From the NCBI RefSeq assembly GCF_036032445.1, contig NZ_CP107932.1:6822501-6886500 (forward strand): a stretch of DNA of 64,000 bases, in the 5' to 3' direction. This document shows positions 1-64,000 of this stretch, piece after piece. The DNA comes from Nocardia sp. NBC_00416 (GTDB taxonomy: Bacteria; Actinomycetota; Actinomycetes; Mycobacteriales; Mycobacteriaceae). The translations under genes were made by a program, and so were the position numbers. Under the pieces are notes generated by a model. The model did no database searches. It was given only the letters and a program-made list of their open reading frames with translations, and was not told where the DNA came from. Every line of letters starts with the position of its first letter. Position 1 is the stretch's first letter.

Positions 1-1
1 G

Positions 2-262
2 GGCAACGATATCGGGAGCAGCTATCGCTCCGAGATCTTCTATCTCGACGACGACCAGAAGCGGGTAGCGCTGGGCACCATCGTCGACGTGGAGGATTCG
101 GGCCTGTGGCCGGGGAAGGTCGTCACCGAGGTGACGCCGGCCGTCGAGTTCTGGGAGGCCGAACCCGAACACCAGGATTATCTGCAGCATTTCCCGAACG
201 GCTACACCTGCCATTTCCCGCGGCCCGGATGGAAACTGCCGAAGCGGCAGACCACCGCGTAG
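2..262 (+). CDS. msrA: Peptide-methionine (S)-S-oxide reductase, C-terminal part
   Basis: The reading frame is already open at the left edge and ends in TAG after 86 residues, so only the C-terminal part is present. MsrA repairs oxidised methionine (S-sulfoxide form) in proteins. The visible segment carries the family pattern [13 protein letters not shown] followed by AEPEHQDY and [12 protein letters not shown]. The N-terminal catalytic Gly-Cys-Phe-Trp motif lies outside the window. It is followed after 63 bases by an unrelated gene on the same strand. Confidence 0.9.
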
Positions 263-325
263 TGCGCACCGCGAGCCGATGAGCCCGGACGGCGCGTCAC
301 TTCGGTTCGCGGGCGCGACGCGCCG

Positions 326-1906
326 ATGAGTACTGTCGGGCGGGTGAGTAGTTGGGCGCGTCGCAGGTTCCAGAGGATCGGCCGATTCGATCAGGCGGTG
401 GGCGGCGCGGTGGCGGATCTGCCGGCGTCCAAGGTGGATACCGGGCTGTTGCGGCTCACCGCCAGCGCGAACCACAGCGTGTTGTGGATGGCCTGTGCCG
501 CGGTGCTCGCCAGTCAGAAGGGGTCCACCCGGCAGGCGGCGGTGCGCGGAGTGTTCTCCGTCGCGGGCGCCAGCTTGGTCGCCAATCTGGTGCTCAAACC
601 CGTTTTCGCGCGGCGTCGGCCGGCCGCGGAACTCATGCCCGCCTACCGGCGGCTCTCCCCGGCGCCCGCCTCGTCGTCGTTCCCGTCGGGGCACAGCGCC
701 AGCGCGGCGGCGTTCGCCACCGCGGTGGCGATGGAGAGCCCGCGCAGTGCGCTGGTGGTGGCCCCGTTGGCGGCCGCGGTCGCCTACTCCCGAGTGCACA
801 CGGGAGTGCACTGGGGCTCGGATGTGCTCGTCGGCGCGGCCGTCGGTTCCGGGATCGCGCTGGCCACCCGGCGCTGGTGGCCGGTCCGGGAATCGGACGA
901 GGCGCAGGCCCGGATCGTCCGTGAAGCGCCGGTGCTCGCGGAGGGCAAGGGGCTAGTCGTGATGGTGAACCCGGTGTCCGGTGACGCCAACTACGACCCC
1001 ACCGACGATATCGCTGCGGCCCTGCCCGCAGCCGTCGTCCTGCGCACCCGTCCCGATATCGACTGTGCCGAACAACTCGAACAGGCCATTGCCGACCAGC
1101 CGGAACCGGTCGCGGCCGTCGGTGTGGCCGGCGGCGACGGTACGGTCGCCGCGGTGGCCGCCCTCGCGCTGCGCCACGGCCTGCCGCTGGTGGTGATCCC
1201 CACCGGCACGCTCAACCATTTCGCCCGTGACCTCGGTGTCTACGATCTGGTCGAGGTCGTCGACGCGACCGGTGTCGGTGAAGCGGTCGCGGTGGATATC
1301 GTCGGTGTCGACTACGGCGACGCGAACGAGACGACTACTCGGCATCTGATCAACACCTTCAGCCTCGGGTCCTATCCGGATCTGGTCCGGCTGCGCGAGA
1401 AATGGCAGTCGCGCTGGGGCAAATGGCCTGCCTTCGCCGCGGCGCTCGTGGTGACTCTGCGCCGGGCCGAGCCGATCGAGATCTACCTCGACGATCACTG
1501 GCAGCGGGTGTGGTTCCTGTTCGTCGGCAACGGTCCCTACCATCCGCACGGCGCGGTTCCCGCCTTCCGGGACCGTCTCGATTCCGGGCTTCTCGATGTG
1601 CGCTGGTTGCGCGCCGATCTGCGCTGGTCCCGGACCCGTGCGGTGGTGGCGTTGCTGCTGGCGGCCATCGGGCACAGCCGGGTCTACGGCGAACGTCAAC
1701 TCTCGGAACTGTTCGTGTACCTGCCGCGCGCCGAGGCGCTCGCCGCCGACGGCGAGGTTTTCGGCAGCGCCACCCATCTACGTTTCTCCACCGCGGGTCA
1801 GCTCACGGTGTATCGGCGCGACGAATCGAATCCGTTGTGGGTGAATCGGAGTCGCCCGCATCACCGCCGGGCGCCCTGGCTGCCCGACGTGTTCCGTTTC
1901 CGCTGA
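326..1906 (+). CDS. PAP2 phosphatase / diacylglycerol kinase-type fusion protein
   Basis: A 526-aa two-domain lipid enzyme. The N-terminal half is a PAP2 (lipid phosphate phosphatase) domain with its three motifs: KPVFARRRP near 91-99, PSGHS near 120-124 and SRVHTGVHWGSD near 155-166. The C-terminal half is a diacylglycerol/sphingosine kinase catalytic domain, with VNPVSG near 214-219, the GGDGT nucleotide loop near 269-273 and PTGTLNHFA near 292-300. Fusions of this type occur in mycolic-acid actinobacteria. Opposing phosphatase and kinase activities on phosphatidic acid or similar lipids are inferred. ATG at 326 is chosen; GTG 341 is an alternative and neither has a strong ribosome site. 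Confidence 0.88.
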   Translation: MSTVGRVSSWARRRFQRIGRFDQAVGGAVADLPASKVDTGLLRLTASANHSVLWMACAAVLASQKGSTRQAAVRGVFSVAGASLVANLVLKPVFARRRPAAELMPAYRRLSPAPASSSFPSGHSASAAAFATAVAMESPRSALVVAPLAAAVAYSRVHTGVHWGSDVLVGAAVGSGIALATRRWWPVRESDEAQARIVREAPVLAEGKGLVVMVNPVSGDANYDPTDDIAAALPAAVVLRTRPDIDCAEQLEQAIADQPEPVAAVGVAGGDGTVAAVAALALRHGLPLVVIPTGTLNHFARDLGVYDLVEVVDATGVGEAVAVDIVGVDYGDANETTTRHLINTFSLGSYPDLVRLREKWQSRWGKWPAFAAALVVTLRRAEPIEIYLDDHWQRVWFLFVGNGPYHPHGAVPAFRDRLDSGLLDVRWLRADLRWSRTRAVVALLLAAIGHSRVYGERQLSELFVYLPRAEALAADGEVFGSATHLRFSTAGQLTVYRRDESNPLWVNRSRPHHRRAPWLPDVFRFR

Positions 1907-1935
1907 CGGACCGGCGCCCGCGGACGACCGGATCC

Positions 1936-1959
1936 ACCGATCACCTCACGGCGATCGGT
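1936..1959. terminator. Weak dyad between convergent genes
   Basis: Inverted repeat ACCGATC / GATCGGT with a 10-base loop. It lies where the fusion lipid enzyme and the MFS exporter converge and overlaps the last codons of the exporter. There is no clear T-run, so it is only a possible bidirectional terminator. Confidence 0.3.
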
Positions 1960-3574
1960 CCGGTTCCGGCGGCGCCGTCGGGGATCGCGCCGGGATCCGG
2001 CGGGTGATCAGCAGCGCGGCCATCGCCAGCAACGCGGTCACCGCGAACGCGGACTGCAGCGCGTTCAAGCGTGCGTCGGAGTTGACCGAGACCACGGCAT
2101 CGACGGTCGAGGGCTGCGCCCCGGCTTCGGTGAGCGCGTCGCGCAGCTGGGTGTCGGAGAGAAACGGAACACCGCCGGCCAGTTCGGTGGTGGCCTGCTC
2201 TTGTACCGCGGCCGGGACCGCGGGGTTGTTCTCGATACCGTCGATGACCGACGAGGTCAGTGTGGCGATGAGAATCGAGCCGATGAGGGCGGTCCCCAGG
2301 GAAGCGCCGAGGTAGGAGGCGGTGTTCTGCAGCCCGCCTACTTCGGCGCTGCGCGATTCGGGAACAGCGGAGATGGTCACCCCGCCCAGTTGTGCGGCCA
2401 GCGCGCCCAGACCCGCGCCCATCAGCAGCATCGGCACGGCGACCACGCGGGCGTCGGCGCCGGGGTCCATTCCGGCCGCGAGCAGCAGAATCCCGGCGAT
2501 GATCGACAGCAGGCCCAGCCGGACCACTCGCCGGGGGCTCGCCCGCGGGCCGAATTTCGGTATCAGCACCGCGGTCGCGATCAACGCGACCGAGAGCGGG
2601 AGCAGGCGGGCGCCTGTCCCGAGGGCGCTGAGCTGCAGCACCACCGACAGGAACAGCGGAACGGCGAAGAACACTCCGGCCTGTACACAGAACTGGGCGA
2701 AGAACATGCCCAGACCGCCGGTGAGCTGCTGGTTGCGCAGCAGGTCCGGGTCGAACAGCGGTTCGCGCCCCGCGCGCACCCGCGCGGCCAGTCGCTCCCG
2801 GAGCAGGTACAGCACGAACAGCCCGCCGAGCAGCAGCCAGATCACCGGGGACAGACCGAATACGGCGGGCGCGCCCGGCCGGTCCTGGATCCAGCCCCAT
2901 TCGCTCGAACGGAGCACGCCGTACACGATCATGCCGAGACCACCGACCGACAGCGCCGAACCCAGCAGGTCGAGTTCGGCGTGCTCGGCCGGGCTGTCGG
3001 TCATCCGGCGGAGCATCAGCATGATCAGCGCCACCACGACGACCTCGCCGAAGAAGACGAGACGCCAGGAGGCATAGGTGGTCACGGCGCCGCCCAGCAG
3101 CGGTCCCACCGCGACCGCCGCGGCACCGGCCGCCGCGACGAGCCCGTAGGCGGCGGCCCGGCGTTCGGCGGCGACATTCGCGGCCACCAGGGACACGATC
3201 GCCGGCATGATCAGCGCGGCGCCGATACCTTCCAGCAGCGACCAGCCCAGGAGCAGGATGCCGAGATTCGGTGCGAGGCCCGTGACGAACGACCCCACGC
3301 CGTACACGATCAGGCCGAGGCCGAACACACGTTTGCGCCCGAGGATCGCGCCGATCTTGCCGCCGGTGATCATCAGGGACGCCATCACCAGTGTGTAGAG
3401 GGTGATCGCGGTCTGGATGCCGGTGATGGTCGTGCCGATGTCGCCGGCCACCGTGGCCATCGACACGTTCATCACCGAACTGTCGAGGGTCATCAGGAAC
3501 TGGCCGGCGCACAGGACCGCGAGCACCAGCCCGGAACCGGTCGACGCCGCGACTCCGGGCCGGTCGTTACTCAT
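1946..3574 (-). CDS. MFS drug/metabolite exporter, DHA2 (14-TM) type
   Basis: 542 aa, the size of 14-helix DHA2-family proton antiporters. Hydrophobic segments run through the chain from the first helix (residues ~15-35). The MFS loop 2-3 motif appears as GGKIGAILGRKRVFG, and the helix-1 motif as LDSSVMNVSMATVAGDI, with the Asp typical of DHA2 proteins. The last part (residues ~420-500) is an extracytoplasmic loop before the final helix, as in EmrB/LfrA-like proteins. The substrate cannot be told from sequence. The start is an ATG. No regulator gene is adjacent; a VOC-family gene lies 30 bases upstream on the same strand and may be cotranscribed. Confidence 0.88.
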   Translation of the reverse strand: MSNDRPGVAASTGSGLVLAVLCAGQFLMTLDSSVMNVSMATVAGDIGTTITGIQTAITLYTLVMASLMITGGKIGAILGRKRVFGLGLIVYGVGSFVTGLAPNLGILLLGWSLLEGIGAALIMPAIVSLVAANVAAERRAAAYGLVAAAGAAAVAVGPLLGGAVTTYASWRLVFFGEVVVVALIMLMLRRMTDSPAEHAELDLLGSALSVGGLGMIVYGVLRSSEWGWIQDRPGAPAVFGLSPVIWLLLGGLFVLYLLRERLAARVRAGREPLFDPDLLRNQQLTGGLGMFFAQFCVQAGVFFAVPLFLSVVLQLSALGTGARLLPLSVALIATAVLIPKFGPRASPRRVVRLGLLSIIAGILLLAAGMDPGADARVVAVPMLLMGAGLGALAAQLGGVTISAVPESRSAEVGGLQNTASYLGASLGTALIGSILIATLTSSVIDGIENNPAVPAAVQEQATTELAGGVPFLSDTQLRDALTEAGAQPSTVDAVVSVNSDARLNALQSAFAVTALLAMAALLITRRIPARSPTAPPEPDRSP

Positions 3575-3604
3575 CGGCGGGATCGCCGGGGGCGGGCGGC
3601 ACGG

Positions 3605-4030
3605 CTATTTCGGGGCGCTGTAATCGATCATCCACGGGACCGAGTACCGATCGGTGACCATGGCGAACAGGTCGGTCCATTCGGTTTTCGCGAGTTCCAT
3701 GTCCACCGTGCCGCCCGTGGCGAGGGCATCGAAAACCCGCTCGGCTTCGTCGGTGCTGCTCACCTCCAGACACACGGTGAAGTTCGGCCGGGCGGGGACC
3801 TCGACGGTCTGGCCGGGCGGGCAGTCCGAGCCCATCAGGATCTGGTCGGTCCCGTTCAACGGCAGCGCCGTATGCGCCACCAGAGATTTGGCCTCGTCCG
3901 GCAGATTCGCGCCCTCACCCATATCGCCGAAGCGGATCAGCTGGAGTTCCCCGCCGAACAGGGACTGGTAGAAAGTGAACGCCTCTTCGGCCTTGCCGTT
4001 GAACATGAGATACGGATTGACGGATTTCAC
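3605..4030 (-). CDS. VOC-family (PhnB/glyoxalase-like) protein
   Basis: 141 aa. It starts KSVNPYLMFNGKAEEAFTFY and continues with LFGG, a typical PhnB-like vicinal-oxygen-chelate fold of two beta-alpha-beta-beta-beta units. The ligand and reaction are unknown; relatives include antibiotic-binding and glyoxalase-like proteins as well as many without assigned function. The GTG at 4030 is chosen because AGAGGAGG lies 5-12 bases upstream, whereas an upstream in-frame extension reads as non-coding. It is separated from the MFS exporter by 30 bases, so a two-gene transcript is plausible. Divergent from gadB. Confidence 0.8.
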   Translation of the reverse strand: MKSVNPYLMFNGKAEEAFTFYQSLFGGELQLIRFGDMGEGANLPDEAKSLVAHTALPLNGTDQILMGSDCPPGQTVEVPARPNFTVCLEVSSTDEAERVFDALATGGTVDMELAKTEWTDLFAMVTDRYSVPWMIDYSAPK

Positions 4031-4389
4031 GCGGATCTCCTCCTCTGGCGGTGCGGATGTGCGGGACATCGTGAAGCCGGAAATCGGAACAACCCTGTGC
4101 CACCGTGGACGGTCGGCGGCCGACGCGCAGACTGATCCGGCCGAGCCTAGCTCTCCACCGCGGGGTCCCGAGGTACATCCCGCCGAAATACGGGCCGCGC
4201 GGTTCATCGGTTCCGGCAGCGCGGTCCGGCCACCGCCTACCTGGCCCGGAAGGGTGTCCGGCCGGTTGTGGGCGCGACCCGCCGGGTAGGCGAGTCGTTC
4301 GCCGGACCGCCCGTTTGCCGGGGAATACTCGGGGTAACTCGCGCGCACCGGGCGACCCGCGTCCGGGCTGGATGCTTGTGGAGGTTTCC
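4031..4389. other. Divergent intergenic region VOC gene / gadB
   Basis: A 359-base gap with no supported gene. It should contain the promoters of both flanking genes. The only recognisable element is the stress-sigma-like promoter described separately at 4313-4337. Open frames here have poor starts and no family resemblance. Confidence 0.6.
4313..4337 (+). promoter_or_regulatory. SigB/SigF-type promoter candidate for gadB
   Basis: GTTT, 15 bases, then GGGTAA. This matches the actinobacterial SigF/SigB (general stress) pattern GTTT-N15-17-GGGTAT with one mismatch in the -10 element. The -10 ends 52 bases before the gadB start codon. Stress control would suit an acid-resistance decarboxylase. 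It was found by eye only. Confidence 0.5.
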
Positions 4390-5829
4390 ATGGCATTGAC
4401 CCACCCGTCGCAGCCCGCGGGACACGACCGCGACCGGATCGTGGTGAATCCGGTGTTCACCCGGGAGCCGCTGGAAGTACCCCGCAACCGGCTGCCCGAC
4501 GTCGAACTGGACAGCGATACCGCCTACCAGATCGTGCACGACGAACTGCTGCTCGACGGCAATGCCCGGCTCAATCTGGCGACCTTCGTCACCACGTGGA
4601 TGGAGCCCGCGGCGCAGAACCTGATGAGCGAGTGTTTCGACAAGAACATGATCGACAAGGACGAGTATCCGCGGACCGCGGAACTGGAGCAGCGGTGTGT
4701 GCGGATACTCGCCGACCTGTGGCATGCGGACGACGCGGACCACGCCGTCGGTTGTTCGACCACCGGCTCCAGTGAGGCGTGCATGCTGGCCGGGCTGGCG
4801 ATGAAACGGCGGTGGCAGCATCGGCGCCGTGCCGCGGGACAGTCCACCGAACGGCCCAATCTGGTGATGGGGATCAACGTCCAGGTCTGCTGGGAGAAGT
4901 TCGCCGAGTACTGGGACGTCGAGCCGCGGGTGGTGCCGATGTCGGGGGAGCGGTTCCATCTCACCGCCGCGGAGGCGGCCGCCCGGTGTGACGAGAACAC
5001 CATCGGCGTGGTCGCGATCCTCGGATCCACCTTCGACGGCAGTTATGAGCCGGTCGCCGAGATATGCGCGGCACTGGATCGGGTGCAGACCGACCACGGC
5101 TGGGATATCCCCGTGCACGTGGACGGGGCTTCCGGCGCCATGATCGCGCCGTTCTGCGATCCCGATCTCGACTGGGATTTCCGGCTGCCCCGGGTCGCCT
5201 CGATCAACACGTCGGGCCACAAGTACGGACTCATCTATCCGGGCGTGGGCTGGGTGCTGTGGCGTGACGCCGCGGCGCTACCCGATGAGCTGGTGTTCCG
5301 GGTCAACTATCTCGGCGGCGAGATGCCGACCTTCGCGCTGAACTTCTCCCGGCCGGGTGCGCAGGTGGTGGCCCAGTACTACACCTTCCTGCGGCTCGGT
5401 CGCCGCGGTTACCAACGGGTCCAGGGCTATTGCCGGGAGGTCGCCTCCGCGCTCGCCGACCGGATCGGTGCGATGGGTCCGTTCCGGCTGCTCACCGACG
5501 GGCGCCAGCTTCCGGTGTTCGCGTTCACGCTCGCCCCCGGCGAGACCGGCTACTCCGTGTTCGATGTCTCGGCGGCGCTGCGCGAGCAGGGCTGGCTGGT
5601 GCCCGCCTACACATTCCCGGCCGACCGGGAGGACCTGGCGGTGCTGCGGGTGGTGGTCCGCAACGGGTTCAGTCACGATCTGGCCGATCTGCTGATGGAG
5701 GCGCTGGAGCGGGCGCTGCCCCGGCTGCGGGCTCAGCAGGCGCCGCAGCGGGGGGCCGAGGCGGCTTCGTTCTCGCACGGGGCGCAATTCCGGCCGCACA
5801 ATTCCGCTTCGCGACGCGACGCGCACTGA
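4390..5829 (+). CDS. gadB: Glutamate decarboxylase (PLP-dependent)
   Basis: 479 aa, close to the usual length of bacterial GadA/GadB. The enzyme converts L-glutamate to GABA and CO2, consuming a proton. It contains the family segments LNLATFVTTWMEP (62-73), GCSTTGSSEACMLAGLAMK (121-139), HVDGASGAMIAPF (243-255, cofactor Asp245) and INTSGHKYGL with the Schiff-base Lys278. The ATG at 4390 is chosen because GTGGAGG lies about 6 bases upstream. No GABA/glutamate antiporter gene is adjacent. A stress-type promoter candidate precedes it and a strong double hairpin follows. Confidence 0.93.
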   Translation: MALTHPSQPAGHDRDRIVVNPVFTREPLEVPRNRLPDVELDSDTAYQIVHDELLLDGNARLNLATFVTTWMEPAAQNLMSECFDKNMIDKDEYPRTAELEQRCVRILADLWHADDADHAVGCSTTGSSEACMLAGLAMKRRWQHRRRAAGQSTERPNLVMGINVQVCWEKFAEYWDVEPRVVPMSGERFHLTAAEAAARCDENTIGVVAILGSTFDGSYEPVAEICAALDRVQTDHGWDIPVHVDGASGAMIAPFCDPDLDWDFRLPRVASINTSGHKYGLIYPGVGWVLWRDAAALPDELVFRVNYLGGEMPTFALNFSRPGAQVVAQYYTFLRLGRRGYQRVQGYCREVASALADRIGAMGPFRLLTDGRQLPVFAFTLAPGETGYSVFDVSAALREQGWLVPAYTFPADREDLAVLRVVVRNGFSHDLADLLMEALERALPRLRAQQAPQRGAEAASFSHGAQFRPHNSASRRDAH

Positions 5830-5850
5830 TCCACTACCGCGTTCAGCGGA

Positions 5851-5910
5851 ACCGGCCGCCCTGGTCGCCGCGGGCGGCCGGTCCGCTGGTCTCGGGACGG
5901 GACCCGAGAC
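5851..5910 (+). terminator. Double hairpin after gadB
   Basis: Two perfect stems in tandem. The first is ACCGGCCGCCC / GGGCGGCCGGT (5851-5861 and 5872-5882, 10-base loop). The second is GTCTCGGG / CCCGAGAC (5889-5896 and 5903-5910, 6-base loop), followed by GTTT. They lie between convergent gadB and the repeat protein, so they may terminate transcription from both sides. Confidence 0.65.
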
Positions 5911-5948
5911 GTTTATCGACACTTGGGTGATGTGCCGTTGTTCAGGGA

Positions 5949-6407
5949 TCAGAAGGCGCTACCGGAGCCGGGCAGATAGATGCGGGGGATGAGCGGAAGG
6001 CCGAGCCCGTAGCCCTGGCCGTAACCGCGGTCCCAGCCCCGGTTCCAGCCGTTGTCGTGGCGGCCGCGGTCGTTCCAGCCGCCGCCGTTCCAGCCCCGGT
6101 CGTGCCGGCCGCCGCCGTTCCACCCGCGATCGTGGTGACCGCCGCCGTTCCAGCCGCCGTCCCAGCCGCGGTCGTGGCGACCGCCGTTCCAGCCGCGGTC
6201 GTGCCGGCCGCCGCCGTTCCACCCGTGGTCGTTGCCGTGCCGCCCGGGCCGGCTCACATCCTGGACCTGGTCCTGGACCTCGATTCCGGCCGGTGCGCCG
6301 TTATCGGCGAGAGCGGGAGCGGCGGTGACGGCCAGCGGCGCCAAGACGATCGCCGCGGCGGTCGCGATCCGGACGGCGAGTCGGCGGGTGCGGGGGATTC
6401 GATGCAT
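5949..6407 (-). CDS. Secreted Trp/Gly/His/Arg-rich repeat protein
   Basis: 152 aa with a Sec signal peptide: a basic start (HRIPRTRRLAVR), a hydrophobic stretch and an ALA-D cleavage site near residue 34. From about residue 55 on it is built of irregular repeats of the type WNGGGRHDRG, with WDGG and WNDRG variants, about ten units. The C-terminus is different and ends LIPRIYLPGSGSAF. The His/Asp-rich repeats could bind metal ions or the wall surface, but this is a guess; I do not recognise a named family. The ATG at 6407 gives a clean signal peptide; an in-frame ATG 18 codons upstream would add a non-signal extension. Confidence 0.7.
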   Translation of the reverse strand: MHRIPRTRRLAVRIATAAAIVLAPLAVTAAPALADNGAPAGIEVQDQVQDVSRPGRHGNDHGWNGGGRHDRGWNGGRHDRGWDGGWNGGGHHDRGWNGGGRHDRGWNGGGWNDRGRHDNGWNRGWDRGYGQGYGLGLPLIPRIYLPGSGSAF

Positions 6408-6582
6408 GATTCGGTCCTCGGTCGGTGTCGCCGCGCGCGGCGGCTGTGGAAGCGATTGCACTGTGGGAGTGCGGCTTTGATGACCTTGACCGTACCGCTA
6501 GATAACGGCACATTCAATAGGTGCCCGTTAATTGGTGCTGACAAATTTGCTGCGCGCCCCGGCCGCGACGTCTCGAGCTGCG

Positions 6583-7782
6583 CTATCGGCTGTCGGAAGC
6601 CTCCGCGCCGGAATCGAATTGATCGAGCCGGAGCACGCAGCGAGTACGGCTGTAGATGGTCGGCATGCATTCGTTGCAGTGCACGCAAGCGGATTCGGTG
6701 GACGCGTCGGATCGGATGCGGTGCAACAGATCCGGCTCCCGCAGCAGGGCTCGGCCCATGGCGACGAACTCGAACCCCTCCGCCATCGCCCGCTGCATGG
6801 ACTCCAGGTCGGTGATGCCCCCGAGCAGGACCAGCGGCATGGACAGCTCGCGGCGGAACTGGCGGGCGCGTTCCAGGAGATAGGCCTTCTCGTAAGGATA
6901 TTCGCGCAGGAAGGCCCGGCCGATCAGCCGGAAACCCCAGCGGGCCGGTCCCGGCAGGGTTTTGGCGAACTCGCGGCGCGGTGCGGCGCCGTGGAACAGC
7001 AGCATCGGGTTCAACAGCGAACTGCCCGCGGTCAACTCCAGGGCGTCCAGCGCGCCGTCGGCTTCCAGCCAGGCGGCCACCTGTAACGATTCCGGCAGGC
7101 TCAGCCCGCCGCGGACGCCGTCCTCCATGTTCAGTTTCGCGGTGACCGCGATCTGATCGCCGACGGCATCACGCACCCGGCGGGCGATATCGCGGGCGAG
7201 CCGGGCCCGATTCTCCAGTGGACCGCCGTAGCGGTCCTTGCGCCGATTGAGCAGTGGGCTCAGGAACGAGCTCACCAGGTAGTTGTGCCCGAAATGTATT
7301 TCCACCGCGTCGAACCCGGCTTCGATCGCCAGCCGGGCGGCGTCGGCGTGCGCGGTGACGAGTTCGTGGATCTCGGCCGGGTCGGGGACCTTCATCGAGG
7401 CCATCCCGAGCGGACTGAACAACCGGCTCGGCGCCAGCGCGGGGGCGCGGTTGGAGGCGGCGTTGGCGACGGGGCCCGCATGCCCGATCTGCGCGCTCGC
7501 GGCCGCGCCCTCGGCGTGCACGGCGTCGGTGAGGCGGCGCAGACCCGGCACGGCTTCCGGGCGCATCCAGATCTGGTGCCGGTCGGTGCGGCCGCCCGGT
7601 GCGACCGCGCAGTAGGCGACAGTCGTCATCCCGACCCCGCCGGCCGCCACCTCCCGATGGAATTCGACGAGATCATCGGTGACCAGCGCGTCCGGGGTGC
7701 GTCCTTCGAACGTGGCGGCTTTGATCACCCGGTTGCGCAGGGTGAGCGGGCCGAGTGCGGCCGGTGCGAAAACGTCGGTCAT
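6583..7782 (-). CDS. NADH:flavin oxidoreductase, old yellow enzyme family
   Basis: 399 aa, a single TIM-barrel FMN domain. It begins FAPAALGPLTLRNRVIKAATFEG, the OYE N-terminus, and has HFGHNYLVSSFLSPLLNRR and DRYGGPLENR in the active-site half. Phosphate-binding segments LLGGITD and VAMGRALLREPDL follow. The C-terminal sequence ACVHCNECMPTIYSRTRC is Cys-rich, like the iron-sulfur region of dienoyl-CoA-reductase-type members, although the second large FAD/NAD domain of those enzymes is absent. The electron acceptor (an enone or enoyl-CoA) is unknown. The start overlaps the stop of the upstream TetR gene (ATGA), so the two are translated together. Confidence 0.85.
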   Translation of the reverse strand: MTDVFAPAALGPLTLRNRVIKAATFEGRTPDALVTDDLVEFHREVAAGGVGMTTVAYCAVAPGGRTDRHQIWMRPEAVPGLRRLTDAVHAEGAAASAQIGHAGPVANAASNRAPALAPSRLFSPLGMASMKVPDPAEIHELVTAHADAARLAIEAGFDAVEIHFGHNYLVSSFLSPLLNRRKDRYGGPLENRARLARDIARRVRDAVGDQIAVTAKLNMEDGVRGGLSLPESLQVAAWLEADGALDALELTAGSSLLNPMLLFHGAAPRREFAKTLPGPARWGFRLIGRAFLREYPYEKAYLLERARQFRRELSMPLVLLGGITDLESMQRAMAEGFEFVAMGRALLREPDLLHRIRSDASTESACVHCNECMPTIYSRTRCVLRLDQFDSGAEASDSR

Positions 7783-8357
7783 TCGTTGTCTCCTGTCGGT
7801 GCGGTCAATCCGGCCACGACGAAATCGCGCAGTGTCGCCAGCGCGGGCGGTGTCATCGGGCGGCCGTCGGCGGAGGCGCCACCGAATCGCATGATGATCA
7901 GGTCGAACGCGAGCATCCAGCGGCGCCGGCTCTCCCGTTCGCTCACTCGCGGCAGCAGAGCGGACCACGAGTCGATCCGGAACCACTGCTGCTGCCAGGG
8001 CCCGACCTGGTGGCCGAGCACGCTCTGGGCGAGCAGGCGCAGATGCAGTCGTCCCAGGGGGTCGGCGGCCAGATCGGTGAACGGCGCGAGTACCGCGTCC
8101 ACGATCTGCGTGACGGGCCCGGGTTCGGCGGTGACCGCGGTCAGGCGGTCTGCCCAGAGGGCGCCGAGACGGTCCTCCAGCAGGGCTGCGACCAGGGCTT
8201 CTTTGGAGCCGAAGTGGTAGTGGACGGCGGCGGGGTTGACACCGGCCTCGGTGCAGACGCGGCGTACCGATACATCCTCGTACCGCTCGGACAGCAGGAG
8301 GCGTTCGGCGGCGGTGAGTAGACGTTCCCGTGTGGCGGCCGACACTTTCTGGGGCAT
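7779..8357 (-). CDS. TetR-family regulator of the OYE gene
   Basis: 192 aa. The N-terminal helix-turn-helix reads SVRRVCTEAGVNPAAVHYHFGSKEALVAALL (residues ~28-58), followed by the ligand-binding helices. It is the first gene of a two-gene operon with the old yellow enzyme. Its HTH resembles that of the TetR protein at 46701-47438 (xxVHYHFGSKxALVxAL). The dyad at 8388-8416, just upstream of the start, is its likely operator. The ATG at 8357 is chosen because the 45-residue upstream extension reads through that operator. Confidence 0.87.
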   Translation of the reverse strand: MPQKVSAATRERLLTAAERLLLSERYEDVSVRRVCTEAGVNPAAVHYHFGSKEALVAALLEDRLGALWADRLTAVTAEPGPVTQIVDAVLAPFTDLAADPLGRLHLRLLAQSVLGHQVGPWQQQWFRIDSWSALLPRVSERESRRRWMLAFDLIIMRFGGASADGRPMTPPALATLRDFVVAGLTAPTGDNE

Positions 8358-8387
8358 GCGGCCAGTGAACCACCGCGCGGGAAAGAA

Positions 8388-8416
8388 TTCAATCATCGAT
8401 TGAAATATTGATTGAA
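8388..8416. promoter_or_regulatory. TetR operator candidate
   Basis: TTCAATC-ATC-GATTGAA (8388-8404) is a perfect 7-base inverted repeat. A third copy of the half-site, GATTGAA, follows at 8410-8416. It lies 31 bases upstream of the TetR start. The same half-site TCAATC/GATTGA recurs at 51976-51991. Confidence 0.65.
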
Positions 8417-8573
8417 CCACTTGATCGAGCGCTGTGCGGCGTGAGTCGTTATCCGATCGCAAACGGCCGGGTGCGCCGCTCCGGCGCCGCACGGGAGCGG
8501 CCCTGGTCTACTGGGTGCCGTAGGCCGCTCCGGTTGTTCCGACACGCCCCTCGATACGGACAAGGAGAACACG

Positions 8574-9428
8574 ATGGCCATCGAGATCCGCGCGGTGACG
8601 GTTCTGGGAACCGGGGTCCTGGGCTCGCAGATCGCCTTCCAGACCGCGTACCACGGGTACCGCGTGCAGGCGTACGACATCGACGACAAGGCCCTGGAGG
8701 CCGCGCGGGGCCGCTTCACCACCCTCGCCGCCACCTACCGCGCCGAAGTGATGGGCGCTACCGACGAGCTGACCGAGCGGACCCGCGCGGGTATCGGCCT
8801 GACCACCGACCTCGCGGCGGCGGTCGAGAACGCCGACCTGGTGATCGAGGCCGTCCCGGAGGTCCTCGAGATCAAACGGCAGACCTACGAGACGCTGGGC
8901 GAACTCGCTCCCGAGCGCACGATATTCGCCACGAACTCCTCCACCCTGCTGCCCAGTGACATCAAGGATTTCACCGGCCGTCCGGACAGATTCCTGGCGC
9001 TGCATTTCGCCAACCAGGTGTGGAAGTTCAATACCGCCGAGGTCATGGGCACCGCGCAGACCGACCCGCAGGTGTTCCGCGCCGTGGTCGATTTCGCCGA
9101 CTCGATCGGCATGGTGCCGATCGAGGTGCGCAAGGAGAAGTCCGGATATGTGCTGAACTCGCTGTTGGTGCCGTTCCTGAACGCCGGGATCGAGCTCGCC
9201 GCGGGTGATTACGCGGATCCGGAAGCCGTGGATACGACATGGCGTATCGCCACCGGCGCCCCGATGGGGCCCTTCCAGATTCTCGACGTCGTGGGACTCA
9301 CCACGCCCTACAACATCCTCATGAGCGACGAGCAGACCCGCGGACTCGCCGCGTGGCTGAAGGAGAACTACATCGACAAGGGCAAACTCGGTGTGGCCAC
9401 CGGGGAGGGGTTCTACAAGTACTCGTGA
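8574..9428 (+). CDS. 3-Hydroxyacyl-CoA dehydrogenase
   Basis: 284 aa, the single-domain-pair form used for 3-hydroxybutyryl-CoA or other short-chain 3-hydroxyacyl-CoA substrates. The NAD-binding Rossmann motif is VTVLGTGVLGSQIA, with ASP-type YDID at the end of strand 2. The catalytic segment is FATNSSTLLPSDI with ALHFANQVWKFNTAEVMG, where the family His-Phe pair is visible. The C-terminal helical domain contains KSGYVLNSLLVPFLNAG and ends GEGFYKYS. CAAGGAGAA precedes the ATG. No thiolase or acyl-CoA gene is directly next to it. It converges with the large minus-strand operon, leaving only 15 bases. Confidence 0.88.
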   Translation: MAIEIRAVTVLGTGVLGSQIAFQTAYHGYRVQAYDIDDKALEAARGRFTTLAATYRAEVMGATDELTERTRAGIGLTTDLAAAVENADLVIEAVPEVLEIKRQTYETLGELAPERTIFATNSSTLLPSDIKDFTGRPDRFLALHFANQVWKFNTAEVMGTAQTDPQVFRAVVDFADSIGMVPIEVRKEKSGYVLNSLLVPFLNAGIELAAGDYADPEAVDTTWRIATGAPMGPFQILDVVGLTTPYNILMSDEQTRGLAAWLKENYIDKGKLGVATGEGFYKYS

Positions 9429-9443
9429 GAGCCGCGGACCGGG

Positions 9444-10709
9444 TTACTCCACGAGACCGGCGATCGTCGACCGCTCCGAGCGGCCGGACGCGACCAATCT
9501 GCCGCGGTGCAGCACGAAACGATCCGGGGGCGCGGCGGCGATCGCGTCTTCCAGGCCGGTCGCCCGGATCGCGAGCAGATCGGCCTGCGCGCCGGCTTCG
9601 GGACCGGCCGGCGGCAGCGACATCACCTCGCGCGCACTACCGGTGACCGCCCGGTAGGCCTCGACAGGTGTCATATGTGCGGCCGTGACGAGCAGCATCG
9701 CGGTCTCGAGGGCGTCGCTGCGGCCCATGGGGTTGTACGGGTCGCGCACGTTGTCCGCGCCGCCCGCCAGCGTCACACCGGCGTCGAGCAGCGCGCGGAC
9801 GGCGGTGAGGCCGCGCGGTGTCGCCGCCGGGTGATCGCGGCCCTGCAGATAGAGGTTGGTGATGGGGAGGGTGACGACGCCGATGCCCGCGGCGGCGACG
9901 GCCGCCGTCACCCGAGCGACCACATCCGGTGCGGCCGTGCCCAGACTGACGCAGTGGCCCGCGGTGACCGGCATCGACGCGGGCCAGTCGCGGACCGCGT
10001 GCGCGAGCTGTTCGAGGGTGAGCATGGTGGGGTCCAGCCGCTCGTCGGTGTGCATATCGACGCCTACGCCGCGCTCTTCGGCGAGGCCCAGGAGGCGCCG
10101 CAGGTTGCCCGCGGGATCGGGGGTCTGATGGGGGTGGCCGCCGACGAGGTCCACCCCGAGGTCGAGCGCCGCGTGGACGGCGTCGTCGCCGACCCCGTGG
10201 GGGACCAGCGCGACCAGCTGGATATCCATCACATCGGCGAGTTCGGCGCGCACCCGGACCAGGGCGCGAACTCCGCGCAGGGGATCGTCGCCACGCAGCA
10301 GATTGACATGGGACCGCAGCGCCGTCGTCCCGTTGGACAGCGCGCGCAATGCCGCGCGTCGCGCGCGGCGGGCGATATCGTCGACCGTCAGCTGTGGCGT
10401 GTGGGCCTCCCATGCCGCGATCGCCGCGCCGAGATCACCCATCGGCGGGCGGATCTCGTCGAACGACAGGGCTTTGTCGAGGTGGGCGTGTGGTTCGGCG
10501 GGAGCCGTGAGCAGCAGGTAGCCGGTGAGATCGAGGTCGCCCGCGGACACCGGCGCTCCCCGGGCGGCGACGACGTCGGTCACCCGGCCGTCCGCGATGT
10601 GCACGTCGACGAGATGCCCTTCGACGGTGCGGGCATTGCGCAGGGTGGGCACCGGAAGGCCGTCGGCACGGCGATATCCGCCGGTGAGCTGGGTGTGATG
10701 ATCGTGCAC
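9444..10709 (-). CDS. Cytosine-deaminase-like amidohydrolase
   Basis: 421 aa, a metal-dependent TIM-barrel hydrolase of the cytosine deaminase branch. Metal ligands are visible in PHAHLDK (residues ~75-82), DMHTDE, AGHCVS and, near the end, GADNVRDPYNPMG, where cytosine deaminase has its Asp. It probably deaminates or opens a small N-heterocycle; the true substrate is not evident. It is the last gene of the ten-gene operon 9444-18788. The GTG at 10709 follows CGGAGGTCG. The N-terminal 60 residues form the usual small beta-sandwich. Confidence 0.82.
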   Translation of the reverse strand: MHDHHTQLTGGYRRADGLPVPTLRNARTVEGHLVDVHIADGRVTDVVAARGAPVSAGDLDLTGYLLLTAPAEPHAHLDKALSFDEIRPPMGDLGAAIAAWEAHTPQLTVDDIARRARRAALRALSNGTTALRSHVNLLRGDDPLRGVRALVRVRAELADVMDIQLVALVPHGVGDDAVHAALDLGVDLVGGHPHQTPDPAGNLRRLLGLAEERGVGVDMHTDERLDPTMLTLEQLAHAVRDWPASMPVTAGHCVSLGTAAPDVVARVTAAVAAAGIGVVTLPITNLYLQGRDHPAATPRGLTAVRALLDAGVTLAGGADNVRDPYNPMGRSDALETAMLLVTAAHMTPVEAYRAVTGSAREVMSLPPAGPEAGAQADLLAIRATGLEDAIAAAPPDRFVLHRGRLVASGRSERSTIAGLVE

Positions 10710-10821
10710 GGCCGACCTCCGGTCGAAGTGGATACGATGCGGCGGAACCGGTCGTCCTGTTCCTGCCGCGGGGTGCGCAAGACTGTGGCGCGATACCGGT
10801 CCGTTCCGGCGGCCGCGCTCG

Positions 10822-11883
10822 TCAGGCGGCGAAATCTCGCTTGCGGATCGCGCAGTGCACGCCTTTCACGAGGTCGACCACCTGGGTCACGGAGAAATCG
10901 CCCGCCGCGCTGAGATACAGGTACGCCTCGCTCGGCGTCATGCCCGTGTGGGCGGCGAGGAAATCGACGCTGTGCCGGGCGCAGTCGCGCATTGCCACCT
11001 CGAGATTCTCGTCCATGCCGAGCAGGATCCAATGGTCGTCGGTTTCGGCGAAGGGCCAGCCCGAATGTCTGCCGGGCACCGTTTTCACCACCGACAGCCG
11101 CGCGGTCACCCGCAACGACCCTTCCAGCGCGGTCAACGCGATCTCGCCGTTGCCCTGGGCGAAATGGGGGTCGCCCAGATAGAAACCGGCGCCCGCGACC
11201 TGGATCGGCAGATAGAGCGAGCTGCCGGCGACGACTTCGCGCAGGTCGATATTGCCGCCGAAGCGACCGGGCGGGATGGTGCTCAGCTCCGCGCCACCGG
11301 CGGGCGTCACGCCGCACAGCCCCATGAACGGCCGCAGATCGATCGACGCCCGGCCGCGGTCGAACCCGAACACCGCGGCCGATCCGTCGAGCGCGCAGAA
11401 CTTGCTGAACACGGCGGGCACGCCGCCGTCGGCGTCGCGGGGCAGCGTATCGGGCAGGGCGCCGCGTCCGTGCCGGCTGGAGATGATCCCGTAGGACACC
11501 CGGGGTGTCAGCTCCAGGAAGTCCACGCGCAGCCAGTCGCCCGGCTCGGCCCCGCGCACCCGCACGGGACCGAGCACGATATGCGGTCCCTTCGGCGAAT
11601 CCTGGCGGTGCAGACCGGACTCCGCCAACGCGACCGCGTCGGGCAGGACCTGCCGGGCGGCGACGCCGAACTGTCCGAAGTAGGCCACCGGGTCGCGGCC
11701 CTGATCCTCCATCAGACCTTCCTGCGACACAGTGTCGAAGGTGACCGTGTGGCCGCTGTCGACGATCAGCACCGGGTCCGTCGCCGGGACCGGCAGCGTC
11801 CCCCAGCTGACTGTCTCCGGGGTGCACCAGAGGTAGTGGTCGGCCGTTCCCGGATCTTTTCCGGCGTAGAGGATCTCGTTCAC
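10822..11883 (-). CDS. Acetamidase/formamidase family amidase
   Basis: 353 aa. It belongs to the FmdA_AmdA family that hydrolyses short amides such as formamide and acetamide to ammonia and acid. Signs are the long beta-rich chain with DSGHTVTFDT near the start, PVRVRGAEPGDWLRV, FMGLCGVTPAG and GGNIDLREVVAGSSLYLPI. GDPHFAQGNGE, a family signature with metal-binding residues, follows. The GTG start overlaps the stop of the preceding gene (GTGA), so translation is coupled. In this operon it may release ammonia from a ring-opened amide. Confidence 0.87.
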   Translation of the reverse strand: MNEILYAGKDPGTADHYLWCTPETVSWGTLPVPATDPVLIVDSGHTVTFDTVSQEGLMEDQGRDPVAYFGQFGVAARQVLPDAVALAESGLHRQDSPKGPHIVLGPVRVRGAEPGDWLRVDFLELTPRVSYGIISSRHGRGALPDTLPRDADGGVPAVFSKFCALDGSAAVFGFDRGRASIDLRPFMGLCGVTPAGGAELSTIPPGRFGGNIDLREVVAGSSLYLPIQVAGAGFYLGDPHFAQGNGEIALTALEGSLRVTARLSVVKTVPGRHSGWPFAETDDHWILLGMDENLEVAMRDCARHSVDFLAAHTGMTPSEAYLYLSAAGDFSVTQVVDLVKGVHCAIRKRDFAA

Positions 11884-12281
11884 GCGTGCTCGGCGAGAAT
11901 CGAGCGGTGTTCGCGCCAGCCCCCGGGGACGGTGATCTCGGACGCCGGGTCGCCCGGCCCCGGTATCCGCCGGCAGACCATGCTCAGGGAGCCCCGGCCG
12001 TCCGCCAATTCGATCACCGAGAGCTCGAGCTCGGCCGGTTCGCGCGGCAGCAGGTTCTCGCGCAGATCGGCGTAGGACACCGCGTAGATCTCGCCCGGCA
12101 CCGCCCAGCCGCCCTCGGATACCCGGGCGAGCCCGGGGAATACATCGTCGAAGGAGAAGAACCGGTAGCGCGGCGCGGTGCGTACGGCGCCCAGATAGCG
12201 CGCGCCGGCGAGGGCGTCGTTGAGCGATCCGCCGCGCATGGCCTGACCGTTGACGAACATGAGAACGATATCGTCGGACAT
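11880..12281 (-). CDS. Allophanate-hydrolase-C / gamma-glutamylcyclotransferase-like protein
   Basis: 133 aa. The N-terminal pattern MFVNGQAMRGGSLNDAL and then RTAPRYRFFSFDDVFPGL matches the small GGCT-like fold that forms the C-terminal domain of allophanate hydrolase. There it acts on the product of the amidase half. The amidase half is not present, so this is a stand-alone version; its partner may be the adjacent acetamidase/formamidase-like enzyme. GCAAAGGAGT precedes the ATG at 12281. The function is inferred from fold and context only. Confidence 0.65.
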   Translation of the reverse strand: MSDDIVLMFVNGQAMRGGSLNDALAGARYLGAVRTAPRYRFFSFDDVFPGLARVSEGGWAVPGEIYAVSYADLRENLLPREPAELELSVIELADGRGSLSMVCRRIPGPGDPASEITVPGGWREHRSILAEHA

Positions 12282-12315
12282 CGAGGAACTCCTTTGCGGC
12301 ACAACGTGCGAGGGC

Positions 12316-12972
12316 TCAGGCCAGGGTGGTGTTTCCGGGGCCGCGCAGGGCGTGGATCCGCGCCGCCGTGGTGGCGCGCTCCAGATCGCCGCTGGCGAGC
12401 TCGTCCAGTAGCGCGCGGTGCTGCGACACCGGTTCGTGGCCGGGCTGCTGGACATAGTCGTCGGTGGGATAGAGAAATGCCTGCCGCTGCAGGAACGACG
12501 AGGTGATGGGTGTGAACGCGGCCCGGTTGACGGCCATGTGGAACTCGAGATGGGCTATCGAGTATTGGGGACTGCCGACACCGAACTCACTCAAGGCGGC
12601 GCCGAGCGGATCGAGCAGCGCGTACAACGCGGGCCAGTCGACAGTATCGGCCTTGGCGGTCAACATCTTCGCGGCGACCCGGTCGAACGCCACCCGCAGT
12701 TCGTGCAGTTCGGCGCGGGCGGCGGCGTCGAACTCGACGACCACCAACTGTCCCCGCCGGACCCGCTCGACCAGGCCCTCGCTGGTCAGACGCTGCAGCG
12801 CCTCACGAATAGGAGTGCGGCTGACACCGAGCTCCGCCGCGATCTGTTCCTCGGTCAAGCGAATGCCCCCGGCGTACTCGCCGGTGGTGATCCGCTGGCG
12901 CAGAAAGCGGTACACCCGTTCCCGCACACTCATCTGCGCGTCCGAGATGTCGGCGCCGCCGAGTACGTTCAC
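12316..12972 (-). CDS. GntR-family (FCD) regulator inside the catabolic operon
   Basis: 218 aa. The winged helix contains TEEQIAAELGVSRTPIREALQRLTSEGLVERVRRGQ, the GntR signature, and the C-terminal part is an all-helical FCD ligand domain with LHELRVAFDRVAAK and HLEFHMAVNR. FCD regulators usually respond to the substrate of the pathway they control. GTG 12972 overlaps the stop of the upstream gene (GTGA) and has GCGAGGAT before it. ATG 12933 is an alternative. The dyads at 18817-18861, upstream of the whole operon, are candidate sites. Confidence 0.85.
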   Translation of the reverse strand: MNVLGGADISDAQMSVRERVYRFLRQRITTGEYAGGIRLTEEQIAAELGVSRTPIREALQRLTSEGLVERVRRGQLVVVEFDAAARAELHELRVAFDRVAAKMLTAKADTVDWPALYALLDPLGAALSEFGVGSPQYSIAHLEFHMAVNRAAFTPITSSFLQRQAFLYPTDDYVQQPGHEPVSQHRALLDELASGDLERATTAARIHALRGPGNTTLA

Positions 12973-13874
12973 CGGATCCTCGCATCCAACAGGGCAGCGC
13001 GGCACGCGTTCGTGACACGTTGCATGAAGGTCCCCGACATCACGTTCATTCCGGCGCGCAGGGCGTCGGTCTGCAGCGCGGAGACCCGATTGTTCAGGTC
13101 GAAGTAGCTGTTGCCGGGGGCGGTGAGTTCCTGGAAATCGAAGACGAAGGGCTGCTGCTCGGAGGCGTCCGTCTCACCCCAGGTGGTGGTGTTGACGATC
13201 AGCGCGGGGGCCTCCTCGGCGCGCAGCGCCTTCAGATCGCCGGGTGCCAGCGCTTCGGCGTCGAATCGGGTCGCCCAGGAAGCCAGGGCCTCCGCGTTGC
13301 GGGCACTGCCGATCAGCCGCGCGCCGGGCCAGGCCCGACGGCAGCCCAGCGCGACCGAGTTCGACGATCCGCCTGCGCCCAGGATCAGCACACTGCCCGG
13401 AATTCGTTCGCCCAGTACCGTTTCCATCGCGGCCTGCGCGGCCCAGGTGTTCGTATTGATCCCGGCGCGGCCGCCGGCACCGCGCACGATGGTGTCCACG
13501 ACCCCGGTACGCGCCGCGGAGTCGGTCAGGGCTGCGAGCCGACCCGGCACCTCCTGTTTCCAGGGGCTGAGCACCAGCGCCAGATCCCAGGACTCGTTCG
13601 CGAAGAGCGCGTCGGGGTCCGGGAACGGGAGCGTATCGGCGAGTTCGACATGCTGCGCGGCGAGCGCGTCGAGCAGCAGCGCGCCCTGGAGCGCGCGGGG
13701 TGCGGTGGTGCCGATTCCGGCGATCACCGCGAGTGATCCGCCGCAGGTCTCGGTGTCGGCCTCGGCCGTCGTGCCGAGGCGGCGTACCTCGTCCAGGCAC
13801 TGCGCCACCGCGTTGCGTACGGTGGCCGCGCCGTCGCCGCCGGAGTCGAGCAGCGATATCTGTGATCCGGTCAC
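12969..13874 (-). CDS. Divergent shikimate-dehydrogenase-like oxidoreductase
   Basis: 301 aa. The C-terminal NAD(P) domain is clear: SVLILGAGGSSNSVALG. GINTNTWAAQ corresponds to the GxNTD segment of AroE, here with Asn in place of Asp. The N-terminal substrate domain keeps a Lys (LSPWKQEV) where AroE has NVTxPxK but lacks the shikimate-binding Ser-x-Ser region. This makes a true AroE role unlikely; an oxidoreductase for another cyclic acid or an unrelated ligand is more probable. GTG at 13874 follows AAGGAGAAG. It sits between the cyclic amidohydrolase and the GntR regulator of the operon. Confidence 0.7.
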   Translation of the reverse strand: MTGSQISLLDSGGDGAATVRNAVAQCLDEVRRLGTTAEADTETCGGSLAVIAGIGTTAPRALQGALLLDALAAQHVELADTLPFPDPDALFANESWDLALVLSPWKQEVPGRLAALTDSAARTGVVDTIVRGAGGRAGINTNTWAAQAAMETVLGERIPGSVLILGAGGSSNSVALGCRRAWPGARLIGSARNAEALASWATRFDAEALAPGDLKALRAEEAPALIVNTTTWGETDASEQQPFVFDFQELTAPGNSYFDLNNRVSALQTDALRAGMNVMSGTFMQRVTNACRAALLDARIR

Positions 13875-13921
13875 GCCTTCTCCTTGTGCTGAATGGTCAT
13901 GGCGACCTGTGGTTCTTCCGA

Positions 13922-15295
13922 TCAGACCGCGACAGTGCGCGGTGCGCGGACCGGAACCACCTGCCGGCCCGTGGGTTCCCCGACGATCTCACCTTTTTCG
14001 TAGACGAGCTGTCCACGGAGGTAGGTCGCCAGGACCGATCCGGTGAGCGGCCACCCGTGGTAGGGCGTGACATTGTGCTTGGAGTGCAGCGCGGCGGCGT
14101 CGAGGGTGGTCTCGGCAGTCGGATCCACCAGTACGAAATCGGCGTCGAAGCCCGGCGCGATCTGCCCCTTGGTCCCGATCGACCATCGTTGCGCGGGCCG
14201 ATAGGAGCACAGTCGCACGATGTCCTCGAGGGTGAGTTTGCCGCGCGCCGCGGCGGTGAGCAGCAGCGGCAGCATGGTCTCGACCCCGATGAATCCGCCG
14301 TAGGCCTGCCAGACGTCGGTTTCGGCCTGTTCGGCCACGGTGTGCGGGGCGTGGTCGGTGGCGATGATGTCGACATCGCCCCGGGAGATCCCGGCCCAGA
14401 GCGCGTCGACGTCGGTGGCGGGCCGGATGGGCGGGTTGAGTTTCACGAGATTGCCGTGCGTGTCGTAGGCGGTCTCGTCCAGGAACAGATGAGCGACCAG
14501 CGCCTCCACCGTGACCCGGTGCCCCTGCGCGCGCAGATCCATGACGCGTTGCAGACCGACCGCGGTCGACAGATGGTGGATGTGCAGTTTCGTCCCGGCC
14601 TCGGTGGCCATGGTGATGATGCGGGTCACCGCCTCGACCTCGACGAACGCCGGACGCCCCTCCAGATGTGCGCGCGGGTCCGTGCGTCCGGAGGCGCGCA
14701 GCCGGTCGCCGAACATGCGCAGCAGATGGTCGTTCTCGGCGTGCACGCCGACCACGAGATCGGCCGCCGCGGCCGCCTCCAGACCGCGGAAGATCGCCGC
14801 GTCGTTCGGGCAGCGATTGTCACCGGTGGTCTGCCCCATGAAGAGTTTGAAACCCATGGCGCCGAGTTCGGCCATTCCGGCGATCTCGTCGGCATTGTCG
14901 TGGTCGAGCATGCCGTAGAGCCCGAAGTCGACATAGGCCTTGTTCCGTACCAGTTCGAGCTTCTGCCGATACCGCTCGGCGGTGGCGACCGGGGGTTTGG
15001 TGTTCGGCATATCGACGATGGTCGTCACCCCGCCGGCCGCGGCGGCCCGGGTGCCGCTGGCGAAGTCCTCTTTTTCGGTCATACCGGGTTCGCGCAGGTG
15101 GACGTGCATATCGACGAGACCCGGCAACACCAGTAGCCCGGCGGCGTCGACGGTCGGGATTTCGTCGCCTGCCAGACCCGCGCCGACGGCGAGGATCCGG
15201 CCGTCCCGGACCGCGATGTCCTGACGGCGGCGGCCGTCGTGGGAGACCACCGTGGCGCCGGTGACGACGAAATCGGGAAGGGAAGGTGCGGACAT
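13922..15295 (-). CDS. Cyclic amidohydrolase, allantoinase/dihydroorotase type
   Basis: 457 aa. A binuclear zinc amidohydrolase with all ligands visible: MHVHLREPG (His64, His66), the carboxylated Lys150 in GFKLFMGQTT, His185 in GVHAEN, LHIHHLS (His238, His240, His241) and Asp314 in TDHAPH. Such enzymes open cyclic ureides or imides. The sequence looks intermediate between allantoinase and dihydroorotase, and no pyr or all genes surround it, so the substrate is open. ATG 15295 is chosen; a TTG directly before it is also in frame. It follows the importer genes in the operon. Confidence 0.82.
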   Translation of the reverse strand: MSAPSLPDFVVTGATVVSHDGRRRQDIAVRDGRILAVGAGLAGDEIPTVDAAGLLVLPGLVDMHVHLREPGMTEKEDFASGTRAAAAGGVTTIVDMPNTKPPVATAERYRQKLELVRNKAYVDFGLYGMLDHDNADEIAGMAELGAMGFKLFMGQTTGDNRCPNDAAIFRGLEAAAAADLVVGVHAENDHLLRMFGDRLRASGRTDPRAHLEGRPAFVEVEAVTRIITMATEAGTKLHIHHLSTAVGLQRVMDLRAQGHRVTVEALVAHLFLDETAYDTHGNLVKLNPPIRPATDVDALWAGISRGDVDIIATDHAPHTVAEQAETDVWQAYGGFIGVETMLPLLLTAAARGKLTLEDIVRLCSYRPAQRWSIGTKGQIAPGFDADFVLVDPTAETTLDAAALHSKHNVTPYHGWPLTGSVLATYLRGQLVYEKGEIVGEPTGRQVVPVRAPRTVAV

Positions 15296-15326
15296 CAACT
15301 GGCCTTTCAGAGGGAGGTCGGAGGGG

Positions 15327-16382
15327 TCAGGCGAGGGCGAGGCCGGGGTTCTCGGCGTACACCTCGCGGATCGGACCCAGATCGAACAGATCGTCCACGG
15401 TGAGCTTCAGCCCGCCCGCCGCGATCGCGGTGATATTCGCGGCGGCGGCGTCGTCGGAGATCGCGACGATCTGCTGCGCGCGCTCGCCGTTGCGGATGAG
15501 GTCGTTACCGGCGAGGCAGCAGTCCAGGGTGGCCGCACGGTCGAGATCGAGGGTCCGGCCGTAGTCGTCGACGGTGAGGTCGGTGGCGTGCCGCGGGTCG
15601 GCGAGGACGTCCTTCCACCCGCGGATCTCGGCGTGCAGGAAGGCCTTCACCTTGTCGCGGTTGTTGTCGAGGTTCTCCTGCGTGGTGATGTAGGTCTGGC
15701 CCACCAAGGGGAAGCCCATATCGGCGAGCAGGGTGGCGCGGATGTCGAATCCCTTGTGCCGCAAGTCCACCACCTGGCTGTTGATGAATCCGAGGTAGCC
15801 GTCGATCTCGCCGACGGTCATGCCGATCGGGTCGCCCTGGACGGGGACGGTCTTGATCCGGGATTCGTCGAGGCCGAGTGCGGCGATGAAATTGCGCCAC
15901 ACCGGCTCGCTCGACGACGCGCAGCCGATGGTCTTGCCGTACAGGTCTGCGGGACCGTTGATCGGTTTCGTGCCCATCGACATGATGCACCCGGCGTAGC
16001 GCTGGTAGACCGCGCCGATGATCTTCAGCGGCGCGCCCTTGGCGACCGCCGACCCGACGATCGGCACCTGGGAGACGCCGGCGAAGGTGCGGGTGAGGAC
16101 ATCGGATTCGATGGGCGGCGCGGTCGGCCCGCCCGCGACGAGATCGGCGCCGCTGAACCCGGCCGCGGTGTAGTAGCCGTTGCGGTCGGCGAGATAGCTG
16201 CCAGCGAACTGCGTGTTCTTGAGCCAGGAGAGCCGTTGGGAGGCGACGCCGAACCCGCTCGCGGAGTCGGTGGCCGATCCGGTCGAGACGCAGGCCGTCA
16301 AGGCGGCCGATCCGGCCAGCGCGATCCCGCCGACCGCCAGGCTGCGGGTCAGGAACTTCCGGCGGTCCAGTTGTGCAGACAT
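15327..16382 (-). CDS. ABC importer substrate-binding lipoprotein, NMT1/THI5-like
   Basis: 351 aa. The N-terminus has a twin-arginine motif (DRRKFL), a hydrophobic core and the lipobox LTAC, so it is probably a Tat-exported lipoprotein. The body matches the NMT1/SsuA/ThiY fold, e.g. WLKNTQFAGSYLADRNGYYTAAGF followed by GADLVAGG. Members bind pyrimidines (HMP, formylaminopyrimidine), riboflavin, nitrate or sulfonates. Given the amidohydrolases in the operon, an N-heterocycle ligand is likely (inference). The ATG at 16382 was chosen for the signal sequence; the upstream open extension is Arg-rich and not plausible. Confidence 0.88.
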   Translation of the reverse strand: MSAQLDRRKFLTRSLAVGGIALAGSAALTACVSTGSATDSASGFGVASQRLSWLKNTQFAGSYLADRNGYYTAAGFSGADLVAGGPTAPPIESDVLTRTFAGVSQVPIVGSAVAKGAPLKIIGAVYQRYAGCIMSMGTKPINGPADLYGKTIGCASSSEPVWRNFIAALGLDESRIKTVPVQGDPIGMTVGEIDGYLGFINSQVVDLRHKGFDIRATLLADMGFPLVGQTYITTQENLDNNRDKVKAFLHAEIRGWKDVLADPRHATDLTVDDYGRTLDLDRAATLDCCLAGNDLIRNGERAQQIVAISDDAAAANITAIAAGGLKLTVDDLFDLGPIREVYAENPGLALA

Positions 16383-16426
16383 GTTGCTCCGATCGGTCGA
16401 GCGGTGGGAAGGGTGGCGGGCGACGT

Positions 16427-17236
16427 TCAGCGGGGATCGCTCATCCGGGCCGCGACGAGTTCTTCGACGACGGCGACGATCTGGTAGATCGCCACGCAGA
16501 CGACGGTGAGCACGACCACCGACGCCCACAGGCGGTCGAACTGGAATTCATTGGCGGCCCGCAGCATCTGGCCGCCCAGCCCGTCACCGGTCGCGAGCCA
16601 TTCGGCCAGCAGGGCGCCGACCACCGAGGTGGTCACCGCGACCCGGGCGGCCGCGAACCAGGTCGGGACGGCATGGGGAAGCGAGACCTTGAAGAAGGTG
16701 CTGAGGGTGGAGCCGCCGAACGCGGTGATCATGTCGATATCGGCCCGAGGGGTGGATCGGATGCCGTGCAGCATGGTGAGCAGGGCCGGGACGACGACGA
16801 TGGCGGCGCCGATGACGGCGGTGGCCATCACGCCCCGGCCGAAGATCAGCACCAGGATGGGCGCGACGGTGACCATCGGGATCGCGTGCAGCGCGGTCAC
16901 CGTCGGCGTGAACATGGTCTCGACGACGCGGGAGAAGTAGAACATCAGCGCGATCGCGGCCGCCAGGGCGAGCCCGAGCACGTATCCGTAGGACGCGTCG
17001 GCGAGGGTGCGCATCAGGTCCGCGGCGATCGCGGACCGGTTGGCTCCCGCTTCCGGGGCGGTCAGCAGGTAGTCCCAGACATCGCCCGGTGATTTCGCCA
17101 CGAACGGGCTCACATTCACCAGCCGCAGGAACACCGTCCAGACGACCACGATGGCGACCACCGCGCCGAGCAGGGTGAGCAGTGTCCGCACGGCGCTTCT
17201 GGCGAGCGGATTTCCGAAGAGTGTTCCGGTGTTCAT
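16427..17236 (-). CDS. ABC transporter permease (BPD type) 1
   Basis: 269 aa with about six membrane helices. The cytoplasmic loop TAFGGSTLSTFFKVSLPHAVPTWFAAARVAV is the EAA-type loop (E/D-A-A-x3-G-x9-I-x-LP) that contacts the ATPase. Its start overlaps the stop of the second permease by 4 bases. Together with 17233-17994 it forms a heterodimeric pore of the NMT1-type importer. Confidence 0.9.
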   Translation of the reverse strand: MNTGTLFGNPLARSAVRTLLTLLGAVVAIVVVWTVFLRLVNVSPFVAKSPGDVWDYLLTAPEAGANRSAIAADLMRTLADASYGYVLGLALAAAIALMFYFSRVVETMFTPTVTALHAIPMVTVAPILVLIFGRGVMATAVIGAAIVVVPALLTMLHGIRSTPRADIDMITAFGGSTLSTFFKVSLPHAVPTWFAAARVAVTTSVVGALLAEWLATGDGLGGQMLRAANEFQFDRLWASVVVLTVVCVAIYQIVAVVEELVAARMSDPR

Positions 17237-17994
17237 GCGCGGGCCTCCGATACCGAGCCGGCGGCCCAGGGCGTGGTCAGTCGTTCCACCGCCGCGACGA
17301 CGAGGAAACAGCCGCCGGCCAGCGCACTGCACACCAGGGTGATGCCCCAGGTGCGGACGACGTCGCTGGACTGCTGGGCGACGACCAGCGCGGCGCCCAG
17401 ACCGCGTTCCTGTCCCATGAATTCGCCGATGACCGTGCCGAGCAGCGCCGCGGGCACGGCGATCTTCAGGGCGGTGAGGATGCTCGGTAGCGCATATAGC
17501 AGCTGCACTTTGCGCAGTACGAGATACTTGCCGCCGCCGTAGGCGCGGACCAGGTCCTCGCTCACCGGGTCGGCGTGCCGCAGCCCGTTGATCGTGCCGA
17601 CCAGCGTGGTGAAGAAAACGGAGACCGCGGCCATGATCGCCGAGGTGACCGGTCCGTTGAAGCAGGCCGCCAGGATGGGTGCGATGGCGATCAACGGAAT
17701 ACAGGCCGAGGCGATACCCACCTGCAGAACCAGTTTCTCGATCGCGGGCACCGTCAGCACCAGGGCCGCGCAGCCGATGGCGGCCAGGTTGCCCCACAGG
17801 AATCCGGCCGCGGCCGATGCGAGGGTGACGGGCAGGTGCAGGCTGTAGAACGCCATGCCGTCGTCCAGCAGCCCCTCGACGATGGCTACCGGCGCGGCGA
17901 TCGCGGGACCGAGCACACCGGTGACGCCGATGATCTGCCAGACGATCAGGACGATCAGCGACCCAGCGGCCGCGAGGAATCTCCGGTCCTTCAC
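17233..17994 (-). CDS. ABC transporter permease (BPD type) 2
   Basis: 253 aa, about six membrane helices. The EAA loop reads [32 protein letters not shown]. The GTG start overlaps the stop of the ATPase gene (GTGA). It is a paralogue of the neighbouring permease and the likely second half of the membrane channel. Confidence 0.9.
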
Positions 17995-18788
17995 GCGTGC
18001 ACCCCCGCGGCGACGGCTTCCGAGCCGAAGAGCACCGAGGACAGCAGATCGACGTATTCGTGGAAAGCGCTGGTCCGCATCATCTCCGGAGTACGCGGCC
18101 GCGGTAGGTCGATCTCGACGACCTTCTGCACCCGCCCCGGTCGCGGGCTCATCACCACCACGGTGTCGGAGAGGAACACCGCTTCGGAGATACCGTGCGT
18201 CACCATCAGCGTCGTGGCCGGGCGTTCGGTCCAGATACGGAGGAGTTCGACGTTGAGGTTCTGCCGGGTCATATCGTCGAGCGCGCCGAACGGTTCGTCC
18301 AGCAGCAGCACTCGCGGTTCGACCACCAGGGCGCGCGCGATGGCCACCCGCTGCCGCATACCGCCGGATAGTTGCGCGGGCCGGGCGTTCTCGAATCCCG
18401 TCAGCCCGACGAGGTCGATCAGGTCCTGGATCGCGGCGTCGTTCACCCGCTTCTTGGAGACCTCCAGCGGCAGCCGGATATTCGTGCGCACCGAACGCCA
18501 GGGCAGCAGCGCCGCCTCCTGGAAGGCGATGCCGAGGTGATCGTGACGGCGCATATCGCGGGGCGTCTCACCGTGAACCAGCGCCACCCCCGAGGTCTGC
18601 GGTTCCAATCCGGCGAGGATGCGCAGGACGGTGCTCTTCCCACATCCGGACGGCCCGAGCAGGGTGACGAACTCGCCTTCGCCGGATTGGATGTCGACGC
18701 CGTCCAGCGCCGTCACTTCCCGCCTGCCCGCCTTGAATGTCTTGGTGAGACCGCCGATATGGATTCCGGGTGCCGTAGGCGAGACCAT
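17991..18788 (-). CDS. ABC transporter ATPase of the NMT1-type importer
   Basis: 265 aa. Walker A GPSGCGKS (45-52), Q-loop in [12 protein letters not shown], signature [15 protein letters not shown], Walker [15 protein letters not shown] and switch His in MVTHGISEA are all intact. The order and the spacing are those of the nitrate/taurine/pyrimidine importer ATPases. ATG 18788 has CGAGGAGAACGC in front. It is the first gene of the operon that continues to 9444, so the operon promoter and operator should lie just upstream. Confidence 0.93.
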
Positions 18789-18816
18789 GCGTTCTCCTCG
18801 TATGAAGCCCTCGGGG

Positions 18817-18861
18817 CTTGTATCCGAGTTCGGATCCAAGCTCGTATCCAAAAGCTACGAG
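18817..18861. promoter_or_regulatory. Operator candidates upstream of the importer/amidohydrolase operon
   Basis: Two dyads lie 29-73 bases before the first start codon. The first is CTTGTATCCG-AGTT-CGGATCCAAG (18817-18840, 9 of 10 positions paired). The second is CTCGTA-TCCAAAAGC-TACGAG (18841-18861, perfect hexamers). GTATCC is repeated in both. The GntR protein of the operon is the obvious candidate binder. No TPP-riboswitch-like sequence is visible here. Confidence 0.5.
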
Positions 18862-19019
18862 GCGTACGTTTCGTCGCGGTGAATCGCCGACACGGTCGTA
18901 TTACGTTCCGCTCACCGTGGAGACGTCGGAGCTTCCCCGGCTTCTTCTCGCGCGGTACTTCCGGTCACCGCCGCGCCCGCAGCCGGCCGAGCTCGCGGCG
19001 GAGCAGGTCCCGCCCGTCG

Positions 19020-20522
19020 TCAGGCGAGCGGGTGTGTCCCCGAGCCGTCGGCGAGAGCCCGGGTATGCGAGAGGGTGATCAGCCGCTGCGCACGGTCGAT
19101 GTCCAGGATCTGCACGGCGATCACCGCGCCCGCTCGAACGACCTGTTCGGGTTTCGCACCGGGGTCGTCGGTCAGTTCGGCGAGCGGGATGTGGATCTCG
19201 AGTCCGTCCCCGATATCGGCGAAGACGCCGGACGCACCGAGTTCGGTGACTCGGGCCGGGACGATCTGGCCGACTCGATGGGGACAGTGCACCCAGCAGT
19301 CCGCCAACGCCTTCACCGACAGCTGCACTTGCTCGCGAACCATGTCCACATAGAGGATCTCGGCGGTGACCATCCCGCCGACTTCGAAGACATCGCGGGG
19401 ATGGTCGATGCGCTTCCAGGACAGCTCGGGAAGGTTGGCCATCCCGGTGCAGCCGCCGATATCCACGAAAATGCCGAAGGGGGCGATCTGGGTCACCGTG
19501 CCGGTGACGATCTGGCCGCGGCGCAGGGTCTTCATGAAAGCCCAGGCCAGGTCCCTGGGAGTGGGTTCGGTCCGCCACCGGGCGCGCAGGACGCCGTCGC
19601 TGTCCGGTAGGACCGCGGTGTAGAGGGGACTGCGGTTGTCGAGGTCCAGAGGCAGCGCGACCGCGGCCCGCGCACCGGCGAGGTGGGCGACCAGTCCGGC
19701 GAATTCGGTCTCGTCGGCGATGACGCCGGTGATCTGCCCGTTCTCGTTCTCCCAGACGATTTCGACCGAACCTTCGTCGGGGAGCTCGGCCAGGACCGCG
19801 CCGACGTCGGTGGACAGCTCCGGCCAGACGGTCAGCACGGCACGCGGCGTCAGCTGGGCGCGGACCGCGTCGAGGGTGTCGTCGGTGAGGCGATGCCAGC
19901 GCGACGCGTTGCCGACGAACCCTTCCTCCAGGATCACGCTCCGGCCCGTGGGGGCGAGCCATCGCAACATCGCCCAGAATTCCTCGTCGGCGGGGCGCTG
20001 CAGGCCCGGCTCGTCGAAATCCGGATCGTAGGGGGAGGCGTCCATTCGTTCCGGGAACAACCCGAGCGTGCGGACTCGGCCCAGGGCTCGGTCGCACGGC
20101 TCGCCGCTGCCCACGTAGACGTACTGATCCCACCCGACATGCACCGCGAACGAGCCCTCCACCTCCAGCCGGCACCAGGCGCCGTTGTCGCGGAGCATGG
20201 CCCGGATCAGTTCCAGGCCGACGGCGACCGGCACGAGCGCGCCGTCGTGGAAGCCGGTGAGGTCGGGCGGGAAGAGTCCGGCCAGACCGTGGCCGTCGAT
20301 CGGGGGCTCCGAGCCGAAGTGCGCGAACCCGGGCGCGATCCCCGGTTCGCGGATGGCCAGATGCTCGACGCCGGAGTCCTCGGCGAATGCGGCCACCGCC
20401 TCCAGGTAGGCGGCTTCGACCGGCCCGTGGTCGCTCAGCGTGTCCTGTGTGCCGACGTAGCTGCCGTGCTCATCGCGGTCGGCGGGGTCGTATTTGGTGA
20501 CGCGGTAGACGAAGGGCAGCAC
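19020..20522 (-). CDS. Protein with two C-terminal S1 RNA-binding domains
   Basis: 500 aa. The last third holds two S1 (OB-fold) repeats. One is near 345-412: GQIVTGTVTQIAPFGIFVDIGG followed by GMANLPELSW. A second is near 425-490 (GQIVPARVTELGASGVFADIGD). The first ~340 residues are not recognisable; they are acidic and Trp-rich, with HVGWDQYVYVGS and LPFVYRVTKYDPADRDEHG near the start. A combination of an unknown sensor-like domain with S1 repeats suggests an RNA- or ribosome-associated protein. The start is GTG. It is isolated from its neighbours. Confidence 0.7.
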   Translation of the reverse strand: MLPFVYRVTKYDPADRDEHGSYVGTQDTLSDHGPVEAAYLEAVAAFAEDSGVEHLAIREPGIAPGFAHFGSEPPIDGHGLAGLFPPDLTGFHDGALVPVAVGLELIRAMLRDNGAWCRLEVEGSFAVHVGWDQYVYVGSGEPCDRALGRVRTLGLFPERMDASPYDPDFDEPGLQRPADEEFWAMLRWLAPTGRSVILEEGFVGNASRWHRLTDDTLDAVRAQLTPRAVLTVWPELSTDVGAVLAELPDEGSVEIVWENENGQITGVIADETEFAGLVAHLAGARAAVALPLDLDNRSPLYTAVLPDSDGVLRARWRTEPTPRDLAWAFMKTLRRGQIVTGTVTQIAPFGIFVDIGGCTGMANLPELSWKRIDHPRDVFEVGGMVTAEILYVDMVREQVQLSVKALADCWVHCPHRVGQIVPARVTELGASGVFADIGDGLEIHIPLAELTDDPGAKPEQVVRAGAVIAVQILDIDRAQRLITLSHTRALADGSGTHPLA

Positions 20523-20674
20523 GTTACCGCGCGCCTCCGCGTGACCGCTCGCGGCCGCGGGCAGTGCGGTCCGGCTCGGCCGGACCGCATCTCGCGTAGC
20601 CGACGTGTTCGCTCATCCTCGGAGCGTACGGCAGCCCGTCGCCCATAGAGTTCGCGGCGCATGGCGAAGGGAAG

Positions 20675-21025
20675 TCACTGTGCGACGGCCAGGGCAGCTG
20701 CCGCGAGGGCCAACGCGAAGTAGCCGCCGGGGAACGCGATGTTGTAGAAGACGCGGGCCCGGACATGGGTGATGAGCGCCCCGGTGTAGAACAGGACGAG
20801 GCCGATCGCCGCGGCGATCCCGATGACCTGCACGCCCAGCAGGCCGAGCAACAACCCGATGGCGCCGGCCAGTTTCATCGTGGCGAGCCACGGCACCCAA
20901 CTCGGCGGCACACCCACCTCGGCGGAGTTGGCGAGTACGAACTTCGCGCGGGCGAAATCGGCGAGGGCGATACCGGCATTGGCGACGATGGCCGCGAGGG
21001 TGACGACGAGGTAGGTGGTGTGCAC
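20675..21025 (-). CDS. DoxX-like small membrane protein
   Basis: 116 aa with four hydrophobic helices. The second half reads MKLAGAIGLLLGLLGVQVIGIAAAIGLVLFYTGALITHVRA, the pattern of DoxX/YphA-type proteins. The GTG at 21025 has CAGGAAG about 8 bases upstream. It is divergent from the LysR gene at 21184, a common arrangement for a regulator and its target. Confidence 0.78.
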   Translation of the reverse strand: MHTTYLVVTLAAIVANAGIALADFARAKFVLANSAEVGVPPSWVPWLATMKLAGAIGLLLGLLGVQVIGIAAAIGLVLFYTGALITHVRARVFYNIAFPGGYFALALAAAALAVAQ

Positions 21026-21183
21026 TGTTGCGCTTCCTGTTCGGTGGGTACGAGCCGCAGCCGTGGATCCCGGGCGGCGGTCACGGGCGTCCGGCCATGG
21101 GGGCGTCCGGTGTGCCGGTTGCCGATTCCACTCTTCCCTGCCCTGCCGAAACCCACCAATACCTGCATTCATAACCTGATGGA

Positions 21184-22113
21184 ATGGATATCGACACCAG
21201 GTTGCTGCGCTACTTCTCCGCAGTCGCGGCGGAGGGACACCTCACGCGCGCCGCCGAACGGCTGTACGTATCGCAACCGGCGTTGACCAAGCAGATCAAA
21301 CAGCTGGAGACCCTGTTGGGCGTGCGGTTGTTCGTCCGGTCGCGCGCCGGTATGACGCTCACCGAGGCAGGGGAAACGCTGGCCGAAGCCGCCCCGGGAC
21401 TGCTCACCGGCTGGGACCTGGCCCTCCAGCGGACACGCCATACGGCGGCCATGGCCGCCCGGGTGCTGCGGGTCGGATTCCTGGCCAGCGCCGCGAACGA
21501 GGCCACCCCGCGGATCATCGCGGAATTCTCCCGGCGGCAGCCGGGCTGGCGGGTCGAGATGCGGCAGTCGTCGTGGGGCGATCCGAGCGGCGGTCTGGAC
21601 GACGGCGAGGTCGATATCGCGCTCCTGCGCTTACCTTTCCCAGGCCAGGACGCACTGCGGGTACGGGAGCTGTTCAGCGAACCGCGCTGGGTGGCGCTGT
21701 CCTCATCGCATCCGCTGGCCGACCGGGAGACGATCGCCTTCAGCGAACTGCTCGACGAGTCCTTCGTGGCGGCCCCGGGGGAGACAGGGGAGTGGCGGGA
21801 CTACTGGCTGGGGGTGGACGAGCGGGACGGCCGGGTCCCGCGGATCGGCGCGGTCACCGACCAGCCGGACGAATGGCTCAGTGCGATCGCCAACGGGTAC
21901 GGGGTCGCGCTGGCACCCGAATCCAGCGCCCGGTTCTACGCCCGCCCGGGAATCACCTACCGCCCGCTCACCGGTGTCGCGCCCAGCGCGGTCGGCGTCG
22001 CTTGGACCCCTGCCGCCGAGACGAATCCGGTCATAGCAGATTTCGTCCGCTGCTGCCTGGATGTCGGCGGGGACGACGACGCAGAGTCTCTGCCGGTGCC
22101 AGACCTTGCGTAG
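21184..22113 (+). CDS. LysR-family transcriptional regulator
   Basis: 309 aa. N-terminal winged HTH: LLRYFSAVAAEGHLTRAAERLYVSQPALTKQIKQLE (residues 7-42). It is followed by a periplasmic-binding-like effector domain starting VLRVGFLASAANE. It lies divergent to the DoxX gene, 158 bases apart, and probably controls it and itself. It resembles the LysR at 43393-44319 (shared features GWxDPS/SWGDPS and LLDE-PF/SF in the effector domain), so the two form a paralogous pair within the window. Confidence 0.88.
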   Translation: MDIDTRLLRYFSAVAAEGHLTRAAERLYVSQPALTKQIKQLETLLGVRLFVRSRAGMTLTEAGETLAEAAPGLLTGWDLALQRTRHTAAMAARVLRVGFLASAANEATPRIIAEFSRRQPGWRVEMRQSSWGDPSGGLDDGEVDIALLRLPFPGQDALRVRELFSEPRWVALSSSHPLADRETIAFSELLDESFVAAPGETGEWRDYWLGVDERDGRVPRIGAVTDQPDEWLSAIANGYGVALAPESSARFYARPGITYRPLTGVAPSAVGVAWTPAAETNPVIADFVRCCLDVGGDDDAESLPVPDLA

Positions 22114-22135
22114 GCCCAGCGGCTCAGGATTGCCC

Positions 22136-22480
22136 TCACGCTGCCGCGAATTCCCCTATCGCGACACCGGCGACGAAGGCCGCCCACTCGTCGACTGTGA
22201 ACAGCAACGTGGTCTCCGCAGCGGTCATCGAGACACCGAACGCGCTGGACGCGATGCGCGGCAGCGCCGGATCGGCACATTGCGCTGGCCCGACCACACT
22301 CACGAGGAAGGCCTCCCAGCGAGAGACCGGCAGTTCTATCACCGGCTGCTGAGCCGGATCGTTACGGGGATCCATCAGATATTTGCTATCCCGGATGAAT
22401 GCCGTCTTCCCGGAGAACCGAACCTCGACACATGTATGTTCCGAACCCGAGAACGAAGACTTGAACCACCGCGAACGCAT
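22136..22480 (-). CDS. DUF397 protein (tandem DUF397-like halves)
   Basis: 114 aa. The first half is a standard DUF397 domain: RWFKSSFSGSEHTCVEVRF, AFIRDSK and PVSRWEAFLVSVV. The second half (LLFTVDEWAAFVAGVAIGEF) repeats the W-x-A-F-x3-V ending. In actinomycetes DUF397 genes almost always sit just downstream of an XRE/DUF5753 regulator and form a growth-phase or developmental switch. Here the expected partner is only a fragment (next entry), so this is an orphan. Confidence 0.85.
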   Translation of the reverse strand: MRSRWFKSSFSGSEHTCVEVRFSGKTAFIRDSKYLMDPRNDPAQQPVIELPVSRWEAFLVSVVGPAQCADPALPRIASSAFGVSMTAAETTLLFTVDEWAAFVAGVAIGEFAAA

Positions 22481-22543
22481 AACGGCCAGCCTAGTCCAGC
22501 GCTTGACCTGCCGATCTTCACAGACCGGCGACGCACAGTCCCT

Positions 22544-22684
22544 TCATGCCATGGCCTTTTCGATCTCTTGGATGAGTTTCGCCGAGGCCGGGCGGTCGAG
22601 CGCTGACGACCGGGCACGCGCATACTGGTACTTCAACTGCTCGATCAAACGGATGTCGTCGATGAGTTCGGCATATACCAGGCA
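22544..22684 (-). pseudogene. C-terminal remnant of an XRE/DUF5753 regulator
   Basis: An open stretch of 46 residues lies directly upstream of the DUF397 gene on the same strand. It has a stop before it and no usable start other than an internal TTG. It reads LVYAELIDDIRLIEQLKYQY then ARARSSALDRPASAKLIQEI. This fits the final helices of DUF5753 proteins (D-x3-R-Y-x2-F-D-x-L-R-A-x-AL-x4-S-x2-LI). Position, strand and sequence agree with a decayed partner gene. The call rests on a short similarity judged by eye. Confidence 0.45.
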
Positions 22685-22834
22685 TTAGCGGCTCTGCGGC
22701 TCGCCGAGTTCGCTTGCGGAGCTGCAGAATTCGCCGACATGCTCGGCCTGGCCACCCGGGAGGCTGTACACCTCGCACTGACCGAACCGCCGTCGTGGGC
22801 CTGCGCCTTCGGCGCCGAACGGCGGGTTCCATGA
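22607..22834 (+). other. Coding-like frame without a good start
   Basis: Open for 75 codons and ending in TGA that overlaps the ATG of the next frame (ATGA). The segment ALAALRLAEFACGAAEFADML looks protein-like. However, the only ATG (22739) leaves 31 residues and no GTG/ATG exists further upstream. It may be a remnant of the first gene of the small cluster that continues to 23687. It partly overlaps the opposite-strand remnant at 22544-22684. Confidence 0.3.
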
Positions 22835-23112
22835 GCTGGACGGTCCAATATCCAACTTCCGCAATGAAAAAGCCTGTGTCTGTTCGCTGCACCGAGGTCG
22901 GCGATGCGCGAGCCACCTGGTGCCGGTCGCAGCAGTCGATCCGAATCCTTCAGGTGCACAAGGCAGCCGGAGCCCTTCTCATCGCGACCGGTCCCGCGAC
23001 CGCCCCCGACCTCGCGAACATGCGGGAGTGGTTCCCCGAACTGACGCCACTGTGGGACGCAGTGCGCCATCAGTTCTGGTCGCACGCAGCCTGGGTGGAC
23101 AGCGCGGGATGA
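22831..23112 (+). CDS. Hypothetical protein, 93 aa
   Basis: Starts at an ATG overlapping the preceding stop and ends in TGA overlapping the next ATG. Both 4-base overlaps support it as the middle gene of a coupled set. Visible features: two Cys in the first half (VRCTEVG, TWCRSQQS), a hydrophobic AAGALLIATG and a Trp/Phe-rich end (MREWFPELTPLWDAVRHQFW). I recognise no family. Confidence 0.45.
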   Translation: MSWTVQYPTSAMKKPVSVRCTEVGDARATWCRSQQSIRILQVHKAAGALLIATGPATAPDLANMREWFPELTPLWDAVRHQFWSHAAWVDSAG

Positions 23113-23687
23113 CACCGATTCGCTACCCCGATCCGGAATCCATCGAGGAGATCACCGCGCGGTTCCTCCTAACGATGCCCACCGCCATGCTGCCGATGCT
23201 CTACGGGTTCCGCTATGCGGACGGCGGTATCGATGCCGAATGTGCGCCCGTCGATCTCACCGGCGACCGTCTCGACTCCGAACTCGATCCGCTGCACCTG
23301 CGCGCCGCGGATCTGCGTAACGCCCTCGGCCCGGGCATGTTCGGCTTCGGACTGGTGTTCGTCGTCTTCGCCGATCAGCTCACCGACCGTCCGGAGAACC
23401 GGCATATTCCCGAGCGCGTCCGCGTGGCGGCCGACCAGCTACCCGGTGTCGACGACCTGTTGGTCGCCGTCGTTATCGATGCCCGGGGTCGGCAGTGGTG
23501 GGCTGTCGCGTCTCGGCACCTGTCCGAACTGGACCCTGTCCGGATGCACGTTCCGGCCACGCCACCCGAGCGCTGGCGGATCCCGGAAACCTTCGACGCC
23601 TCACTGTGGACGGCTGCCCTCGCCCTCGACGACGCCGATCACCCGCATCTGCTCTGCCTACGGCGAACGCCCCCGAGAAGTATCTGA
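23109..23687 (+). CDS. Hypothetical protein, 192 aa
   Basis: The ATG overlaps the stop of the preceding frame. The chain is acidic and without membrane segments or a signal peptide. Distinct stretches are TMPTAMLPMLYGFRYADGGI, FGFGLVFVVFADQLTDRPEN and VIDARGRQWWAVASRHLSE. Alternating hydrophobic strands suggest an alpha/beta fold. No family is recognised. Its strand-mates are the two short frames before it; a conserved partner might help define it. Confidence 0.6.
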   Translation: MTPIRYPDPESIEEITARFLLTMPTAMLPMLYGFRYADGGIDAECAPVDLTGDRLDSELDPLHLRAADLRNALGPGMFGFGLVFVVFADQLTDRPENRHIPERVRVAADQLPGVDDLLVAVVIDARGRQWWAVASRHLSELDPVRMHVPATPPERWRIPETFDASLWTAALALDDADHPHLLCLRRTPPRSI

Positions 23688-23801
23688 TTCGCGGCGACAC
23701 GAGTACTCCTTTGTTCGCCGAACCCTGGAGCTCGGTGAACGAAAGGCCTCGAACACCCCGGACATCCTGGGGCTCTCGCCGGACAACCGAGCACAGGCGG
23801 G

Positions 23802-24455
23802 TCAGGCCTCGCTGGGCTGCACGATGACGAAACCTTCGCCGTCGAGGCGGAGCTGGAACACCTCTCCCGAACCGCCGCGGACCATGGAGGTGAAGGACTG
23901 AGAGCGGTTCAGCGAAGTCTGCAGGTTCGCGCTCCAGCCGACCACGGCATCGGTATCGACGAACACCGGTGCCTGCGGGTGCACCGGAATGATGATCGGT
24001 GTGCCCGCGCAGACCAGCCCGAGCCGGCCCTGCCCGGAGAAAACGCAGTTGAACAGCCCGCCGCCCGCCATGCCGACGCCCTGCACCATGCGGATGTCGT
24101 AGTGCAGGCTCGAGTCGAAAACGAGGATGTTCTTTCCGTTGATGGTCAGCGCGTCACCCGGGGCCAGGTCGACGACGAAACAGTTCCGATCGAAATGCGC
24201 GAACCACGCCTCGCCCTGACCGCGCACCGACATCAACGGCACGCCCTCGCCGGTGAGCGCACGCTGCAGGAATTTCCCGACGCCCTGCCCCTTCTTCTCG
24301 AACTGAAGATTGCCCCGGAAGGCGACCATCGAGCCCTGCCGCGCCAGGCATTCGCCGTTCACCGCGTATTTGAGCGATTTCGCGCTCTGCGCGGTCAACC
24401 CGGGTGCGGTGGCGGGCTGGGCTGTGTTCTCGGCGGCGAAGAGTTCACTCTGCAT
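23802..24455 (-). CDS. AIM24-family protein
   Basis: 217 aa. AIM24/TRAP-like beta-helical fold: YAVNGECLARQGSMVAFRGN at the start of the domain, LTGEGVPLMSVRGQGEAWFA in the middle and WSANLQTSLNRSQSFTSMVRGGSGEVFQLRLDGEGFVIVQPSE at the end, which I quote only in part as family-typical. Bacterial AIM24 proteins have no established biochemical role. The ATG at 24455 is chosen; an in-frame ATG 6 codons upstream is possible. Upstream lies a divergent pseudogene. Confidence 0.8.
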   Translation of the reverse strand: MQSELFAAENTAQPATAPGLTAQSAKSLKYAVNGECLARQGSMVAFRGNLQFEKKGQGVGKFLQRALTGEGVPLMSVRGQGEAWFAHFDRNCFVVDLAPGDALTINGKNILVFDSSLHYDIRMVQGVGMAGGGLFNCVFSGQGRLGLVCAGTPIIIPVHPQAPVFVDTDAVVGWSANLQTSLNRSQSFTSMVRGGSGEVFQLRLDGEGFVIVQPSEA

Positions 24456-24602
24456 ACCCCGATCTTCCCGCATCGGCGGTTCGTGAGTGATGAGGTCGTC
24501 CACCGCACCGAGTGCTAGAACAAGCCGCGACGTCAGGACGGCGGCTGTAACGTGTTCCACTCCGGAGTTCGAACAGACGGTCCGAAGGGGGATCGACCGC
24601 AG

Positions 24603-24907
24603 ATGGTGAGTTTCTTCGACAGCCGGGGTGATCAGCTCGTCGCGGAGAAGTTGGCGATCAGCCCGTGGACGCCGGCGAACCTGAGCGGCACCGGTGTGTG
24701 CGGTGTCCTGGCCCGGGAACTGGAGAACCACTGCCCCGACGGCTTCGTTCCGGCCCGGTTCACCGCGGACCTCTACCGGCCGGTACTCAACGCGCGCTTC
24801 GATATGCGCACCACTGTGGTGCGCCCCTGCGTTTCCGATATCGAATCATCGGTCGCACGGTCCAGGTGCTGAGTGTTATCGATGGCCCGCGGTGCGGATC
24901 TGGGTGA
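24603..24907 (+). pseudogene. Truncated, frameshifted acyl-CoA thioesterase
   Basis: The first ~75 residues align with the start of TesB-like thioesterases and with the intact one at 33901-34695. Compare SPWTPANLSGTGVCGVLARE with GPWSPDAQHAGPPSALLGHV, and ADLYRPVLNARFDMRTTVVR with VEILGPVPLAPLTAQARLVR. The frame then leaves the family and stops at 24872. The expected continuation (IGRTVQVLSVIDG, matching PGRSVELIEATL) sits in another frame up to about 24907. The rest, about 170 residues, is missing and the 3' end runs into rho. A recombination that removed the downstream half is likely. Confidence 0.6.
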
Positions 24908-26033
24908 GGAATTCGGAGTTGGTCTCGGTCTGCCGGAGACCGGTCAGTAGGAGTTCCAGCGCTTGCTGCGGGTCGCGGCCCGCGATGGTCTTGCGCAGCG
25001 ACCGGGTGGCGGCGAGCTCGTCGGGGGAGAGCAGCAGGTCTTCTTTGCGGGTGCTCGACCGGTCGATATCGATCGCGGGGAACATGCGGCGGTCGGCGAT
25101 GTGCCGGTCGAGCTTCAGCTCGGCGTTTCCGGTGCCCTTGTATTCCTCGAAGATCACGGTGTCGGCGAGCGAACCGGTCTCGACCAGGGCGCTGGCGATG
25201 ATGGTGAGCGAGCCGCCGTTCTCGATATTGCGCGCGGCGCCCAGGAATTTCTTCGGCGGCGCGAGTGCGGCGGCGTCGACGCCGCCGGAGAGGACACGGC
25301 CCGACCCGGTGGCGGCCAGGTTGTACGCGCGGGCCAGCCGGGTCAGCGAGTCCAGCAGTACGACCACGTCGCGGCCCATTTCGACGAGGCGTTTGGCGCG
25401 TTCGATGGCCAGCTCGGCGAGCGCGATGTGTTCGCGGGCGGGCTGGTCGAAGGTCGCGGCGGCGACCTCGGCGGGTACGGCCCGGGACAGATCGGTCACC
25501 TCTTCCGGCCGTTCGCCGACCAACACCAACATCAGCTGGCATTCGGGATGATTCTTGGCGATACCGTGCGCAACGGACTGCAGCACAGAGGTTTTACCCG
25601 CCTTGGGCGGTGCGACCACCAGGGCGCGCTGGCCCTTGCCGATCGGCGTGATCAGATCGGTGACGCGGGTGGTCAGCTCGTGCGGTTCGGTCTCGAGCCG
25701 CAGGCGGTCCTGCGGATAGAGGGGGACCAGATCGGCGAAGTGCGGTCGCGACTTCGCATTGCCGGGCGGCAGGCCGTTGATGCTGTCGATCCGAACCAGC
25801 GGTGGCAGTTTGCCGCCGTCACGTTCGGGTCCGACCGCGCCGGTGACGGTATCGCCGCGACGGAGACCGTATTGGCGGACCAGCCGCGGCGGCACCTGCG
25901 CATCGCGCGGTCCGGGCAGGTAGCCGTCGACGCGCAGTGCGGCCTGGTTGCCGGTGATGTCGAGCAGACCGGTGACCGCTGTGTGACCGTCTCCGGTCGG
26001 GTTGTCCGGTGTGTGAATAGTATTGTCCTGCAT
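24876..26033 (-). CDS. rho: Short Rho transcription-termination factor (accessory paralogue)
   Basis: 385 aa. This lacks the long Arg-rich N-terminal insertion of the usual 600-700-aa actinobacterial Rho, so it is probably a second, compact Rho. The RNA-binding OB fold spans about 15-90 (GLLDITGNQAALRVDGYLPG). The ATPase domain has Walker A APPKAGKTS (141-149), Walker B VVVLLDSLTRLARAYN, and the R-loop GRVLSGGVDAAAL. It also has RNIENGGSLTII with the arginine finger region further on. TTCAGGAGAA precedes ATG 26033. The leader upstream carries a long stem (separate entry). Confidence 0.85.
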   Translation of the reverse strand: MQDNTIHTPDNPTGDGHTAVTGLLDITGNQAALRVDGYLPGPRDAQVPPRLVRQYGLRRGDTVTGAVGPERDGGKLPPLVRIDSINGLPPGNAKSRPHFADLVPLYPQDRLRLETEPHELTTRVTDLITPIGKGQRALVVAPPKAGKTSVLQSVAHGIAKNHPECQLMLVLVGERPEEVTDLSRAVPAEVAAATFDQPAREHIALAELAIERAKRLVEMGRDVVVLLDSLTRLARAYNLAATGSGRVLSGGVDAAALAPPKKFLGAARNIENGGSLTIIASALVETGSLADTVIFEEYKGTGNAELKLDRHIADRRMFPAIDIDRSSTRKEDLLLSPDELAATRSLRKTIAGRDPQQALELLLTGLRQTETNSEFLTQIRTAGHR

Positions 26034-26490
26034 GGATTTTCTCCTGAAAAGTGAGGTGTGGGGCCGTAGGTGCCGCTTGCTGCGCACAGTGCTTGCCGAG
26101 TGCGTGTAGGTGCCGCGTTGCGCGGCTGGAATCCGTCCGGTGCGGACGCTGTGTCGAGTCGGCAGCATCCGAGCACTGAGAGCGGTGAATTGCGAAGTCT
26201 TGTGGGAGGGAGTTGTCCACCTACATCCACGAGATGAAGACTTCGCTAACCGTAACGGCACCAGCTGCAACATGCAATAGTGCCGAGTTGTTCCCTGGTC
26301 GCATCGGGCCCATGGTCTGGCTCGCCGTGATGTTCGAGTCCGGCCCGACCCCGCGCGGTGCGGTTGGGAAAATTTCCCGCACGCATCGACCCGCCCGCTG
26401 GTTCAGGACAGGTTTTGTGTGGAGGGCAACTGGTTGGAAGCGGCCGGCGCCTGGATGAGGCGCATCTTGACGACCCATAAATTAGGCATC
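26034..26490. other. Leader/promoter region between rho and vapBC
   Basis: A 457-base gap with divergent genes on both sides. No open frame here has a convincing start and codon pattern. It contains the stem-loop at 26192-26246 and the vapB promoter near its right end. The rest has no feature I can name. Confidence 0.55.
26192..26246 (-). promoter_or_regulatory. Long stem-loop in the rho leader
   Basis: GCGAAGTCTT and AAGACTTCGC form a perfect 10-base stem around a 35-base loop that itself holds GTGG/CCAC segments. It lies about 160 bases before the rho start and would be in its 5' leader if transcription starts further right. Rho genes are commonly autoregulated by attenuation, so a leader structure is plausible. 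It could alternatively be a protein-binding dyad. Confidence 0.4.
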
Positions 26491-26496
26491 ATGATG
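26487..26496. promoter_or_regulatory. vapBC promoter/operator palindrome
   Basis: CATCATGATG is a perfect 10-base palindrome that covers the first ATG of vapB. A -10-like TAAATT lies about 8 bases before that ATG, which would give a leaderless transcript repressed by VapB itself. Confidence 0.45.
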
Positions 26497-26763
26497 TCAT
26501 ACATGCGGACCACACTGACCATCGACGAAGACGTGATCGAGTTGATCGAGGCAGCCAGTCGTCGTCAGCACCTCTCCAGGAAACAGATCATCAACGATGC
26601 TCTCCGGCGTGCCTTGACGCCGCGCGTCACCCGGCAGGAGCCCTACCGATTGACTCCGCACGAGTCCGCCCTGCGCCCGGGGTTCGATCCGTCGCGGCTC
26701 AACCAATTGGCCGATGAGTTGGAGGATGAGGCGATCATCGAGAACTCGCGGCGTAACTCGTGA
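26491..26763 (+). CDS. vapB: VapB-type antitoxin (ribbon-helix-helix)
   Basis: 90 aa from ATG 26491 (86 from ATG 26503). The N-terminus MRTTLTIDEDVIELIEAASR then QHLSRKQIINDALRRAL is a ribbon-helix-helix DNA-binding domain. The C-terminal tail with acidic residues (LADELEDEAIIE) would wrap the toxin. Its stop overlaps the GTG of vapC. Antitoxin and toxin together normally repress their own promoter. Confidence 0.8.
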   Translation: MMSYMRTTLTIDEDVIELIEAASRRQHLSRKQIINDALRRALTPRVTRQEPYRLTPHESALRPGFDPSRLNQLADELEDEAIIENSRRNS

Positions 26764-27188
26764 TCATTCCGGACGTCAACCTCCTGCTCTACGCGGTTGT
26801 CTCCGGTTTCCCGCAGCACGCCCGTGCGCGTGAATGGTGGGAGGAAGCACTCAACAGTCCAACGCGAGTCGGGCTGACTCAACCAGTCATATTCGGTTTT
26901 CTGAGAATCGGTACCAGCGGCCGTGTGCTCGAGTCACCACTACCTGTCGCGGATGCGGTCGGATACGTGGACACCTGGCTGGAGCAGCCGAATGTCGATC
27001 TCTTGGTTCCGGGGCCGAGTCACTTGCGCATCGCGTTGAACCTGCTCACCGACATCGGAACGGCTGGGAATCTGACAACCGATGCGCAGATCGCGGCCTA
27101 TGCGATCGAGAATCAGGGCGAGATCTTTTCCAACGACACCGATTTCGCCAGGTTCCCGAAGATCAAGTGGGTGAACCCTTTGCAGTGA
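26760..27188 (+). CDS. vapC: VapC-type PIN-domain ribonuclease toxin
   Basis: 142 aa. PIN-domain acidic residues are visible: Asp5 in IIPDVNLLLYA, Glu in HARAREWWEEAL, and Asp in LTTDAQIAAYAIE and NDTDFARFP. The start is GTG overlapping the vapB stop (GTGA). VapC toxins cut specific RNAs, often tRNA or 23S rRNA; the target here is unknown. The set of catalytic residues looks complete. Confidence 0.87.
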   Translation: MIIPDVNLLLYAVVSGFPQHARAREWWEEALNSPTRVGLTQPVIFGFLRIGTSGRVLESPLPVADAVGYVDTWLEQPNVDLLVPGPSHLRIALNLLTDIGTAGNLTTDAQIAAYAIENQGEIFSNDTDFARFPKIKWVNPLQ

Positions 27189-27308
27189 TCTTCCGGAGCG
27201 TGCGGCACGGCGAAAGGGAGGAGCGGCCATGAAACAGGCGTATCGCTGGACCTCCGCAACGGCACCGGGTGTCGGCCCGGTCCGACGGCTCACTTGCCTG
27301 GTGGTTGT

Positions 27309-28076
27309 TCACGGCTGGTTGGGGGTGCGCCGGGCCAGGATGGACGCCACCCCCACGGCCGCCGCCTGTACCGATGCCGCGTGGGCCTCGGGGTGGAACC
27401 GGCTGACCGGCCCGGTGACCGATATCGCCGCCAGCGGCTGATCGTCGGCGCTGAGGATGGGAGCGGCCACGCAGACGATGCCGATCGCGGACTCCTCGTA
27501 CTCGTAGGCCAGCCCGCGTTCGACGATCTGTGACAGTTGCGCACGCAGCAGTCCCGGAGCGACCACTGTGCGCGGGGTGCGCCTGAGCAGCGGGCCCGCG
27601 AGGACACGATCGATCGTCTCGGCGCCCGAGTGCGCCAACAGCGTCTTGCCGATCGCGGTGCAGTACAACGGCATCCGGCCACCGATTCGCGACGGTGCGC
27701 GGGCCTGCCGGTGTCCACCGATCTTGCTGATGTAGACGACTTCGTCACCGTCGCGGACGCCGAAGTGCACCGTTTCCCGGGTGCGGGCGAAGAGGTCCTG
27801 GAGGAAGGGCACGGCGACCTCGAGCAGGGTCCGCTCGGTGGCCGCCCGCATGCCCAGCTCGAACAGTCCGCGCCCGAGCCGGTAACCGTCGGGCGACGAA
27901 CTGAGCAGCCGGGCGGCCACCAGATCGCGGGCCATGCGGTGGACGGTGGCCTTCGGGAGGCCGGTGCGCCGGGTGAGTTCGGACAGCCCCACGGCCTGAT
28001 CCTCCACGCCGAACGCTTCCAGGATCAGCAGTGCCCGGCCGAGGACGGAGCGTGCGTCGAGTCGAGGTTCCGGCAT
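27309..28076 (-). CDS. IclR-family regulator
   Basis: 255 aa. The N-terminal HTH reads VGLSELTRRTGLPKATVHRMARDLVA, followed by the effector domain with TVHFGVRDGDEVVYISKI and YCTAIGKTLLAH, ending with PLAAISVTGP. It is divergent from the meta-cleavage lower-pathway genes (28190-31270) and probably controls them. The dyad at 28097-28115 lies between. Some IclR proteins of this type govern aromatic or phenylpropionate catabolism. Confidence 0.88.
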   Translation of the reverse strand: MPEPRLDARSVLGRALLILEAFGVEDQAVGLSELTRRTGLPKATVHRMARDLVAARLLSSSPDGYRLGRGLFELGMRAATERTLLEVAVPFLQDLFARTRETVHFGVRDGDEVVYISKIGGHRQARAPSRIGGRMPLYCTAIGKTLLAHSGAETIDRVLAGPLLRRTPRTVVAPGLLRAQLSQIVERGLAYEYEESAIGIVCVAAPILSADDQPLAAISVTGPVSRFHPEAHAASVQAAAVGVASILARRTPNQP

Positions 28077-28096
28077 GGGGGTCTTCCGTGAGCGGG

Positions 28097-28115
28097 TGGT
28101 CCAGTCAGTGGACCA
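28097..28115. promoter_or_regulatory. IclR operator candidate
   Basis: TGGTCCA-GTCAG-TGGACCA, a perfect 7-base inverted repeat with a 5-base spacer. It sits 21 bases from the IclR start and 75 bases before the hydratase start, inside the divergent promoter region. Confidence 0.6.
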
Positions 28116-28189
28116 TTCTACTGTTCAGCTGCCCCGCTGCGGGTGTGCACTGGTTGGCAGCCCCATCGAAGAGGAGAACGGAGGTCGTG

Positions 28190-29038
28190 GTGGCCACCAC
28201 TGTCGACAGCACGAGCGACAGCGCATCCGGTGTCGACGAGTCGATCGTCGCCCGCGCAGCCCAACGCCTGATCACCGCCGCGGAGACGCGCCGAACCTGC
28301 GCGCCGCTACGGGAGGGGTTGATCAGCCCCGACGATGTCGCCACCGCCTACCTCATCCAGGAGCGGTTCAACGCCGCCCGGGTCACCCCGGGCATCACGG
28401 TGGTCGGCCGCAAGATCGGCGCCACCTCGCAGGCCGTCCAGCAGCAGCTGGGCGTCGACCAGCCCGATTTCGGGGTCCTGTTCTCCGATATGGCCTACGC
28501 CGACGGGGATGTCATCCCGATCGACCGGCTGCTGCAGCCGCGGGCCGAAGCGGAGATCGCGTTCCTGCTGGGCGCGGACCTCGCCGAGGGCCCGCTCGAT
28601 ATCGCGCAGTGCCGGGCGGCGGTCGCCGAGGCGATGGCCGCGCTGGAGATCGTGGACAGCCGCATCACCGACTGGAACATCTCCTTCGCCGACACCGTCG
28701 CCGACAATGCCTCGAGCGGGCTCTACGTGCTCGGGACCGAGCGCCGGACCCTCGACGACTTCGAACCCGTCGACGTCGCCATGAGCATGCGCATCGACGG
28801 GGAAGAGGTGTCGACCGGGAACGGCGCGGCCTGTCTGGGCGACCCGCTCAACGCCCTGTCCTGGCTCGCCCAGCAGGCTCGCACCTTCGGTGAGCCGCTG
28901 CGGGCCGGGCAGGTGATCCTGTCCGGGGCGCTCGGTCCGATGCGGCCGCTGCATCCCGGCGCCACCGTCACCGCCGCCATCACCGGCCTCGGGACGGTCA
29001 CGGCTTCGTTCACCACCGCTTCGGAGGTCTCCCAGTGA
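28190..29038 (+). CDS. 2-Hydroxypenta-2,4-dienoate (2-keto-4-pentenoate) hydratase
   Basis: 282 aa, fumarylacetoacetase-related fold. It hydrates 2-hydroxypentadienoate to 4-hydroxy-2-oxovalerate after meta cleavage of an aromatic or steroid ring. Family segments: [42 protein letters not shown] (metal-binding Glu residues) and [21 protein letters not shown] 28190 is preferred over GTG 28187 because GGAGG ends five bases before it. The stop overlaps the next start (GTGA). It is equivalent to MhpD/HsaE; which pathway it serves cannot be told. Confidence 0.88.
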
Positions 29039-29997
29039 GTGACAACAGCAAACGTACGAAGGTCGCGATCATCGGATCGGGCAATATCGGCACCGATCTG
29101 ATGATCAAGGTGCTGCGCCACTCCGAGTTCCTGGAGATGGGCGCCATGGTCGGCATCGACCCAGAGTCCGACGGCCTGGCCCGCGCCGCCCGCCTGAAGG
29201 TGCCGACCACCCACGAAGGGGTGGAGGGGCTGGTCGCGCTGCCGAACTTCGACGAGATCGAGATCATCTTCGACGCGACCTCGGCCAAGGCGCACGAGCA
29301 GAACCACGCCCGCCTCGCGCCGCTGGGCAAACGCCTCATCGACCTGACGCCCGCCGCGATCGGACCGTTCGTGGTGCCGGCGGTGAACATCGAGGAGCAC
29401 CTCGACGCGCCGAACGTGAACATGGTGACCTGCGGCGGTCAGGCGACCATCCCGATCGTGTCCGCGGTATCGCGGGTCGTGCCGGTGGCCTACGCCGAGA
29501 TCGTGGCCTCGATCGCGTCCAAGTCCGCCGGGCCCGGTACCCGCGCCAATATCGACGAGTTCACCGAGACCACCTCGCACGCCATCGAAACCGTGGGCGG
29601 CGCCGAGCGCGGTAAGGCGGTGATCATCCTCAATCCGGCGGAACCGCCGTTGATCATGCGCGATACGGTCTTCTGCCTGGTGAACGCCCCCGACGAGGAA
29701 TCCCACGACCGGATCAAGGCCTCGGTGGTGAAGATGGTCGGCGATGTGGCCGCGTATGTGCCGGGCTACCGGCTCAAGCAGGAAGTGCAGATCGATCCGA
29801 TTCCGCCGGACCAGCCGGTGCACACCCTGCTCGCCAAGGACAACGACGCGTTCCCGACCCATCGGGTGTCGGTATTCCTCGAGGTCGAGGGCGCGGCGCA
29901 CTACCTGCCCGCCTACGCGGGCAATCTCGACATCATGACTTCGGCGGGCATGCAGGTCGCCGAGCGGATCGCGCAGAACACCCAGCAGGCAGCATGA
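29035..29997 (+). CDS. Acetaldehyde dehydrogenase (acylating)
   Basis: 320 aa. Converts acetaldehyde (or propanal) plus CoA to acyl-CoA with NAD+. Rossmann motif [15 protein letters not shown], catalytic Cys in [12 protein letters not shown] (near 132), and the C-terminal interface [15 protein letters not shown]. It forms a channelling complex with the aldolase (MhpF-MhpE or HsaG-HsaF). It starts with GTG overlapping the hydratase. Its stop overlaps the ATG of the repeat frame at 29994 rather than the aldolase start, an unusual insertion between two partners normally adjacent. Confidence 0.93.
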
Positions 29998-30218
29998 GCG
30001 GGTCAGGCCCGGAGGCGGCAGCGGAGCGTAACCACGCAGGGCCCTCGCTCATGCTCAATGGACACAGCATGAGCGGGTCAGGCCCGGAGGCGGGAGCGGA
30101 GCGTAACCACGCAGGGCCCTCGCTCGTGCTCAATGGACACAGCATGAGCGGGTCAGGCCCGCAGGCGGCAGGGGAGCGTAACCACGCAGGCCCCCGCTCA
30201 TTCTCGATAGAAAAGGAG
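29994..30218. repeat. Three tandem 75-bp palindromic repeats
   Basis: Units begin at 29994, 30069 and 30144 and are almost identical; the third diverges in its last ~20 bases. Each unit starts ATGAGCGG and, after about 50 bases, has CGCTCAT. The outer arms (ATGAGCG / CGCTCAT) and an inner GGCCC/GGGCC pair make a hairpin. The arrangement resembles REP/MITE-like elements amplified in tandem. The unit length is a multiple of three. Confidence 0.85.
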
Positions 30219-30230
30219 AACGCCCGATGA
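29994..30230 (+). CDS. Possible 78-aa peptide encoded by 25-aa repeats
   Basis: This frame fills the gap between the dehydrogenase and the aldolase. Its ATG overlaps the upstream stop (ATGA) and its own stop overlaps the aldolase ATG (ATGA). It consists of three 25-residue units beginning [20 protein letters not shown], with variants [20 protein letters not shown] and [20 protein letters not shown]. No family is known. It may be a real linker-like peptide or only a frame tolerated because the inserted DNA repeats are 75 bases long, which keeps translation coupled through the operon. Confidence 0.4.
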
Positions 30231-31270
30231 GCTCGTCCGAAGCGCCGACGGTATTCGTCCAGGATGTGACCCTGCGCGACGGTATGCACGCCATCCGGCA
30301 CCGGATCACCCCCGAGAACGTGGGGCGGATCGTCGCGGCACTCGACGCCGCCGGTGTCGACGCCATCGAGGTCGCGCACGGTGACGGGCTGGCCGGCGGC
30401 TCGGTGAACTACGGCCCCGGCTCGCACAGCGACTGGACCTGGCTGGAAGCGGCGGCGGCGAACCTGAAGAACGCGCGGCTGACCAGCCTGCTGCTGCCCG
30501 GTGTCGGCACCGCCGAGGATCTGCGGCGCGCCTGGGGTCTCGGTGTGCGCTCGGTGCGCGTCGCCACCCACTGCACGGAAGCCGATGTCGCGGCCCAGCA
30601 CATCGCGACCGCGCGCGAGATCGGGATGGACGTCTCGGGGTTCCTGATGATGAGCCATATGGCCGAGCCCGCCGCGCTCGCCGCCCAGGCCAAGCTGATG
30701 GAGAGCTACGGCGCGCACTGCGTGTACGTCACCGACTCGGGTGGCCGTCTCACCATGAACGGTGTCCGGGACCGGATCCTGGCCTACCGTGACGTTCTCG
30801 ACCCGGCGACCGAACTCGGCATCCACGCGCACGAGAACCTGTCGCTGTCGGTGGCGAACTCCGTGGTCGCCGTCGAGAACGGGGTGCGTCGCGTGGACGC
30901 CTCCCTCGCGGGACACGGTGCGGGCGCGGGTAATACGCCGATCGAGGCATTCGTGGCCGTCGCCGATGTGCTGGGCTGGAAGCACGGTTGCGATGTGTTC
31001 GCCTTGCAGGACGCCGCGGACGATATCGTGCGGCCGCTGCAGGACCGGCCGGTGCGGGTGGACCGGGAAACGCTCACCCTCGGGTACGCGGGGGTGTATT
31101 CCAGCTTCCTGCGGCATGCCGAGGCGGCGAGCGAACGGTACGGAATCGATGTCCGCACCCTGCTCATGGAAGCCGGCCGGCGTCGGCTGGTGGGCGGCCA
31201 GGAGGACATGATCGTGGATATCGCGCTCACCATGGTGGCGGAGCGGGAGGCCGACAAGCAGGCGGTCTGA
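30227..31270 (+). CDS. 4-Hydroxy-2-oxovalerate aldolase
   Basis: 347 aa, DRE-TIM type class II aldolase, the last step of the meta-cleavage lower pathway giving pyruvate and an aldehyde. Motifs: [12 protein letters not shown] (catalytic Arg and metal Asp), [13 protein letters not shown], and the metal-binding [29 protein letters not shown] follows. The C-terminal part binds the acylating dehydrogenase. AAAAGGAGAACGC precedes the ATG. This enzyme equals MhpE/HsaF/BphI. Confidence 0.93.
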
Positions 31271-31473
31271 CCCGTCGAGCCGACTGTGGCCGGCCACCGC
31301 GACGGAGTCGATGACGACTCGCGCCGGTGGTCGGCCGTCGTCGTTCGAGCCCCATCGGGGGAGGTCGGGATGGTTTCTTGCGTAACGGGGTATTCGGTGA
31401 GTGGAAACCCCGCGCCGGTGTCGGCGGATCGCGCAACAGCGTTGTCGCACCGGTGGAACCGGAAGGACGGTCC

Positions 31474-31929
31474 ATGGCTGCCTGGGACGACGAGGTCATC
31501 GAACAATTCCGTGCGGACGAAGGCAGTGTCGCCGGGCCCTTCGCCGGATTCGATCTGCTGCTGCTCACCACCATCGGCGCCAAATCCGGACTGCCGCACA
31601 CGAAACCGGTGATGTACCTGCGCGACGACGATCGGTTCGTGGTGGTCGCGGTGAACGCGGGTGCACCGGCGAACCCGGCCTGGTATCACAATCTGCTCGC
31701 CCATCCGGCGGTGACGGTCGAGGTGGCAGCCGAAACCTTCGAGGCCGATGCCGCCGTGGTCGAACGCGGGCCGGAGCGCGACCGTCTCTACCGCGCGATG
31801 AGCGATATCCTGCCCGCCCTGGCCGATTACGCGCGGACCGCCCGCAGGGTTGTCCCTGTTGTCGTATTGACCCGGCGCTCCGGGCGTTGTGTGGACAGGA
31901 CTCGGGATATGCCCGCCCACGGCTTCTGA
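31474..31929 (+). CDS. Deazaflavin (F420)-dependent nitroreductase-family protein
   Basis: 151 aa, split-barrel protein of the Ddn family. LLLLTTIGAKSGLPHTKPVMYL and AGAPANPAWYHNLLAHPAV are the typical cofactor-binding and ligand segments. In mycolic-acid bacteria such enzymes use reduced F420 to reduce quinones, nitro compounds or enones. GGAAGGAC lies before the ATG at 31474. It follows the aldolase after a 203-base gap, so an independent promoter is likely. Two other members are at 56281 and 60698. Confidence 0.85.
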   Translation: MAAWDDEVIEQFRADEGSVAGPFAGFDLLLLTTIGAKSGLPHTKPVMYLRDDDRFVVVAVNAGAPANPAWYHNLLAHPAVTVEVAAETFEADAAVVERGPERDRLYRAMSDILPALADYARTARRVVPVVVLTRRSGRCVDRTRDMPAHGF

Positions 31930-32055
31930 TCCGCGTGCTGAGGCACCTGATGGGGATCAGGTGCTCCACGGACCCGATATCGGGCGTCAATAATCCCCGA
32001 CGGTGCGTAAGGGGCGCATAAGGAGCCGGTCGTATCGGGCATCGCCCGAAATAGC

Positions 32056-33795
32056 GTGCTCTGTGTGGGCATTTTCGGGTTCACCTGGGCTGATGGCGGT
32101 TCCTTCGTCGGCGGCGCACTGGGCGCGGCTTTCCTCGGGCCGCCGGGGGCGATGCTGGGGTCGGCGGTCGGCGCCTACGCGGGCGGTGTGTGGGGTGACG
32201 ACAAAGGTGTGGGCGCCGCGATGGAGGAGGCGCTCGTGGCCGGTATCGGGGCCGCGGGCGGTGCCTGGGCCGCCAATCTGGCGGGAAGCCTGCTGAAGGA
32301 CCATATCGCCGGAGCCGCTGCGCGGGCGTTGTCCGCCGGCGCGGCCCGCCGGGTGGATTCGGTCGCCGCGAAGGCCCTGCTGCCCTGGAATTCACACCAC
32401 GGCGGACCGCTGGCCGCGCTCGGCGGCGCGTTCGGCGGGTACGAGGTATCGCCGCAGGCGCGGACGCCGGTACAGATCTCGGCCGCCGCCGATATCGGCA
32501 ACGGCGGATGCCCCGCCCAGATGTCGAATCTGATGATGCCCGCGCAGCTGACCGGACCTGTCCGCGAGATGTACGAGGGACTACCGCGCTATCTCTGCGA
32601 CGTCTGGCGGAGTTTCGGCACCGGCGGGCGGGTGGCGCCGCCGCCCGCCCCGGCACTTCCCGAGCAGTTGCGCGGGTCCAGTGACAGCGGTATCCCGGAA
32701 TACACGCGCAAGGCGCGGCGGCTCGACGCGATGATGGAAGACTTCGCCGCGCTCGATCGCGAAGTCGCGGCGCTCGCCCGCGATTCGGGGCGGATCTCCG
32801 GCGAGGGCCGCGCGGCCGTGGATGTGCTCATCGATACCGTCAACAGACGAGCAGGCGAGACGCCGCCCGCGGGGACCTCACGGCAAGTGAACGCCCTGGA
32901 CCTGTTGAACGAGGCGTTCGAGAAGGGCCGCCAGACCCTCGGCGCGGCGGTGACGGCCGGCGATCGGGTGGCCGCCGATACGAACGATCTCACCGATGAG
33001 ATCGAGACCCTGCGCAAAGAGCTCGACTCGCATCTGCGCGAGCATCCGCGCGCCGACGAACCCGAGCGAACACCCCCCGAGCGAACACCCGAAGCGCCGC
33101 CGGTCGTGCCACCCCCGCCGCTCGTGCCACCGGCCCTGCCGCCGGTCCCATGGCCACTGCCGGTCTGCGCGCCGCCTCGTACGGAAGCACCCCGGCAGTG
33201 CCCGGCCTCCATCGGTCGCACGCAGGGCGGCGGCCCGAATTCAGGGGATCGGGGAACGGCCGATCGGACCGAGTCGCCGTGGACTCGGTGGCCGGCGTAC
33301 CGGCCCGGCGTGGCAGTGGAATCCGCCGCGCCCGCGACAGCGGCGCATCACCGGACGCCTTGGACGCCGGGGCCCACGACCGAACAGGTGGTCACGGTCG
33401 CCACCCGGCACAGTGGTGCGCCGGTACCGGCATCGCCCGAGGTGTTCGCGTCGGCGGCCTGGTCGGTCGCCGTATCGCTCACCGGATGGTCGGCGGAGGC
33501 GGCCCGAGCGTTTGCCGGGGCCGCGCTCGCCGCGGCGCCGGTGGCAAGCGGCCTGCCCGTGCCCGGCTCGACGCCGACCGGGGTCCTGCCGGTCCCGGGC
33601 CGGACGCCGTGGTCCGGGATCGCCCATCCGGTGGGCGTCGTACCGGGCAGCGCATGGTCGTTGATGACGGTGCGCAGACCGGGACCTGCCACGGAAAATC
33701 CGGAACGCGAGAGCATGTCGATCGATAGCGCCGGGGACTACCTGTTTCCCGTCCTCGACCCTGCCGTTCTGAGCTGTACGCAGCGTGGATCGTGA
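32056..33795 (+). CDS. Large unknown protein: glycine-zipper, helical and Pro-rich regions
   Basis: 579 aa from GTG 32056 (GTG 32065 is possible). Residues ~10-85 are Gly/Ala-rich with zipper spacing (GGALGAAFLGPPGAMLGSAV), which could insert in a membrane. Residues ~215-330 are strongly helical with regular Leu/Ile and RRLDAMMEDFAALDREVAAL, resembling DUF4226/WXG100-type helices found near type VII secretion, but no WXG motif is obvious. Residues ~335-380 are Pro-rich (PPVVPPPPLVPPALPPVP), and the C-terminal part is Ala/Pro/Thr-rich. No esx genes are nearby. It may be a surface or secreted protein of unknown role. Confidence 0.55.
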   Translation: MLCVGIFGFTWADGGSFVGGALGAAFLGPPGAMLGSAVGAYAGGVWGDDKGVGAAMEEALVAGIGAAGGAWAANLAGSLLKDHIAGAAARALSAGAARRVDSVAAKALLPWNSHHGGPLAALGGAFGGYEVSPQARTPVQISAAADIGNGGCPAQMSNLMMPAQLTGPVREMYEGLPRYLCDVWRSFGTGGRVAPPPAPALPEQLRGSSDSGIPEYTRKARRLDAMMEDFAALDREVAALARDSGRISGEGRAAVDVLIDTVNRRAGETPPAGTSRQVNALDLLNEAFEKGRQTLGAAVTAGDRVAADTNDLTDEIETLRKELDSHLREHPRADEPERTPPERTPEAPPVVPPPPLVPPALPPVPWPLPVCAPPRTEAPRQCPASIGRTQGGGPNSGDRGTADRTESPWTRWPAYRPGVAVESAAPATAAHHRTPWTPGPTTEQVVTVATRHSGAPVPASPEVFASAAWSVAVSLTGWSAEAARAFAGAALAAAPVASGLPVPGSTPTGVLPVPGRTPWSGIAHPVGVVPGSAWSLMTVRRPGPATENPERESMSIDSAGDYLFPVLDPAVLSCTQRGS

Positions 33796-33900
33796 AAGAT
33801 CGAGCAGCGGTGACCGGTTGGGGAGCGGGGCGGTCGCGCCGCCGATCCCACGCAGGTGCCGGTTTCGTCCTGCCTCGCGTCGGTGCTGTTGCGCCGTCGG

Positions 33901-34695
33901 TCAGCGCGGGCCGAGGAAGAGTGTCTGGGTGCTGCGGCCCAGCGGGCCCTTCTCGTCGAAGAGTTCCGATTCGGCCAGACCGATACCGTGCGGCTGCGGG
34001 TGGGTGACGGCGTCCAGGCACACCCATTCACCTACGGGCTGGCGGTGCAGGGTGACCGTCAGGTCGGTGTTGATGAACAGGTAGCGCTCCCAGTCCAGCA
34101 CACTGCTGACGCCGTTTCCGGAGTCCGCCGCGGCGAGGGTGCGTTCCAGCGGGCTGGGTGTGGTGCCCGCGACGATCGGGTAATTGAGCCGGATCCAGCA
34201 GACCGCGGGCCCGGGTTCGGTGAACGACCCGGTGACGTAACGGTATTCGATACCGGTGTGGAAGCCCACCGGCTGGGTGGACGGGAACGGGGAGGGCGCG
34301 GTCACCTGATCGGGGCCGGGGCGAGCGCCGGTCGGCAAAAGATATTCGGGGATCTCGAGTTCGGGATCGGCCAGTTTGAACCGCCAGGCGTTGGCCCGCA
34401 TGACCGGCCCGCGCTCGGTGGACAGCGTGGCCTCGATGAGTTCCACGCTGCGACCCGGCCGCACCAGGCGTGCCTGCGCGGTGAGCGGCGCCAGCGGTAC
34501 CGGCCCGAGGATCTCCACGGCGACCCGGCCGACCTGGAAACCCGGTCGCGGTGCGCACCGCTCGATCACATGCCCGAGCAGTGCGGACGGGGGGCCGGCG
34601 TGCTGGGCGTCCGGCGACCACGGACCGCGAGTGAGCTCGGTGGAGACGAACCGCTCGGGGTCCGCCGGATCGGGCAGGTAGAAGGCCTCGTTCAC
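33901..34695 (-). CDS. Acyl-CoA thioesterase (TesB-like)
   Basis: 264 aa, double-hotdog fold. The first hotdog begins VSTELTRGPWSPDAQHAGPP and continues VAVEILGPVPLAPLTAQARL. The second contains WIRLNYPIVAG, LFINTDLTVTLHRQP and VCLDAVTHPQPHGIGLAESELFDEKGPLGR, whose Asp and central Gln-type residues are typical of the catalytic site. It hydrolyses acyl-CoAs of unknown chain. The GTG at 34695 is chosen; the upstream open extension crosses a palindrome and is not plausible. It is divergent from the GntR/MFS pair. Confidence 0.82.
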   Translation of the reverse strand: MNEAFYLPDPADPERFVSTELTRGPWSPDAQHAGPPSALLGHVIERCAPRPGFQVGRVAVEILGPVPLAPLTAQARLVRPGRSVELIEATLSTERGPVMRANAWRFKLADPELEIPEYLLPTGARPGPDQVTAPSPFPSTQPVGFHTGIEYRYVTGSFTEPGPAVCWIRLNYPIVAGTTPSPLERTLAAADSGNGVSSVLDWERYLFINTDLTVTLHRQPVGEWVCLDAVTHPQPHGIGLAESELFDEKGPLGRSTQTLFLGPR

Positions 34696-34833
34696 ATCGT
34701 GTCCGTTCGTCCGGTCGGCGGTCGCGCCGTCTGTCGGTCTCTGCTCCCGACCGTACCGCCGGGTACCGCGCGTCCCGTGCCCTGGCCCGGTTGCCTGGTG
34801 TTCTGTGCCGGACAGCCGTCGCGGCCAGGGGTG

Positions 34834-34853
34834 CATGCTTGCATGCAAGCATG
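34834..34853. promoter_or_regulatory. GntR operator: 20-bp perfect palindrome
   Basis: CATGCTTGCATGCAAGCATG, a perfect palindrome, 23 bases upstream of the GntR start. A -10-like TAGAGT follows at about 34865. It is the likely site of the FCD-type GntR regulator and could also affect the divergent thioesterase. Confidence 0.7.
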
Positions 34854-34876
34854 TATCTATCGGCTAGAGTGGCGGC

Positions 34877-35530
34877 ATGCGGACATCGTCGACGCGAACC
34901 GACACCGGATCGAGCGCGGCCGACCGGGCCTACGAACTCACCAAGGAACTGGTGCTGTCCGGCGAACTGCCGGGCGGGCACCTGTTCAGTGAGACCGAGA
35001 TCGCCGGTCGGCTGGGCCTCAGCCGGACCCCGGTGCGCGAGGCGTTCGTCCGGTTGCAGGCCGAGCAACTGCTGACCCTGGTGCCCAAACGCGGCGCCAT
35101 CGTGGCCCCGGTGCCGCCGGGCGAGGCCGAAGACGTACTGGACGCCCGCGAAGCCGTGGAAGCCGCGGCGGTGCGGCGCCTGCTCCGCACCCCGGAGCGG
35201 ATCCCGGCCGCGGCCGCGCAACTGCGGGACGCACTCGAGGTCCAGCGCCGGCATGCCGAACCCGCGGATCTGCCCGCCTTCGTGGAGGCCGACGAACTCT
35301 TCCACCGCACGCTGGTCGCGGCCGGCGGCAACGCGTTGCTGATCCGCTTCTACACCGGTCTGGCCGATCGGCAGCGCCGGATGAACCTGGCCGCGATGGG
35401 TCTGGTGCCCGACAAGATCCCGGTGGTGCTCCGGCAGCACGCCGAACTGATCACCATCATCGAATCGGGCGACGAGACGGCCTTCGCCACCGCGCTGCGC
35501 GAGCACCTGGACGGGACGCACCGGCGATGA
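34877..35530 (+). CDS. GntR-family (FCD) regulator
   Basis: 217 aa. HTH: FSETEIAGRLGLSRTPVREAFVRLQAEQLLTLVPKRGA. C-terminal FCD helices contain DVLDAREAVEAAAVRRLL and ADELFHRTLVAAGGNALLIRFY, with the His and Asp metal/ligand residues of this subfamily. Its stop overlaps the start of the MFS gene (ATGA), so it probably regulates that transporter and itself through the palindrome at 34834. Confidence 0.9.
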   Translation: MRTSSTRTDTGSSAADRAYELTKELVLSGELPGGHLFSETEIAGRLGLSRTPVREAFVRLQAEQLLTLVPKRGAIVAPVPPGEAEDVLDAREAVEAAAVRRLLRTPERIPAAAAQLRDALEVQRRHAEPADLPAFVEADELFHRTLVAAGGNALLIRFYTGLADRQRRMNLAAMGLVPDKIPVVLRQHAELITIIESGDETAFATALREHLDGTHRR

Positions 35531-36735
35531 CGCGCGGTTCGTGGCCCGCGGCGGTGGCCGCTATCTTCGTCTGCGCCTGGGGCGGCAACCAGTTCACGCC
35601 GCTGCTGGTGATGTACCGGGACGCGGGCTGGTCGACTCTCACGGTGAACGCACTGCTGGGCGCCTATGTCTTCGGTCTCGTTCCCGGTCTGCTGCTGTCC
35701 GGCGGTCTGGCCGCGCGCTTCGGACGCAGACCGGTGGCCGTCGCCGGTGTGCTGGCCTCGTTCGTGGCGAGTCTGCTGCTGGCCGCCGGAGTGTACGGCG
35801 TCGAATGGATCGCGGCCGGACGCCTCGTCACCGGTTTCGGGGTGGCCGTGGCGATGGCGGTCGGCACGACCTGGGTCACCGAACTCTCCGCCCGCGCGGG
35901 TGACGCTGCGGCGACCGGGGCCCGCCGGGCCGCGCTCTGGATGACCATCGGGTTCGGTCTCGGCGCGGGTGTCGCGGGGGTCCTCGCGCAGTGGGGCCCG
36001 GCGCCGATGGTCCTGCCCTATCTCGTGCACGCGCTGCTCGCCGCGGCAGTGCTGCCGGTGCTGTTCCGGGTGCCGGAGACGCATCCCGCGGGGTCGCGCG
36101 CGGTTGGTTTGCGCACCGGGTTCTCCGGGCTCCGGCACCCGCGATTTCGGCGGGTGGTCGCGCCGATGGCGCCGTGGATCTTCGGGTCGGCGGCCGTGGC
36201 CTACGCGATCATGCCGCAGCTCATCGCCGACCGGGTGGGGCAGTGGGGGCTGATCTACTCGACCACGATCACCGTCGCGACCTTGACCGTCGGCGTGCTG
36301 GTGCAACCACTGGCGAAACGGCTCGACCGGACCACCAGTGCGCGCGCCGCGGTGGTGTCCATGTCGCTGGTGCCGGCCGGTCTCGCGGTCAGTGTGCTCG
36401 CCGCGATCGTGCGGTCGCCCGCGTTGGGCCTGGTCGCGGCGCTCGCGCTGGGCTGCGCCTATGGAATCGTGCTGGTCTCCGGTCTCCTGGAATTGCAGCG
36501 CCTGGCCGCACCGGGGGAACTGGCCGCGCTCACCGGCGCTTATTACGCCCTGGCCTACCTCGGCTTCCTGCTGCCGTCCCTGCTGAGCCTGCTCAGCGCG
36601 GTGGCCGGATACCCGGTGCTGCTCGGCGGGCTGGTGCTCCTGGCCTTGTCCGGGACCGTGGTCATCGTCCGGCATTCCCGGTCGCACCTGCCGGTGCCCC
36701 GGGCGCCGGAGAAAGAACTGGTACCCGCCGCGTGA
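35527..36735 (+). CDS. MFS transporter, 12-TM
   Basis: 402 aa with 12 predicted hydrophobic segments. The loop 2-3 motif is GGLAARFGRRPVAVAGV. The N-terminal helix contains WGGNQFTPLLVMYR, found in a group of actinobacterial MFS proteins without known substrate. It is translationally coupled to the GntR gene, which suggests a regulated exporter or importer for the regulator's ligand. It converges with the NDH-2-like gene, 45 bases away. Confidence 0.87.
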   Translation: MTRGSWPAAVAAIFVCAWGGNQFTPLLVMYRDAGWSTLTVNALLGAYVFGLVPGLLLSGGLAARFGRRPVAVAGVLASFVASLLLAAGVYGVEWIAAGRLVTGFGVAVAMAVGTTWVTELSARAGDAAATGARRAALWMTIGFGLGAGVAGVLAQWGPAPMVLPYLVHALLAAAVLPVLFRVPETHPAGSRAVGLRTGFSGLRHPRFRRVVAPMAPWIFGSAAVAYAIMPQLIADRVGQWGLIYSTTITVATLTVGVLVQPLAKRLDRTTSARAAVVSMSLVPAGLAVSVLAAIVRSPALGLVAALALGCAYGIVLVSGLLELQRLAAPGELAALTGAYYALAYLGFLLPSLLSLLSAVAGYPVLLGGLVLLALSGTVVIVRHSRSHLPVPRAPEKELVPAA

Positions 36736-36780
36736 TCTCCGGCGCCGGTCGCGGCGGCGCGAGGGTCCGAGCTCGCCCGT

Positions 36781-37995
36781 TCAGGCGCCGGGCGCGGTGA
36801 TCTCGCGGACCGAGAACCGGTAGTCGGCCTGACGCAGCAGTTCGCCGGGGTCATCGGTGGGCGGGTAGATCCACAACTCGTTGACGTTGCGCTTACGCGC
36901 CTTGGCGGTATCGCCGGTCGAGACGACCCGGCGGTCCCAGCCGTTGGTGAACACCGCGCCGGCGGAACCGAGGTCGAGGCAGGTGACGTAGGGCGTGGCC
37001 GTGAACGGCGCGGGCGGCAACCCCAGCAGGTCGGCGGCGGCGTTGTGACCCGCGAACTTGCCGAGCTGCAGGGCGTGCTGGCAGCACTGCAGGACCCGAT
37101 GGCCGGGTTCGGCCTCCGCCGCGGCGGTATCGCCCGCCGCGTAGACCTGCGGCACCCCGGCGACCCGCAGTTGCGCGTCCACGTCGAGGCGGCCCAGCTC
37201 GTCGCGGTCGGCAGGGATATCGGCGGTGAGCGAACTGGCCCGTACCCCGGCGGTCCAGATCGCGGTGTGCGCGGGAATCCGGGTGCCGTCCGACAGCGTG
37301 ACGCCGCCCGGCTCCACCGCCGCGAGGCGCACGCCGAGCCGCTGCCGGATCCCCGCCGCCGACAGCGCATCGAGGATCTCCGGCCGGGGTCCCGGACCGA
37401 GCTCCGGGCCGATGGTGTCGGCGCGTTCCACCAGCACCACCTCGGCCCGCTCGCCCGCTCGCGCGGCCAGGGCGCCGAGCCGGTCCGCCAGTTCGGTGGC
37501 GATCTCGAGACCGGTGAACCCGGCGCCGACCACGACCGCGGCGAACCGGCCTTCGCTCGGTGGCAGATCGGGGAGCCGGTCCAGGTGCGCGTCCAAGGCG
37601 GCCGCCGCCGGCAGAGTGTCCACGTCGTACAGCAGTTCGGCGCCGGGCAACGCGGGACGGACGAGCTGGCTTCCGGTGCTGAGAATCAGCCGGTCGTAAT
37701 CGATCTCGCCGCTGCGGCCGTCCCGTCCGACCACGGTCACGCGCCGGCCGACGGTATCGATTCCGGTCGCGGTGGCCGCGACCCGGCGCACCCCGATCGG
37801 TCCCAGGATCCGGTCCAGCGATACCCGCATCCGGTCGGGCCCGGCCTGATACAGCCGCGGACGGATCACCAGGTCGTCCCCGGACGAGATCACAGTGACC
37901 GATAGTTCGCGCCCCGCAGCGCGCGCCAGGCGGACCGCGCCGGCCGCGCTCCAGACACCGGCGAACCCGCCTCCCACCACCACTATTCCGGACAT
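36781..37995 (-). CDS. FAD/NAD(P) oxidoreductase, NDH-2-like
   Basis: 404 aa. Two Rossmann motifs: FAD site IVVVGGGFAGVWSA at the N-terminus and NAD(P) site AAVVVGAGFTGLEIATEL near 155. QVYAAGDTAAA is the second FAD contact. The C-terminal region lacks a clear membrane-binding amphipathic helix as in classic NDH-2. Pairs of such enzymes with Rrf2 regulators are frequent in actinobacteria. A type II NADH dehydrogenase or a redox/thiol partner is possible. It lies 99 bases downstream of the Rrf2 gene on the same strand. Confidence 0.8.
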   Translation of the reverse strand: MSGIVVVGGGFAGVWSAAGAVRLARAAGRELSVTVISSGDDLVIRPRLYQAGPDRMRVSLDRILGPIGVRRVAATATGIDTVGRRVTVVGRDGRSGEIDYDRLILSTGSQLVRPALPGAELLYDVDTLPAAAALDAHLDRLPDLPPSEGRFAAVVVGAGFTGLEIATELADRLGALAARAGERAEVVLVERADTIGPELGPGPRPEILDALSAAGIRQRLGVRLAAVEPGGVTLSDGTRIPAHTAIWTAGVRASSLTADIPADRDELGRLDVDAQLRVAGVPQVYAAGDTAAAEAEPGHRVLQCCQHALQLGKFAGHNAAADLLGLPPAPFTATPYVTCLDLGSAGAVFTNGWDRRVVSTGDTAKARKRNVNELWIYPPTDDPGELLRQADYRFSVREITAPGA

Positions 37996-38094
37996 GATCT
38001 CCTCCTCGACTGCGATATTCGCTTGTGCGCCCGGCGCTGCGCCGGATCGGATTCGGGTCGGCCCGCGCGGAACCTGTCCGGTCGGGCCGGTGAT

Positions 38095-38574
38095 TCAGGC
38101 GCCCGCCCGGGCGATCTCGCGGCGGGTTCGTTCGGCGGAGTCCGCGGGCGCGGCCGCGGCCAGATCCGCGATGGTCTGCGCGGCCAGTTCCCGCCGCCAG
38201 GCCAGTTCGGCACGGCGCATCGCCACCGCGATACCGCACGCGTGGGTGAATTCTTCGGTCGCCGTGCGGCCGCTGTGCCCACGCTGCCGGATCTCGGTGC
38301 AGCGGAACGGGTCTGTCCCGCCCTCGATCGCGGTCACGACGTCGAGCAGGGTGATCCGCTCCGGCGGGCGGGACAGACCGAACCCGCCCCGCGCGCCCGG
38401 CGTGGAGGTCAGGATCCCGGCGCGCACGAGCGCCTGCAGACGTTTTTTCAGGTACTCCACCGGCAGGTCGAACCAGGCGGCCAGCCGGGCGATCGATACC
38501 GGCCACTGGTCCTCGGCCCAGCTCAGGGTCACACAGCAGTGCAGGCTCCACTCGACGCCCTCGCCCATCTTCAT
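38095..38574 (-). CDS. Rrf2-family regulator
   Basis: 159 aa. HTH region: EDQWPVSIARLAAWFDLPVEYLKKRLQALVRAGILTSTPGARGGFGL, typical Rrf2 wing (GARGGFxL). Cys residues are present in HCC near the start, FRCTEI and HACGI. The spacing is not that of canonical IscR/NsrR iron-sulfur ligands, so the sensed signal is uncertain. ATG 38574 is chosen, with ATG 38568 an alternative. Its probable target is the adjacent oxidoreductase; a dyad lies directly upstream. Confidence 0.85.
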   Translation of the reverse strand: MKMGEGVEWSLHCCVTLSWAEDQWPVSIARLAAWFDLPVEYLKKRLQALVRAGILTSTPGARGGFGLSRPPERITLLDVVTAIEGGTDPFRCTEIRQRGHSGRTATEEFTHACGIAVAMRRAELAWRRELAAQTIADLAAAAPADSAERTRREIARAGA

Positions 38575-38578
38575 AAAG

Positions 38579-38595
38579 GGGATACTAAATGTCCC
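38579..38595. promoter_or_regulatory. Rrf2 operator candidate
   Basis: GGGATACTAAATGTCCC, an imperfect dyad (GGGA-TAC/ATG-TCCC) immediately before the Rrf2 start codon. Its AT-rich centre could also serve as a -10 region. Confidence 0.35.
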
Positions 38596-38765
38596 TATTG
38601 ATCCGGGCAAGGGCGATACCCGGGACGGCGGGCATTCCGGCGGACGGCCCGGAAGCGCCGCACGGCTCGCCGGTCTCGTCGGCGCGAACCATCATGGACA
38701 CGCGGCCGGCCTCGGTCCAAGGAATTACCGCGGCGGCTTCCTTCGGCCCGGCGGCGCAACACCCG

Positions 38766-39698
38766 TCAGCTCGAAATCGCGGCACCCCGAGCGCGGCCCG
38801 GCAGCCGGGCGGGCTGGTCGTTCGCCGCCGCCAGCGTCGACATCAGGCGGGCGAAGGCGGGGTTCTCATTGCCCTGCCGCCACACCAGATCCAGCTCGAC
38901 GTGCGCTCCGACCCCCTCGAGCGGCCGGTACGCCACGTGATCGAAGCGCATGCCCGCGGCCGATTCGGGCACCAGCGCCACACCCCAGCCCAGGTTCACC
39001 AGGGCCAGAATGCTGTGAATCTGGGTCATGTACTGGGTGATCACCGGAACCACGGCCGCCGCGTGCAGGACGGTGGTGATCAGATCGTGGAAGTACCGCG
39101 CCTCGACCGGTGCGTGCATCACCATCTCGACCCCGTGCAACGCGGTCACCGGTACGGGACCCGCGCCGGCCAGGGGGTGGTCGGTGGGCAGGGCCGCGAT
39201 CAACCCTTCGCGCACGAAGGTGCGGGTCGTGAGATCCGGGCGGGAGATCGGCGGCCGCACCATGCCCAGGTCCAGAGCGCCCTCCGAGAGCGCCTCTACC
39301 TGATCCATCGTCACCATCTCACGCAACTCGACGTCCACATCGGGCAGTGCCGTCCGTGCCGCCGCCAGCACGCGGGGCAGGCCGGAGTGCACGCTCGCGC
39401 CGGTGAAGCCCAGGCGCAGCACCCCGCCGGTCCCGGCCGAGACTCGATGGACCGCCAGGGCGGCTCGCTCGGCCTGTTGGAGCAGGCGGCGGGCGTCGAG
39501 CAGGAACGCGCGGCCGGCCCGGGTGAGCTTCACGGTGCGGTTGGAGCGATCGAACAGTTCCGCGCCGACCTCTTTCTCCAGCAGCTGGATCTGCCGGCTC
39601 AGTGGCGGTTGCGTCATGCGCAGTCGCTCCGCGGCCCGGCCGAAGTGCAGTTCTTCGGCTACGGCCACGAAATGAGTGAGCTGGACGAAAGTGAACAT
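38766..39698 (-). CDS. LysR-family regulator of the kdgD operon
   Basis: 310 aa. HTH: LTHFVAVAEELHFGRAAERLRMTQPPLSRQIQLLEKEVG, the CbnR/BenM-like signature. The effector domain starts LRLGFTGASVHSGLP. It is divergent from kdgD (107 bases between starts) and probably activates that operon in the presence of an aldarate-derived inducer. ATG 39698 is used; the region upstream is the shared promoter. Confidence 0.88.
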   Translation of the reverse strand: MFTFVQLTHFVAVAEELHFGRAAERLRMTQPPLSRQIQLLEKEVGAELFDRSNRTVKLTRAGRAFLLDARRLLQQAERAALAVHRVSAGTGGVLRLGFTGASVHSGLPRVLAAARTALPDVDVELREMVTMDQVEALSEGALDLGMVRPPISRPDLTTRTFVREGLIAALPTDHPLAGAGPVPVTALHGVEMVMHAPVEARYFHDLITTVLHAAAVVPVITQYMTQIHSILALVNLGWGVALVPESAAGMRFDHVAYRPLEGVGAHVELDLVWRQGNENPAFARLMSTLAAANDQPARLPGRARGAAISS

Positions 39699-39714
39699 TC
39701 GATACCGACCTTGT

Positions 39715-39731
39715 ATTGATAGATATGTAAT
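39715..39731. promoter_or_regulatory. AT-rich LysR site candidate
   Basis: ATTGATAGATATGTAAT, an AT-rich imperfect dyad with T-N11-A spacing, in the divergent region between the LysR gene and kdgD. Its low GC content stands out from its surroundings. Confidence 0.35.
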
Positions 39732-39805
39732 CAGTGTTGGACGTGAATCATAAGTCGTTCCTAGGGTGAGGGCAGCAGGTCCCCCGAACAGGAGCACACA
39801 CAGCC

Positions 39806-40720
39806 ATGACCACTGCCTCGCCGCAGGAAATCGCCAGAAAGCTGGGCTCCGGCCTGCTGTCCTTCCCGGTCACGCATCTGCGTGCCGACGGCGCCTTCGA
39901 CGAGGCCGCCTACCGGGACAACATCGCCTGGCTCGGCGGATTCGACGCCTCCGGCCTGTTCGCCGCCGGCGGCACCGGCGAGTTCTTCTCGCTCACCCCG
40001 GCCGAGGTCGAACAGGTGGTCACCGCCGCGGTGCAGGAGGCGCCGACGGGGTTGCCCGTGATCGCGCCCGCCGGATACGGCACCGCCACCGCGATCGAGA
40101 TGGCGCGCGCCGCCGAGCGCGCGGGCGCACACGGCATCCTGCTGCTGCCGCCCTATCTCACCGAGGCGAGCCAGGAAGGCCTGGTCGCGCACGCGCGGCA
40201 GGTCTGCGAGTCCACCGACCTCGGCGTCATCATCTACTCGCGCGCCAATGCCGCCTACTCGGAGGCGGCGGTCGCCGAACTGGCCGACCGCTGCCCCAAC
40301 CTGATCGGGTTCAAGGACGGCATCGGCAATATCGAACAGATGACCCGCATCTACGCGGGGGTCGGCGACCGCCTCATCTACATCGGCGGGCTCCCCACCG
40401 CGGAGATGTTCGCCCTGCCCTACCTCGCGCTGGGCGTCACCACCTATTCGTCGGCGATCTACAACTTCGTCCCGGAATTCGCACTGGATTTCTACCGTGC
40501 CCTGCGCCGCGGCGACACCGCCGCTGTGCTGAACGCGCTGAACGAGTTCGTGATCCCGTACTGCGATCTGCGCAACCGCACACCCGGGTACGCGGTGAGC
40601 ATCGTCAAGGCGGGGATGAGGGTGATCGGCCGCCCGGCGGGTCCGGTACGCAGTCCCCTGACCGATCTCGGCGAGACCGAACTCGCCGAGCTGGCCGACC
40701 TCGTTAAAAAGGTGAGCTGA
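39806..40720 (+). CDS. kdgD: 5-Dehydro-4-deoxyglucarate dehydratase
   Basis: 304 aa, DapA/NAL family TIM barrel. It converts 5-keto-4-deoxyglucarate to 2-oxoglutarate semialdehyde, CO2 and water. Family features: [17 protein letters not shown], the [17 protein letters not shown] signature and YSRANAAYS containing the catalytic Tyr. GFKDGIGN carries the Schiff-base Lys. The next gene encodes the enzyme that uses its product, which supports the assignment. CAGGAGCA lies upstream of the ATG. Stop and next start overlap (TGATG). Confidence 0.9.
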
Positions 40721-42315
40721 TGACCAGCATCGATACCGTCCGCCTCAGCGGTGCGAATCTCCTCGGCGCGACGGAGATACCCGGCGCCGGAGCGCCCTTC
40801 CGCGCCGTGAACCCGGCGACCGGCGCCACCCTGGAACCGGAGTACCGCGAGGCCGGCGCCGATACCGTCGCCCGCGCCGCCGCACTCGCCTGGACGGCGT
40901 TCGACGAATACCGGCACACCGATTTCGCCCGGCGAGCAGCGTTCCTGGACAGCGTCGCCGGTGCGATCGAGAACCTCGGCGAGGCGCTGGTGGAACGGGC
41001 GGTGGCCGAGTCCGGGCTGCCCGAAGCGCGTATTCGCGGTGAGGTCGGTCGCACCACCGGCCAATTGCGGCTCTTCGCCGATGTCGTGCGGGAGGGCAGC
41101 TGGACCGGGGCGCGGCTGGACCGGCCCGATCCGGCCCGCACTCCGCTGCCGAAACCCGATCTGCGGCAACGCCGTATCCCGCTGGGTCCGGTCGCGGTCT
41201 TCGCGGCGAGCAACTTCCCGCTGGCCTTCTCCGTCGCGGGCGGCGATACCGCCGCCGCGCTGGCGGCGGGGGCACCGGTCGTCGTCAAGGCGCATCCCGC
41301 GCACCCGGGCACCTCGGAACTGGTGGGGCGGGCGGTCCGCGCCGCGGTCCGCGAGCACGGGTTGCCCGACGGGACCTTTTCCCTCGTGCACGGCGGCCGC
41401 GAGACCGGGCTCGCCCTGGTGGGCGATCCGAATATCCGGGCGGTCGGCTTCACCGGCTCCCGGCAGGCCGGGTTGGCACTGGCCGCCGCGGCGGCCGCCC
41501 GCCCGGTGCCCATCCCGGTTTTCGCGGAGATGTCCAGTGTCAACCCGGTATTCGTGCTCCCCGGCGCCCTGGCCGAGAGCGGCGCCCGCCTCGGGGCCGA
41601 GTTCGTGGCGTCGTTGACCAACGGCGTCGGACAGCTGTGCACCAGTCCCGGACTGGTCCTGCTGGCCGACGGTCCGGGGGCCGACGAGTTCGTGGCCGCG
41701 GCGGTCGCGGCGGTCGGGGCGGCGCCGGGCGCGCCGATGCTCAACGCGGGTATCGCCGCCTCGTTCGCCGCCGGCGTCGAACGGCTCACCGGCACCGAGG
41801 GAGTCCGGCTGGCCGCATCGGGCGATACCGTCACGGCGGCCTGCCCGGGCGACCCCCATCTGTTCGTCACCAGCGCCGAACGGTTCCGGGCCGACCGGGA
41901 ATTGCAGGAGGAGGTGTTCGGCCCGAGCTCGATCATCGTCCGGGCGGCCGATCCCGCGGAACTGGTGGCCCTGGCCGGTGCGCTGGAGGGGCAGCTGACG
42001 GCCACCGTGCACGCGGCGGCCTCGGATCGAGCGACCGCCCGCCCGCTGCTGAACCAGCTCGAATTGATCGCGGGCCGGGTGCTGTTCGACGGCTGGCCGA
42101 CCGGCGTGGAGGTCGGGCATGCCGTGGTCCACGGTGGTCCGTTCCCCGCGACCACCGCGTCCGCGACCACCTCGGTGGGAACCGGTGCCATCGAACGCTT
42201 CCTGCGTCCGGTGGCGTATCAGAACGTGCCCGAAGAACTGCTCGCCGACGAACTCCACACCGCGAATCCGCTGGGTATCTGGCGACGGGTGGACGGCGCT
42301 CTCGGCCGCGACTGA
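40720..42315 (+). CDS. 2,5-Dioxovalerate (ketoglutarate semialdehyde) dehydrogenase
   Basis: 531 aa, the longer class of NADP-dependent aldehyde dehydrogenases used in aldarate, arabinose and hydroxyproline catabolism. Catalytic Cys in GVGQLCTSPG, Glu in FAEMSSVNPVFVLPG, nucleotide segment VVVKAHPAHPGTS and GFTGSRQAG. It oxidises the semialdehyde made by KdgD to 2-oxoglutarate. No glucarate/galactarate dehydratase or transporter gene is near, so the upper steps must be elsewhere. The operon ends at a strong hairpin. Confidence 0.9.
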   Translation: MTSIDTVRLSGANLLGATEIPGAGAPFRAVNPATGATLEPEYREAGADTVARAAALAWTAFDEYRHTDFARRAAFLDSVAGAIENLGEALVERAVAESGLPEARIRGEVGRTTGQLRLFADVVREGSWTGARLDRPDPARTPLPKPDLRQRRIPLGPVAVFAASNFPLAFSVAGGDTAAALAAGAPVVVKAHPAHPGTSELVGRAVRAAVREHGLPDGTFSLVHGGRETGLALVGDPNIRAVGFTGSRQAGLALAAAAAARPVPIPVFAEMSSVNPVFVLPGALAESGARLGAEFVASLTNGVGQLCTSPGLVLLADGPGADEFVAAAVAAVGAAPGAPMLNAGIAASFAAGVERLTGTEGVRLAASGDTVTAACPGDPHLFVTSAERFRADRELQEEVFGPSSIIVRAADPAELVALAGALEGQLTATVHAAASDRATARPLLNQLELIAGRVLFDGWPTGVEVGHAVVHGGPFPATTASATTSVGTGAIERFLRPVAYQNVPEELLADELHTANPLGIWRRVDGALGRD

Positions 42316-42324
42316 CGTTCGAAA

Positions 42325-42355
42325 GGCCCTCGCTCCGAAGTTGTGAGCGAGGGCC
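42325..42355. terminator. Hairpin after the kdgD operon
   Basis: GGCCCTCGCTC / GAGCGAGGGCC, a perfect 11-base stem with a 9-base loop, 10 bases after the dehydrogenase stop. The following minus-strand gene ends 114 bases further, so it may serve only the plus strand. GGGCCCTCGCTC is also part of the 75-bp repeats at 29994. Confidence 0.65.
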
Positions 42356-42468
42356 CGCCGAGCGTTTGCGCGGTCACCACTCGGCGACTGTCTGTTGCCG
42401 GACGGCCGGCACCGCGAGTCGGCACCGGCTCTGCTGACGGCTTCCGTGACCCGCGGTGCCGCCGCGGC

Positions 42469-43305
42469 TCACTCGAAGGCGGTGGCCCGCGCGACCTTCT
42501 CCCATTCGACGACGTCCGCCCGGACCGCGTCGAGGTGGCCGAGCACCGTATCCACCGAATCCTCGCCCAGCGGCAGCCGCAGCGGCGTCCGGTCGGCTTC
42601 CAGCGCGGTCCGGATCGCCGCGGCGGCCTTGGCGGGATCGCCCGGCTGGGCGCCGTCGTTGTTCTCCACCATCCGCCGGGTGGCGCCCGCGGTGTCCGCG
42701 TAGACGGCGCTCTCCGCGCTGAAGTAGGCCGCGCCGGGACCGAACAGACCGGTGCGGAACGCGCCGGGTTCCACGACGAGAACCCGGATCCCGAACGGCG
42801 CCACCTCGTCGGCCAGCGCCTCGGCGAAGCCCTCCAGGGCGAATTTGGTGGCGCTGTAGGCGGAGAAGCCCGCGAACGACATCTGCCCGCCGACACTGCT
42901 CATCATGACCACGGCGCCCGACCCCTGCGCGCGCATCTGCGGCAGGACGGCGCGGGTCAGCGCGGCGGGTCCGAAGAAGTGCAGGTCGAACAGGTCGCGC
43001 AGTTCGCGGTCCGTGGTCTCCTCCACCGCGCCGACCTGGGTCCGGCCCGCGTTGTTGACCAGGACGTCGATGCGGCCGTGCCGGGTGACGATATCGGCGA
43101 CCACCGATTCGATCCGCTCGGTGTCGGTGACATCCAGTGCGACGGCCTCGATCTGGTCCGGGTACGCGGTGACCAGATCGTCCAGGGCGGCGGTGCGCCG
43201 GGCGATCGCGACCACGGTATCGCCGGCGTCGATCGCGGCCTGGGTGATCGCGCGGCCGAAGCCGCTGCTCGCACCGGTCACCAGCCAGATCTTCGGGTTG
43301 CTCAC
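42469..43305 (-). CDS. Short-chain dehydrogenase/reductase
   Basis: 278 aa, classical SDR. Cofactor motif VTGASSGFGRAI (TGxxxGxG), NNAG at VLVNNAGR, the catalytic Ser in MMSSVGGQ and YSATK (Tyr-x3-Lys). Asp-containing ALDVTD suggests a normal NAD(P) pocket. Substrate unknown. GGAGGAGAACA precedes the GTG at 43305. Divergent from the LysR gene at 43393 and probably its target, since the LysR site at 43380-43394 lies between. Confidence 0.9.
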   Translation of the reverse strand: MSNPKIWLVTGASSGFGRAITQAAIDAGDTVVAIARRTAALDDLVTAYPDQIEAVALDVTDTERIESVVADIVTRHGRIDVLVNNAGRTQVGAVEETTDRELRDLFDLHFFGPAALTRAVLPQMRAQGSGAVVMMSSVGGQMSFAGFSAYSATKFALEGFAEALADEVAPFGIRVLVVEPGAFRTGLFGPGAAYFSAESAVYADTAGATRRMVENNDGAQPGDPAKAAAAIRTALEADRTPLRLPLGEDSVDTVLGHLDAVRADVVEWEKVARATAFE

Positions 43306-43379
43306 TGTGTTCTCCTCCGGGTTCGTCCGTCGAGAACAATACTGTTTCCCGCACCGGACATTGTCCAAGACCTGGTGTG

Positions 43380-43394
43380 ATAACCATTGGTTAT
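43380..43394. promoter_or_regulatory. LysR operator candidate
   Basis: ATAACCA-T-TGGTTAT, perfect 7-base arms around one base. It overlaps the ATG of the LysR gene and sits 75 bases before the SDR start, suiting divergent control with autorepression. Confidence 0.6.
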
Positions 43395-44319
43395 GGACGT
43401 GCACGGACGCGATCTGCGCTATTTCGCCGCGGTCGCCGAACAGTTGAACTTCACCCGGGCCGCCGAAAGCCTGTTCATCTCCCAGCCCGCGCTGAGCAAG
43501 CAGATCCGCGCGCTCGAACAACAGCTCGGCGCACCGCTGTTCGATCGGGACGGGCGTGCGGTGCGCTTGACCCCGGTGGGAACGGCATTGCTGCCGCACG
43601 CGCAACGGATGCTGGCCGCCTGGGATGCCGCCCGCGGCGATGTGGAGGCCGCGAAGGCGGGGCAGCGGGCCACGCTGGTCATCGGGATCAGCACCAGTCC
43701 CGGGCGTGGGCTGCTCCCGGCCGTTCGTTCCCGCTTCGCCGCGGCCCATCCGGCCGCCAAACCTGTACTGCGGCAGATCGGCTGGGTCGATCCGAGCGCG
43801 GGGCTGGCCGGTGGCGACGCCGATGTGGCGTTCGTCTGGCTGCCGCTGGCCGACGCCGAACGCTACGAATGGCTCGTGGTGGCCCGCGAGCCCCGGGTGG
43901 TCGCACTGCCCGAGACGCATTTGCTCGCCCGGCACGACACCGTCGAGTTCGCCGATCTGCTCGACGAACCGTTCCTCGCGCTGCCCGAGTCGGCGCGGGT
44001 GCTGCGGGACTATTTTCTCGCGGTCGACGAGCGCGGTGGTCGGCCGCCGGTTATCGGTGGTGAGATCTCGAGTACCGAGGAGACCTATGAGTCGGTGCTG
44101 AACGGCGACGGTGTGGTGCTGATGGCGGCGGGTAACGCGCCGCTGGTCGCGCATGCCGGGGTGGTGGTGCGACCGGTGCGCGGCGTGAGTGCCAGCGAAC
44201 TGGCTCTGGCCTGGCGGCGCGCCGATGACCGGCCGCTGGTGCGCGGCTATATCGCTGCATGCCGGGCCGCGCTGGCCGGGTCGGCCGGTTCGGGTGGATC
44301 GCCTCCGCGGACAAAGTAG
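43393..44319 (+). CDS. LysR-family regulator
   Basis: 308 aa. HTH: LRYFAAVAEQLNFTRAAESLFISQPALSKQIRALEQQLG. The effector domain begins LVIGISTSPGRGL. The ATG at 43393 lies inside the palindrome 43380-43394, so the transcript may be leaderless or autorepressed. A TTG two codons upstream is less likely. Its TAG stop is also the first part of the KstR-type box before fadD. Confidence 0.88.
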   Translation: MDVHGRDLRYFAAVAEQLNFTRAAESLFISQPALSKQIRALEQQLGAPLFDRDGRAVRLTPVGTALLPHAQRMLAAWDAARGDVEAAKAGQRATLVIGISTSPGRGLLPAVRSRFAAAHPAAKPVLRQIGWVDPSAGLAGGDADVAFVWLPLADAERYEWLVVAREPRVVALPETHLLARHDTVEFADLLDEPFLALPESARVLRDYFLAVDERGGRPPVIGGEISSTEETYESVLNGDGVVLMAAGNAPLVAHAGVVVRPVRGVSASELALAWRRADDRPLVRGYIAACRAALAGSAGSGGSPPRTK

Positions 44320-44330
44320 AACGTGTTATA
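44317..44330. promoter_or_regulatory. KstR-type operator upstream of fadD
   Basis: TAGAACGTGTTATA fits the published KstR consensus TNNAACNNGTTNNA at every fixed position. It overlaps a -10-like TATAGT (44327-44332). KstR represses steroid catabolic genes in mycobacteria and rhodococci until a 3-oxo-cholestenoyl-type CoA ester binds. Confidence 0.72.
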
Positions 44331-44467
44331 GTTTTCCCGGTTTGCGAGCCCCGTGGGCGGTTCACGGGCCGCGGCGCACTGTGGCGGCGCCCCGCGGCCC
44401 GTGGCCGCGCCGGAGCGCCGGTCAATGTCGCCGGCCCGCGCTACGGGCCGGCTCGAAAGGCAGACGA

Positions 44468-46081
44468 ATGAACACTGAGCCGCAGGCGCAGATGAACACT
44501 GAACCGCACGTGGACGACAGCGCCCTGCTGCACCGTGAGCCACTGGCGGTGGACCTACTGGGCAAGGCCCTCGAGCGGTACGCCGACCGCACCGCGGTCC
44601 ATATCGACGACGCCACCCTGACCTACCGCGACGTACGCGATCAGATCAGCCGGTTCGCGCAGGCGCTGGCCTCGGCCGGGCTGGGCGTGGGATCGCCGGT
44701 GGCCGTGCTCTCGGCCAACCGGCCGGAGGTGATCTTCGCGCAGGGCGCCAACAATGTGAACGGGTCGCGCGCCATGGCGTTGCACCCGATGGGTTCGCTC
44801 GACGATCACGCCTATGTGCTCGAGGACGCGGGCGTGCAGACCCTGATCTACGATCCGGCCGGCTTCGACGAGCGGGCCGCGCAGCTGCGCGACAAAGTGC
44901 CCGGACTGCGGAACTTGTTCTCGTTCGGTCCCTCCGAGACGGGCGTCGATCTCATCGAACTGGCCGCCGGTTTCACCCCGGCGCCGGTGCGGGGGCCGCG
45001 GGTGGATCTCAACGACACCATGAGCCTGGCCTATACCGGTGGCACCACCGGCAAACCCAAGGGCGTGGAGATGAGCTTCCGCGGCAGCACCACCATGCTG
45101 CGGATCCAGATGACCGAATGGGAGTGGCCCGACGAGGTCCGGTTCCTGGTGTGCACCCCGCTCAGCCACGCGGGCGCTGCCTTCTGGAACCCCACCGCCC
45201 AGCAGGGCGGCTCCATCGTCGTGCTGCCGTACTTCCACCCGGCCAAGGTGCTCGAGGCGATCGAGAAGTACAAGATCACCGCGACCATGCTGGTGCCCAC
45301 CATGCTGTACGCGCTGCTGGACAGCCCGGACCTGGACAAGTACGACCTGTCCAGCCTGCAAACGGTGTTCTACGGCGCCTCCGCGATCTCGCCGACCCGG
45401 CTGGCCGAGGCGATCGAGAAGTTCGGCCCGATCTTCTTCCAGTTCTACGGTCAGGCCGAGAGCCCGATGACCATCGCGGTACTGCGCCGCGGCGACCACG
45501 ATCTGAACAAACCGGAACGGCTGGCCAGCTGCGGTCGCCCGGTGCCGTGGCTGTCGGTGGCGCTGCTCGACGAGAAGGGCAACGAGGTGCCCCAGGGCGA
45601 ACCGGGCGAAGTGTGCGTGCGCGGGCCGCTGGTGATGAACGGATACCTCAACAAACCCGAACAGACCGCGGAGGCCACCGAATTCGGCTGGCTGCACACC
45701 GGGGACATCGCCCGGCAGGACGAGGAGGGCTTCCTCTACATCGTCGACCGCAAGAAGGACATGATCGTCTCCGGCGGATTCAACGTGTATCCGCGCGAGG
45801 TCGAGGATGTGCTGTCGGCGCATCCGGCGGTGAGCGCGGCGGCGGTCATCGGTGTGCCGGACGAGAAATGGGGCGAGGCGGTCAAGGCGGTGGTCGTGCT
45901 GCGCGAGGGCCAGAGCGTCACGGTCGAGGAGTTGCAAGCGCTGGTGAAAGACCGCAAGGGTGCGGTGTACACACCGAAGACGGTGGATTTCGCCGACAGT
46001 ATTCCGGTGAGCCCGCTGGGCAAGCCGGACAAGAAGGCGCTGCGTGCGCAGTACTGGGGCGAAGGCCGGCAGGTGAACTGA
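44468..46081 (+). CDS. fadD: Acyl-CoA synthetase (FadD-type, AMP-binding)
   Basis: 537 aa. P-loop YTGGTTGKPKGVEMS, the adenylate-binding FQFYGQAES and GWLHTGDIA, then VDRKKDMIVSGGFNVYPREVE with the hinge Asp/Lys, and the C-terminal Lys in SPLGKPDKKALR. All catalytic parts are intact. It activates a carboxylic acid to its CoA thioester. The KstR box in front suggests a sterol side-chain or ring acid; FadD19/FadD3-like roles are possible but not decided by sequence. The N-terminus has a short duplication (MNTEPQAQ, MNTEPHVD). Confidence 0.9.
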   Translation: MNTEPQAQMNTEPHVDDSALLHREPLAVDLLGKALERYADRTAVHIDDATLTYRDVRDQISRFAQALASAGLGVGSPVAVLSANRPEVIFAQGANNVNGSRAMALHPMGSLDDHAYVLEDAGVQTLIYDPAGFDERAAQLRDKVPGLRNLFSFGPSETGVDLIELAAGFTPAPVRGPRVDLNDTMSLAYTGGTTGKPKGVEMSFRGSTTMLRIQMTEWEWPDEVRFLVCTPLSHAGAAFWNPTAQQGGSIVVLPYFHPAKVLEAIEKYKITATMLVPTMLYALLDSPDLDKYDLSSLQTVFYGASAISPTRLAEAIEKFGPIFFQFYGQAESPMTIAVLRRGDHDLNKPERLASCGRPVPWLSVALLDEKGNEVPQGEPGEVCVRGPLVMNGYLNKPEQTAEATEFGWLHTGDIARQDEEGFLYIVDRKKDMIVSGGFNVYPREVEDVLSAHPAVSAAAVIGVPDEKWGEAVKAVVVLREGQSVTVEELQALVKDRKGAVYTPKTVDFADSIPVSPLGKPDKKALRAQYWGEGRQVN

Positions 46082-46095
46082 CCTTGCCGGGGCGG

Positions 46096-46362
46096 CTACC
46101 GCTCGTATATGGCACGGCAATGTCCGGCGGATACGACCAGGATCATCAGTTTCCCGTCGTCGACTTGGTATACGAGACGGTAGTTGCCCACTCGCAGCCG
46201 GAATCCGGCTCGACCGGTGAGCGCTTTCACGTCTATGCCATCGCGCCGGTAGGGGTCGTCGCCCAGGAGTGTCAGCGCAACCAACAGCCGTAGGGCGTCT
46301 TCTTGCGGGATCGTTCGAAGTGCGCGCCGAGCGGCGGGGGTCCAGCAGAATTCGTACTTCAT
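46096..46362 (-). CDS. RelE/ParE-family toxin
   Basis: 88 aa. WTPAARRALRTIPQEDALRLL at the start and GFRLRVGNYRLVYQVDDGKLMILVV at the end give the RelE fold. Most RelE family members cut mRNA in the ribosome. Basic residues R and Y in RVGNYRLVY are in the usual catalytic positions. It overlaps the antitoxin stop by 4 bases (ATGA). Confidence 0.88.
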   Translation of the reverse strand: MKYEFCWTPAARRALRTIPQEDALRLLVALTLLGDDPYRRDGIDVKALTGRAGFRLRVGNYRLVYQVDDGKLMILVVSAGHCRAIYER

Positions 46363-46652
46363 GCGACGGCGTCGTTGCCCGCTGCCAGCACCTCGTCCAT
46401 CATCTGGCCAAGGGTGATGTGTTCCGGCTCACCCGCCTCGGCCAGCGCCTCATCGGCCATCTGTCCCAACTGCTCATCCTCCCACTCTTCGAGTTTGGCG
46501 AGCATGAAGAGTGGAATTACGGCTGCGGCCGGTTCGCCGCCGCGAGTGATCAGGGTGACGTGTCCGTCTTGTATCGCGGCGTTGACCACCGAGGGCAGTT
46601 GAGCGCGGGCCTCTCGGATACTCAGCTGGTCGTCCACTTCCGAAGTGTACAC
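46359..46652 (-). CDS. Phd/YefM-family antitoxin
   Basis: 97 aa. SIREARAQLPSVVNAAIQDG and HVTLITRGGEPAAAVIPL are the Phd/YefM DNA-binding fold. The acidic C-terminus (LEEWEDEQLGQMADEALAEA) would neutralise RelE. The GTG at 46652 is used; GTG 46637 is also possible. GTGTACACC-C-AGGTGTGTAC around the start (46645-46664) is an imperfect palindrome and likely autoregulatory site. Confidence 0.85.
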   Translation of the reverse strand: MYTSEVDDQLSIREARAQLPSVVNAAIQDGHVTLITRGGEPAAAVIPLFMLAKLEEWEDEQLGQMADEALAEAGEPEHITLGQMMDEVLAAGNDAVA

Positions 46653-46700
46653 CCAGGTGTGTACCGCGGGCTGGCGAGCGGATCCGTTGGGACCGCGTCC

Positions 46701-47438
46701 TCACCGGTCCGGTGGGCCGGTGAGGATCGCGGTGACGGTGTCGATCAGCTCGGTGAGCAGTTCATCGGAGGAGAGCCGGGTCCCGCTGAGTGCGAGCATG
46801 CCCCGGAGACCTTCCGGATCGCCCAGGGTCTGGAAGGTCAGGTTCATGGCCTGGGTGAGGCGGAAGCGGAGCGTGCGGGGTGCGGTGCCCGGGGCGGTTT
46901 CCTCCAGCAGGGCGTTGAAACGCAGGGCCTGCGGGGCGAAACCCTCGGTCAGCCGGGTCAGCGCGGGATGGTTACCGCTCATGATGCCCGCGACCAGGCG
47001 GATCCAGGGTGTGCCGCCCGCGGCGGCGAGCTCCCCGACCGGGCGGACGAAAGCGTCGGCGAGCGCGCGGGCGTCGGGCGCACCGAGGGCTTCGACGGTG
47101 TCGAGCAGTTCGGCCCGCCGGGTGTGCAGTTGTTCGCTGCGCCGGCTGATCAGCGCTTCGACCAGCGCGTCCTTGGAACCGAAATGGTAGTGGACCGACG
47201 CGACATTCGCGCCGGCCTCCGCCATCACCGAACGCAGGGATACCGCGTCGATCCCGCGTTCGGCGAACAGTCGTTCCGCGGCCAGGATCAGGCGTTGATC
47301 GGTGGGCAGCACGGGGTCCGGTCCCGCACCGGGTTCCGCGCCCCCCGGGGCTGTGCCTTCGCCCGCGCCCGGTTCTTCGGACACGGGCGCAGGGGCCGGG
47401 CGTGGATCCCGGCCCGCCCTCGTCCGGCCCGATGTCAT
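46701..47438 (-). CDS. TetR-family regulator at the end of the thiolase operon
   Basis: 245 aa, but the first ~45 residues are Pro/Gly/Ala-rich and the HTH begins later (LPTDQRLILAAERLFAERGI). It continues VSLRSVMAEAGANVASVHYHFGSKDALVEAL. A GTG at 47312 would remove the extension. It starts 10 bases after the canonical thiolase and is the last gene of the minus-strand operon. The operator candidates before that operon share the half-site of the TetR/OYE locus at 8388, and the HTH of both proteins is similar. Confidence 0.85.
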   Translation of the reverse strand: MTSGRTRAGRDPRPAPAPVSEEPGAGEGTAPGGAEPGAGPDPVLPTDQRLILAAERLFAERGIDAVSLRSVMAEAGANVASVHYHFGSKDALVEALISRRSEQLHTRRAELLDTVEALGAPDARALADAFVRPVGELAAAGGTPWIRLVAGIMSGNHPALTRLTEGFAPQALRFNALLEETAPGTAPRTLRFRLTQAMNLTFQTLGDPEGLRGMLALSGTRLSSDELLTELIDTVTAILTGPPDR

Positions 47439-47448
47439 GATCGAAACT

Positions 47449-48648
47449 CTAGGAGACCGCGTCGGGGGCGCCGTACAGGGTCACCACGCAGGCGCCGCCG
47501 AGCCCGAGATTGTGCGCCAGTCCCAAGCGCGCACCCGGCACCTGACGCTCACCCGCGGCCCCGCGGACCTGGGTCACCAGTTCCGTGCACTGCGCCAGAC
47601 CGGTGGCGCCGAGCGGGTGGCCCTTGGAGATGAGACCGCCCGAGGGGTTGACCACCCACCGGCCGCCGTAGGTGGTGGCGCCCGATTCGACCAGCCCACC
47701 GGATTCACCCTCCCCGCACATACCGAGGGCCTCGTAGGTGAGCAGTTCGTTGATCGAGAAGCAGTCGTGCACTTCGAGCACATCGATGTCGTCGATGCCC
47801 ACGCCGGCGGTTTCCAGCACCCGCCGCCCGGCGGTGCGGGCCATGGGGGCGCCCACCACGTCGATCATGGAACCGGATTCGAACGCGGCGCCGCTATCGG
47901 TGACCAGCTCCTGCGCGAGGATCGGCACCGCGCGGTCGAGTCCGTGCTCCCGGGCGTAGCGCTCGCTGACCAGGACGGCGGCGCCCGCGCCGTCGGACAT
48001 GGGGGAGCACTGCGACCGGGTCAGCGGATCGGAGACCATTTTGTCGCCGAGGACCTGTTCGAGGGTGTAGGCGTCCTGGAACTGGGCTTTCGGATTGCGG
48101 GTGGAGTGTTCGTGGTTCTTCACCGCGACCTGTGCGAGTTGTTCGCGGGTGGTCCCGTACCGCTTCATGTGTTCGGCGCCGGCCGCGGCGAAGAACTGCG
48201 CGGTCAGCGGGGCCTGGCCGAACCCGGCCGCGGCCTTCAACGCGTCGATGTGCAGGTCGATGGTGGTGACCTTCGGCGTAGTGCCGTCACCGGCCATGGC
48301 CTGTTTGGTCATCTGCTCGAACCCGACCGCGAGCACGATATCGGCCAGCCCGGCCTGCACCCATTCGCGGGCGAGGACCAGCGCGGTCGATCCGGTGGCG
48401 CAGTTGTTGTTGACGTTGACCACCGGAATGCCGGTGAGCCCGATCTCGTAGAGCGCCCGCTGCCCGGCGGTCGACGGCTGGAAGACGTACCCGACCGCCG
48501 CGCGCTGCACCTGGTCGTAGCGCACCCCGGCGTCGGTGAGCGCCTGGCCGACCGCTTCGGCGACCATCTGCGGATACGTCCAGTCCCGGGTCTGGATCTT
48601 CTCGAATTTCGTCATCCCGACACCGGCGACGTACACCTGCTCGGTCAT
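47449..48648 (-). CDS. SCP-x-type thiolase / lipid-transfer acyltransferase
   Basis: 399 aa. This one has the complete thiolase active site: nucleophile Cys in NNNCATGST (near 82-90), HDCFS (second Cys region), and GHPLGATGLAQC with the catalytic His. It is the non-fused SCP-2/SCP-x thiolase class used for branched or sterol side-chain 3-ketoacyl-CoA. TGAGGAGAGAATT precedes the ATG, partly overlapping the stop of a mini-ORF (48659-48760). Paralogue of mycobacterial Ltp thiolases. Confidence 0.88.
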   Translation of the reverse strand: MTEQVYVAGVGMTKFEKIQTRDWTYPQMVAEAVGQALTDAGVRYDQVQRAAVGYVFQPSTAGQRALYEIGLTGIPVVNVNNNCATGSTALVLAREWVQAGLADIVLAVGFEQMTKQAMAGDGTTPKVTTIDLHIDALKAAAGFGQAPLTAQFFAAAGAEHMKRYGTTREQLAQVAVKNHEHSTRNPKAQFQDAYTLEQVLGDKMVSDPLTRSQCSPMSDGAGAAVLVSERYAREHGLDRAVPILAQELVTDSGAAFESGSMIDVVGAPMARTAGRRVLETAGVGIDDIDVLEVHDCFSINELLTYEALGMCGEGESGGLVESGATTYGGRWVVNPSGGLISKGHPLGATGLAQCTELVTQVRGAAGERQVPGARLGLAHNLGLGGACVVTLYGAPDAVS

Positions 48649-48658
48649 AATTCTCTCC

Positions 48659-48760
48659 TCAGAAGCTGATATAGGCGATGCGGCGGAGGCGGAGGTATCG
48701 CATCGCGATTTCTCCTTGCCCGGGTGCGGTGTGATCCGTGAAAGCGTTGTCGCGGTTCAT
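48659..48760 (-). CDS. 33-aa mini-ORF between two thiolase genes
   Basis: ATG 48760 overlaps the stop of the upstream thiolase-like gene (ATGA). An internal ATG at 48703, with a perfect-looking AAGGAGAAATCGCG before it, would give the 14-aa peptide MRYLRLRRIAYISF. The stop codon runs into the ribosome site of the next gene (TGAGGAGAG), so its translation could control the canonical thiolase. Arg/Tyr-rich leader-like ending. No homologue recognised. Confidence 0.45.
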   Translation of the reverse strand: MNRDNAFTDHTAPGQGEIAMRYLRLRRIAYISF

Positions 48761-49911
48761 GATTGCGGTGGTTCGGAACCGACCACCCACAGCGCGTGGA
48801 ACTGGGCGGCGCCGCCCATGGCGTGCCCGATGGCCCGCCGCGCGTCCGGCACCTGATGCTCGCCCGCGGTGCCGCGCACCTGCATGGCGGCTTCGGCGAA
48901 ACGCAGCAGACCCGTAGCGCCCGTGGGATTTCCGGAGAGCACACCGCCGGAGGGGTTGATCGGCAGCTCGCCGCCGAACGCGGTGCGGCCGGAATCCACC
49001 ACCTTCCAGCCCGCCCCCACCTCGGCCAGGCCGACGTTCTCCAGCCAGATCGGTTCGAACCAGCTGTAGGGGATGTAGAGCTCGGCGGTATCGATCTCGC
49101 GCGCCGGATCGGTGATCCCGGCCTGCCGGTACGCCTCGGCGGCGCACTGCCGGCCGGCTTCGGGGTTCACTTCGTCGCGGCCGGCGAAATGACCCGTCTC
49201 GGTGCGCCACGACATGCCGTGGATCCAGGCCGGGGGCCGGCCGGTGTGGTGGGCGTCGGCTTCCCCGGTGATCACCACCGCGCACGAACCGTCCGAGGAC
49301 GGGCACGATTCCAGGAACCGGATCGGGTCCCACAGCATCCGGGATTCGCGCACCTGGTCCACGGTGATATCCGGCAGTTGGATATGCGCGTAGGGGTTGC
49401 GGGTCGCGTTCAGCCGGTGGTTCACGGCGATCTGCCAGCCGATGTGCTCCGGCGCCTGCGCCCGGCGGATGTACTCCCGGATCACCGGCGCGAAATGCGC
49501 GCCTGCGCCCGCGCCGAGTTGTGCGCTGAACGGCAGCCCGCGCGAGAGGGCCCAGGTGAAATCGCCTTCGGATTCCTTCGAATACGCGACCACCAGTACC
49601 CGGCGCGCCAACCCCGCCTGCACCAGGTGGGCGCCGTATATCGCGGCGTGCCCGCCGACGCTGCCGCCGGTGAACACCCGGGTCACCGGTAGCCCGCGCG
49701 CCCCCATGGCATCGGCGAGATACAGCTCCGGGTTCATCACCCCGTCGAACAGATCCGGAGTTTTCGACAGCACGACGGCGTCGATATCACCGAATTCCAG
49801 TTCGGCGTCGGCCATCGCCTGGTCGACGGCTTCGCGCACCATCGCACCGATGGTGACCTTGCGCTTCTTGGCCTGTTTGCTCTGTCCGATTCCGACGACC
49901 GCGAGTTTCAC
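48757..49911 (-). CDS. Thiolase-fold protein lacking the nucleophilic Cys (Ltp type)
   Basis: 384 aa. Overall thiolase fold with KLAVVGIGQSKQAKK at the N-terminus and INPSGGVLSGNPTGATGLLR near the end. However, the usual NxC position reads FTGGSVGGHAAIY with no Cys, and the HDxF site is YIPYSWFEPIW, where Tyr residues replace catalytic His/Cys. Some Ltp proteins with this pattern (Ltp2) are aldolases that act with DUF35 partners on sterol side chains. The length matches mycobacterial Ltp3. The GTG start overlaps the preceding stop. Confidence 0.78.
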   Translation of the reverse strand: MKLAVVGIGQSKQAKKRKVTIGAMVREAVDQAMADAELEFGDIDAVVLSKTPDLFDGVMNPELYLADAMGARGLPVTRVFTGGSVGGHAAIYGAHLVQAGLARRVLVVAYSKESEGDFTWALSRGLPFSAQLGAGAGAHFAPVIREYIRRAQAPEHIGWQIAVNHRLNATRNPYAHIQLPDITVDQVRESRMLWDPIRFLESCPSSDGSCAVVITGEADAHHTGRPPAWIHGMSWRTETGHFAGRDEVNPEAGRQCAAEAYRQAGITDPAREIDTAELYIPYSWFEPIWLENVGLAEVGAGWKVVDSGRTAFGGELPINPSGGVLSGNPTGATGLLRFAEAAMQVRGTAGEHQVPDARRAIGHAMGGAAQFHALWVVGSEPPQS

Positions 49912-50978
49912 CGGTCTCCCTCCAATAGGCAGATCATGTTCTGCTGGAGCGCGGGCCCGCTGGTGGCGTGCGCCAGCGTGCGGTCCGCGCGACCGGTCAG
50001 GATGTGCCGCGCCGCCTCGCCGATCCGGATGAGGCCGGTGGCGGTGGTGGGCCGGGCGACCAGCGGGCCGCCGCCGGGATTGACGGTGGCGCCGGATAAT
50101 TCGAGCGCGCCCGCCAGCAGCGGTTCCTGATAGCTGTACTCGGTGTGCAATTCGGCGATCTGGACGTCGCGGGCGCCGAAACCGGCCTGATCGGCTGCCT
50201 TGGCCGCCGCCAGCGTCACCGTGTCGACCCGGGTGAGGTCGCGGGTGCCCGGATAGTGGGTGTCCATCCGATGGTCGGCGCCGCGCACCCAGGCCGGGCA
50301 TGCGGCCAGACGTCGCGCCGTATCGCCGGACGCCAGGACGAGAACCGCGGCGGCGTCGCCGATCGGTCCGCGATCGTGTTCGCGCAGCGGCGAGGCCAGG
50401 TAGGGGGCGGCCAGCAGTTCGTCGACCGTGACCTCCCCGGACACCTGCGCGCCCGGATTGCCCACCGCGGCCGCGCGCGCCCGGGCGACCACCTCGGCCA
50501 TCTGCTTCTCGTCCAGCGCGCCCGCGGCGACCAGGGCCTGGGCCTGCAGCGCCGCGAGCGCGTCCTGATGCGGGCGCAGCGGGGCCAGGAAATAGGGGTC
50601 GAGCTGGGTGGCGGTGACCTGGTCGAGGTCGGTCGCCAGCGATCCGCGCCCGACGCCGTAGACCACCGCGATCTCGCCCTCACCGAGTTGCAGCCACGAC
50701 CACGCCTCGTAGGCGGCCCAGGCCGCGTCCATCTCGACATGGGATTCCGAGATCGGCGGCCACGCGCCCACCGCGTCCAGCGATTCGATATAGGCGAAGG
50801 TCCGGCCTTCGTGGAAATCGTGACTGCCCGACGCCCAGAAATCGACCTCGGTGCGCTCGATCCCGGCCGACCCCAGTGCTTCCCGCATCACCGGGAGCAG
50901 GATCTCGGCCATATCGTCGCGCCGGTCGGCTGTCGTGCCCGGTGACTGTGCGAATGCCACCACCGCGATATCACGCAT
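49908..50978 (-). CDS. Second Cys-less thiolase-fold protein (Ltp type)
   Basis: 356 aa. Thiolase-like outline (RDIAVVAFAQSPGTT near the start, NPGGGPLVARPTTATGLIRIG near the end). The nucleophile region (ESHVEMDAAWAAYEAW) has no Cys, and HTEYSYQEP takes the place of the HDCF site. Size and place match mycobacterial Ltp4, which sits with Ltp3 and a DUF35 protein. It probably forms a heteromer with its neighbour and the DUF35 proteins. The start codon overlaps the upstream DUF35 stop region by 8 bases. Confidence 0.76.
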   Translation of the reverse strand: MRDIAVVAFAQSPGTTADRRDDMAEILLPVMREALGSAGIERTEVDFWASGSHDFHEGRTFAYIESLDAVGAWPPISESHVEMDAAWAAYEAWSWLQLGEGEIAVVYGVGRGSLATDLDQVTATQLDPYFLAPLRPHQDALAALQAQALVAAGALDEKQMAEVVARARAAAVGNPGAQVSGEVTVDELLAAPYLASPLREHDRGPIGDAAAVLVLASGDTARRLAACPAWVRGADHRMDTHYPGTRDLTRVDTVTLAAAKAADQAGFGARDVQIAELHTEYSYQEPLLAGALELSGATVNPGGGPLVARPTTATGLIRIGEAARHILTGRADRTLAHATSGPALQQNMICLLEGDR

Positions 50979-51444
50979 CGGAACCTCCCGCGATCGGCCG
51001 GTAGTAGCGAATGCTGTTCATGGATGTCTCCAGGTCGGCGTCGGCGCACCACACCGGTTCCACCCGCATGCCGATGTGCACGTCGGCGAGTTCGACATCG
51101 CGAACCAGGTGCATGAGTGTGGTGTCCGCGCCGTCCACCTGGATATAGGCCACCAGATACGGCGGCTCGATCTGCTGGCCGGGGAACGGGAAGTTCACCA
51201 CGCAGAAGGTCTTCACCACTCCGGCGCCGGCCAGTTCGAATGGTTCGGACAGTTCGTTGAGGCAGCGGGAGCAGAATTCGGGTGCGGGCAGGTAGACCCG
51301 CTCGCAGGTCGGGCAGCGCCGGGCGAGCAGCCGGCGTTCCCGCAAGCCGCGCAGGAAAGCCGAGCGGCCGGTTCCGGCGACGAAGGTGTAATCAACCTTG
51401 TGCGGGCTGGTGAACGATTCCACCGGGCTGGGCAGGGTGCTCAT
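50971..51444 (-). CDS. DUF35 protein: Zn-ribbon plus OB-fold
   Basis: 157 aa. N-terminal helices, a zinc ribbon RRCPTCERVYLPAPEFCSRC (four Cys near 43-62), then an OB-fold (VVKTFCVVNFPFPGQQIEPPYLVAYIQVDG). DUF35 proteins bind acyl-CoA and partner with hydratases or Ltp-type thiolases/aldolases in sterol degradation. Its ATG shares one base with the stop of the next DUF35 gene upstream (TGATG). Confidence 0.85.
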   Translation of the reverse strand: MSTLPSPVESFTSPHKVDYTFVAGTGRSAFLRGLRERRLLARRCPTCERVYLPAPEFCSRCLNELSEPFELAGAGVVKTFCVVNFPFPGQQIEPPYLVAYIQVDGADTTLMHLVRDVELADVHIGMRVEPVWCADADLETSMNSIRYYRPIAGGSDA

Positions 51445-51902
51445 CACGACTCCACCGGTTCGAAGCAGACGATATCGCGGATACTGCCGACCCGTTCCGC
51501 GCGCCAGCGGGGCGCCACCCGCAGGCCGGCGGTGAGACGGGACGGGTCGCCGCCGGTGTCCACGGCGTGGAACAGGGCGCCCGTGGTGCCGTCGATGGCG
51601 ATCAGGGCCCAGGCGAAGTGATCGGCCGCGATCTCGTCGCCGGGTCGGGTGGGCACCCAGGTCCAGTGGGTGACCGTGCCCGCGGGTGTCAGCCGGACCA
51701 GTTCGCCGGTGGGCGCCGCGGAGACCGGATCGAACTCCAGCGCGGGGCAGAGCACCGCGCCGGACGCGGTGCGCACCCCGTACAGTTCGCCGTCGCGCAG
51801 ACCGCCGAGGAACGTGCCGATCTTCTCGCCGACAGTTCTGTTGTACGGGAATTCGATGCTGTAGGGCGCGGTCAGGCTCGCGTCCGGGGACTCGGCTGTC
51901 AT
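51444..51902 (-). CDS. DUF35-like OB-fold protein with degenerate Zn site
   Basis: 152 aa, first gene of the operon. It has the OB-fold outline (GELVRLTPAGTVTHWTWVPT and GALFHAVDTGGDPSRLTAGL) but only single Cys (GAVLCPALEF) where the partner has a four-Cys ribbon. The two adjacent DUF35 genes together equal the length of a single two-domain DUF35 protein in mycobacterial ltp3/ltp4 clusters (recalled, not checked), so they may be a split form of it. The ATG at 51902 starts a clean N-terminus. Confidence 0.72.
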   Translation of the reverse strand: MTAESPDASLTAPYSIEFPYNRTVGEKIGTFLGGLRDGELYGVRTASGAVLCPALEFDPVSAAPTGELVRLTPAGTVTHWTWVPTRPGDEIAADHFAWALIAIDGTTGALFHAVDTGGDPSRLTAGLRVAPRWRAERVGSIRDIVCFEPVES

Positions 51903-51975
51903 CGGTCTCCTGCCGATCGGGTGCGCGGTCCGGCACTGGGCCGCGTGTCGATCGTGTCCCGCGCGGCCGCCGCTG

Positions 51976-51995
51976 TCAATCACTTGATTGAATCA
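51976..51995. promoter_or_regulatory. Nested TetR-type dyads before the thiolase operon
   Basis: TCAATC-ACTT-GATTGA (51976-51991) and TGATT-G-AATCA (51985-51995) overlap. They lie 74-93 bases upstream of the first DUF35 start. The half-site is the same as at 8388-8416. Confidence 0.6.
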
Positions 51996-52082
51996 GTTGA
52001 TAGTTCCAGTGTCCCGCGTCCGGAACGCTTGTGCGATCCTCGGTGCATCGCCCGCGAGCATGACGTAAGCTCCGGACTAAAG

Positions 52083-52096
52083 TAGAACCTGTTCCA
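52083..52096. promoter_or_regulatory. KstR-type operator upstream of the aldehyde dehydrogenase
   Basis: TAGAACCTGTTCCA fits TNNAACNNGTTNNA fully. It lies 25 bases before the ALDH start, and 181 bases from the divergent DUF35 start, so it may act on both sides. Confidence 0.72.
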
Positions 52097-52121
52097 ATTC
52101 CTCCGGTGAGGAGAGATCACC

Positions 52122-53657
52122 ATGGCCATCGTTGAACAGCTGGAGCCGACCACCGACGGGCGGCGTCGACTCGAGCTGCGCAGCCCCGCTACCCGTGAAC
52201 GCGTCGGCGAGATCGAGGTGAGTACGGCCGACGATGTGGCCGCGGTCCTGGCCACGGCGCGCGCGGCGCAGCCGGGCTGGGCCGCCCGGCCGGTCAAAGA
52301 GCGCGCCGCGATCATCCGCAACGCGGTCTCGGTGCTGCTCGCGCGGCGCGACGAGATCGTCGAGACGGTGATGCAGGAGACCGGTAAACCGCGCGTCGAG
52401 GCGCTCGCCGTCGAGATGGTTCCGGCCTGCGATTTCCTGAACTACTGGAGCGGCCGGGCGCCCAAGGATCTGGCCGACGAGAACCGGCGGCTGCACGGCT
52501 ACATGCTGCCGCTGAAGAAACTCGTCATCAACTATCAGGCGCTCGGCGTGGTCGGGGTGATCACGCCCTGGAACGGCCCGTTCATCCTCTCCCTCAACCC
52601 GATCGCCCAAGCGCTGCTGGCCGGCAACTCGGTGGTCCTCAAGCCGTCCGAGGTCACCCCGCATTCGGGGGAGTGGGCGGTCAAGGTGCTGCACGAGGCG
52701 GGCGTGCCCGAGGATGTCCTGCAGGTCGTGCACGGTGACGGCGAGACCGGCGCGGCGCTGGTCGACGGCGATATCGACAAGATCTCGTTCACCGGCAGCG
52801 TCGGCACCGGGAAGAAGATCGCCGCCGCGTGCGCCGGCCGGTTGATTCCCTGCACCCTCGAACTCGGCGGCAAGGACGCGATGATCGTCTGCGCCGACGC
52901 CGACCTGGATCGCGCGTCCCTCGGCGCGGTGTATCTGTCGATGTTCAACACCGGTCAGGTCTGCGTCGGAGTCGAGCGGATCTACGTGGTGGACAGCATC
53001 GCCGACCGGTTCATCGAAGAGGTGCGCAAACGCGCCGCCGAGGTCACCTACGGGGCCGTCGGCAAGGATGTCGGCCCGCTGTTCTGGGACCGGCAGCTGG
53101 AGATCGTCGAGAAGCACGTCGAGGACGCCAAGGCCAAGGGCGCCACCATCCTGCTCGGCGGTGAATCCGATACTGCCGAAGGCGTGTTCTTCAAGCCGAC
53201 GGTGGTCGTGGACGTCACCCACGATATGGACATCATGCAGCAGGAGACCTTCGGTCCGATCGTCGCGATCATGCGAGTGCGCGACGAGGAGGAGGCCGTG
53301 AAACTGGCCAACGACTGCCAGTACGGGCTCAGCGGCAGCGTGTTCACCAAGGACAAGGCCAAGGTCGTCCGCCTCGCCAAACAGCTCAAGACCGGCTCGG
53401 TAGTGCAGAACGACGCGTCGGTGATCTATGGCGTCGCCGAAGCGCCGTTCGGCGGCCGCAAGGACAGCGGTCTGGGCACGGTCAACGGCCGCGACGCGCT
53501 GCGCGGATTCGCCCACCCGCAGCCCGTGCTGCTCGACCGCTGGGGTCTGAAGAAGGAAAGCATCTGGTACCCCTACAGCGAGGCCACGGCCGCCACGCTG
53601 GAGAAGAGCATCGCCACCCTGTTCGGCAACAAGATCATGCGCCGCCTGGTGCGCTGA
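52122..53657 (+). CDS. NAD-dependent aldehyde dehydrogenase
   Basis: 511 aa, class-3-like ALDH. Segments: GVVGVITPWNGPFILSLNPI, KPSEVTPHSG, FTGSVGTGK, catalytic Glu in LELGGKDAMIV, nucleophile Cys in NTGQVCVGVER and PFGGRKDSGLG. The C-terminal tail is longer and ends with a hydrophobic helix (SIATLFGNKIMRRL), possibly membrane attached. A KstR box precedes it, so it may oxidise an aldehyde from sterol side-chain or propionyl removal. GGAGAG lies upstream of the ATG. Confidence 0.9.
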   Translation: MAIVEQLEPTTDGRRRLELRSPATRERVGEIEVSTADDVAAVLATARAAQPGWAARPVKERAAIIRNAVSVLLARRDEIVETVMQETGKPRVEALAVEMVPACDFLNYWSGRAPKDLADENRRLHGYMLPLKKLVINYQALGVVGVITPWNGPFILSLNPIAQALLAGNSVVLKPSEVTPHSGEWAVKVLHEAGVPEDVLQVVHGDGETGAALVDGDIDKISFTGSVGTGKKIAAACAGRLIPCTLELGGKDAMIVCADADLDRASLGAVYLSMFNTGQVCVGVERIYVVDSIADRFIEEVRKRAAEVTYGAVGKDVGPLFWDRQLEIVEKHVEDAKAKGATILLGGESDTAEGVFFKPTVVVDVTHDMDIMQQETFGPIVAIMRVRDEEEAVKLANDCQYGLSGSVFTKDKAKVVRLAKQLKTGSVVQNDASVIYGVAEAPFGGRKDSGLGTVNGRDALRGFAHPQPVLLDRWGLKKESIWYPYSEATAATLEKSIATLFGNKIMRRLVR

Positions 53658-53668
53658 CCCCCCGACCC

Positions 53669-53692
53669 GGCCGCCTGTTCAGTCAGGCGGCC
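53669..53692. terminator. Bidirectional terminator ALDH / DedA
   Basis: GGCCGCCTG / CAGGCGGCC, a perfect 9-base stem with a 6-base loop. It lies between the convergent genes and covers the DedA stop codon. Confidence 0.65.
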
Positions 53693-54402
53693 GGGTGGTC
53701 GGCGGGTTCGTCGCCGTCCGCGGCGGGGGACTTGCCGCGCCCCGACCGATACCGCTTGACGACCTCCCAGGCGATCGGCAGCACCGAGACCACCACGATG
53801 AGCAGGAAGATCAGATCGACGTTGTCGCGAACGACGGTGATCTGGCCCAGCAGATAACCGAGCATCGTGACCCCGGCGCCCCACAGCACGCCGCCGACGA
53901 TGTTGTAGGTCAGGAATATCGAGTACTTCATCTTGGCCGCGCCCGCGACCAGCGGCGCATAGGTCCGCACGATGGGCACGAACCGGGCCAGCACGATGGT
54001 GATCGGCCCGTGCCGCTCGAAGAACGCGTGCGATTCGTCGATATAGGACTTCTTGAAGATCTTCGCGTCGTCACTGGAGAACAGCGCCGTCCCGCCCTTG
54101 GCGCCGATCAGATAGCCCACCTGATCGCCCGCTATCGCCGCCAGCGGGATCAGGACCAGCAGTACCCCGATCGGCGCGAAGGGTTCGATCTCCGCCGATT
54201 TCGAGGCCGCGATGAGGCCCGCCGTGAACAGCAGCGAATCACCGGGCAGTAGCGGGAACAGCAGACCCGACTCGATGAACACCACGATGAGCAGCCCCAG
54301 CAGTACCCAGGTGCCGAACGAATTGAGCAGATTCACCGGGTCCAGAAAACCCGGCATCAGGGCAAGTTCGGTGGTGGTCGCCGCGACGGCAGAGTAACTC
54401 AC
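53683..54402 (-). CDS. DedA-family membrane protein
   Basis: 239 aa with several hydrophobic helices. Conserved DedA features: FIESGLLFPLLPGDSLLF, GDQVGYLIGA, and the basic segment ARFVPIVRTYAPLVAGAAKM (F/Y-x-R-x3-P/G region). DedA proteins are believed to act as phospholipid (e.g. undecaprenyl phosphate or phosphatidylethanolamine) flippases. GTG start at 54402. Confidence 0.88.
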   Translation of the reverse strand: MSYSAVAATTTELALMPGFLDPVNLLNSFGTWVLLGLLIVVFIESGLLFPLLPGDSLLFTAGLIAASKSAEIEPFAPIGVLLVLIPLAAIAGDQVGYLIGAKGGTALFSSDDAKIFKKSYIDESHAFFERHGPITIVLARFVPIVRTYAPLVAGAAKMKYSIFLTYNIVGGVLWGAGVTMLGYLLGQITVVRDNVDLIFLLIVVVSVLPIAWEVVKRYRSGRGKSPAADGDEPADHPAA

Positions 54403-54483
54403 CCCGCCGAAGATACCGCAGCAGAGTTCGCCACCAATATCCGGATTGCCGGATTTGTGAATATATAGCGGACCGGTAGCCGG

Positions 54484-54999
54484 TCACTGGTTCGCGGCGC
54501 GCTGTCGCAGCGTCGTCTCGATCGCCGCCACCCGTGCCGCGGGGATCCCCCAGGGCTGCTCGATCCCCAGCCGGGTATCCAGGTCCCACAGCACGCACTC
54601 CTCGTCCGGCCGGGCCGCCAGCGACCACGCCACGACGGTCCGGCCCAGCTGGCTCTCCATATCGCCGTGCCCGGTATCCGGCGTGCCGTCGCCCTCCGGA
54701 TAGTGGTGCAGGAACTGCCCGTAGGCGCGCGAGCAGAAATCCGCGTACCGCCGGGTGCACAGGATGAGACCGTGCCACGCCTCGTCGACCGCATGGGACG
54801 GCATGCCGATCACCTGGCCGTCCGCCAGGGCGGGGCCGCAACAGCGCAACCACTGGCGCAGTCCGGTGGCGACCAGTTCGCGCGGCTCCCAGGGGCAGGT
54901 CTTGAAAACGGCGTCGGAGAGGTCGAGTTCGTCGACCGCGCGGGCTACGGCGGCGGGATCGACACCGCGGGGTCGCCGGAGCGGAGCGAAGAAGAACAC
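54484..54999 (-). CDS. Glycine-rich-domain-protein (GRDP)-like, unknown
   Basis: 171 aa from GTG 54999; a longer frame to 55104 would overlap the divergent gene and is disfavoured. The pattern ASHAVDEAWHGLILCTRRYA then FCSRAYGQFLHHYP is the conserved VDExWHxxILxTRxYxxF motif of glycine-rich-domain-type proteins, here with residue 1 as Pro-Ser in SHAVDEAWH. The rest is a compact alpha/beta domain. It lies divergent from two Gly/Cys-tail membrane proteins, a pairing also recalled from Streptomyces. Function unknown. Confidence 0.6.
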   Translation of the reverse strand: MFFFAPLRRPRGVDPAAVARAVDELDLSDAVFKTCPWEPRELVATGLRQWLRCCGPALADGQVIGMPSHAVDEAWHGLILCTRRYADFCSRAYGQFLHHYPEGDGTPDTGHGDMESQLGRTVVAWSLAARPDEECVLWDLDTRLGIEQPWGIPAARVAAIETTLRQRAANQ

Positions 55000-55088
55000 T
55001 GTGTCATTATCCCGCCGACGCTGTCCGTGTCGCAGTCGCCGCCGCGAAACCACTGCACGCCAGAGTTGTTCGCCGGTACCGTTGAAAG

Positions 55089-55406
55089 ATGGATGTGGCG
55101 GCATTGTTCATCATGTTGATGTTGGGCCTCTTTTGTCTCGGGGTCTTCGTCGCCGTCATTGTCGTGATCGCCAAATCGTCCTCGGGCGGTGGTCGCCGCG
55201 GGCGTAGCCGGGGCGGATATTCCGCCGGCGGCGTCTGGGTCGCCGATAGCGGTTCGGGCGGCTGGGGTTCCGGCGATACCGGTGGGAGTTCCGGTGACGG
55301 CGGTTCCTCGGGGAGCAGCTGCGGCGGCGGTGGGGGAGGAAGTAGCTGTGGCGGGGGCGGCGGCGGGGGCGGGGGTGGCTGTGGAGGAGGCGGCGGGGGT
55401 GGCTGA
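55089..55406 (+). CDS. Single-pass membrane protein with Gly/Cys-rich tail
   Basis: 105 aa. One N-terminal membrane helix (ALFIMLMLGLFCLGVFVAVI) and a basic stop-transfer (RRGRSRGG). The rest is a low-complexity tail rich in Gly and Ser, with Cys at intervals (SSCGGGGGG). It closely resembles the next gene and the tail of TIGR04222-type membrane proteins. No enzyme domain. It may be a cell-envelope or metal/thiol-responsive anchor. Confidence 0.6.
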   Translation: MDVAALFIMLMLGLFCLGVFVAVIVVIAKSSSGGGRRGRSRGGYSAGGVWVADSGSGGWGSGDTGGSSGDGGSSGSSCGGGGGGSSCGGGGGGGGGGCGGGGGGG

Positions 55407-55447
55407 CCGTAGAGCGGGCAGACTGATTCCCGAACCTCGTTCCGGCC

Positions 55448-55735
55448 ATGGCTGATCCGGCCGCGCTGCTCATTCTGTCGGTGTTCGGGGTGGGCTGTGT
55501 CGTACTGGTGGTGGGAGTAGCGGTCGTGCTTTTCCTGACGAGATCGCCGAGTGAGGGTCGGTCGCGTCGTAGCCGATGGTCCCGCCGCCGCGGCGGATAT
55601 CCCTCCGGTGGGGCGGGTGAAGCCTGGCTCGCCGATAGCGGTTCGGGCGGAGCCGATTCCGGCGGCGGAAGCGGCGGTGGCAGTAGCTGTGGTGGCGGCG
55701 GTGGGGGCTGCGGAGGTGGTGGCGTGGGAAGCTGA
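55448..55735 (+). CDS. Paralogous Gly/Cys-tail membrane protein
   Basis: 95 aa. Same plan as the preceding gene: a membrane helix (LLILSVFGVGCVVLVVGVAV), Arg-rich connector and a tail with (A/V)WxADSGSGG followed by SSCGGGGGGCGGGG. The shared ADSGSGG stretch and the layout point to a local duplication. Confidence 0.6.
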   Translation: MADPAALLILSVFGVGCVVLVVGVAVVLFLTRSPSEGRSRRSRWSRRRGGYPSGGAGEAWLADSGSGGADSGGGSGGGSSCGGGGGGCGGGGVGS

Positions 55736-56122
55736 GGGCGAGGCCGGGTCAGGCGGAAGCTGTTATCCCACTACCGTATTCGGTCGAGCGTGGGATTCGC
55801 TATTTCCGCCCGGCGGATCGACGAATTGGATGTAACCTGGGGTTGCGTGTAATATTCCGGTCGGCGCAAACGAATTCACTCTCGTGAAGACGGGGCGTTC
55901 CGCCGCTCGGTGTGGGAAGTGTTGCGACACAGGATCTGCCGACACGCCCTTGATACCGATTTGATATATATTGGAACTCAGTAATTTCAAACTATGCCGT
56001 CCAAATCGATGATATGCAGTAAATTATCCGATTGAACGCAGGTTGTTGCGTAAAAGTGCCGTAATGCGCGAATTGTCCACCTGTTCTGCGGAATTGGACA
56101 AACGACCATAGACGGTTCCCGG
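55736..56122. other. AT-richer gap without a gene
   Basis: 387 bases with clearly lower GC than the surroundings (stretches such as TGATATATATTGG, CAGTAAATTATCC). No frame has a credible start and family pattern. Short stretches before 56123 could be the promoter of the membrane peptide. Confidence 0.55.
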
Positions 56123-56293
56123 GTGCGTCTCCATCTTGCGATCGCTACTCTGCGTGCCGTGGTTACCGCATTGGTAGTGCTCGCAATCCTGATTCTCGTT
56201 GCCTCCGTAGTCCATCTCGCCAGCCGCCCGCCGGAGGACCTCGCCCCCCGGAGAGCGCGGGCGCGGGCCGGCTCGGAGACCTACTCCGACTGA
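56123..56293 (+). CDS. 56-aa single-TM peptide
   Basis: From GTG 56123 to TGA 56293. A hydrophobic segment (AVVTALVVLAILILVASVV) lies near the middle and a basic/Pro-rich tail (PPEDLAPRRARARAG) follows. It would be anchored with a short cytoplasmic or external tail. Its end overlaps the end of the convergent deazaflavin gene by 13 bases. No homologue is recognised; the call rests on the open frame and composition. Confidence 0.4.
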   Translation: MRLHLAIATLRAVVTALVVLAILILVASVVHLASRPPEDLAPRRARARAGSETYSD

Positions 56294-56730
56294 CCCGCAC
56301 CACCCGCGGGCGAAAGCACCACCACCGCAATCGGACGCTTCGTCTTCCGCTGGTACTCGCTGTACCGGCCCTGATTCACCGCGTCCACCAAACCCCAGCG
56401 GCGCGCGTACTCCGGATCATCGGGCCCGGTGGCCCGGGCGACAACCGGAAACGCGCGCCGCCCCACCTGGATCGCACACTCCGGCCGCGCCTTCACATTC
56501 GCGAGCCACCCCGGCGGCCGCGGTGACCCACCGTTCGACGCGGTCACCAGATAATCCTCCCCGTCCCTGGCGTAGGTCAGCGCCGAAGTCCGCGCCTGCC
56601 CGGTCTTACGGCCCACGGTCTGCAGCAGCAGCGTCGGATTCCCGAACAGCAGCCGGTGCCCCACGAGCCCGCCACTCTTCTCGTACACCCACTGATGCGC
56701 CTGCAACGCCCGTACGAACAACCCGGCCAC
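56281..56730 (-). CDS. Deazaflavin (F420)-dependent oxidoreductase-family protein
   Basis: 149 aa, Ddn-type split barrel: LLLQTVGRKTGQARTSALTY, DYLVTASNGGSPRPPGWLANVKARPE (I cite only short pieces as family-typical) and a C-terminal PIAVVVLSP strand. The GTG start at 56730 has GGAGGAGGGCGT in front. Substrate unknown; F420 use is typical of the family but not proven. Confidence 0.85.
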   Translation of the reverse strand: MAGLFVRALQAHQWVYEKSGGLVGHRLLFGNPTLLLQTVGRKTGQARTSALTYARDGEDYLVTASNGGSPRPPGWLANVKARPECAIQVGRRAFPVVARATGPDDPEYARRWGLVDAVNQGRYSEYQRKTKRPIAVVVLSPAGGAGQSE

Positions 56731-56879
56731 ACGCCCTCCTCCGGTTCGGCAACAGTCCCAACCCTAACGAGGAGACCGACCTCCCCGCTGACCCCATCGA
56801 CCGCATCCCGCATCGATCGACTGGCCCCAGTCACGCCGACCGGGTACCATCCCACAGTTGCGGCCCCAGGTCGCGACGA

Positions 56880-56953
56880 GGGGCGGTAGCTCAGTCGGTT
56901 AGAGCCGTGGACTCATAATCCATTGGTCGTGGGTTCGAGCCCCACCCGCCCCA
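56880..56953 (+). tRNA. tRNA-Met (anticodon CAT), elongator type
   Basis: Acceptor stem GGGGCGG / CCGCCCC, D arm GCTC...GAGC, anticodon stem GTGGA/TCCAT with loop CTCATAA (anticodon CAT). T arm is GTGGG-TTCGAGC-CCCAC; discriminator A; CCA not encoded. The initiator-specific features (three G-C pairs next to the loop, mismatch at position 1) are absent, so it is the elongator form. Confidence 0.92.
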
Positions 56954-57068
56954 CAGTGAAAGGCCAGTTCAGGGTCATGGGGTTCGACCGGATTCGGATA
57001 GCGAATCCGTCGTGGGACAGCAGTAGTGAAACTGCTATCCGTATGGATGTTTCTGACCTGTGACCGGG

Positions 57069-58295
57069 TCAGGCAGTGACGCCCAGCCGAGCCGCAAGCG
57101 CCCGCGACTCGCGCTCGTTGAGGCGACCGCCGTGCATGACCAAGTCGGCCGCCAGAGAGCGCGCCAGCGGATGGCACTTCATCGACTCTTCGCTTACGGC
57201 GGTGCCGGTGCGTAGCGCGCCGAGCGTGCCGAGCCAATCCCGTTGTTGCGCATAGGCGCGGGACAGTTCCAGCCACAGCCGCGAACGGCGGTCGACCGAC
57301 GGCACCGCGTCGGGATCGACGGCACTTGCCGCGTCCAACGCTCCGCCGGACTTGCGCAGGTCGACCTGTACGGACACGGCGCTGACTTCGGTGTTCGCTA
57401 CACCGAAAAGCGTCCAGGGATGGGCCGAACCGGCGGGCAGTGCCCGCGCCATCCCCATCGCTTGGTCTATGCCGCGTAGCGCGTCGCCTTCGCGGCCGAT
57501 ACGGGCGGCTGTGATCGCGCCGTGCAGTTGGCAGGCGCCCCAGAGCGCTTGTGCGTCCTGGTCGCCGTCCAAGTGCGGTTCCAGTAGCGCCACGGCATCG
57601 GACGCAAGGTGGTAGGCGTCCTCCTCGCGGCCCGTCGAGCGCCAGACGTTGCCGAGTACCCAGGACGCCGACGCGAGCGTTACCGGGTCGTCGGCGACCT
57701 CGGCGGCCGACATGCAGCGGTCGGCGGCGAGCCACAACAGCGGCGCGTCAGCGACCCATGCAAGGACTTGTTCGGACAGCGCGTAGGCACCCGACAGCGC
57801 TGCTGCTGCGGCGCGGCGTTCCTGTCCGTCGAGAGTGCGCAGCGCGCGGCGGCCGTCGCGGATCAGTTCGGGCAGCATCGTCCCCGCATCGGCGCGCGGT
57901 GTCGCCGATGTGTGCCACATCCGCCAAGCGCGCTCGACCCGTGCGGCGAGTTCGGCGGGGTCGACCGGCGACGGTGACGGGGTGAGGTCTACACCCTCTA
58001 TAGCCTCGCGGATTGCGGGCACGACGGGGTGCCCGGCGCGGCGCGAGATGCCGACCAGCAACTCGTGGTCGCCGGTTATCTCGGTCAAGTCCCGCACGCC
58101 GAGCGCTTGCCCGATCCGTAGCAGCATGTCCAGCCCGGGCGGGTGCTGTAGACGGCCTTTCTCGACGTCACGTAGCCAGTCCTCGGACCGGCCGACCAGA
58201 CCGGCGACGACGGCACGGGTGCGGCCGGTGCGGGTGCGGATGTTCTGGATGCGTTCGCCTATCGCGCGTGCGGCGAGTTCGTCAGGGGTCGGCAT
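57069..58295 (-). CDS. XRE regulator with TPR-like C-terminal domain
   Basis: 408 aa. HTH_XRE: AIGERIQNIRTRTGRTRAVVAGLVGRSEDWLRDVEKGR (residues ~11-48). The long remainder is alpha-helical with paired helices (AAAAALSGAYALSEQVLAWV, TLASASWVLGNVWRSTGREE, LWLELSRAYAQQRDWLG), typical of TPR-like sensor domains in actinobacterial regulators. ATG 58295. It sits downstream of a tRNA and divergent from a conserved-looking small gene pair; the intergenic region has many dyads. Confidence 0.85.
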   Translation of the reverse strand: MPTPDELAARAIGERIQNIRTRTGRTRAVVAGLVGRSEDWLRDVEKGRLQHPPGLDMLLRIGQALGVRDLTEITGDHELLVGISRRAGHPVVPAIREAIEGVDLTPSPSPVDPAELAARVERAWRMWHTSATPRADAGTMLPELIRDGRRALRTLDGQERRAAAAALSGAYALSEQVLAWVADAPLLWLAADRCMSAAEVADDPVTLASASWVLGNVWRSTGREEDAYHLASDAVALLEPHLDGDQDAQALWGACQLHGAITAARIGREGDALRGIDQAMGMARALPAGSAHPWTLFGVANTEVSAVSVQVDLRKSGGALDAASAVDPDAVPSVDRRSRLWLELSRAYAQQRDWLGTLGALRTGTAVSEESMKCHPLARSLAADLVMHGGRLNERESRALAARLGVTA

Positions 58296-58308
58296 AGCGG
58301 CCTGCCTT

Positions 58309-58440
58309 CTTCGCGGATCGGGTCCACTTCGCGGATACCCCCGGCCCGTCGGCCGGGGGAGATGTCCTCCGCGAAGAGGTAACTCCAGGATAGGGCCGCT
58401 GGTGGAGTCCGACCAGCGGCTCGAGTAGGGGGAATCCCCC
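58309..58440. promoter_or_regulatory. Dense array of dyads between the XRE gene and its divergent pair
   Basis: CTTCGCGGA occurs at 58309-58317 and 58327-58335 (18 bases apart) and inverted as TCCGCGAAG at 58368-58376. Between the last two lies the hairpin CCCCCGGCC-CGTC-GGCCGGGGG (58338-58359). Then come GCCGCTGGT-8-ACCAGCGGC (58395-58420, perfect) and GGGGG-AAT-CCCCC (58428-58440). Spacing of the repeats suggests helical-phase binding by the XRE regulator. The remaining bases up to 58578 hold no gene. Confidence 0.6.
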
Positions 58441-58578
58441 CATCCCGCACAGTGGTTCGTACCCACCGGTGCGGCCAGGGCGCAGCGCGCAGGATTTCCA
58501 GCGCCCCGCCGCCGAGTGTCGAGCCCCGGCGGCGGGCGCAAGTCAGCGACCGCAGGGGACAGGGACAGGGGACACCCG

Positions 58579-58884
58579 ATGCGCTACCGGCCGACCGCAC
58601 TCGGATATGTGGATCTGGACGTGAGCACGGCTTTGGCTTGGGACCGGGCGCAGGTCCAACGCCTGGCGCGTCATCTCGGTTACCTGGTGATCTGGCCTGA
58701 TCTATCGTCGGTGCTCCCGCTGTTCGATCAGGTCCGCGCTGCCGATGTGGATGCGGTCGTCATGCCCGGTCCGCACCATCTCGGTCCGCTGGAGTTGAAC
58801 AGGGTTATGGATGTCGCCGATGTGGAGACGGTGTTACCCCGCTTGTCCTTCGCGCGGTGGTCGCTGGTGAGGCATGGGCAGTGA
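58579..58884 (+). CDS. Small protein with resolvase-like N-terminus
   Basis: 101 aa. RPTALGYVDLDVSTALAWDR then HLGYLVIWPDLSSVLPLFDQVRAADVDAVVMPGPHHLG resembles the beta-alpha-beta core of serine-recombinase (resolvase) N-termini, with a Gly-Tyr-Val start. The catalytic Ser/Arg set is not complete. Such proteins are often found beside XRE-TPR regulators in Nocardia-like genomes and have no known role. It shares its stop with the next start (GTGA). Confidence 0.5.
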   Translation: MRYRPTALGYVDLDVSTALAWDRAQVQRLARHLGYLVIWPDLSSVLPLFDQVRAADVDAVVMPGPHHLGPLELNRVMDVADVETVLPRLSFARWSLVRHGQ

Positions 58885-59036
58885 TCGTGTTGGGGTACGT
58901 CGTCGCGATCGGTCTGCCGTCGGCGGTGCTGGTGTGGGCGGTGGCGTGGCCGGCACCGGAAGCCCGTCGGCCCACGACCAGCGAGGAAAATACGACAGCG
59001 AGTGCTGATTGCCGGGGCTCGGAACCGTTGTCGTAG
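58881..59036 (+). CDS. 51-aa membrane peptide coupled to the resolvase-like gene
   Basis: GTG 58881 overlaps the upstream stop. The first half is a membrane helix (VLGYVVAIGLPSAVLVWAVA), the rest polar. The short size, coupling and hydrophobic character suggest a small membrane partner of the preceding gene; no homologue is recognised. Confidence 0.45.
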   Translation: MIVLGYVVAIGLPSAVLVWAVAWPAPEARRPTTSEENTTASADCRGSEPLS

Positions 59037-59231
59037 GGGGTCGGTGGGGGTGCTGCGGTCGGTGCGGCGGGAGACGACCTCGTCGATCGTGAGGTTCTTT
59101 GCGGGGCCGCAGTGAGCCGACCGGGATCGAACTCGGAATCTCACACCGGGACGGCCGGGGCGGTCGACGCGAGGGGTGAGAACGGCCGGCATACCTTGTG
59201 TGTCAGGTCGGCCCGAGTTCAGAATCGCGGT

Positions 59232-59867
59232 ATGGGACCGATACTGCAACAACTGGTTACGCTCGCGGGGGTTCTCCTGGGTGCGGGTTCGACGTTCGCG
59301 GCGACCACCTACATCGAGCGCTCGAAGTGGCGGCGAAGTTTCGAGACCCGCTGGGATGACATGCGCTTGACCGCGTACAGCGAGTACGCCGATGCCCTGA
59401 AGGCGTACCTGCAGATCTTGTACCGCTATGGGGCGGAGAAAGGCCTGCCCAACCTCACGACACCGGCTGATGAACCGCTGGCGCCCAATGTCCTGGCTGA
59501 GGCCAATGCCGCTCGAAGTGTCAAATGGGAGCGGGTACTGCTGCTGGGTTCGTCGAATACGATCGCCGCCGCCAGGCGCTGGCACAAGGCCGCTCACGAT
59601 CTCACCTACCTGGTGTTCGAAGAACACCCGGGTCCGGACCGGTATGTGCGGCTCTACGAATCCATGGGTTCTCTCCGGGACGACTTCTACGTGTGCGCCC
59701 GCGCTGACCTGGGAGTACGCGGCGGCAGCGTGCCGACCAGCGAAGGGGCTTGGCTTCCGCCGCACCAAGCGCATCTGCTCACCTCCGAGGCGGCCCGGGG
59801 GAGTGCTGAATCCTCTCCTGTCACGGAGATCGGTGACCTCGTCGACGAGCCGGCCTCCCCGCGGTGA
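59232..59867 (+). CDS. Membrane-anchored unknown protein, 211 aa
   Basis: One N-terminal hydrophobic helix (LVTLAGVLLGAGSTFAATTY), then a helical soluble part with RWDDMRLTAYSEYADALKAYLQILYRYG and SVKWERVLLLGSSNTIAAARRWHKAAHDLTYLVFEE. The pattern is found in many small Nocardia/Streptomyces proteins of unknown role. ATG 59232 gives the membrane helix at the N-terminus; upstream ATG/GTG codons would extend into non-coding sequence. Confidence 0.6.
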   Translation: MGPILQQLVTLAGVLLGAGSTFAATTYIERSKWRRSFETRWDDMRLTAYSEYADALKAYLQILYRYGAEKGLPNLTTPADEPLAPNVLAEANAARSVKWERVLLLGSSNTIAAARRWHKAAHDLTYLVFEEHPGPDRYVRLYESMGSLRDDFYVCARADLGVRGGSVPTSEGAWLPPHQAHLLTSEAARGSAESSPVTEIGDLVDEPASPR

Positions 59868-60076
59868 TCGAGACGCCGAACCGCGTCCTGCGGGGGCTCC
59901 GGCAGTCCGTCCGGAGTGCGTCCGGGCTCGGCCCGCTGGGCGCGGACGCGGTTGTCGAGCTCCTCGGTGCCGTTCCGCCGCCACGCGAGGGTGGTGCGCA
60001 GTATCGTTCCTAGTGCTGAAAAGCGTTGATTCGAAGCCGGTCTCGTGTCGAGGCCACCGGGGGAGGTATTCGGGAT

Positions 60077-60634
60077 ATGAATCCGGATCAGCACGAAGAT
60101 CGTTCGAACTTTCCGCCGTCGGGCGAGATCCCGCTACACGTCACGTATGTCTGCGACAGCGCTATCAGGCGCAAACTCGTCCGGGTGGAAACCCTGATGT
60201 TGTGGTCGAGTGGTCGGCTGTGGGGGCTCCTCGTCATCGCGGGAGTCGTGATGGCGGGACGCAGGTGGGCCTACGACGAGGGGGTTGTCGATATCGCCGG
60301 CATGGCGGGGGCATTCTGTGTCGGTGTGGTCTTCGTGCTCAGCCTGATCATTGTGCTGAGTCTGTGGAGGTTGTTGTTCGGGCGCGGCGGCTTCAGCAGC
60401 TACGCCGCTCCCGGCACCACGGTTGTCGCCGTCTACGGCCACGATATCGTCGATTTCCAGATACGGATGGGGGACAAGTTCCGCAACCTGCCGTACCGGG
60501 AGATCAAGCGTCTCAACCTGTTCCGGGATGTTGTATACCTACGCAGGAGGGACGGCGCCGGTATCCCGATACCACGCGAGTTGGCACCGGAAACCGCGCT
60601 CGCGCTGATGCGCGACGCCGGGGTGCGGATGTGA
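60077..60634 (+). CDS. YcxB-like membrane protein
   Basis: 185 aa. Two membrane helices (near 45-62 and 75-100, e.g. GAFCVGVVFVLSLIIVLSLW) and a C-terminal YcxB-like domain with PYREIKRLNLFRDVVYLRRR and IPIPRELAPET. YcxB-type proteins have no established function. GGGAGG lies 10 bases before the ATG. Confidence 0.65.
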   Translation: MNPDQHEDRSNFPPSGEIPLHVTYVCDSAIRRKLVRVETLMLWSSGRLWGLLVIAGVVMAGRRWAYDEGVVDIAGMAGAFCVGVVFVLSLIIVLSLWRLLFGRGGFSSYAAPGTTVVAVYGHDIVDFQIRMGDKFRNLPYREIKRLNLFRDVVYLRRRDGAGIPIPRELAPETALALMRDAGVRM

Positions 60635-60697
60635 TCACGCCCGGTCCGTGCCGGTGGCGGCACGGGTCATGCGCAGACCCGGCGAGTTCGTACGGGT

Positions 60698-61093
60698 TCA
60701 CTCGGCGTCGAAGACGATGATCCCCGCCATCCGGTTGCCCAACCGCGCGATGAGCGGCACGTCCGTCGTGGTCCGGTGCGGTGGGATGATGCGCGGATCG
60801 CGCAATGTGACTGTGCCGCCGCGATAGCGGAGAGTGGCTCGCCCCGCGGCGACCGCGTTTCTCGCCCAATTGGTTTCGCCGTGGAGCAGAACAACCGCTA
60901 TCACCTCGCCCTTGCGGAACACGGCGATCGGGGTCTCGTACTGTTTGCCGGTTTTCCGGCCGATGTGCTCGATTACGGCGAAACCCGCTAGCGAAGGCGC
61001 GATTCGCTGCATCAAGGGGTTCAGATACTTCGCGCCCGCCCGGTCCATCCACTTGGGAAAGTAGTAGGGGAGAGGGCTTTCGGAACTGGTCAT
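60698..61093 (-). CDS. Deazaflavin (F420)-dependent oxidoreductase-family protein
   Basis: 131 aa, third Ddn-like protein of the window. YLNPLMQRIAPSLAGFAVIEHIGRKTGKQYETPI and VLLHGETNWARNAVAAG are the typical core. ATG 61093 is chosen; the 12-residue upstream extension is doubtful. Probably reduces a quinone- or nitro-like compound with F420H2. Confidence 0.84.
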   Translation of the reverse strand: MTSSESPLPYYFPKWMDRAGAKYLNPLMQRIAPSLAGFAVIEHIGRKTGKQYETPIAVFRKGEVIAVVLLHGETNWARNAVAAGRATLRYRGGTVTLRDPRIIPPHRTTTDVPLIARLGNRMAGIIVFDAE

Positions 61094-61213
61094 CTCGGTC
61101 AGCCTACGAGCGGGTGATACGCCGAACATCCTTCTGTGGGCGGAAATTCACGGCTCGCGCCTTCTCGGGCGCCGGTGGCGAGCGCTTCTGGCGGGCCGAA
61201 CCGGCCTCACCAT

Positions 61214-61261
61214 CGTCAACCCTGGGTTGACGAATGGTCGATCGTCAACTATCAGTTGACG
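61214..61261. promoter_or_regulatory. Twin operators before the FAD monooxygenase
   Basis: CGTCAAC-CCTGG-GTTGACG (61214-61232) and CGTCAAC-TATCA-GTTGACG (61243-61261), two identical perfect palindromes, 29 bases centre to centre. They lie 50-97 bases upstream of the monooxygenase start. No matching regulator gene is adjacent. Confidence 0.72.
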
Positions 61262-61310
61262 ATGAGGCGGTGCTCGGTGGGGCTCTCGCCGGTATCGGAC
61301 GAACATTGGA

Positions 61311-62521
61311 GTGTCGGTGTCAGCTGTCGAGAACGAGACGCAATTTCCCGGTGGAGCGCAGCGGCGGGTGGTGATCGCCGGGGCCGGTATCGCCGGTCTG
61401 GCCGCCGGGCTGCGGCTGCGGGAGGAGGGCTGGGACGTGCTGGTGGTCGAGCGGGCCGCGACTCGTCGCAGCAGCGGCTACCTGGTGAATCTGCACGGAC
61501 CGGGTTACGACGCGGCCGAACGGCTCGGCCTGCTGCCGGCGCTGACCCCGTGCGATATCGGGTTCTTCCGTTCGATCCTCGTGCACGCGGACGGCCGCGA
61601 GAAGTTCACGATTCCCGCGGCTTTCGCACAGGCCGCGGTCGGGAAGCGGGCATTGACGGTGTTCCGGGGTGATCTGGAGTCGGCGTTGTACGACCGGGTC
61701 GCCGAGACCGCGGATATTCGGTTCGGCACCACGGTGGCCACTGTCGCTCAGCAGGACGACGGCCTCGATATCACCCTCGGCGACGGAACTCGGCTGCGCG
61801 CCGAACTCCTCGTCGGCGCCGACGGTGTGCACTCCGGAATCCGTGAACTCGTCTTCGCCCCGGAGAGTGAATGCCTGGTGAGTCTCGGACACATGGTGGG
61901 AGCGTTCCCGCTCGAACAGCTTCCCGCGCACGTACCGGAAGGCGCCGGTACGACATTCATCGGGCCCCGGCGCACGGCAGCCGTGATGAATCTCGGGCCG
62001 GGACGCTCTTCGACGTTCTTCGCCTACCGCTGCGCCGAACCGGAGGCGGCGCTCGCCCTCGGGCCGGAACGCGCCCCGCCGGGGCCTTCGGCGACCTCGG
62101 CGGAGGAGTCGCCGAGGCCTTGCGGCAACTCGAAGCCGACCCGGCCGCCGCCTATTTCGACTCGGTCGGCCAGGTCGTGCTGGACGGGTGGAGTCGCGGC
62201 CGGGTGGTTCTGCTCGGCGACGCGGCATGGTGCGTGACCGTATTCGCCGGGTACGGGGCGGCGCTCGCTCTCGACGGGGCCGACCGGCTGGGGGCCGCCC
62301 TCGCGGCACGGGCCGACGATGTCCCCGCCGCGCTCGCGGATTGGGAGAAGGCGTTGCGACCCGAAGTCGGCAAGCGGCAGGCCCTGGCCCGCCGCGGGAT
62401 CAGCCGGTTCGCGCCACCGTCGCGAGCACACGTCCGGGCTGGTGAGATGATGCTGCGGGCCATCCAGCTTCCCGGAATCCGCGCGCTGGTCCGTCGATCG
62501 ATCCAGCGCGCGAACAACTAG
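61311..62521 (+). pseudogene. FAD-dependent monooxygenase, frameshifted
   Basis: Class A flavoprotein monooxygenase of ~400 residues broken by one frameshift. The first frame (GTG 61311) covers the FAD site VVIAGAGIAGLAAGLRLREEG, FRGDLESALYDRV and LLVGADGVHSGIR, until about 62065. The family continues in another frame from GDLGGGVAEALRQLEADPAA with GRVVLLGDAAW and GYGAALALDGADRL to 62521. A single-base change in the run GCGCCCCGCCGGGG around 62065-62085 would restore one reading frame, so either a recent mutation or a sequencing error is possible. Confidence 0.8.
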
Positions 62522-62596
62522 ACGAGTAAATCCGAAGGGCGCCGGGCTCATATTGCGTTTGCTCGGTCAGCAGTCGGGTGTGGGACATTTGCTGGC

Positions 62597-63127
62597 GTGC
62601 TCACGGTGAAGATGAACGATCGGGCAGCGGTGACCTTGGGTGTGCTGTCGGGATTCGGGGTCATGGAGCCACGGGCAGGATTGGCCTCCGGTTTGCGTGA
62701 GCAGGCCGCGCGCGGAATTGCCCGCCGGGGTGAGGTGTTGACCTGGGCCGACTCGGCCGCCGATGCCGGCAACGCACCGTCGTTCTTTCCCAACTTGTCT
62801 TACTGGGAAGCTAGCGACAGTTCATTCCATCTGGAGGACTTCGTTGCGGTGGCCGTCGCGGTTGTGGACAACCAACCGCTCATCGAGGAGGGCGACCAGC
62901 GGGTTCTGCTCGTGCACGGCGTCGCGTTGGCGCGGGTGATGAGTCGGCTGGTCTACGAGCTCGACTTGCCTACTGCGGTGCGCTTCATCGTCGGCGCGAA
63001 CGAAACCAACGCAACGTTCCGGTTTCATCGAATCCGCAGCGGTGAGAGCTGGAACACCCCCGACCTGGACAGCTACCGACAAGACAAACTGGTCGTTATC
63101 GACGTCGAACCACCCGACGCCGCCTGA
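62597..63127 (+). CDS. Hypothetical protein, 176 aa
   Basis: Starts GTG 62597 (ATG 62612 is possible). Soluble, acidic chain with MEPRAGLASGLREQAARGIA near the start and VVDNQPLIEEGDQRVLLVHGVALARVMSRLVYEL in the middle; no signal peptide or membrane segment. No family recognised. It stands alone between the broken monooxygenase and a convergent TetR gene. Confidence 0.6.
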   Translation: MLTVKMNDRAAVTLGVLSGFGVMEPRAGLASGLREQAARGIARRGEVLTWADSAADAGNAPSFFPNLSYWEASDSSFHLEDFVAVAVAVVDNQPLIEEGDQRVLLVHGVALARVMSRLVYELDLPTAVRFIVGANETNATFRFHRIRSGESWNTPDLDSYRQDKLVVIDVEPPDAA

Positions 63128-63208
63128 AGCGCGCAGGCCCAGTGGCCAGGGCACGCGCAGCTGCGTGATCCGCGACGGCTCCCTCGCGCCGGTGCCGGAG
63201 CGGCGACC

Positions 63209-63844
63209 TCAGAGACAGGTGTCGGGGGCGAGCAGCAGTTGCCGGGTCTCCATCCAATTCTGGCCGGTCAGCAGGCGGAACGCGGTGAGCAGGGTGTCGC
63301 CCAGGTCGAATGCCGGGTCGATCAGCCACTGCGTGCGCAGGCCGTTCCAGGTCGCGAGGAATTGGCGGGCGGCCGCGGCCGGATCCAGTCCGGGGTGGGC
63401 CAGGCCCGCCTGCTGCCGTGCCGCGATGATCTCGGTCCAGCGGTCGCGTGCCTGCTCGTAGTGCGCGGCGAAGAATTCCCGGGCCGGATGGCCCGGCGTC
63501 CCCGCGTGGCCTGCCAGCGCGGTGTAGAGGAGCACGATCTCCCGATGGGTTCCGCTCGCGTACTCGTGGAGCCGCGCCAAGTCCAGGACCGATTCTTCGG
63601 GAGACAAACGCTCGTCGTCCTCGTCGAAGGCGCAGCGCAGCGCCGCCACGAGTAAGTGGTCGCGCGTCGGGAAGTGGTAGAGGACGGTCGCCTCGCCGAT
63701 ACCCGACCGGGTCGCGGTCTCGGCCAGGGTGAGTCCGCTGTGCCCCTTCTCGAGTATCAGGTCGAGGACTGTCCGTGCGATCGTCCGCCGCCGCTCGGCG
63801 GTTCTGGCGTAGGTACCGCGTCCCCCGGTTGGTGCTGTCGACAT
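63209..63844 (-). CDS. TetR-family regulator
   Basis: 211 aa. HTH: ILEKGHSGLTLAETATRSGIGEATVLYHFPTRDHLLVAAL. C-terminal ligand domain with HEYASGTHREIVLLYTALAG and LATWNGLRTQWLIDP. It is divergent from a gene that begins at 63980 and leaves the window. Operator candidates lie between. Confidence 0.88.
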   Translation of the reverse strand: MSTAPTGGRGTYARTAERRRTIARTVLDLILEKGHSGLTLAETATRSGIGEATVLYHFPTRDHLLVAALRCAFDEDDERLSPEESVLDLARLHEYASGTHREIVLLYTALAGHAGTPGHPAREFFAAHYEQARDRWTEIIAARQQAGLAHPGLDPAAAARQFLATWNGLRTQWLIDPAFDLGDTLLTAFRLLTGQNWMETRQLLLAPDTCL

Positions 63845-63860
63845 GCCGCGACTCTACGCA

Positions 63861-63900
63861 TGCTCCAAATTCGAGCAACTACTAGTTTTCAGCCGAAAAC
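63861..63900. promoter_or_regulatory. TetR operator candidates
   Basis: TGCTC-CAAATTC-GAGCA (63861-63877) and GTTTTC-AGCC-GAAAAC (63885-63900), both perfect arms, 17 and 41 bases upstream of the TetR start and shared with the divergent gene. Confidence 0.5.
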
Positions 63901-63979
63901 AGCCGCGATTCACACCATCCATGGTGCGATATTGCTGGCTCAACTGATCAACGCTCGGATTTCAGCTCGAGGAGACCCT

Positions 63980-64000
63980 GTGGACCACTCCGCCGATCCC
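63980..64000 (+). CDS. Start of a gene running off the right edge
   Basis: GTG at 63980 preceded by GAGGAGA; the frame begins VDHSADP and continues outside. Product unknown. The divergent TetR suggests a regulated target. Confidence 0.4.

Follow-up and report, generated by a model that had tools for sequence, protein, structure and literature searches.

The 64-kb window, that is, the whole stretch of Nocardia DNA analysed here, carries on its minus strand five genes in the order E-D-C-B-A, with neighbours overlapping or abutting. E (51444..51902, 152 aa) encodes a zinc-less DUF35 protein with an OB fold, which scores 18.5 bits against PF01796, below the cutoff, and D (50971..51444, 157 aa) encodes a zinc (C4) DUF35 protein that matches PF01796 and PF12172 above cutoff. 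The CxxC-x10-CxxC motif is present in D and not in E in 26/26 loci of the clade, confirming the pair of one zinc and one zinc-less DUF35 protein described in an earlier note on this DNA. The next two genes encode Cys-less thiolase-fold proteins, C (49908..50978, 356 aa) of the Ltp4 type with 467 bits for NF005924 (PRK07937; cutoff 419) and B (48757..49911, 384 aa, GTG start) of the Ltp3 type with 608 bits for NF006180 (PRK08313; cutoff 514). The last gene, A (47449..48648, 399 aa), encodes a type-1 SCP-x thiolase with 594 bits for NF006102 (PRK08256; cutoff 436). A gene for a TetR-type regulator (46701..47438, minus strand) lies 10 bp downstream of A and is found in 22/27 loci of the set. On the plus strand, the set is flanked by an aldehyde dehydrogenase gene (52122..53657), whose nearest NCBIfam model is that of a succinic semialdehyde dehydrogenase (NF006916, 457.6 bits, below the cutoff of 521), and by a gene for a FadD8-like acyl-CoA synthetase (44468..46081; NF004838, 708 bits, below the cutoff of 875), which in several genera directly follows A in one operon. 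Since the curated-family matches of the set reach E=1e-140 to 1e-183 and its gene order is kept in about 26 other loci, across Nocardia, Actinoplanes, Hoyosella, Amycolatopsis, Kibdelosporangium and others, the five-gene arrangement is far beyond chance.

A is a complete SCP-x thiolase, as the earlier note had stated, with Cys83 (NNNCATGS), HDCFS and GHP kept in 25/25 orthologues. The Cys nucleophile, HDCF and GHP, together with the PRK08256 score, place it among the type-1 SCP2 thiolases; it matches the zebrafish SCP2-thiolase (6hsj) with E=1.5e-144 and is the only PRK08256 member above cutoff in the genome. Such enzymes are not exclusive to carriers of the set, a possibility that was ruled out by their presence in 11 of 15 genomes tested, including genomes with only the canonical ltp3/ltp4 genes described below. 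Because A is absent from the set's locus in Mycobacteroides (L044 and L047) and a gene for an EchA19-like hydratase separates B from A in four loci, the idea of a single five-protein complex with thiolase A is somewhat weakened. The same type of hydratase gene follows B in the Mycobacteroides locus L047.

B and C score above cutoff in the Ltp3 and Ltp4 families, which bears out the kinship to DUF35-partnered retro-aldolases that had been suggested. The comparison with mycobacterial ltp3/ltp4 loci proposed at that time led to exactly the right family, the canonical Ltp3-Ltp4 proteins with a tandem DUF35 (Rhodococcus ltp3/ltp4; M. tuberculosis Rv3521-Rv3523), and a canonical ltp4/ltp3/tandem-DUF35 locus was also found in the same genome at 5.750-5.753 Mb, adjoining EchA19/FadD19/Cyp125/FadA5-like genes (names from similarity). 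Rhodococcus ltp3/ltp4 were reported to be needed for C24-branched sterol side chains (Wilbrink 2012, as cited in PMC8708139), and Ltp3-Ltp4 was described as a heteromeric aldol-lyase (review PMC6678751). The canonical loci and the window set have both protein families in common, as well as the order DUF35-DUF35-Ltp4-Ltp3, the absence of the Cys and a KstR-type box in front. However, the identity between them is about 49-57% (56% for B and 49% for C against the canonical copy in this genome), and the window set forms a separate clade, with a support of 100/100 in the C tree and 100 in the B tree. As it groups apart in both trees, we consider it a paralogous subtype and not an orthologue of canonical ltp3/ltp4; thus, what the earlier note called new holds for a separately conserved subtype but not for B and C as families.

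The clade is set apart by a Tyr that replaces Phe in each of the two subunits, an Arg that replaces Asn in C (21/27), a DUF35 part encoded by two genes instead of one fused protein, behind which ltp4 and ltp3 stand adjacent, and the zinc kept in D. Of the canonical fused tandem DUF35, a protein mostly without the C4 site, the N-terminal half corresponds to E and the C-terminal half to D. In addition, the window set is joined by the SCP-x thiolase, TetR, CoA ligase and aldehyde dehydrogenase. Mid-scoring Actinoplanes Ltp4 matches were considered as lone window-type sets and rejected for the five checked, which all have a fused DUF35 and no SCP-x. No description of a second ltp3/ltp4 set was found in the open-access literature searched. 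The set could be a redundant duplicate, its Ltp3/Ltp4 aldolase repeating what the canonical one does on C24-branched phytosterols, with the aldehyde dehydrogenase, ligase and SCP-x thiolase as neighbours doing unrelated jobs; the shared families, gene order and KstR-type control fit such a duplicate, as does the constant company of the canonical locus in the genomes tested. We nevertheless judge it unlikely in view of the divergence from the genome's own copy, the fully supported separate clade, its fixed differences and the recurrence of the aldehyde dehydrogenase and ligase with the set.

Both B and C are full-length thiolase folds (Z 50.6 and 42.8, with DUF35-partner thiolases as top matches) and, in agreement with the earlier note, neither has the nucleophilic Cys, the position of which is occupied by Ser84 in B (27/27) and by Glu82/Met83 in C, inside a SHVEMDAAW motif that is invariant in 82/82 sequences. 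PDB sequence searches returned no solved structure of any Ltp3- or Ltp4-type protein. Ltp2-ChsH2(DUF35) (PDB 6ok1) is likewise a Cys-less thiolase fold with a DUF35 partner, and the catalytic Tyr of Ltp2 is kept in B only, where Tyr279 (LYIPYS, 27/27) corresponds to Tyr294 of TcLtp2 and is invariant in all 80 sequences aligning there; C has His278 in its place. Ltp2 differs in being a homodimer and ChsH2 in having its DUF35 fused to a MaoC hydratase subunit. The Ltp2 acid Tyr344 and His296 are replaced in B by Asn328 and Pro281, both invariant, and B was therefore not filed as Ltp2. The proteobacterial Sal-Shy(DUF35) system (PDB 9myr), with Sad and a CoA ligase, shares the base Tyr as well as an aldehyde dehydrogenase and a CoA ligase in the pathway, but it has a single aldolase protein, a Cys3His1 zinc site and a DUF35 fused to a hydratase, and it acts on bile acids. 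Of the Tyr302-Cys304 dyad of Sal (PMC12329534), the Tyr is kept in B while the Cys corresponds to Pro281. Catalysis had previously been read from the YSWFEP and YSYQEP motifs. This reading did not hold. Within YDHF, the Ltp2 motif that contains the base Tyr294, it is the Phe that their Tyr lines up with; canonical copies also have Phe at this site, and both window subunits have Tyr. The Ltp2-type base is found at another position and in B alone.

Judged from these alignments, B is likely the catalytic subunit. C has neither the Cys nor the Tyr base nor the His of GHP, and within the clade it is more variable than B (identity to the window copy of 63-82%, compared with 76-91% for B, nearest relatives excluded), in line with C, and perhaps B, being a non-catalytic scaffold or pseudo-enzyme, the chemistry being left to B homodimers or to A. 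We hold this to be improbable because C has polar motifs (SHVEMDAAW, His337, Gln345, Asn347) that do not vary among 82 sequences from the two clades, which is more than a scaffold would require, and the heteromeric aldol-lyase of the review (PMC6678751) also speaks against it.

Upstream of E lies a perfect palindrome, TCAATCAAGTGATTGA (51976..51991), which is likely the operator of the local TetR; its core CWATCANNTGATWG is found upstream of E in 15/27 loci. The KstR motif was reported as TnnAACnnGTTnnA / TAGAACNNGTTCTA (PMC1995591), and with up to one mismatch exactly two KstR-type boxes were detected in the 64 kb (none in 100 shuffles, 0 expected), each one mismatch from TAGAACNNGTTCTA: TAGAACCTGTTCCA (52083..52096), in the divergent promoter of E and the aldehyde dehydrogenase, 26 bp before the latter, and TAGAACGTGTTATA (44317..44330), upstream of the acyl-CoA synthetase. 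The KstR2 motif had no site in the window. In the 7.37 Mb of the genome there are 22 KstR-type boxes, the canonical ltp4 promoter among them. Such a box precedes the set in 19/27 loci, a strong one being missing in 8/27, one of which has a loose box, and 32 of the 47 boxes in the 27 loci sit upstream of set-associated genes against 1.8 expected.

Canonical ltp4 and Ltp2 were present in 18/18 carrier genomes tested (71-96% identity). The first candidate for the Ltp2 of the Nocardia genome (YENF) was discarded as a different lipid-transfer-type protein, and the real one was found elsewhere together with ChsH1/ChsH2. In Hoyosella, the set is located inside a steroid region: FadD3 is its neighbour, and canonical ltp4 and Ltp2 lie on either side of it on the same contig. 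The co-occurrence in Actinoplanes (3/3 against 24/65, p ~0.06) is by itself only suggestive. The KstR-type boxes, the 18/18 co-occurrence and the Hoyosella location tie the set very probably to steroids, so that the sterol side-chain link drawn in the earlier note stands. Alternatively, the KstR regulon may have taken up a pathway for some other compound, a branched isoprenoid or a methyl-branched acid (pristanate-like, hopanoid, terpenoid). Such a pathway would suit a ligase that is of the FadD8 kind and does not belong to the known steroid ligases, and a thiolase A closest to type-1 SCP2-thiolases, which act on 2-methyl-branched 3-oxoacyl-CoAs, but the boxes, the constant presence of canonical ltp4 and Ltp2, the Hoyosella location and the EchA19-like hydratase make it quite improbable.

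The sequence shows to which families and clade the proteins belong, how the genes are ordered, that B and C have lost the thiolase nucleophile and that B alone keeps the Tyr base; it also shows the KstR-type boxes and the joint occurrence with the canonical sterol side-chain genes. On this basis, we favour as the probable explanation that the set is an additional, paralogous retro-aldolase set of the Ltp3-Ltp4 type that works on steroid or sterol side chains under KstR-type control, and we are rather confident of the predicted retro-aldol chemistry. B and C would form a heteromer carried on the DUF35 proteins D and E, by analogy with Ltp2-ChsH2(DUF35), Sal-Shy(DUF35) and BbsAB. The EchA19-like hydratase, in the operon in some genomes, could supply the hydroxyacyl-CoA, and Tyr279 of B would deprotonate the beta-hydroxyl group of a steroid beta-hydroxyacyl-CoA. 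Cleavage of the C-C bond would then give a short acyl-CoA and an aldehyde or ketone. The SCP-x thiolase A, which need not be part of this complex, may catalyse an alternative round by thiolysis of 2-methyl-3-oxoacyl-CoAs. Against the favoured explanation stand the absence of the second Ltp2 acid and of His296 from B, the absence of the Tyr base from C, and the 8/27 loci without a strong KstR-type box.

The presumed substrates of canonical ltp3/ltp4 are chains branched at C24; from these, a tertiary alcohol would yield a ketone, and the aldehyde dehydrogenase would be left without an explanation. Near the set, in three lineages, we found aldehyde dehydrogenases of three sequence clusters; none was seen nearby in some loci (L042, L052, L053). 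An aldehyde route seems to us close to an even prospect. In this route, the linked aldehyde dehydrogenase would convert the aldehyde to the acid, which the linked acyl-CoA synthetase would re-activate for the next round, as in the proteobacterial Shy-Sal-Sad-CoA ligase pathway (PMC8399759). The Atf1-ChsH4-ChsE6-KstR3 operon of Mycolicibacterium neoaurum also combines a steroid aldolase, a stand-alone DUF35 and a TetR-type regulator, although by description it has one aldolase, one DUF35 and a reductase instead of an aldehyde dehydrogenase. More tentatively, the set may be an actinobacterial counterpart of Shy-Sal-Sad, separately built from an Ltp3/Ltp4-type heteromeric aldolase in which a Tyr-base subunit and a divergent subunit with an invariant Glu/Asp/His set share or complete an active site. 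The steroid aldehyde released there would pass to the aldehyde dehydrogenase and the CoA ligase, both co-regulated with the set, making a complete aldolytic side-chain cycle under KstR.

So far, there are only proposals for how branched sterol side chains are removed. With its fixed active-site changes, split DUF35 and co-regulated aldehyde dehydrogenase and ligase, this clade-specific set is a natural comparison for the role of each subunit. With genes for both an aldehyde dehydrogenase and a CoA ligase in its company, this second divergent set suggests that steroid side chains may be cleaved via a free aldehyde; the set predicts such an intermediate in actinobacterial steroid breakdown, which could be of use for steroid-drug precursors.

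All five genes lie on the minus strand, where an earlier note, written by a model from the sequence alone, had placed them. The ends of E, D, C and B touch or overlap, and 108 bp separate B from A. In NCBIfam, A falls in PRK08256 (594 bits, cutoff 436), the Ltp3-type B in PRK08313 (608 bits, cutoff 514) and the Ltp4-type C in PRK07937 (467 bits, cutoff 419). A also aligns with the zebrafish type-1 SCP2-thiolase (E=1.5e-144), and the set holds one SCP-x thiolase, as proposed. A family scan agrees with the pairing of one zinc and one zinc-less DUF35 protein: D is a DUF35 protein with a zinc ribbon, and E gives a weak DUF35 match without the ribbon. The predicted structures of B and C contain a complete thiolase fold (pLDDT 84 and 87, respectively), and their top matches are DUF35-partnered thiolases (6esq for B, Z 50.6; 6et9 for C, Z 42.8), the known steroid aldolases Ltp2 and Sal being also among the matches.

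The same genome also has the canonical locus: at 5.75 Mb, ltp4 and ltp3 are accompanied by a fused tandem DUF35 and stand beside EchA19-, FadD19-, Cyp125-, FadA5- and F420-oxidoreductase-like genes (named by similarity and gene order). At 5.68 Mb, an igr-like operon encodes ChsH2, ChsH1 and Ltp2. When 84,980 species genomes were scanned, the best 80 loci included 26 others of the window type (C identity 63-93%), after which canonical copies follow at about 50% identity. In maximum-likelihood trees, the 27 window-type sequences form one group (support 100/100 for C and 100 for B). The order E-D-C-B is conserved across these loci, with A adjoining it in all except Mycobacteroides. The C4 zinc site is missing from both halves of the canonical fused DUF35 in 47/48 sequences and is kept in window-type D in 26/26. 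Another unusual group lies at 2.28 Mb of the genome (locus L111, 6531-11878). Its thiolase-like protein has YENF in place of YDHF, its zinc DUF35 is a separate protein, and it also includes a large PRK08257 acetyl-CoA acetyltransferase and an ORF resembling aldehyde dehydrogenases.

Catalytic residues were mapped by alignment to the genome's own Ltp2 (625 bits against T. curvata Ltp2 6ok1), with published residues taken from PMC12329534. At the position of the thiolase nucleophile, B has Ser84 and C has Glu82/Met83, within a SHVEMDAAW stretch invariant in 82/82, so both folds indeed lack the nucleophile. Tyr279 of B corresponds to Ltp2 Tyr294 (YDHF) in all 27 window-clade members, as does a Tyr in the 53/53 canonical Ltp3 sequences covering the site; C has His278 there. 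Ltp2 Tyr344, which aligns with the thiolase GHP His, is replaced by an invariant Asn328 in B and mostly by Arg309 in C. The Tyr of YSWFEP and YSYQEP singled out earlier (B Tyr282, C Tyr281) is typical of the clade but aligns with the Phe of YDHF and not with Ltp2 Tyr294. This position is Phe in canonical Ltp3 (53/53) and Ltp4 (54/55) and Tyr in the window clade (26/27 and 27/27), indicating that both subunits changed alike; its counterpart in Sal, Tyr305, is not essential (PMC12329534). B is likely the catalytic subunit, judged by its Tyr base and the highest conservation in the block (clade identity 76-98% versus 63-93% for C). C, which has a number of invariant acidic and His residues, could complete the site of B across the dimer interface or serve as a scaffold. 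The thiolase A is of the normal type, and some loci lack it; its membership of one complex with the other proteins is therefore doubtful.

The published KstR motif is TAGAAC(N2)GTTCTA, with core TnnAACnnGTTnnA, and one known site, Rv3520c/Rv3521, is the canonical ltp4-ltp3 promoter (PMC1995591). With one mismatch allowed, a motif scan found exactly two KstR-type sites in the 64-kb window, one (44317) ahead of the CoA ligase gene and the other (52083) in the stretch separating E from the aldehyde dehydrogenase gene; 100 shuffles gave none. The whole genome has 22 such sites versus 8 in a reversed control; one of the 22 is in the canonical ltp4 promoter and another lies next to the igr region. 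Of the 47 boxes in the 27 loci, 32 lie at most 300 bp upstream of E or of genes for an aldehyde dehydrogenase, an SDR or a ligase, where 1.8 would be expected. Both Hoyosella loci, left out of this count because of poor gene calling, have paired boxes ahead of an SDR-E-D-C-B-A operon. Three Nocardia cyriacigeorgica loci (L038, L041 and L054) have perfect 12/12 boxes near 6370-6390, before an SDR gene adjoining aldehyde dehydrogenase, a candidate further pathway member. A looser core match, TGTAACGTGTTCCA, lies at 24546-24559, and the same sequence occurs between Cyp125-like and FadA5-like genes in locus L110.

These boxes, together with genomic company, location and partners, support the proposed sterol side-chain link, and the set is very probably connected to steroids. 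Canonical ltp4 and Ltp2 occur in 18/18 carrier genomes examined (71-96% identity), canonical ltp4 being found in 87/298 in the order at large; in Actinoplanes, the three carriers are all among the 27 of 68 with a canonical copy (alone, p about 0.06). On a single contig of Hoyosella altamirensis, the set lies between canonical ltp4 and Ltp2 and adjoins FadD3 (742 bits, cutoff 657). In Nocardia mexicana, N. transvalensis, N. aurantia and Amycolatopsis acidicola, B and A are separated by an EchA19-like hydratase gene; in Mycobacteroides franklinii, such a gene follows B. Other window genes include those of a meta-cleavage lower pathway some 13 kb away from the set (28031-31270, plus strand), with consecutive genes for a 2-hydroxypentadienoate hydratase-like protein (below cutoff), an acetylating acetaldehyde dehydrogenase and a 4-hydroxy-2-oxovalerate aldolase; a small ORF between the CoA ligase and TetR genes that resembles an antitoxin (46359-46652, minus strand; Phd-like by eye); and KdgD, a 5-dehydro-4-deoxyglucarate dehydratase of glucarate catabolism with no relation to the aldolase set (39806-40720, plus strand).

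The set is accompanied by aldehyde dehydrogenases that belong to three distinct sequence clusters: the gene is divergent from it in close Nocardia relatives, with a box in between, first in the operon in Actinoplanes, and nearby in N. mexicana, N. transvalensis and Amycolatopsis. A CoA ligase is present in 21/27 window-type loci. The proteobacterial Shy-Sal-Sad-ligase aldolytic step, where Shy is the DUF35 partner of Sal, likewise consists of hydratase, aldolase, aldehyde dehydrogenase and ligase; near the R. jostii cholate cluster, Sad homologues were reported absent (PMC8399759). With a C24-branched tertiary-alcohol substrate, the product may be a ketone instead of an aldehyde. Because the partners are parts of the Shy-Sal-Sad-ligase step, we hold an aldehyde route to be the likeliest, at somewhat under an even chance: by this analogy the set would make a retro-aldol cut, and the aldehyde would be oxidised and then re-activated. 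Such chemistry and these families are already known in kind; the second clade, the split zinc/zinc-less DUF35 pair, the co-ordinated active-site change and the co-regulated partners, for which we found no description in the open-access literature searched, appear to be new.
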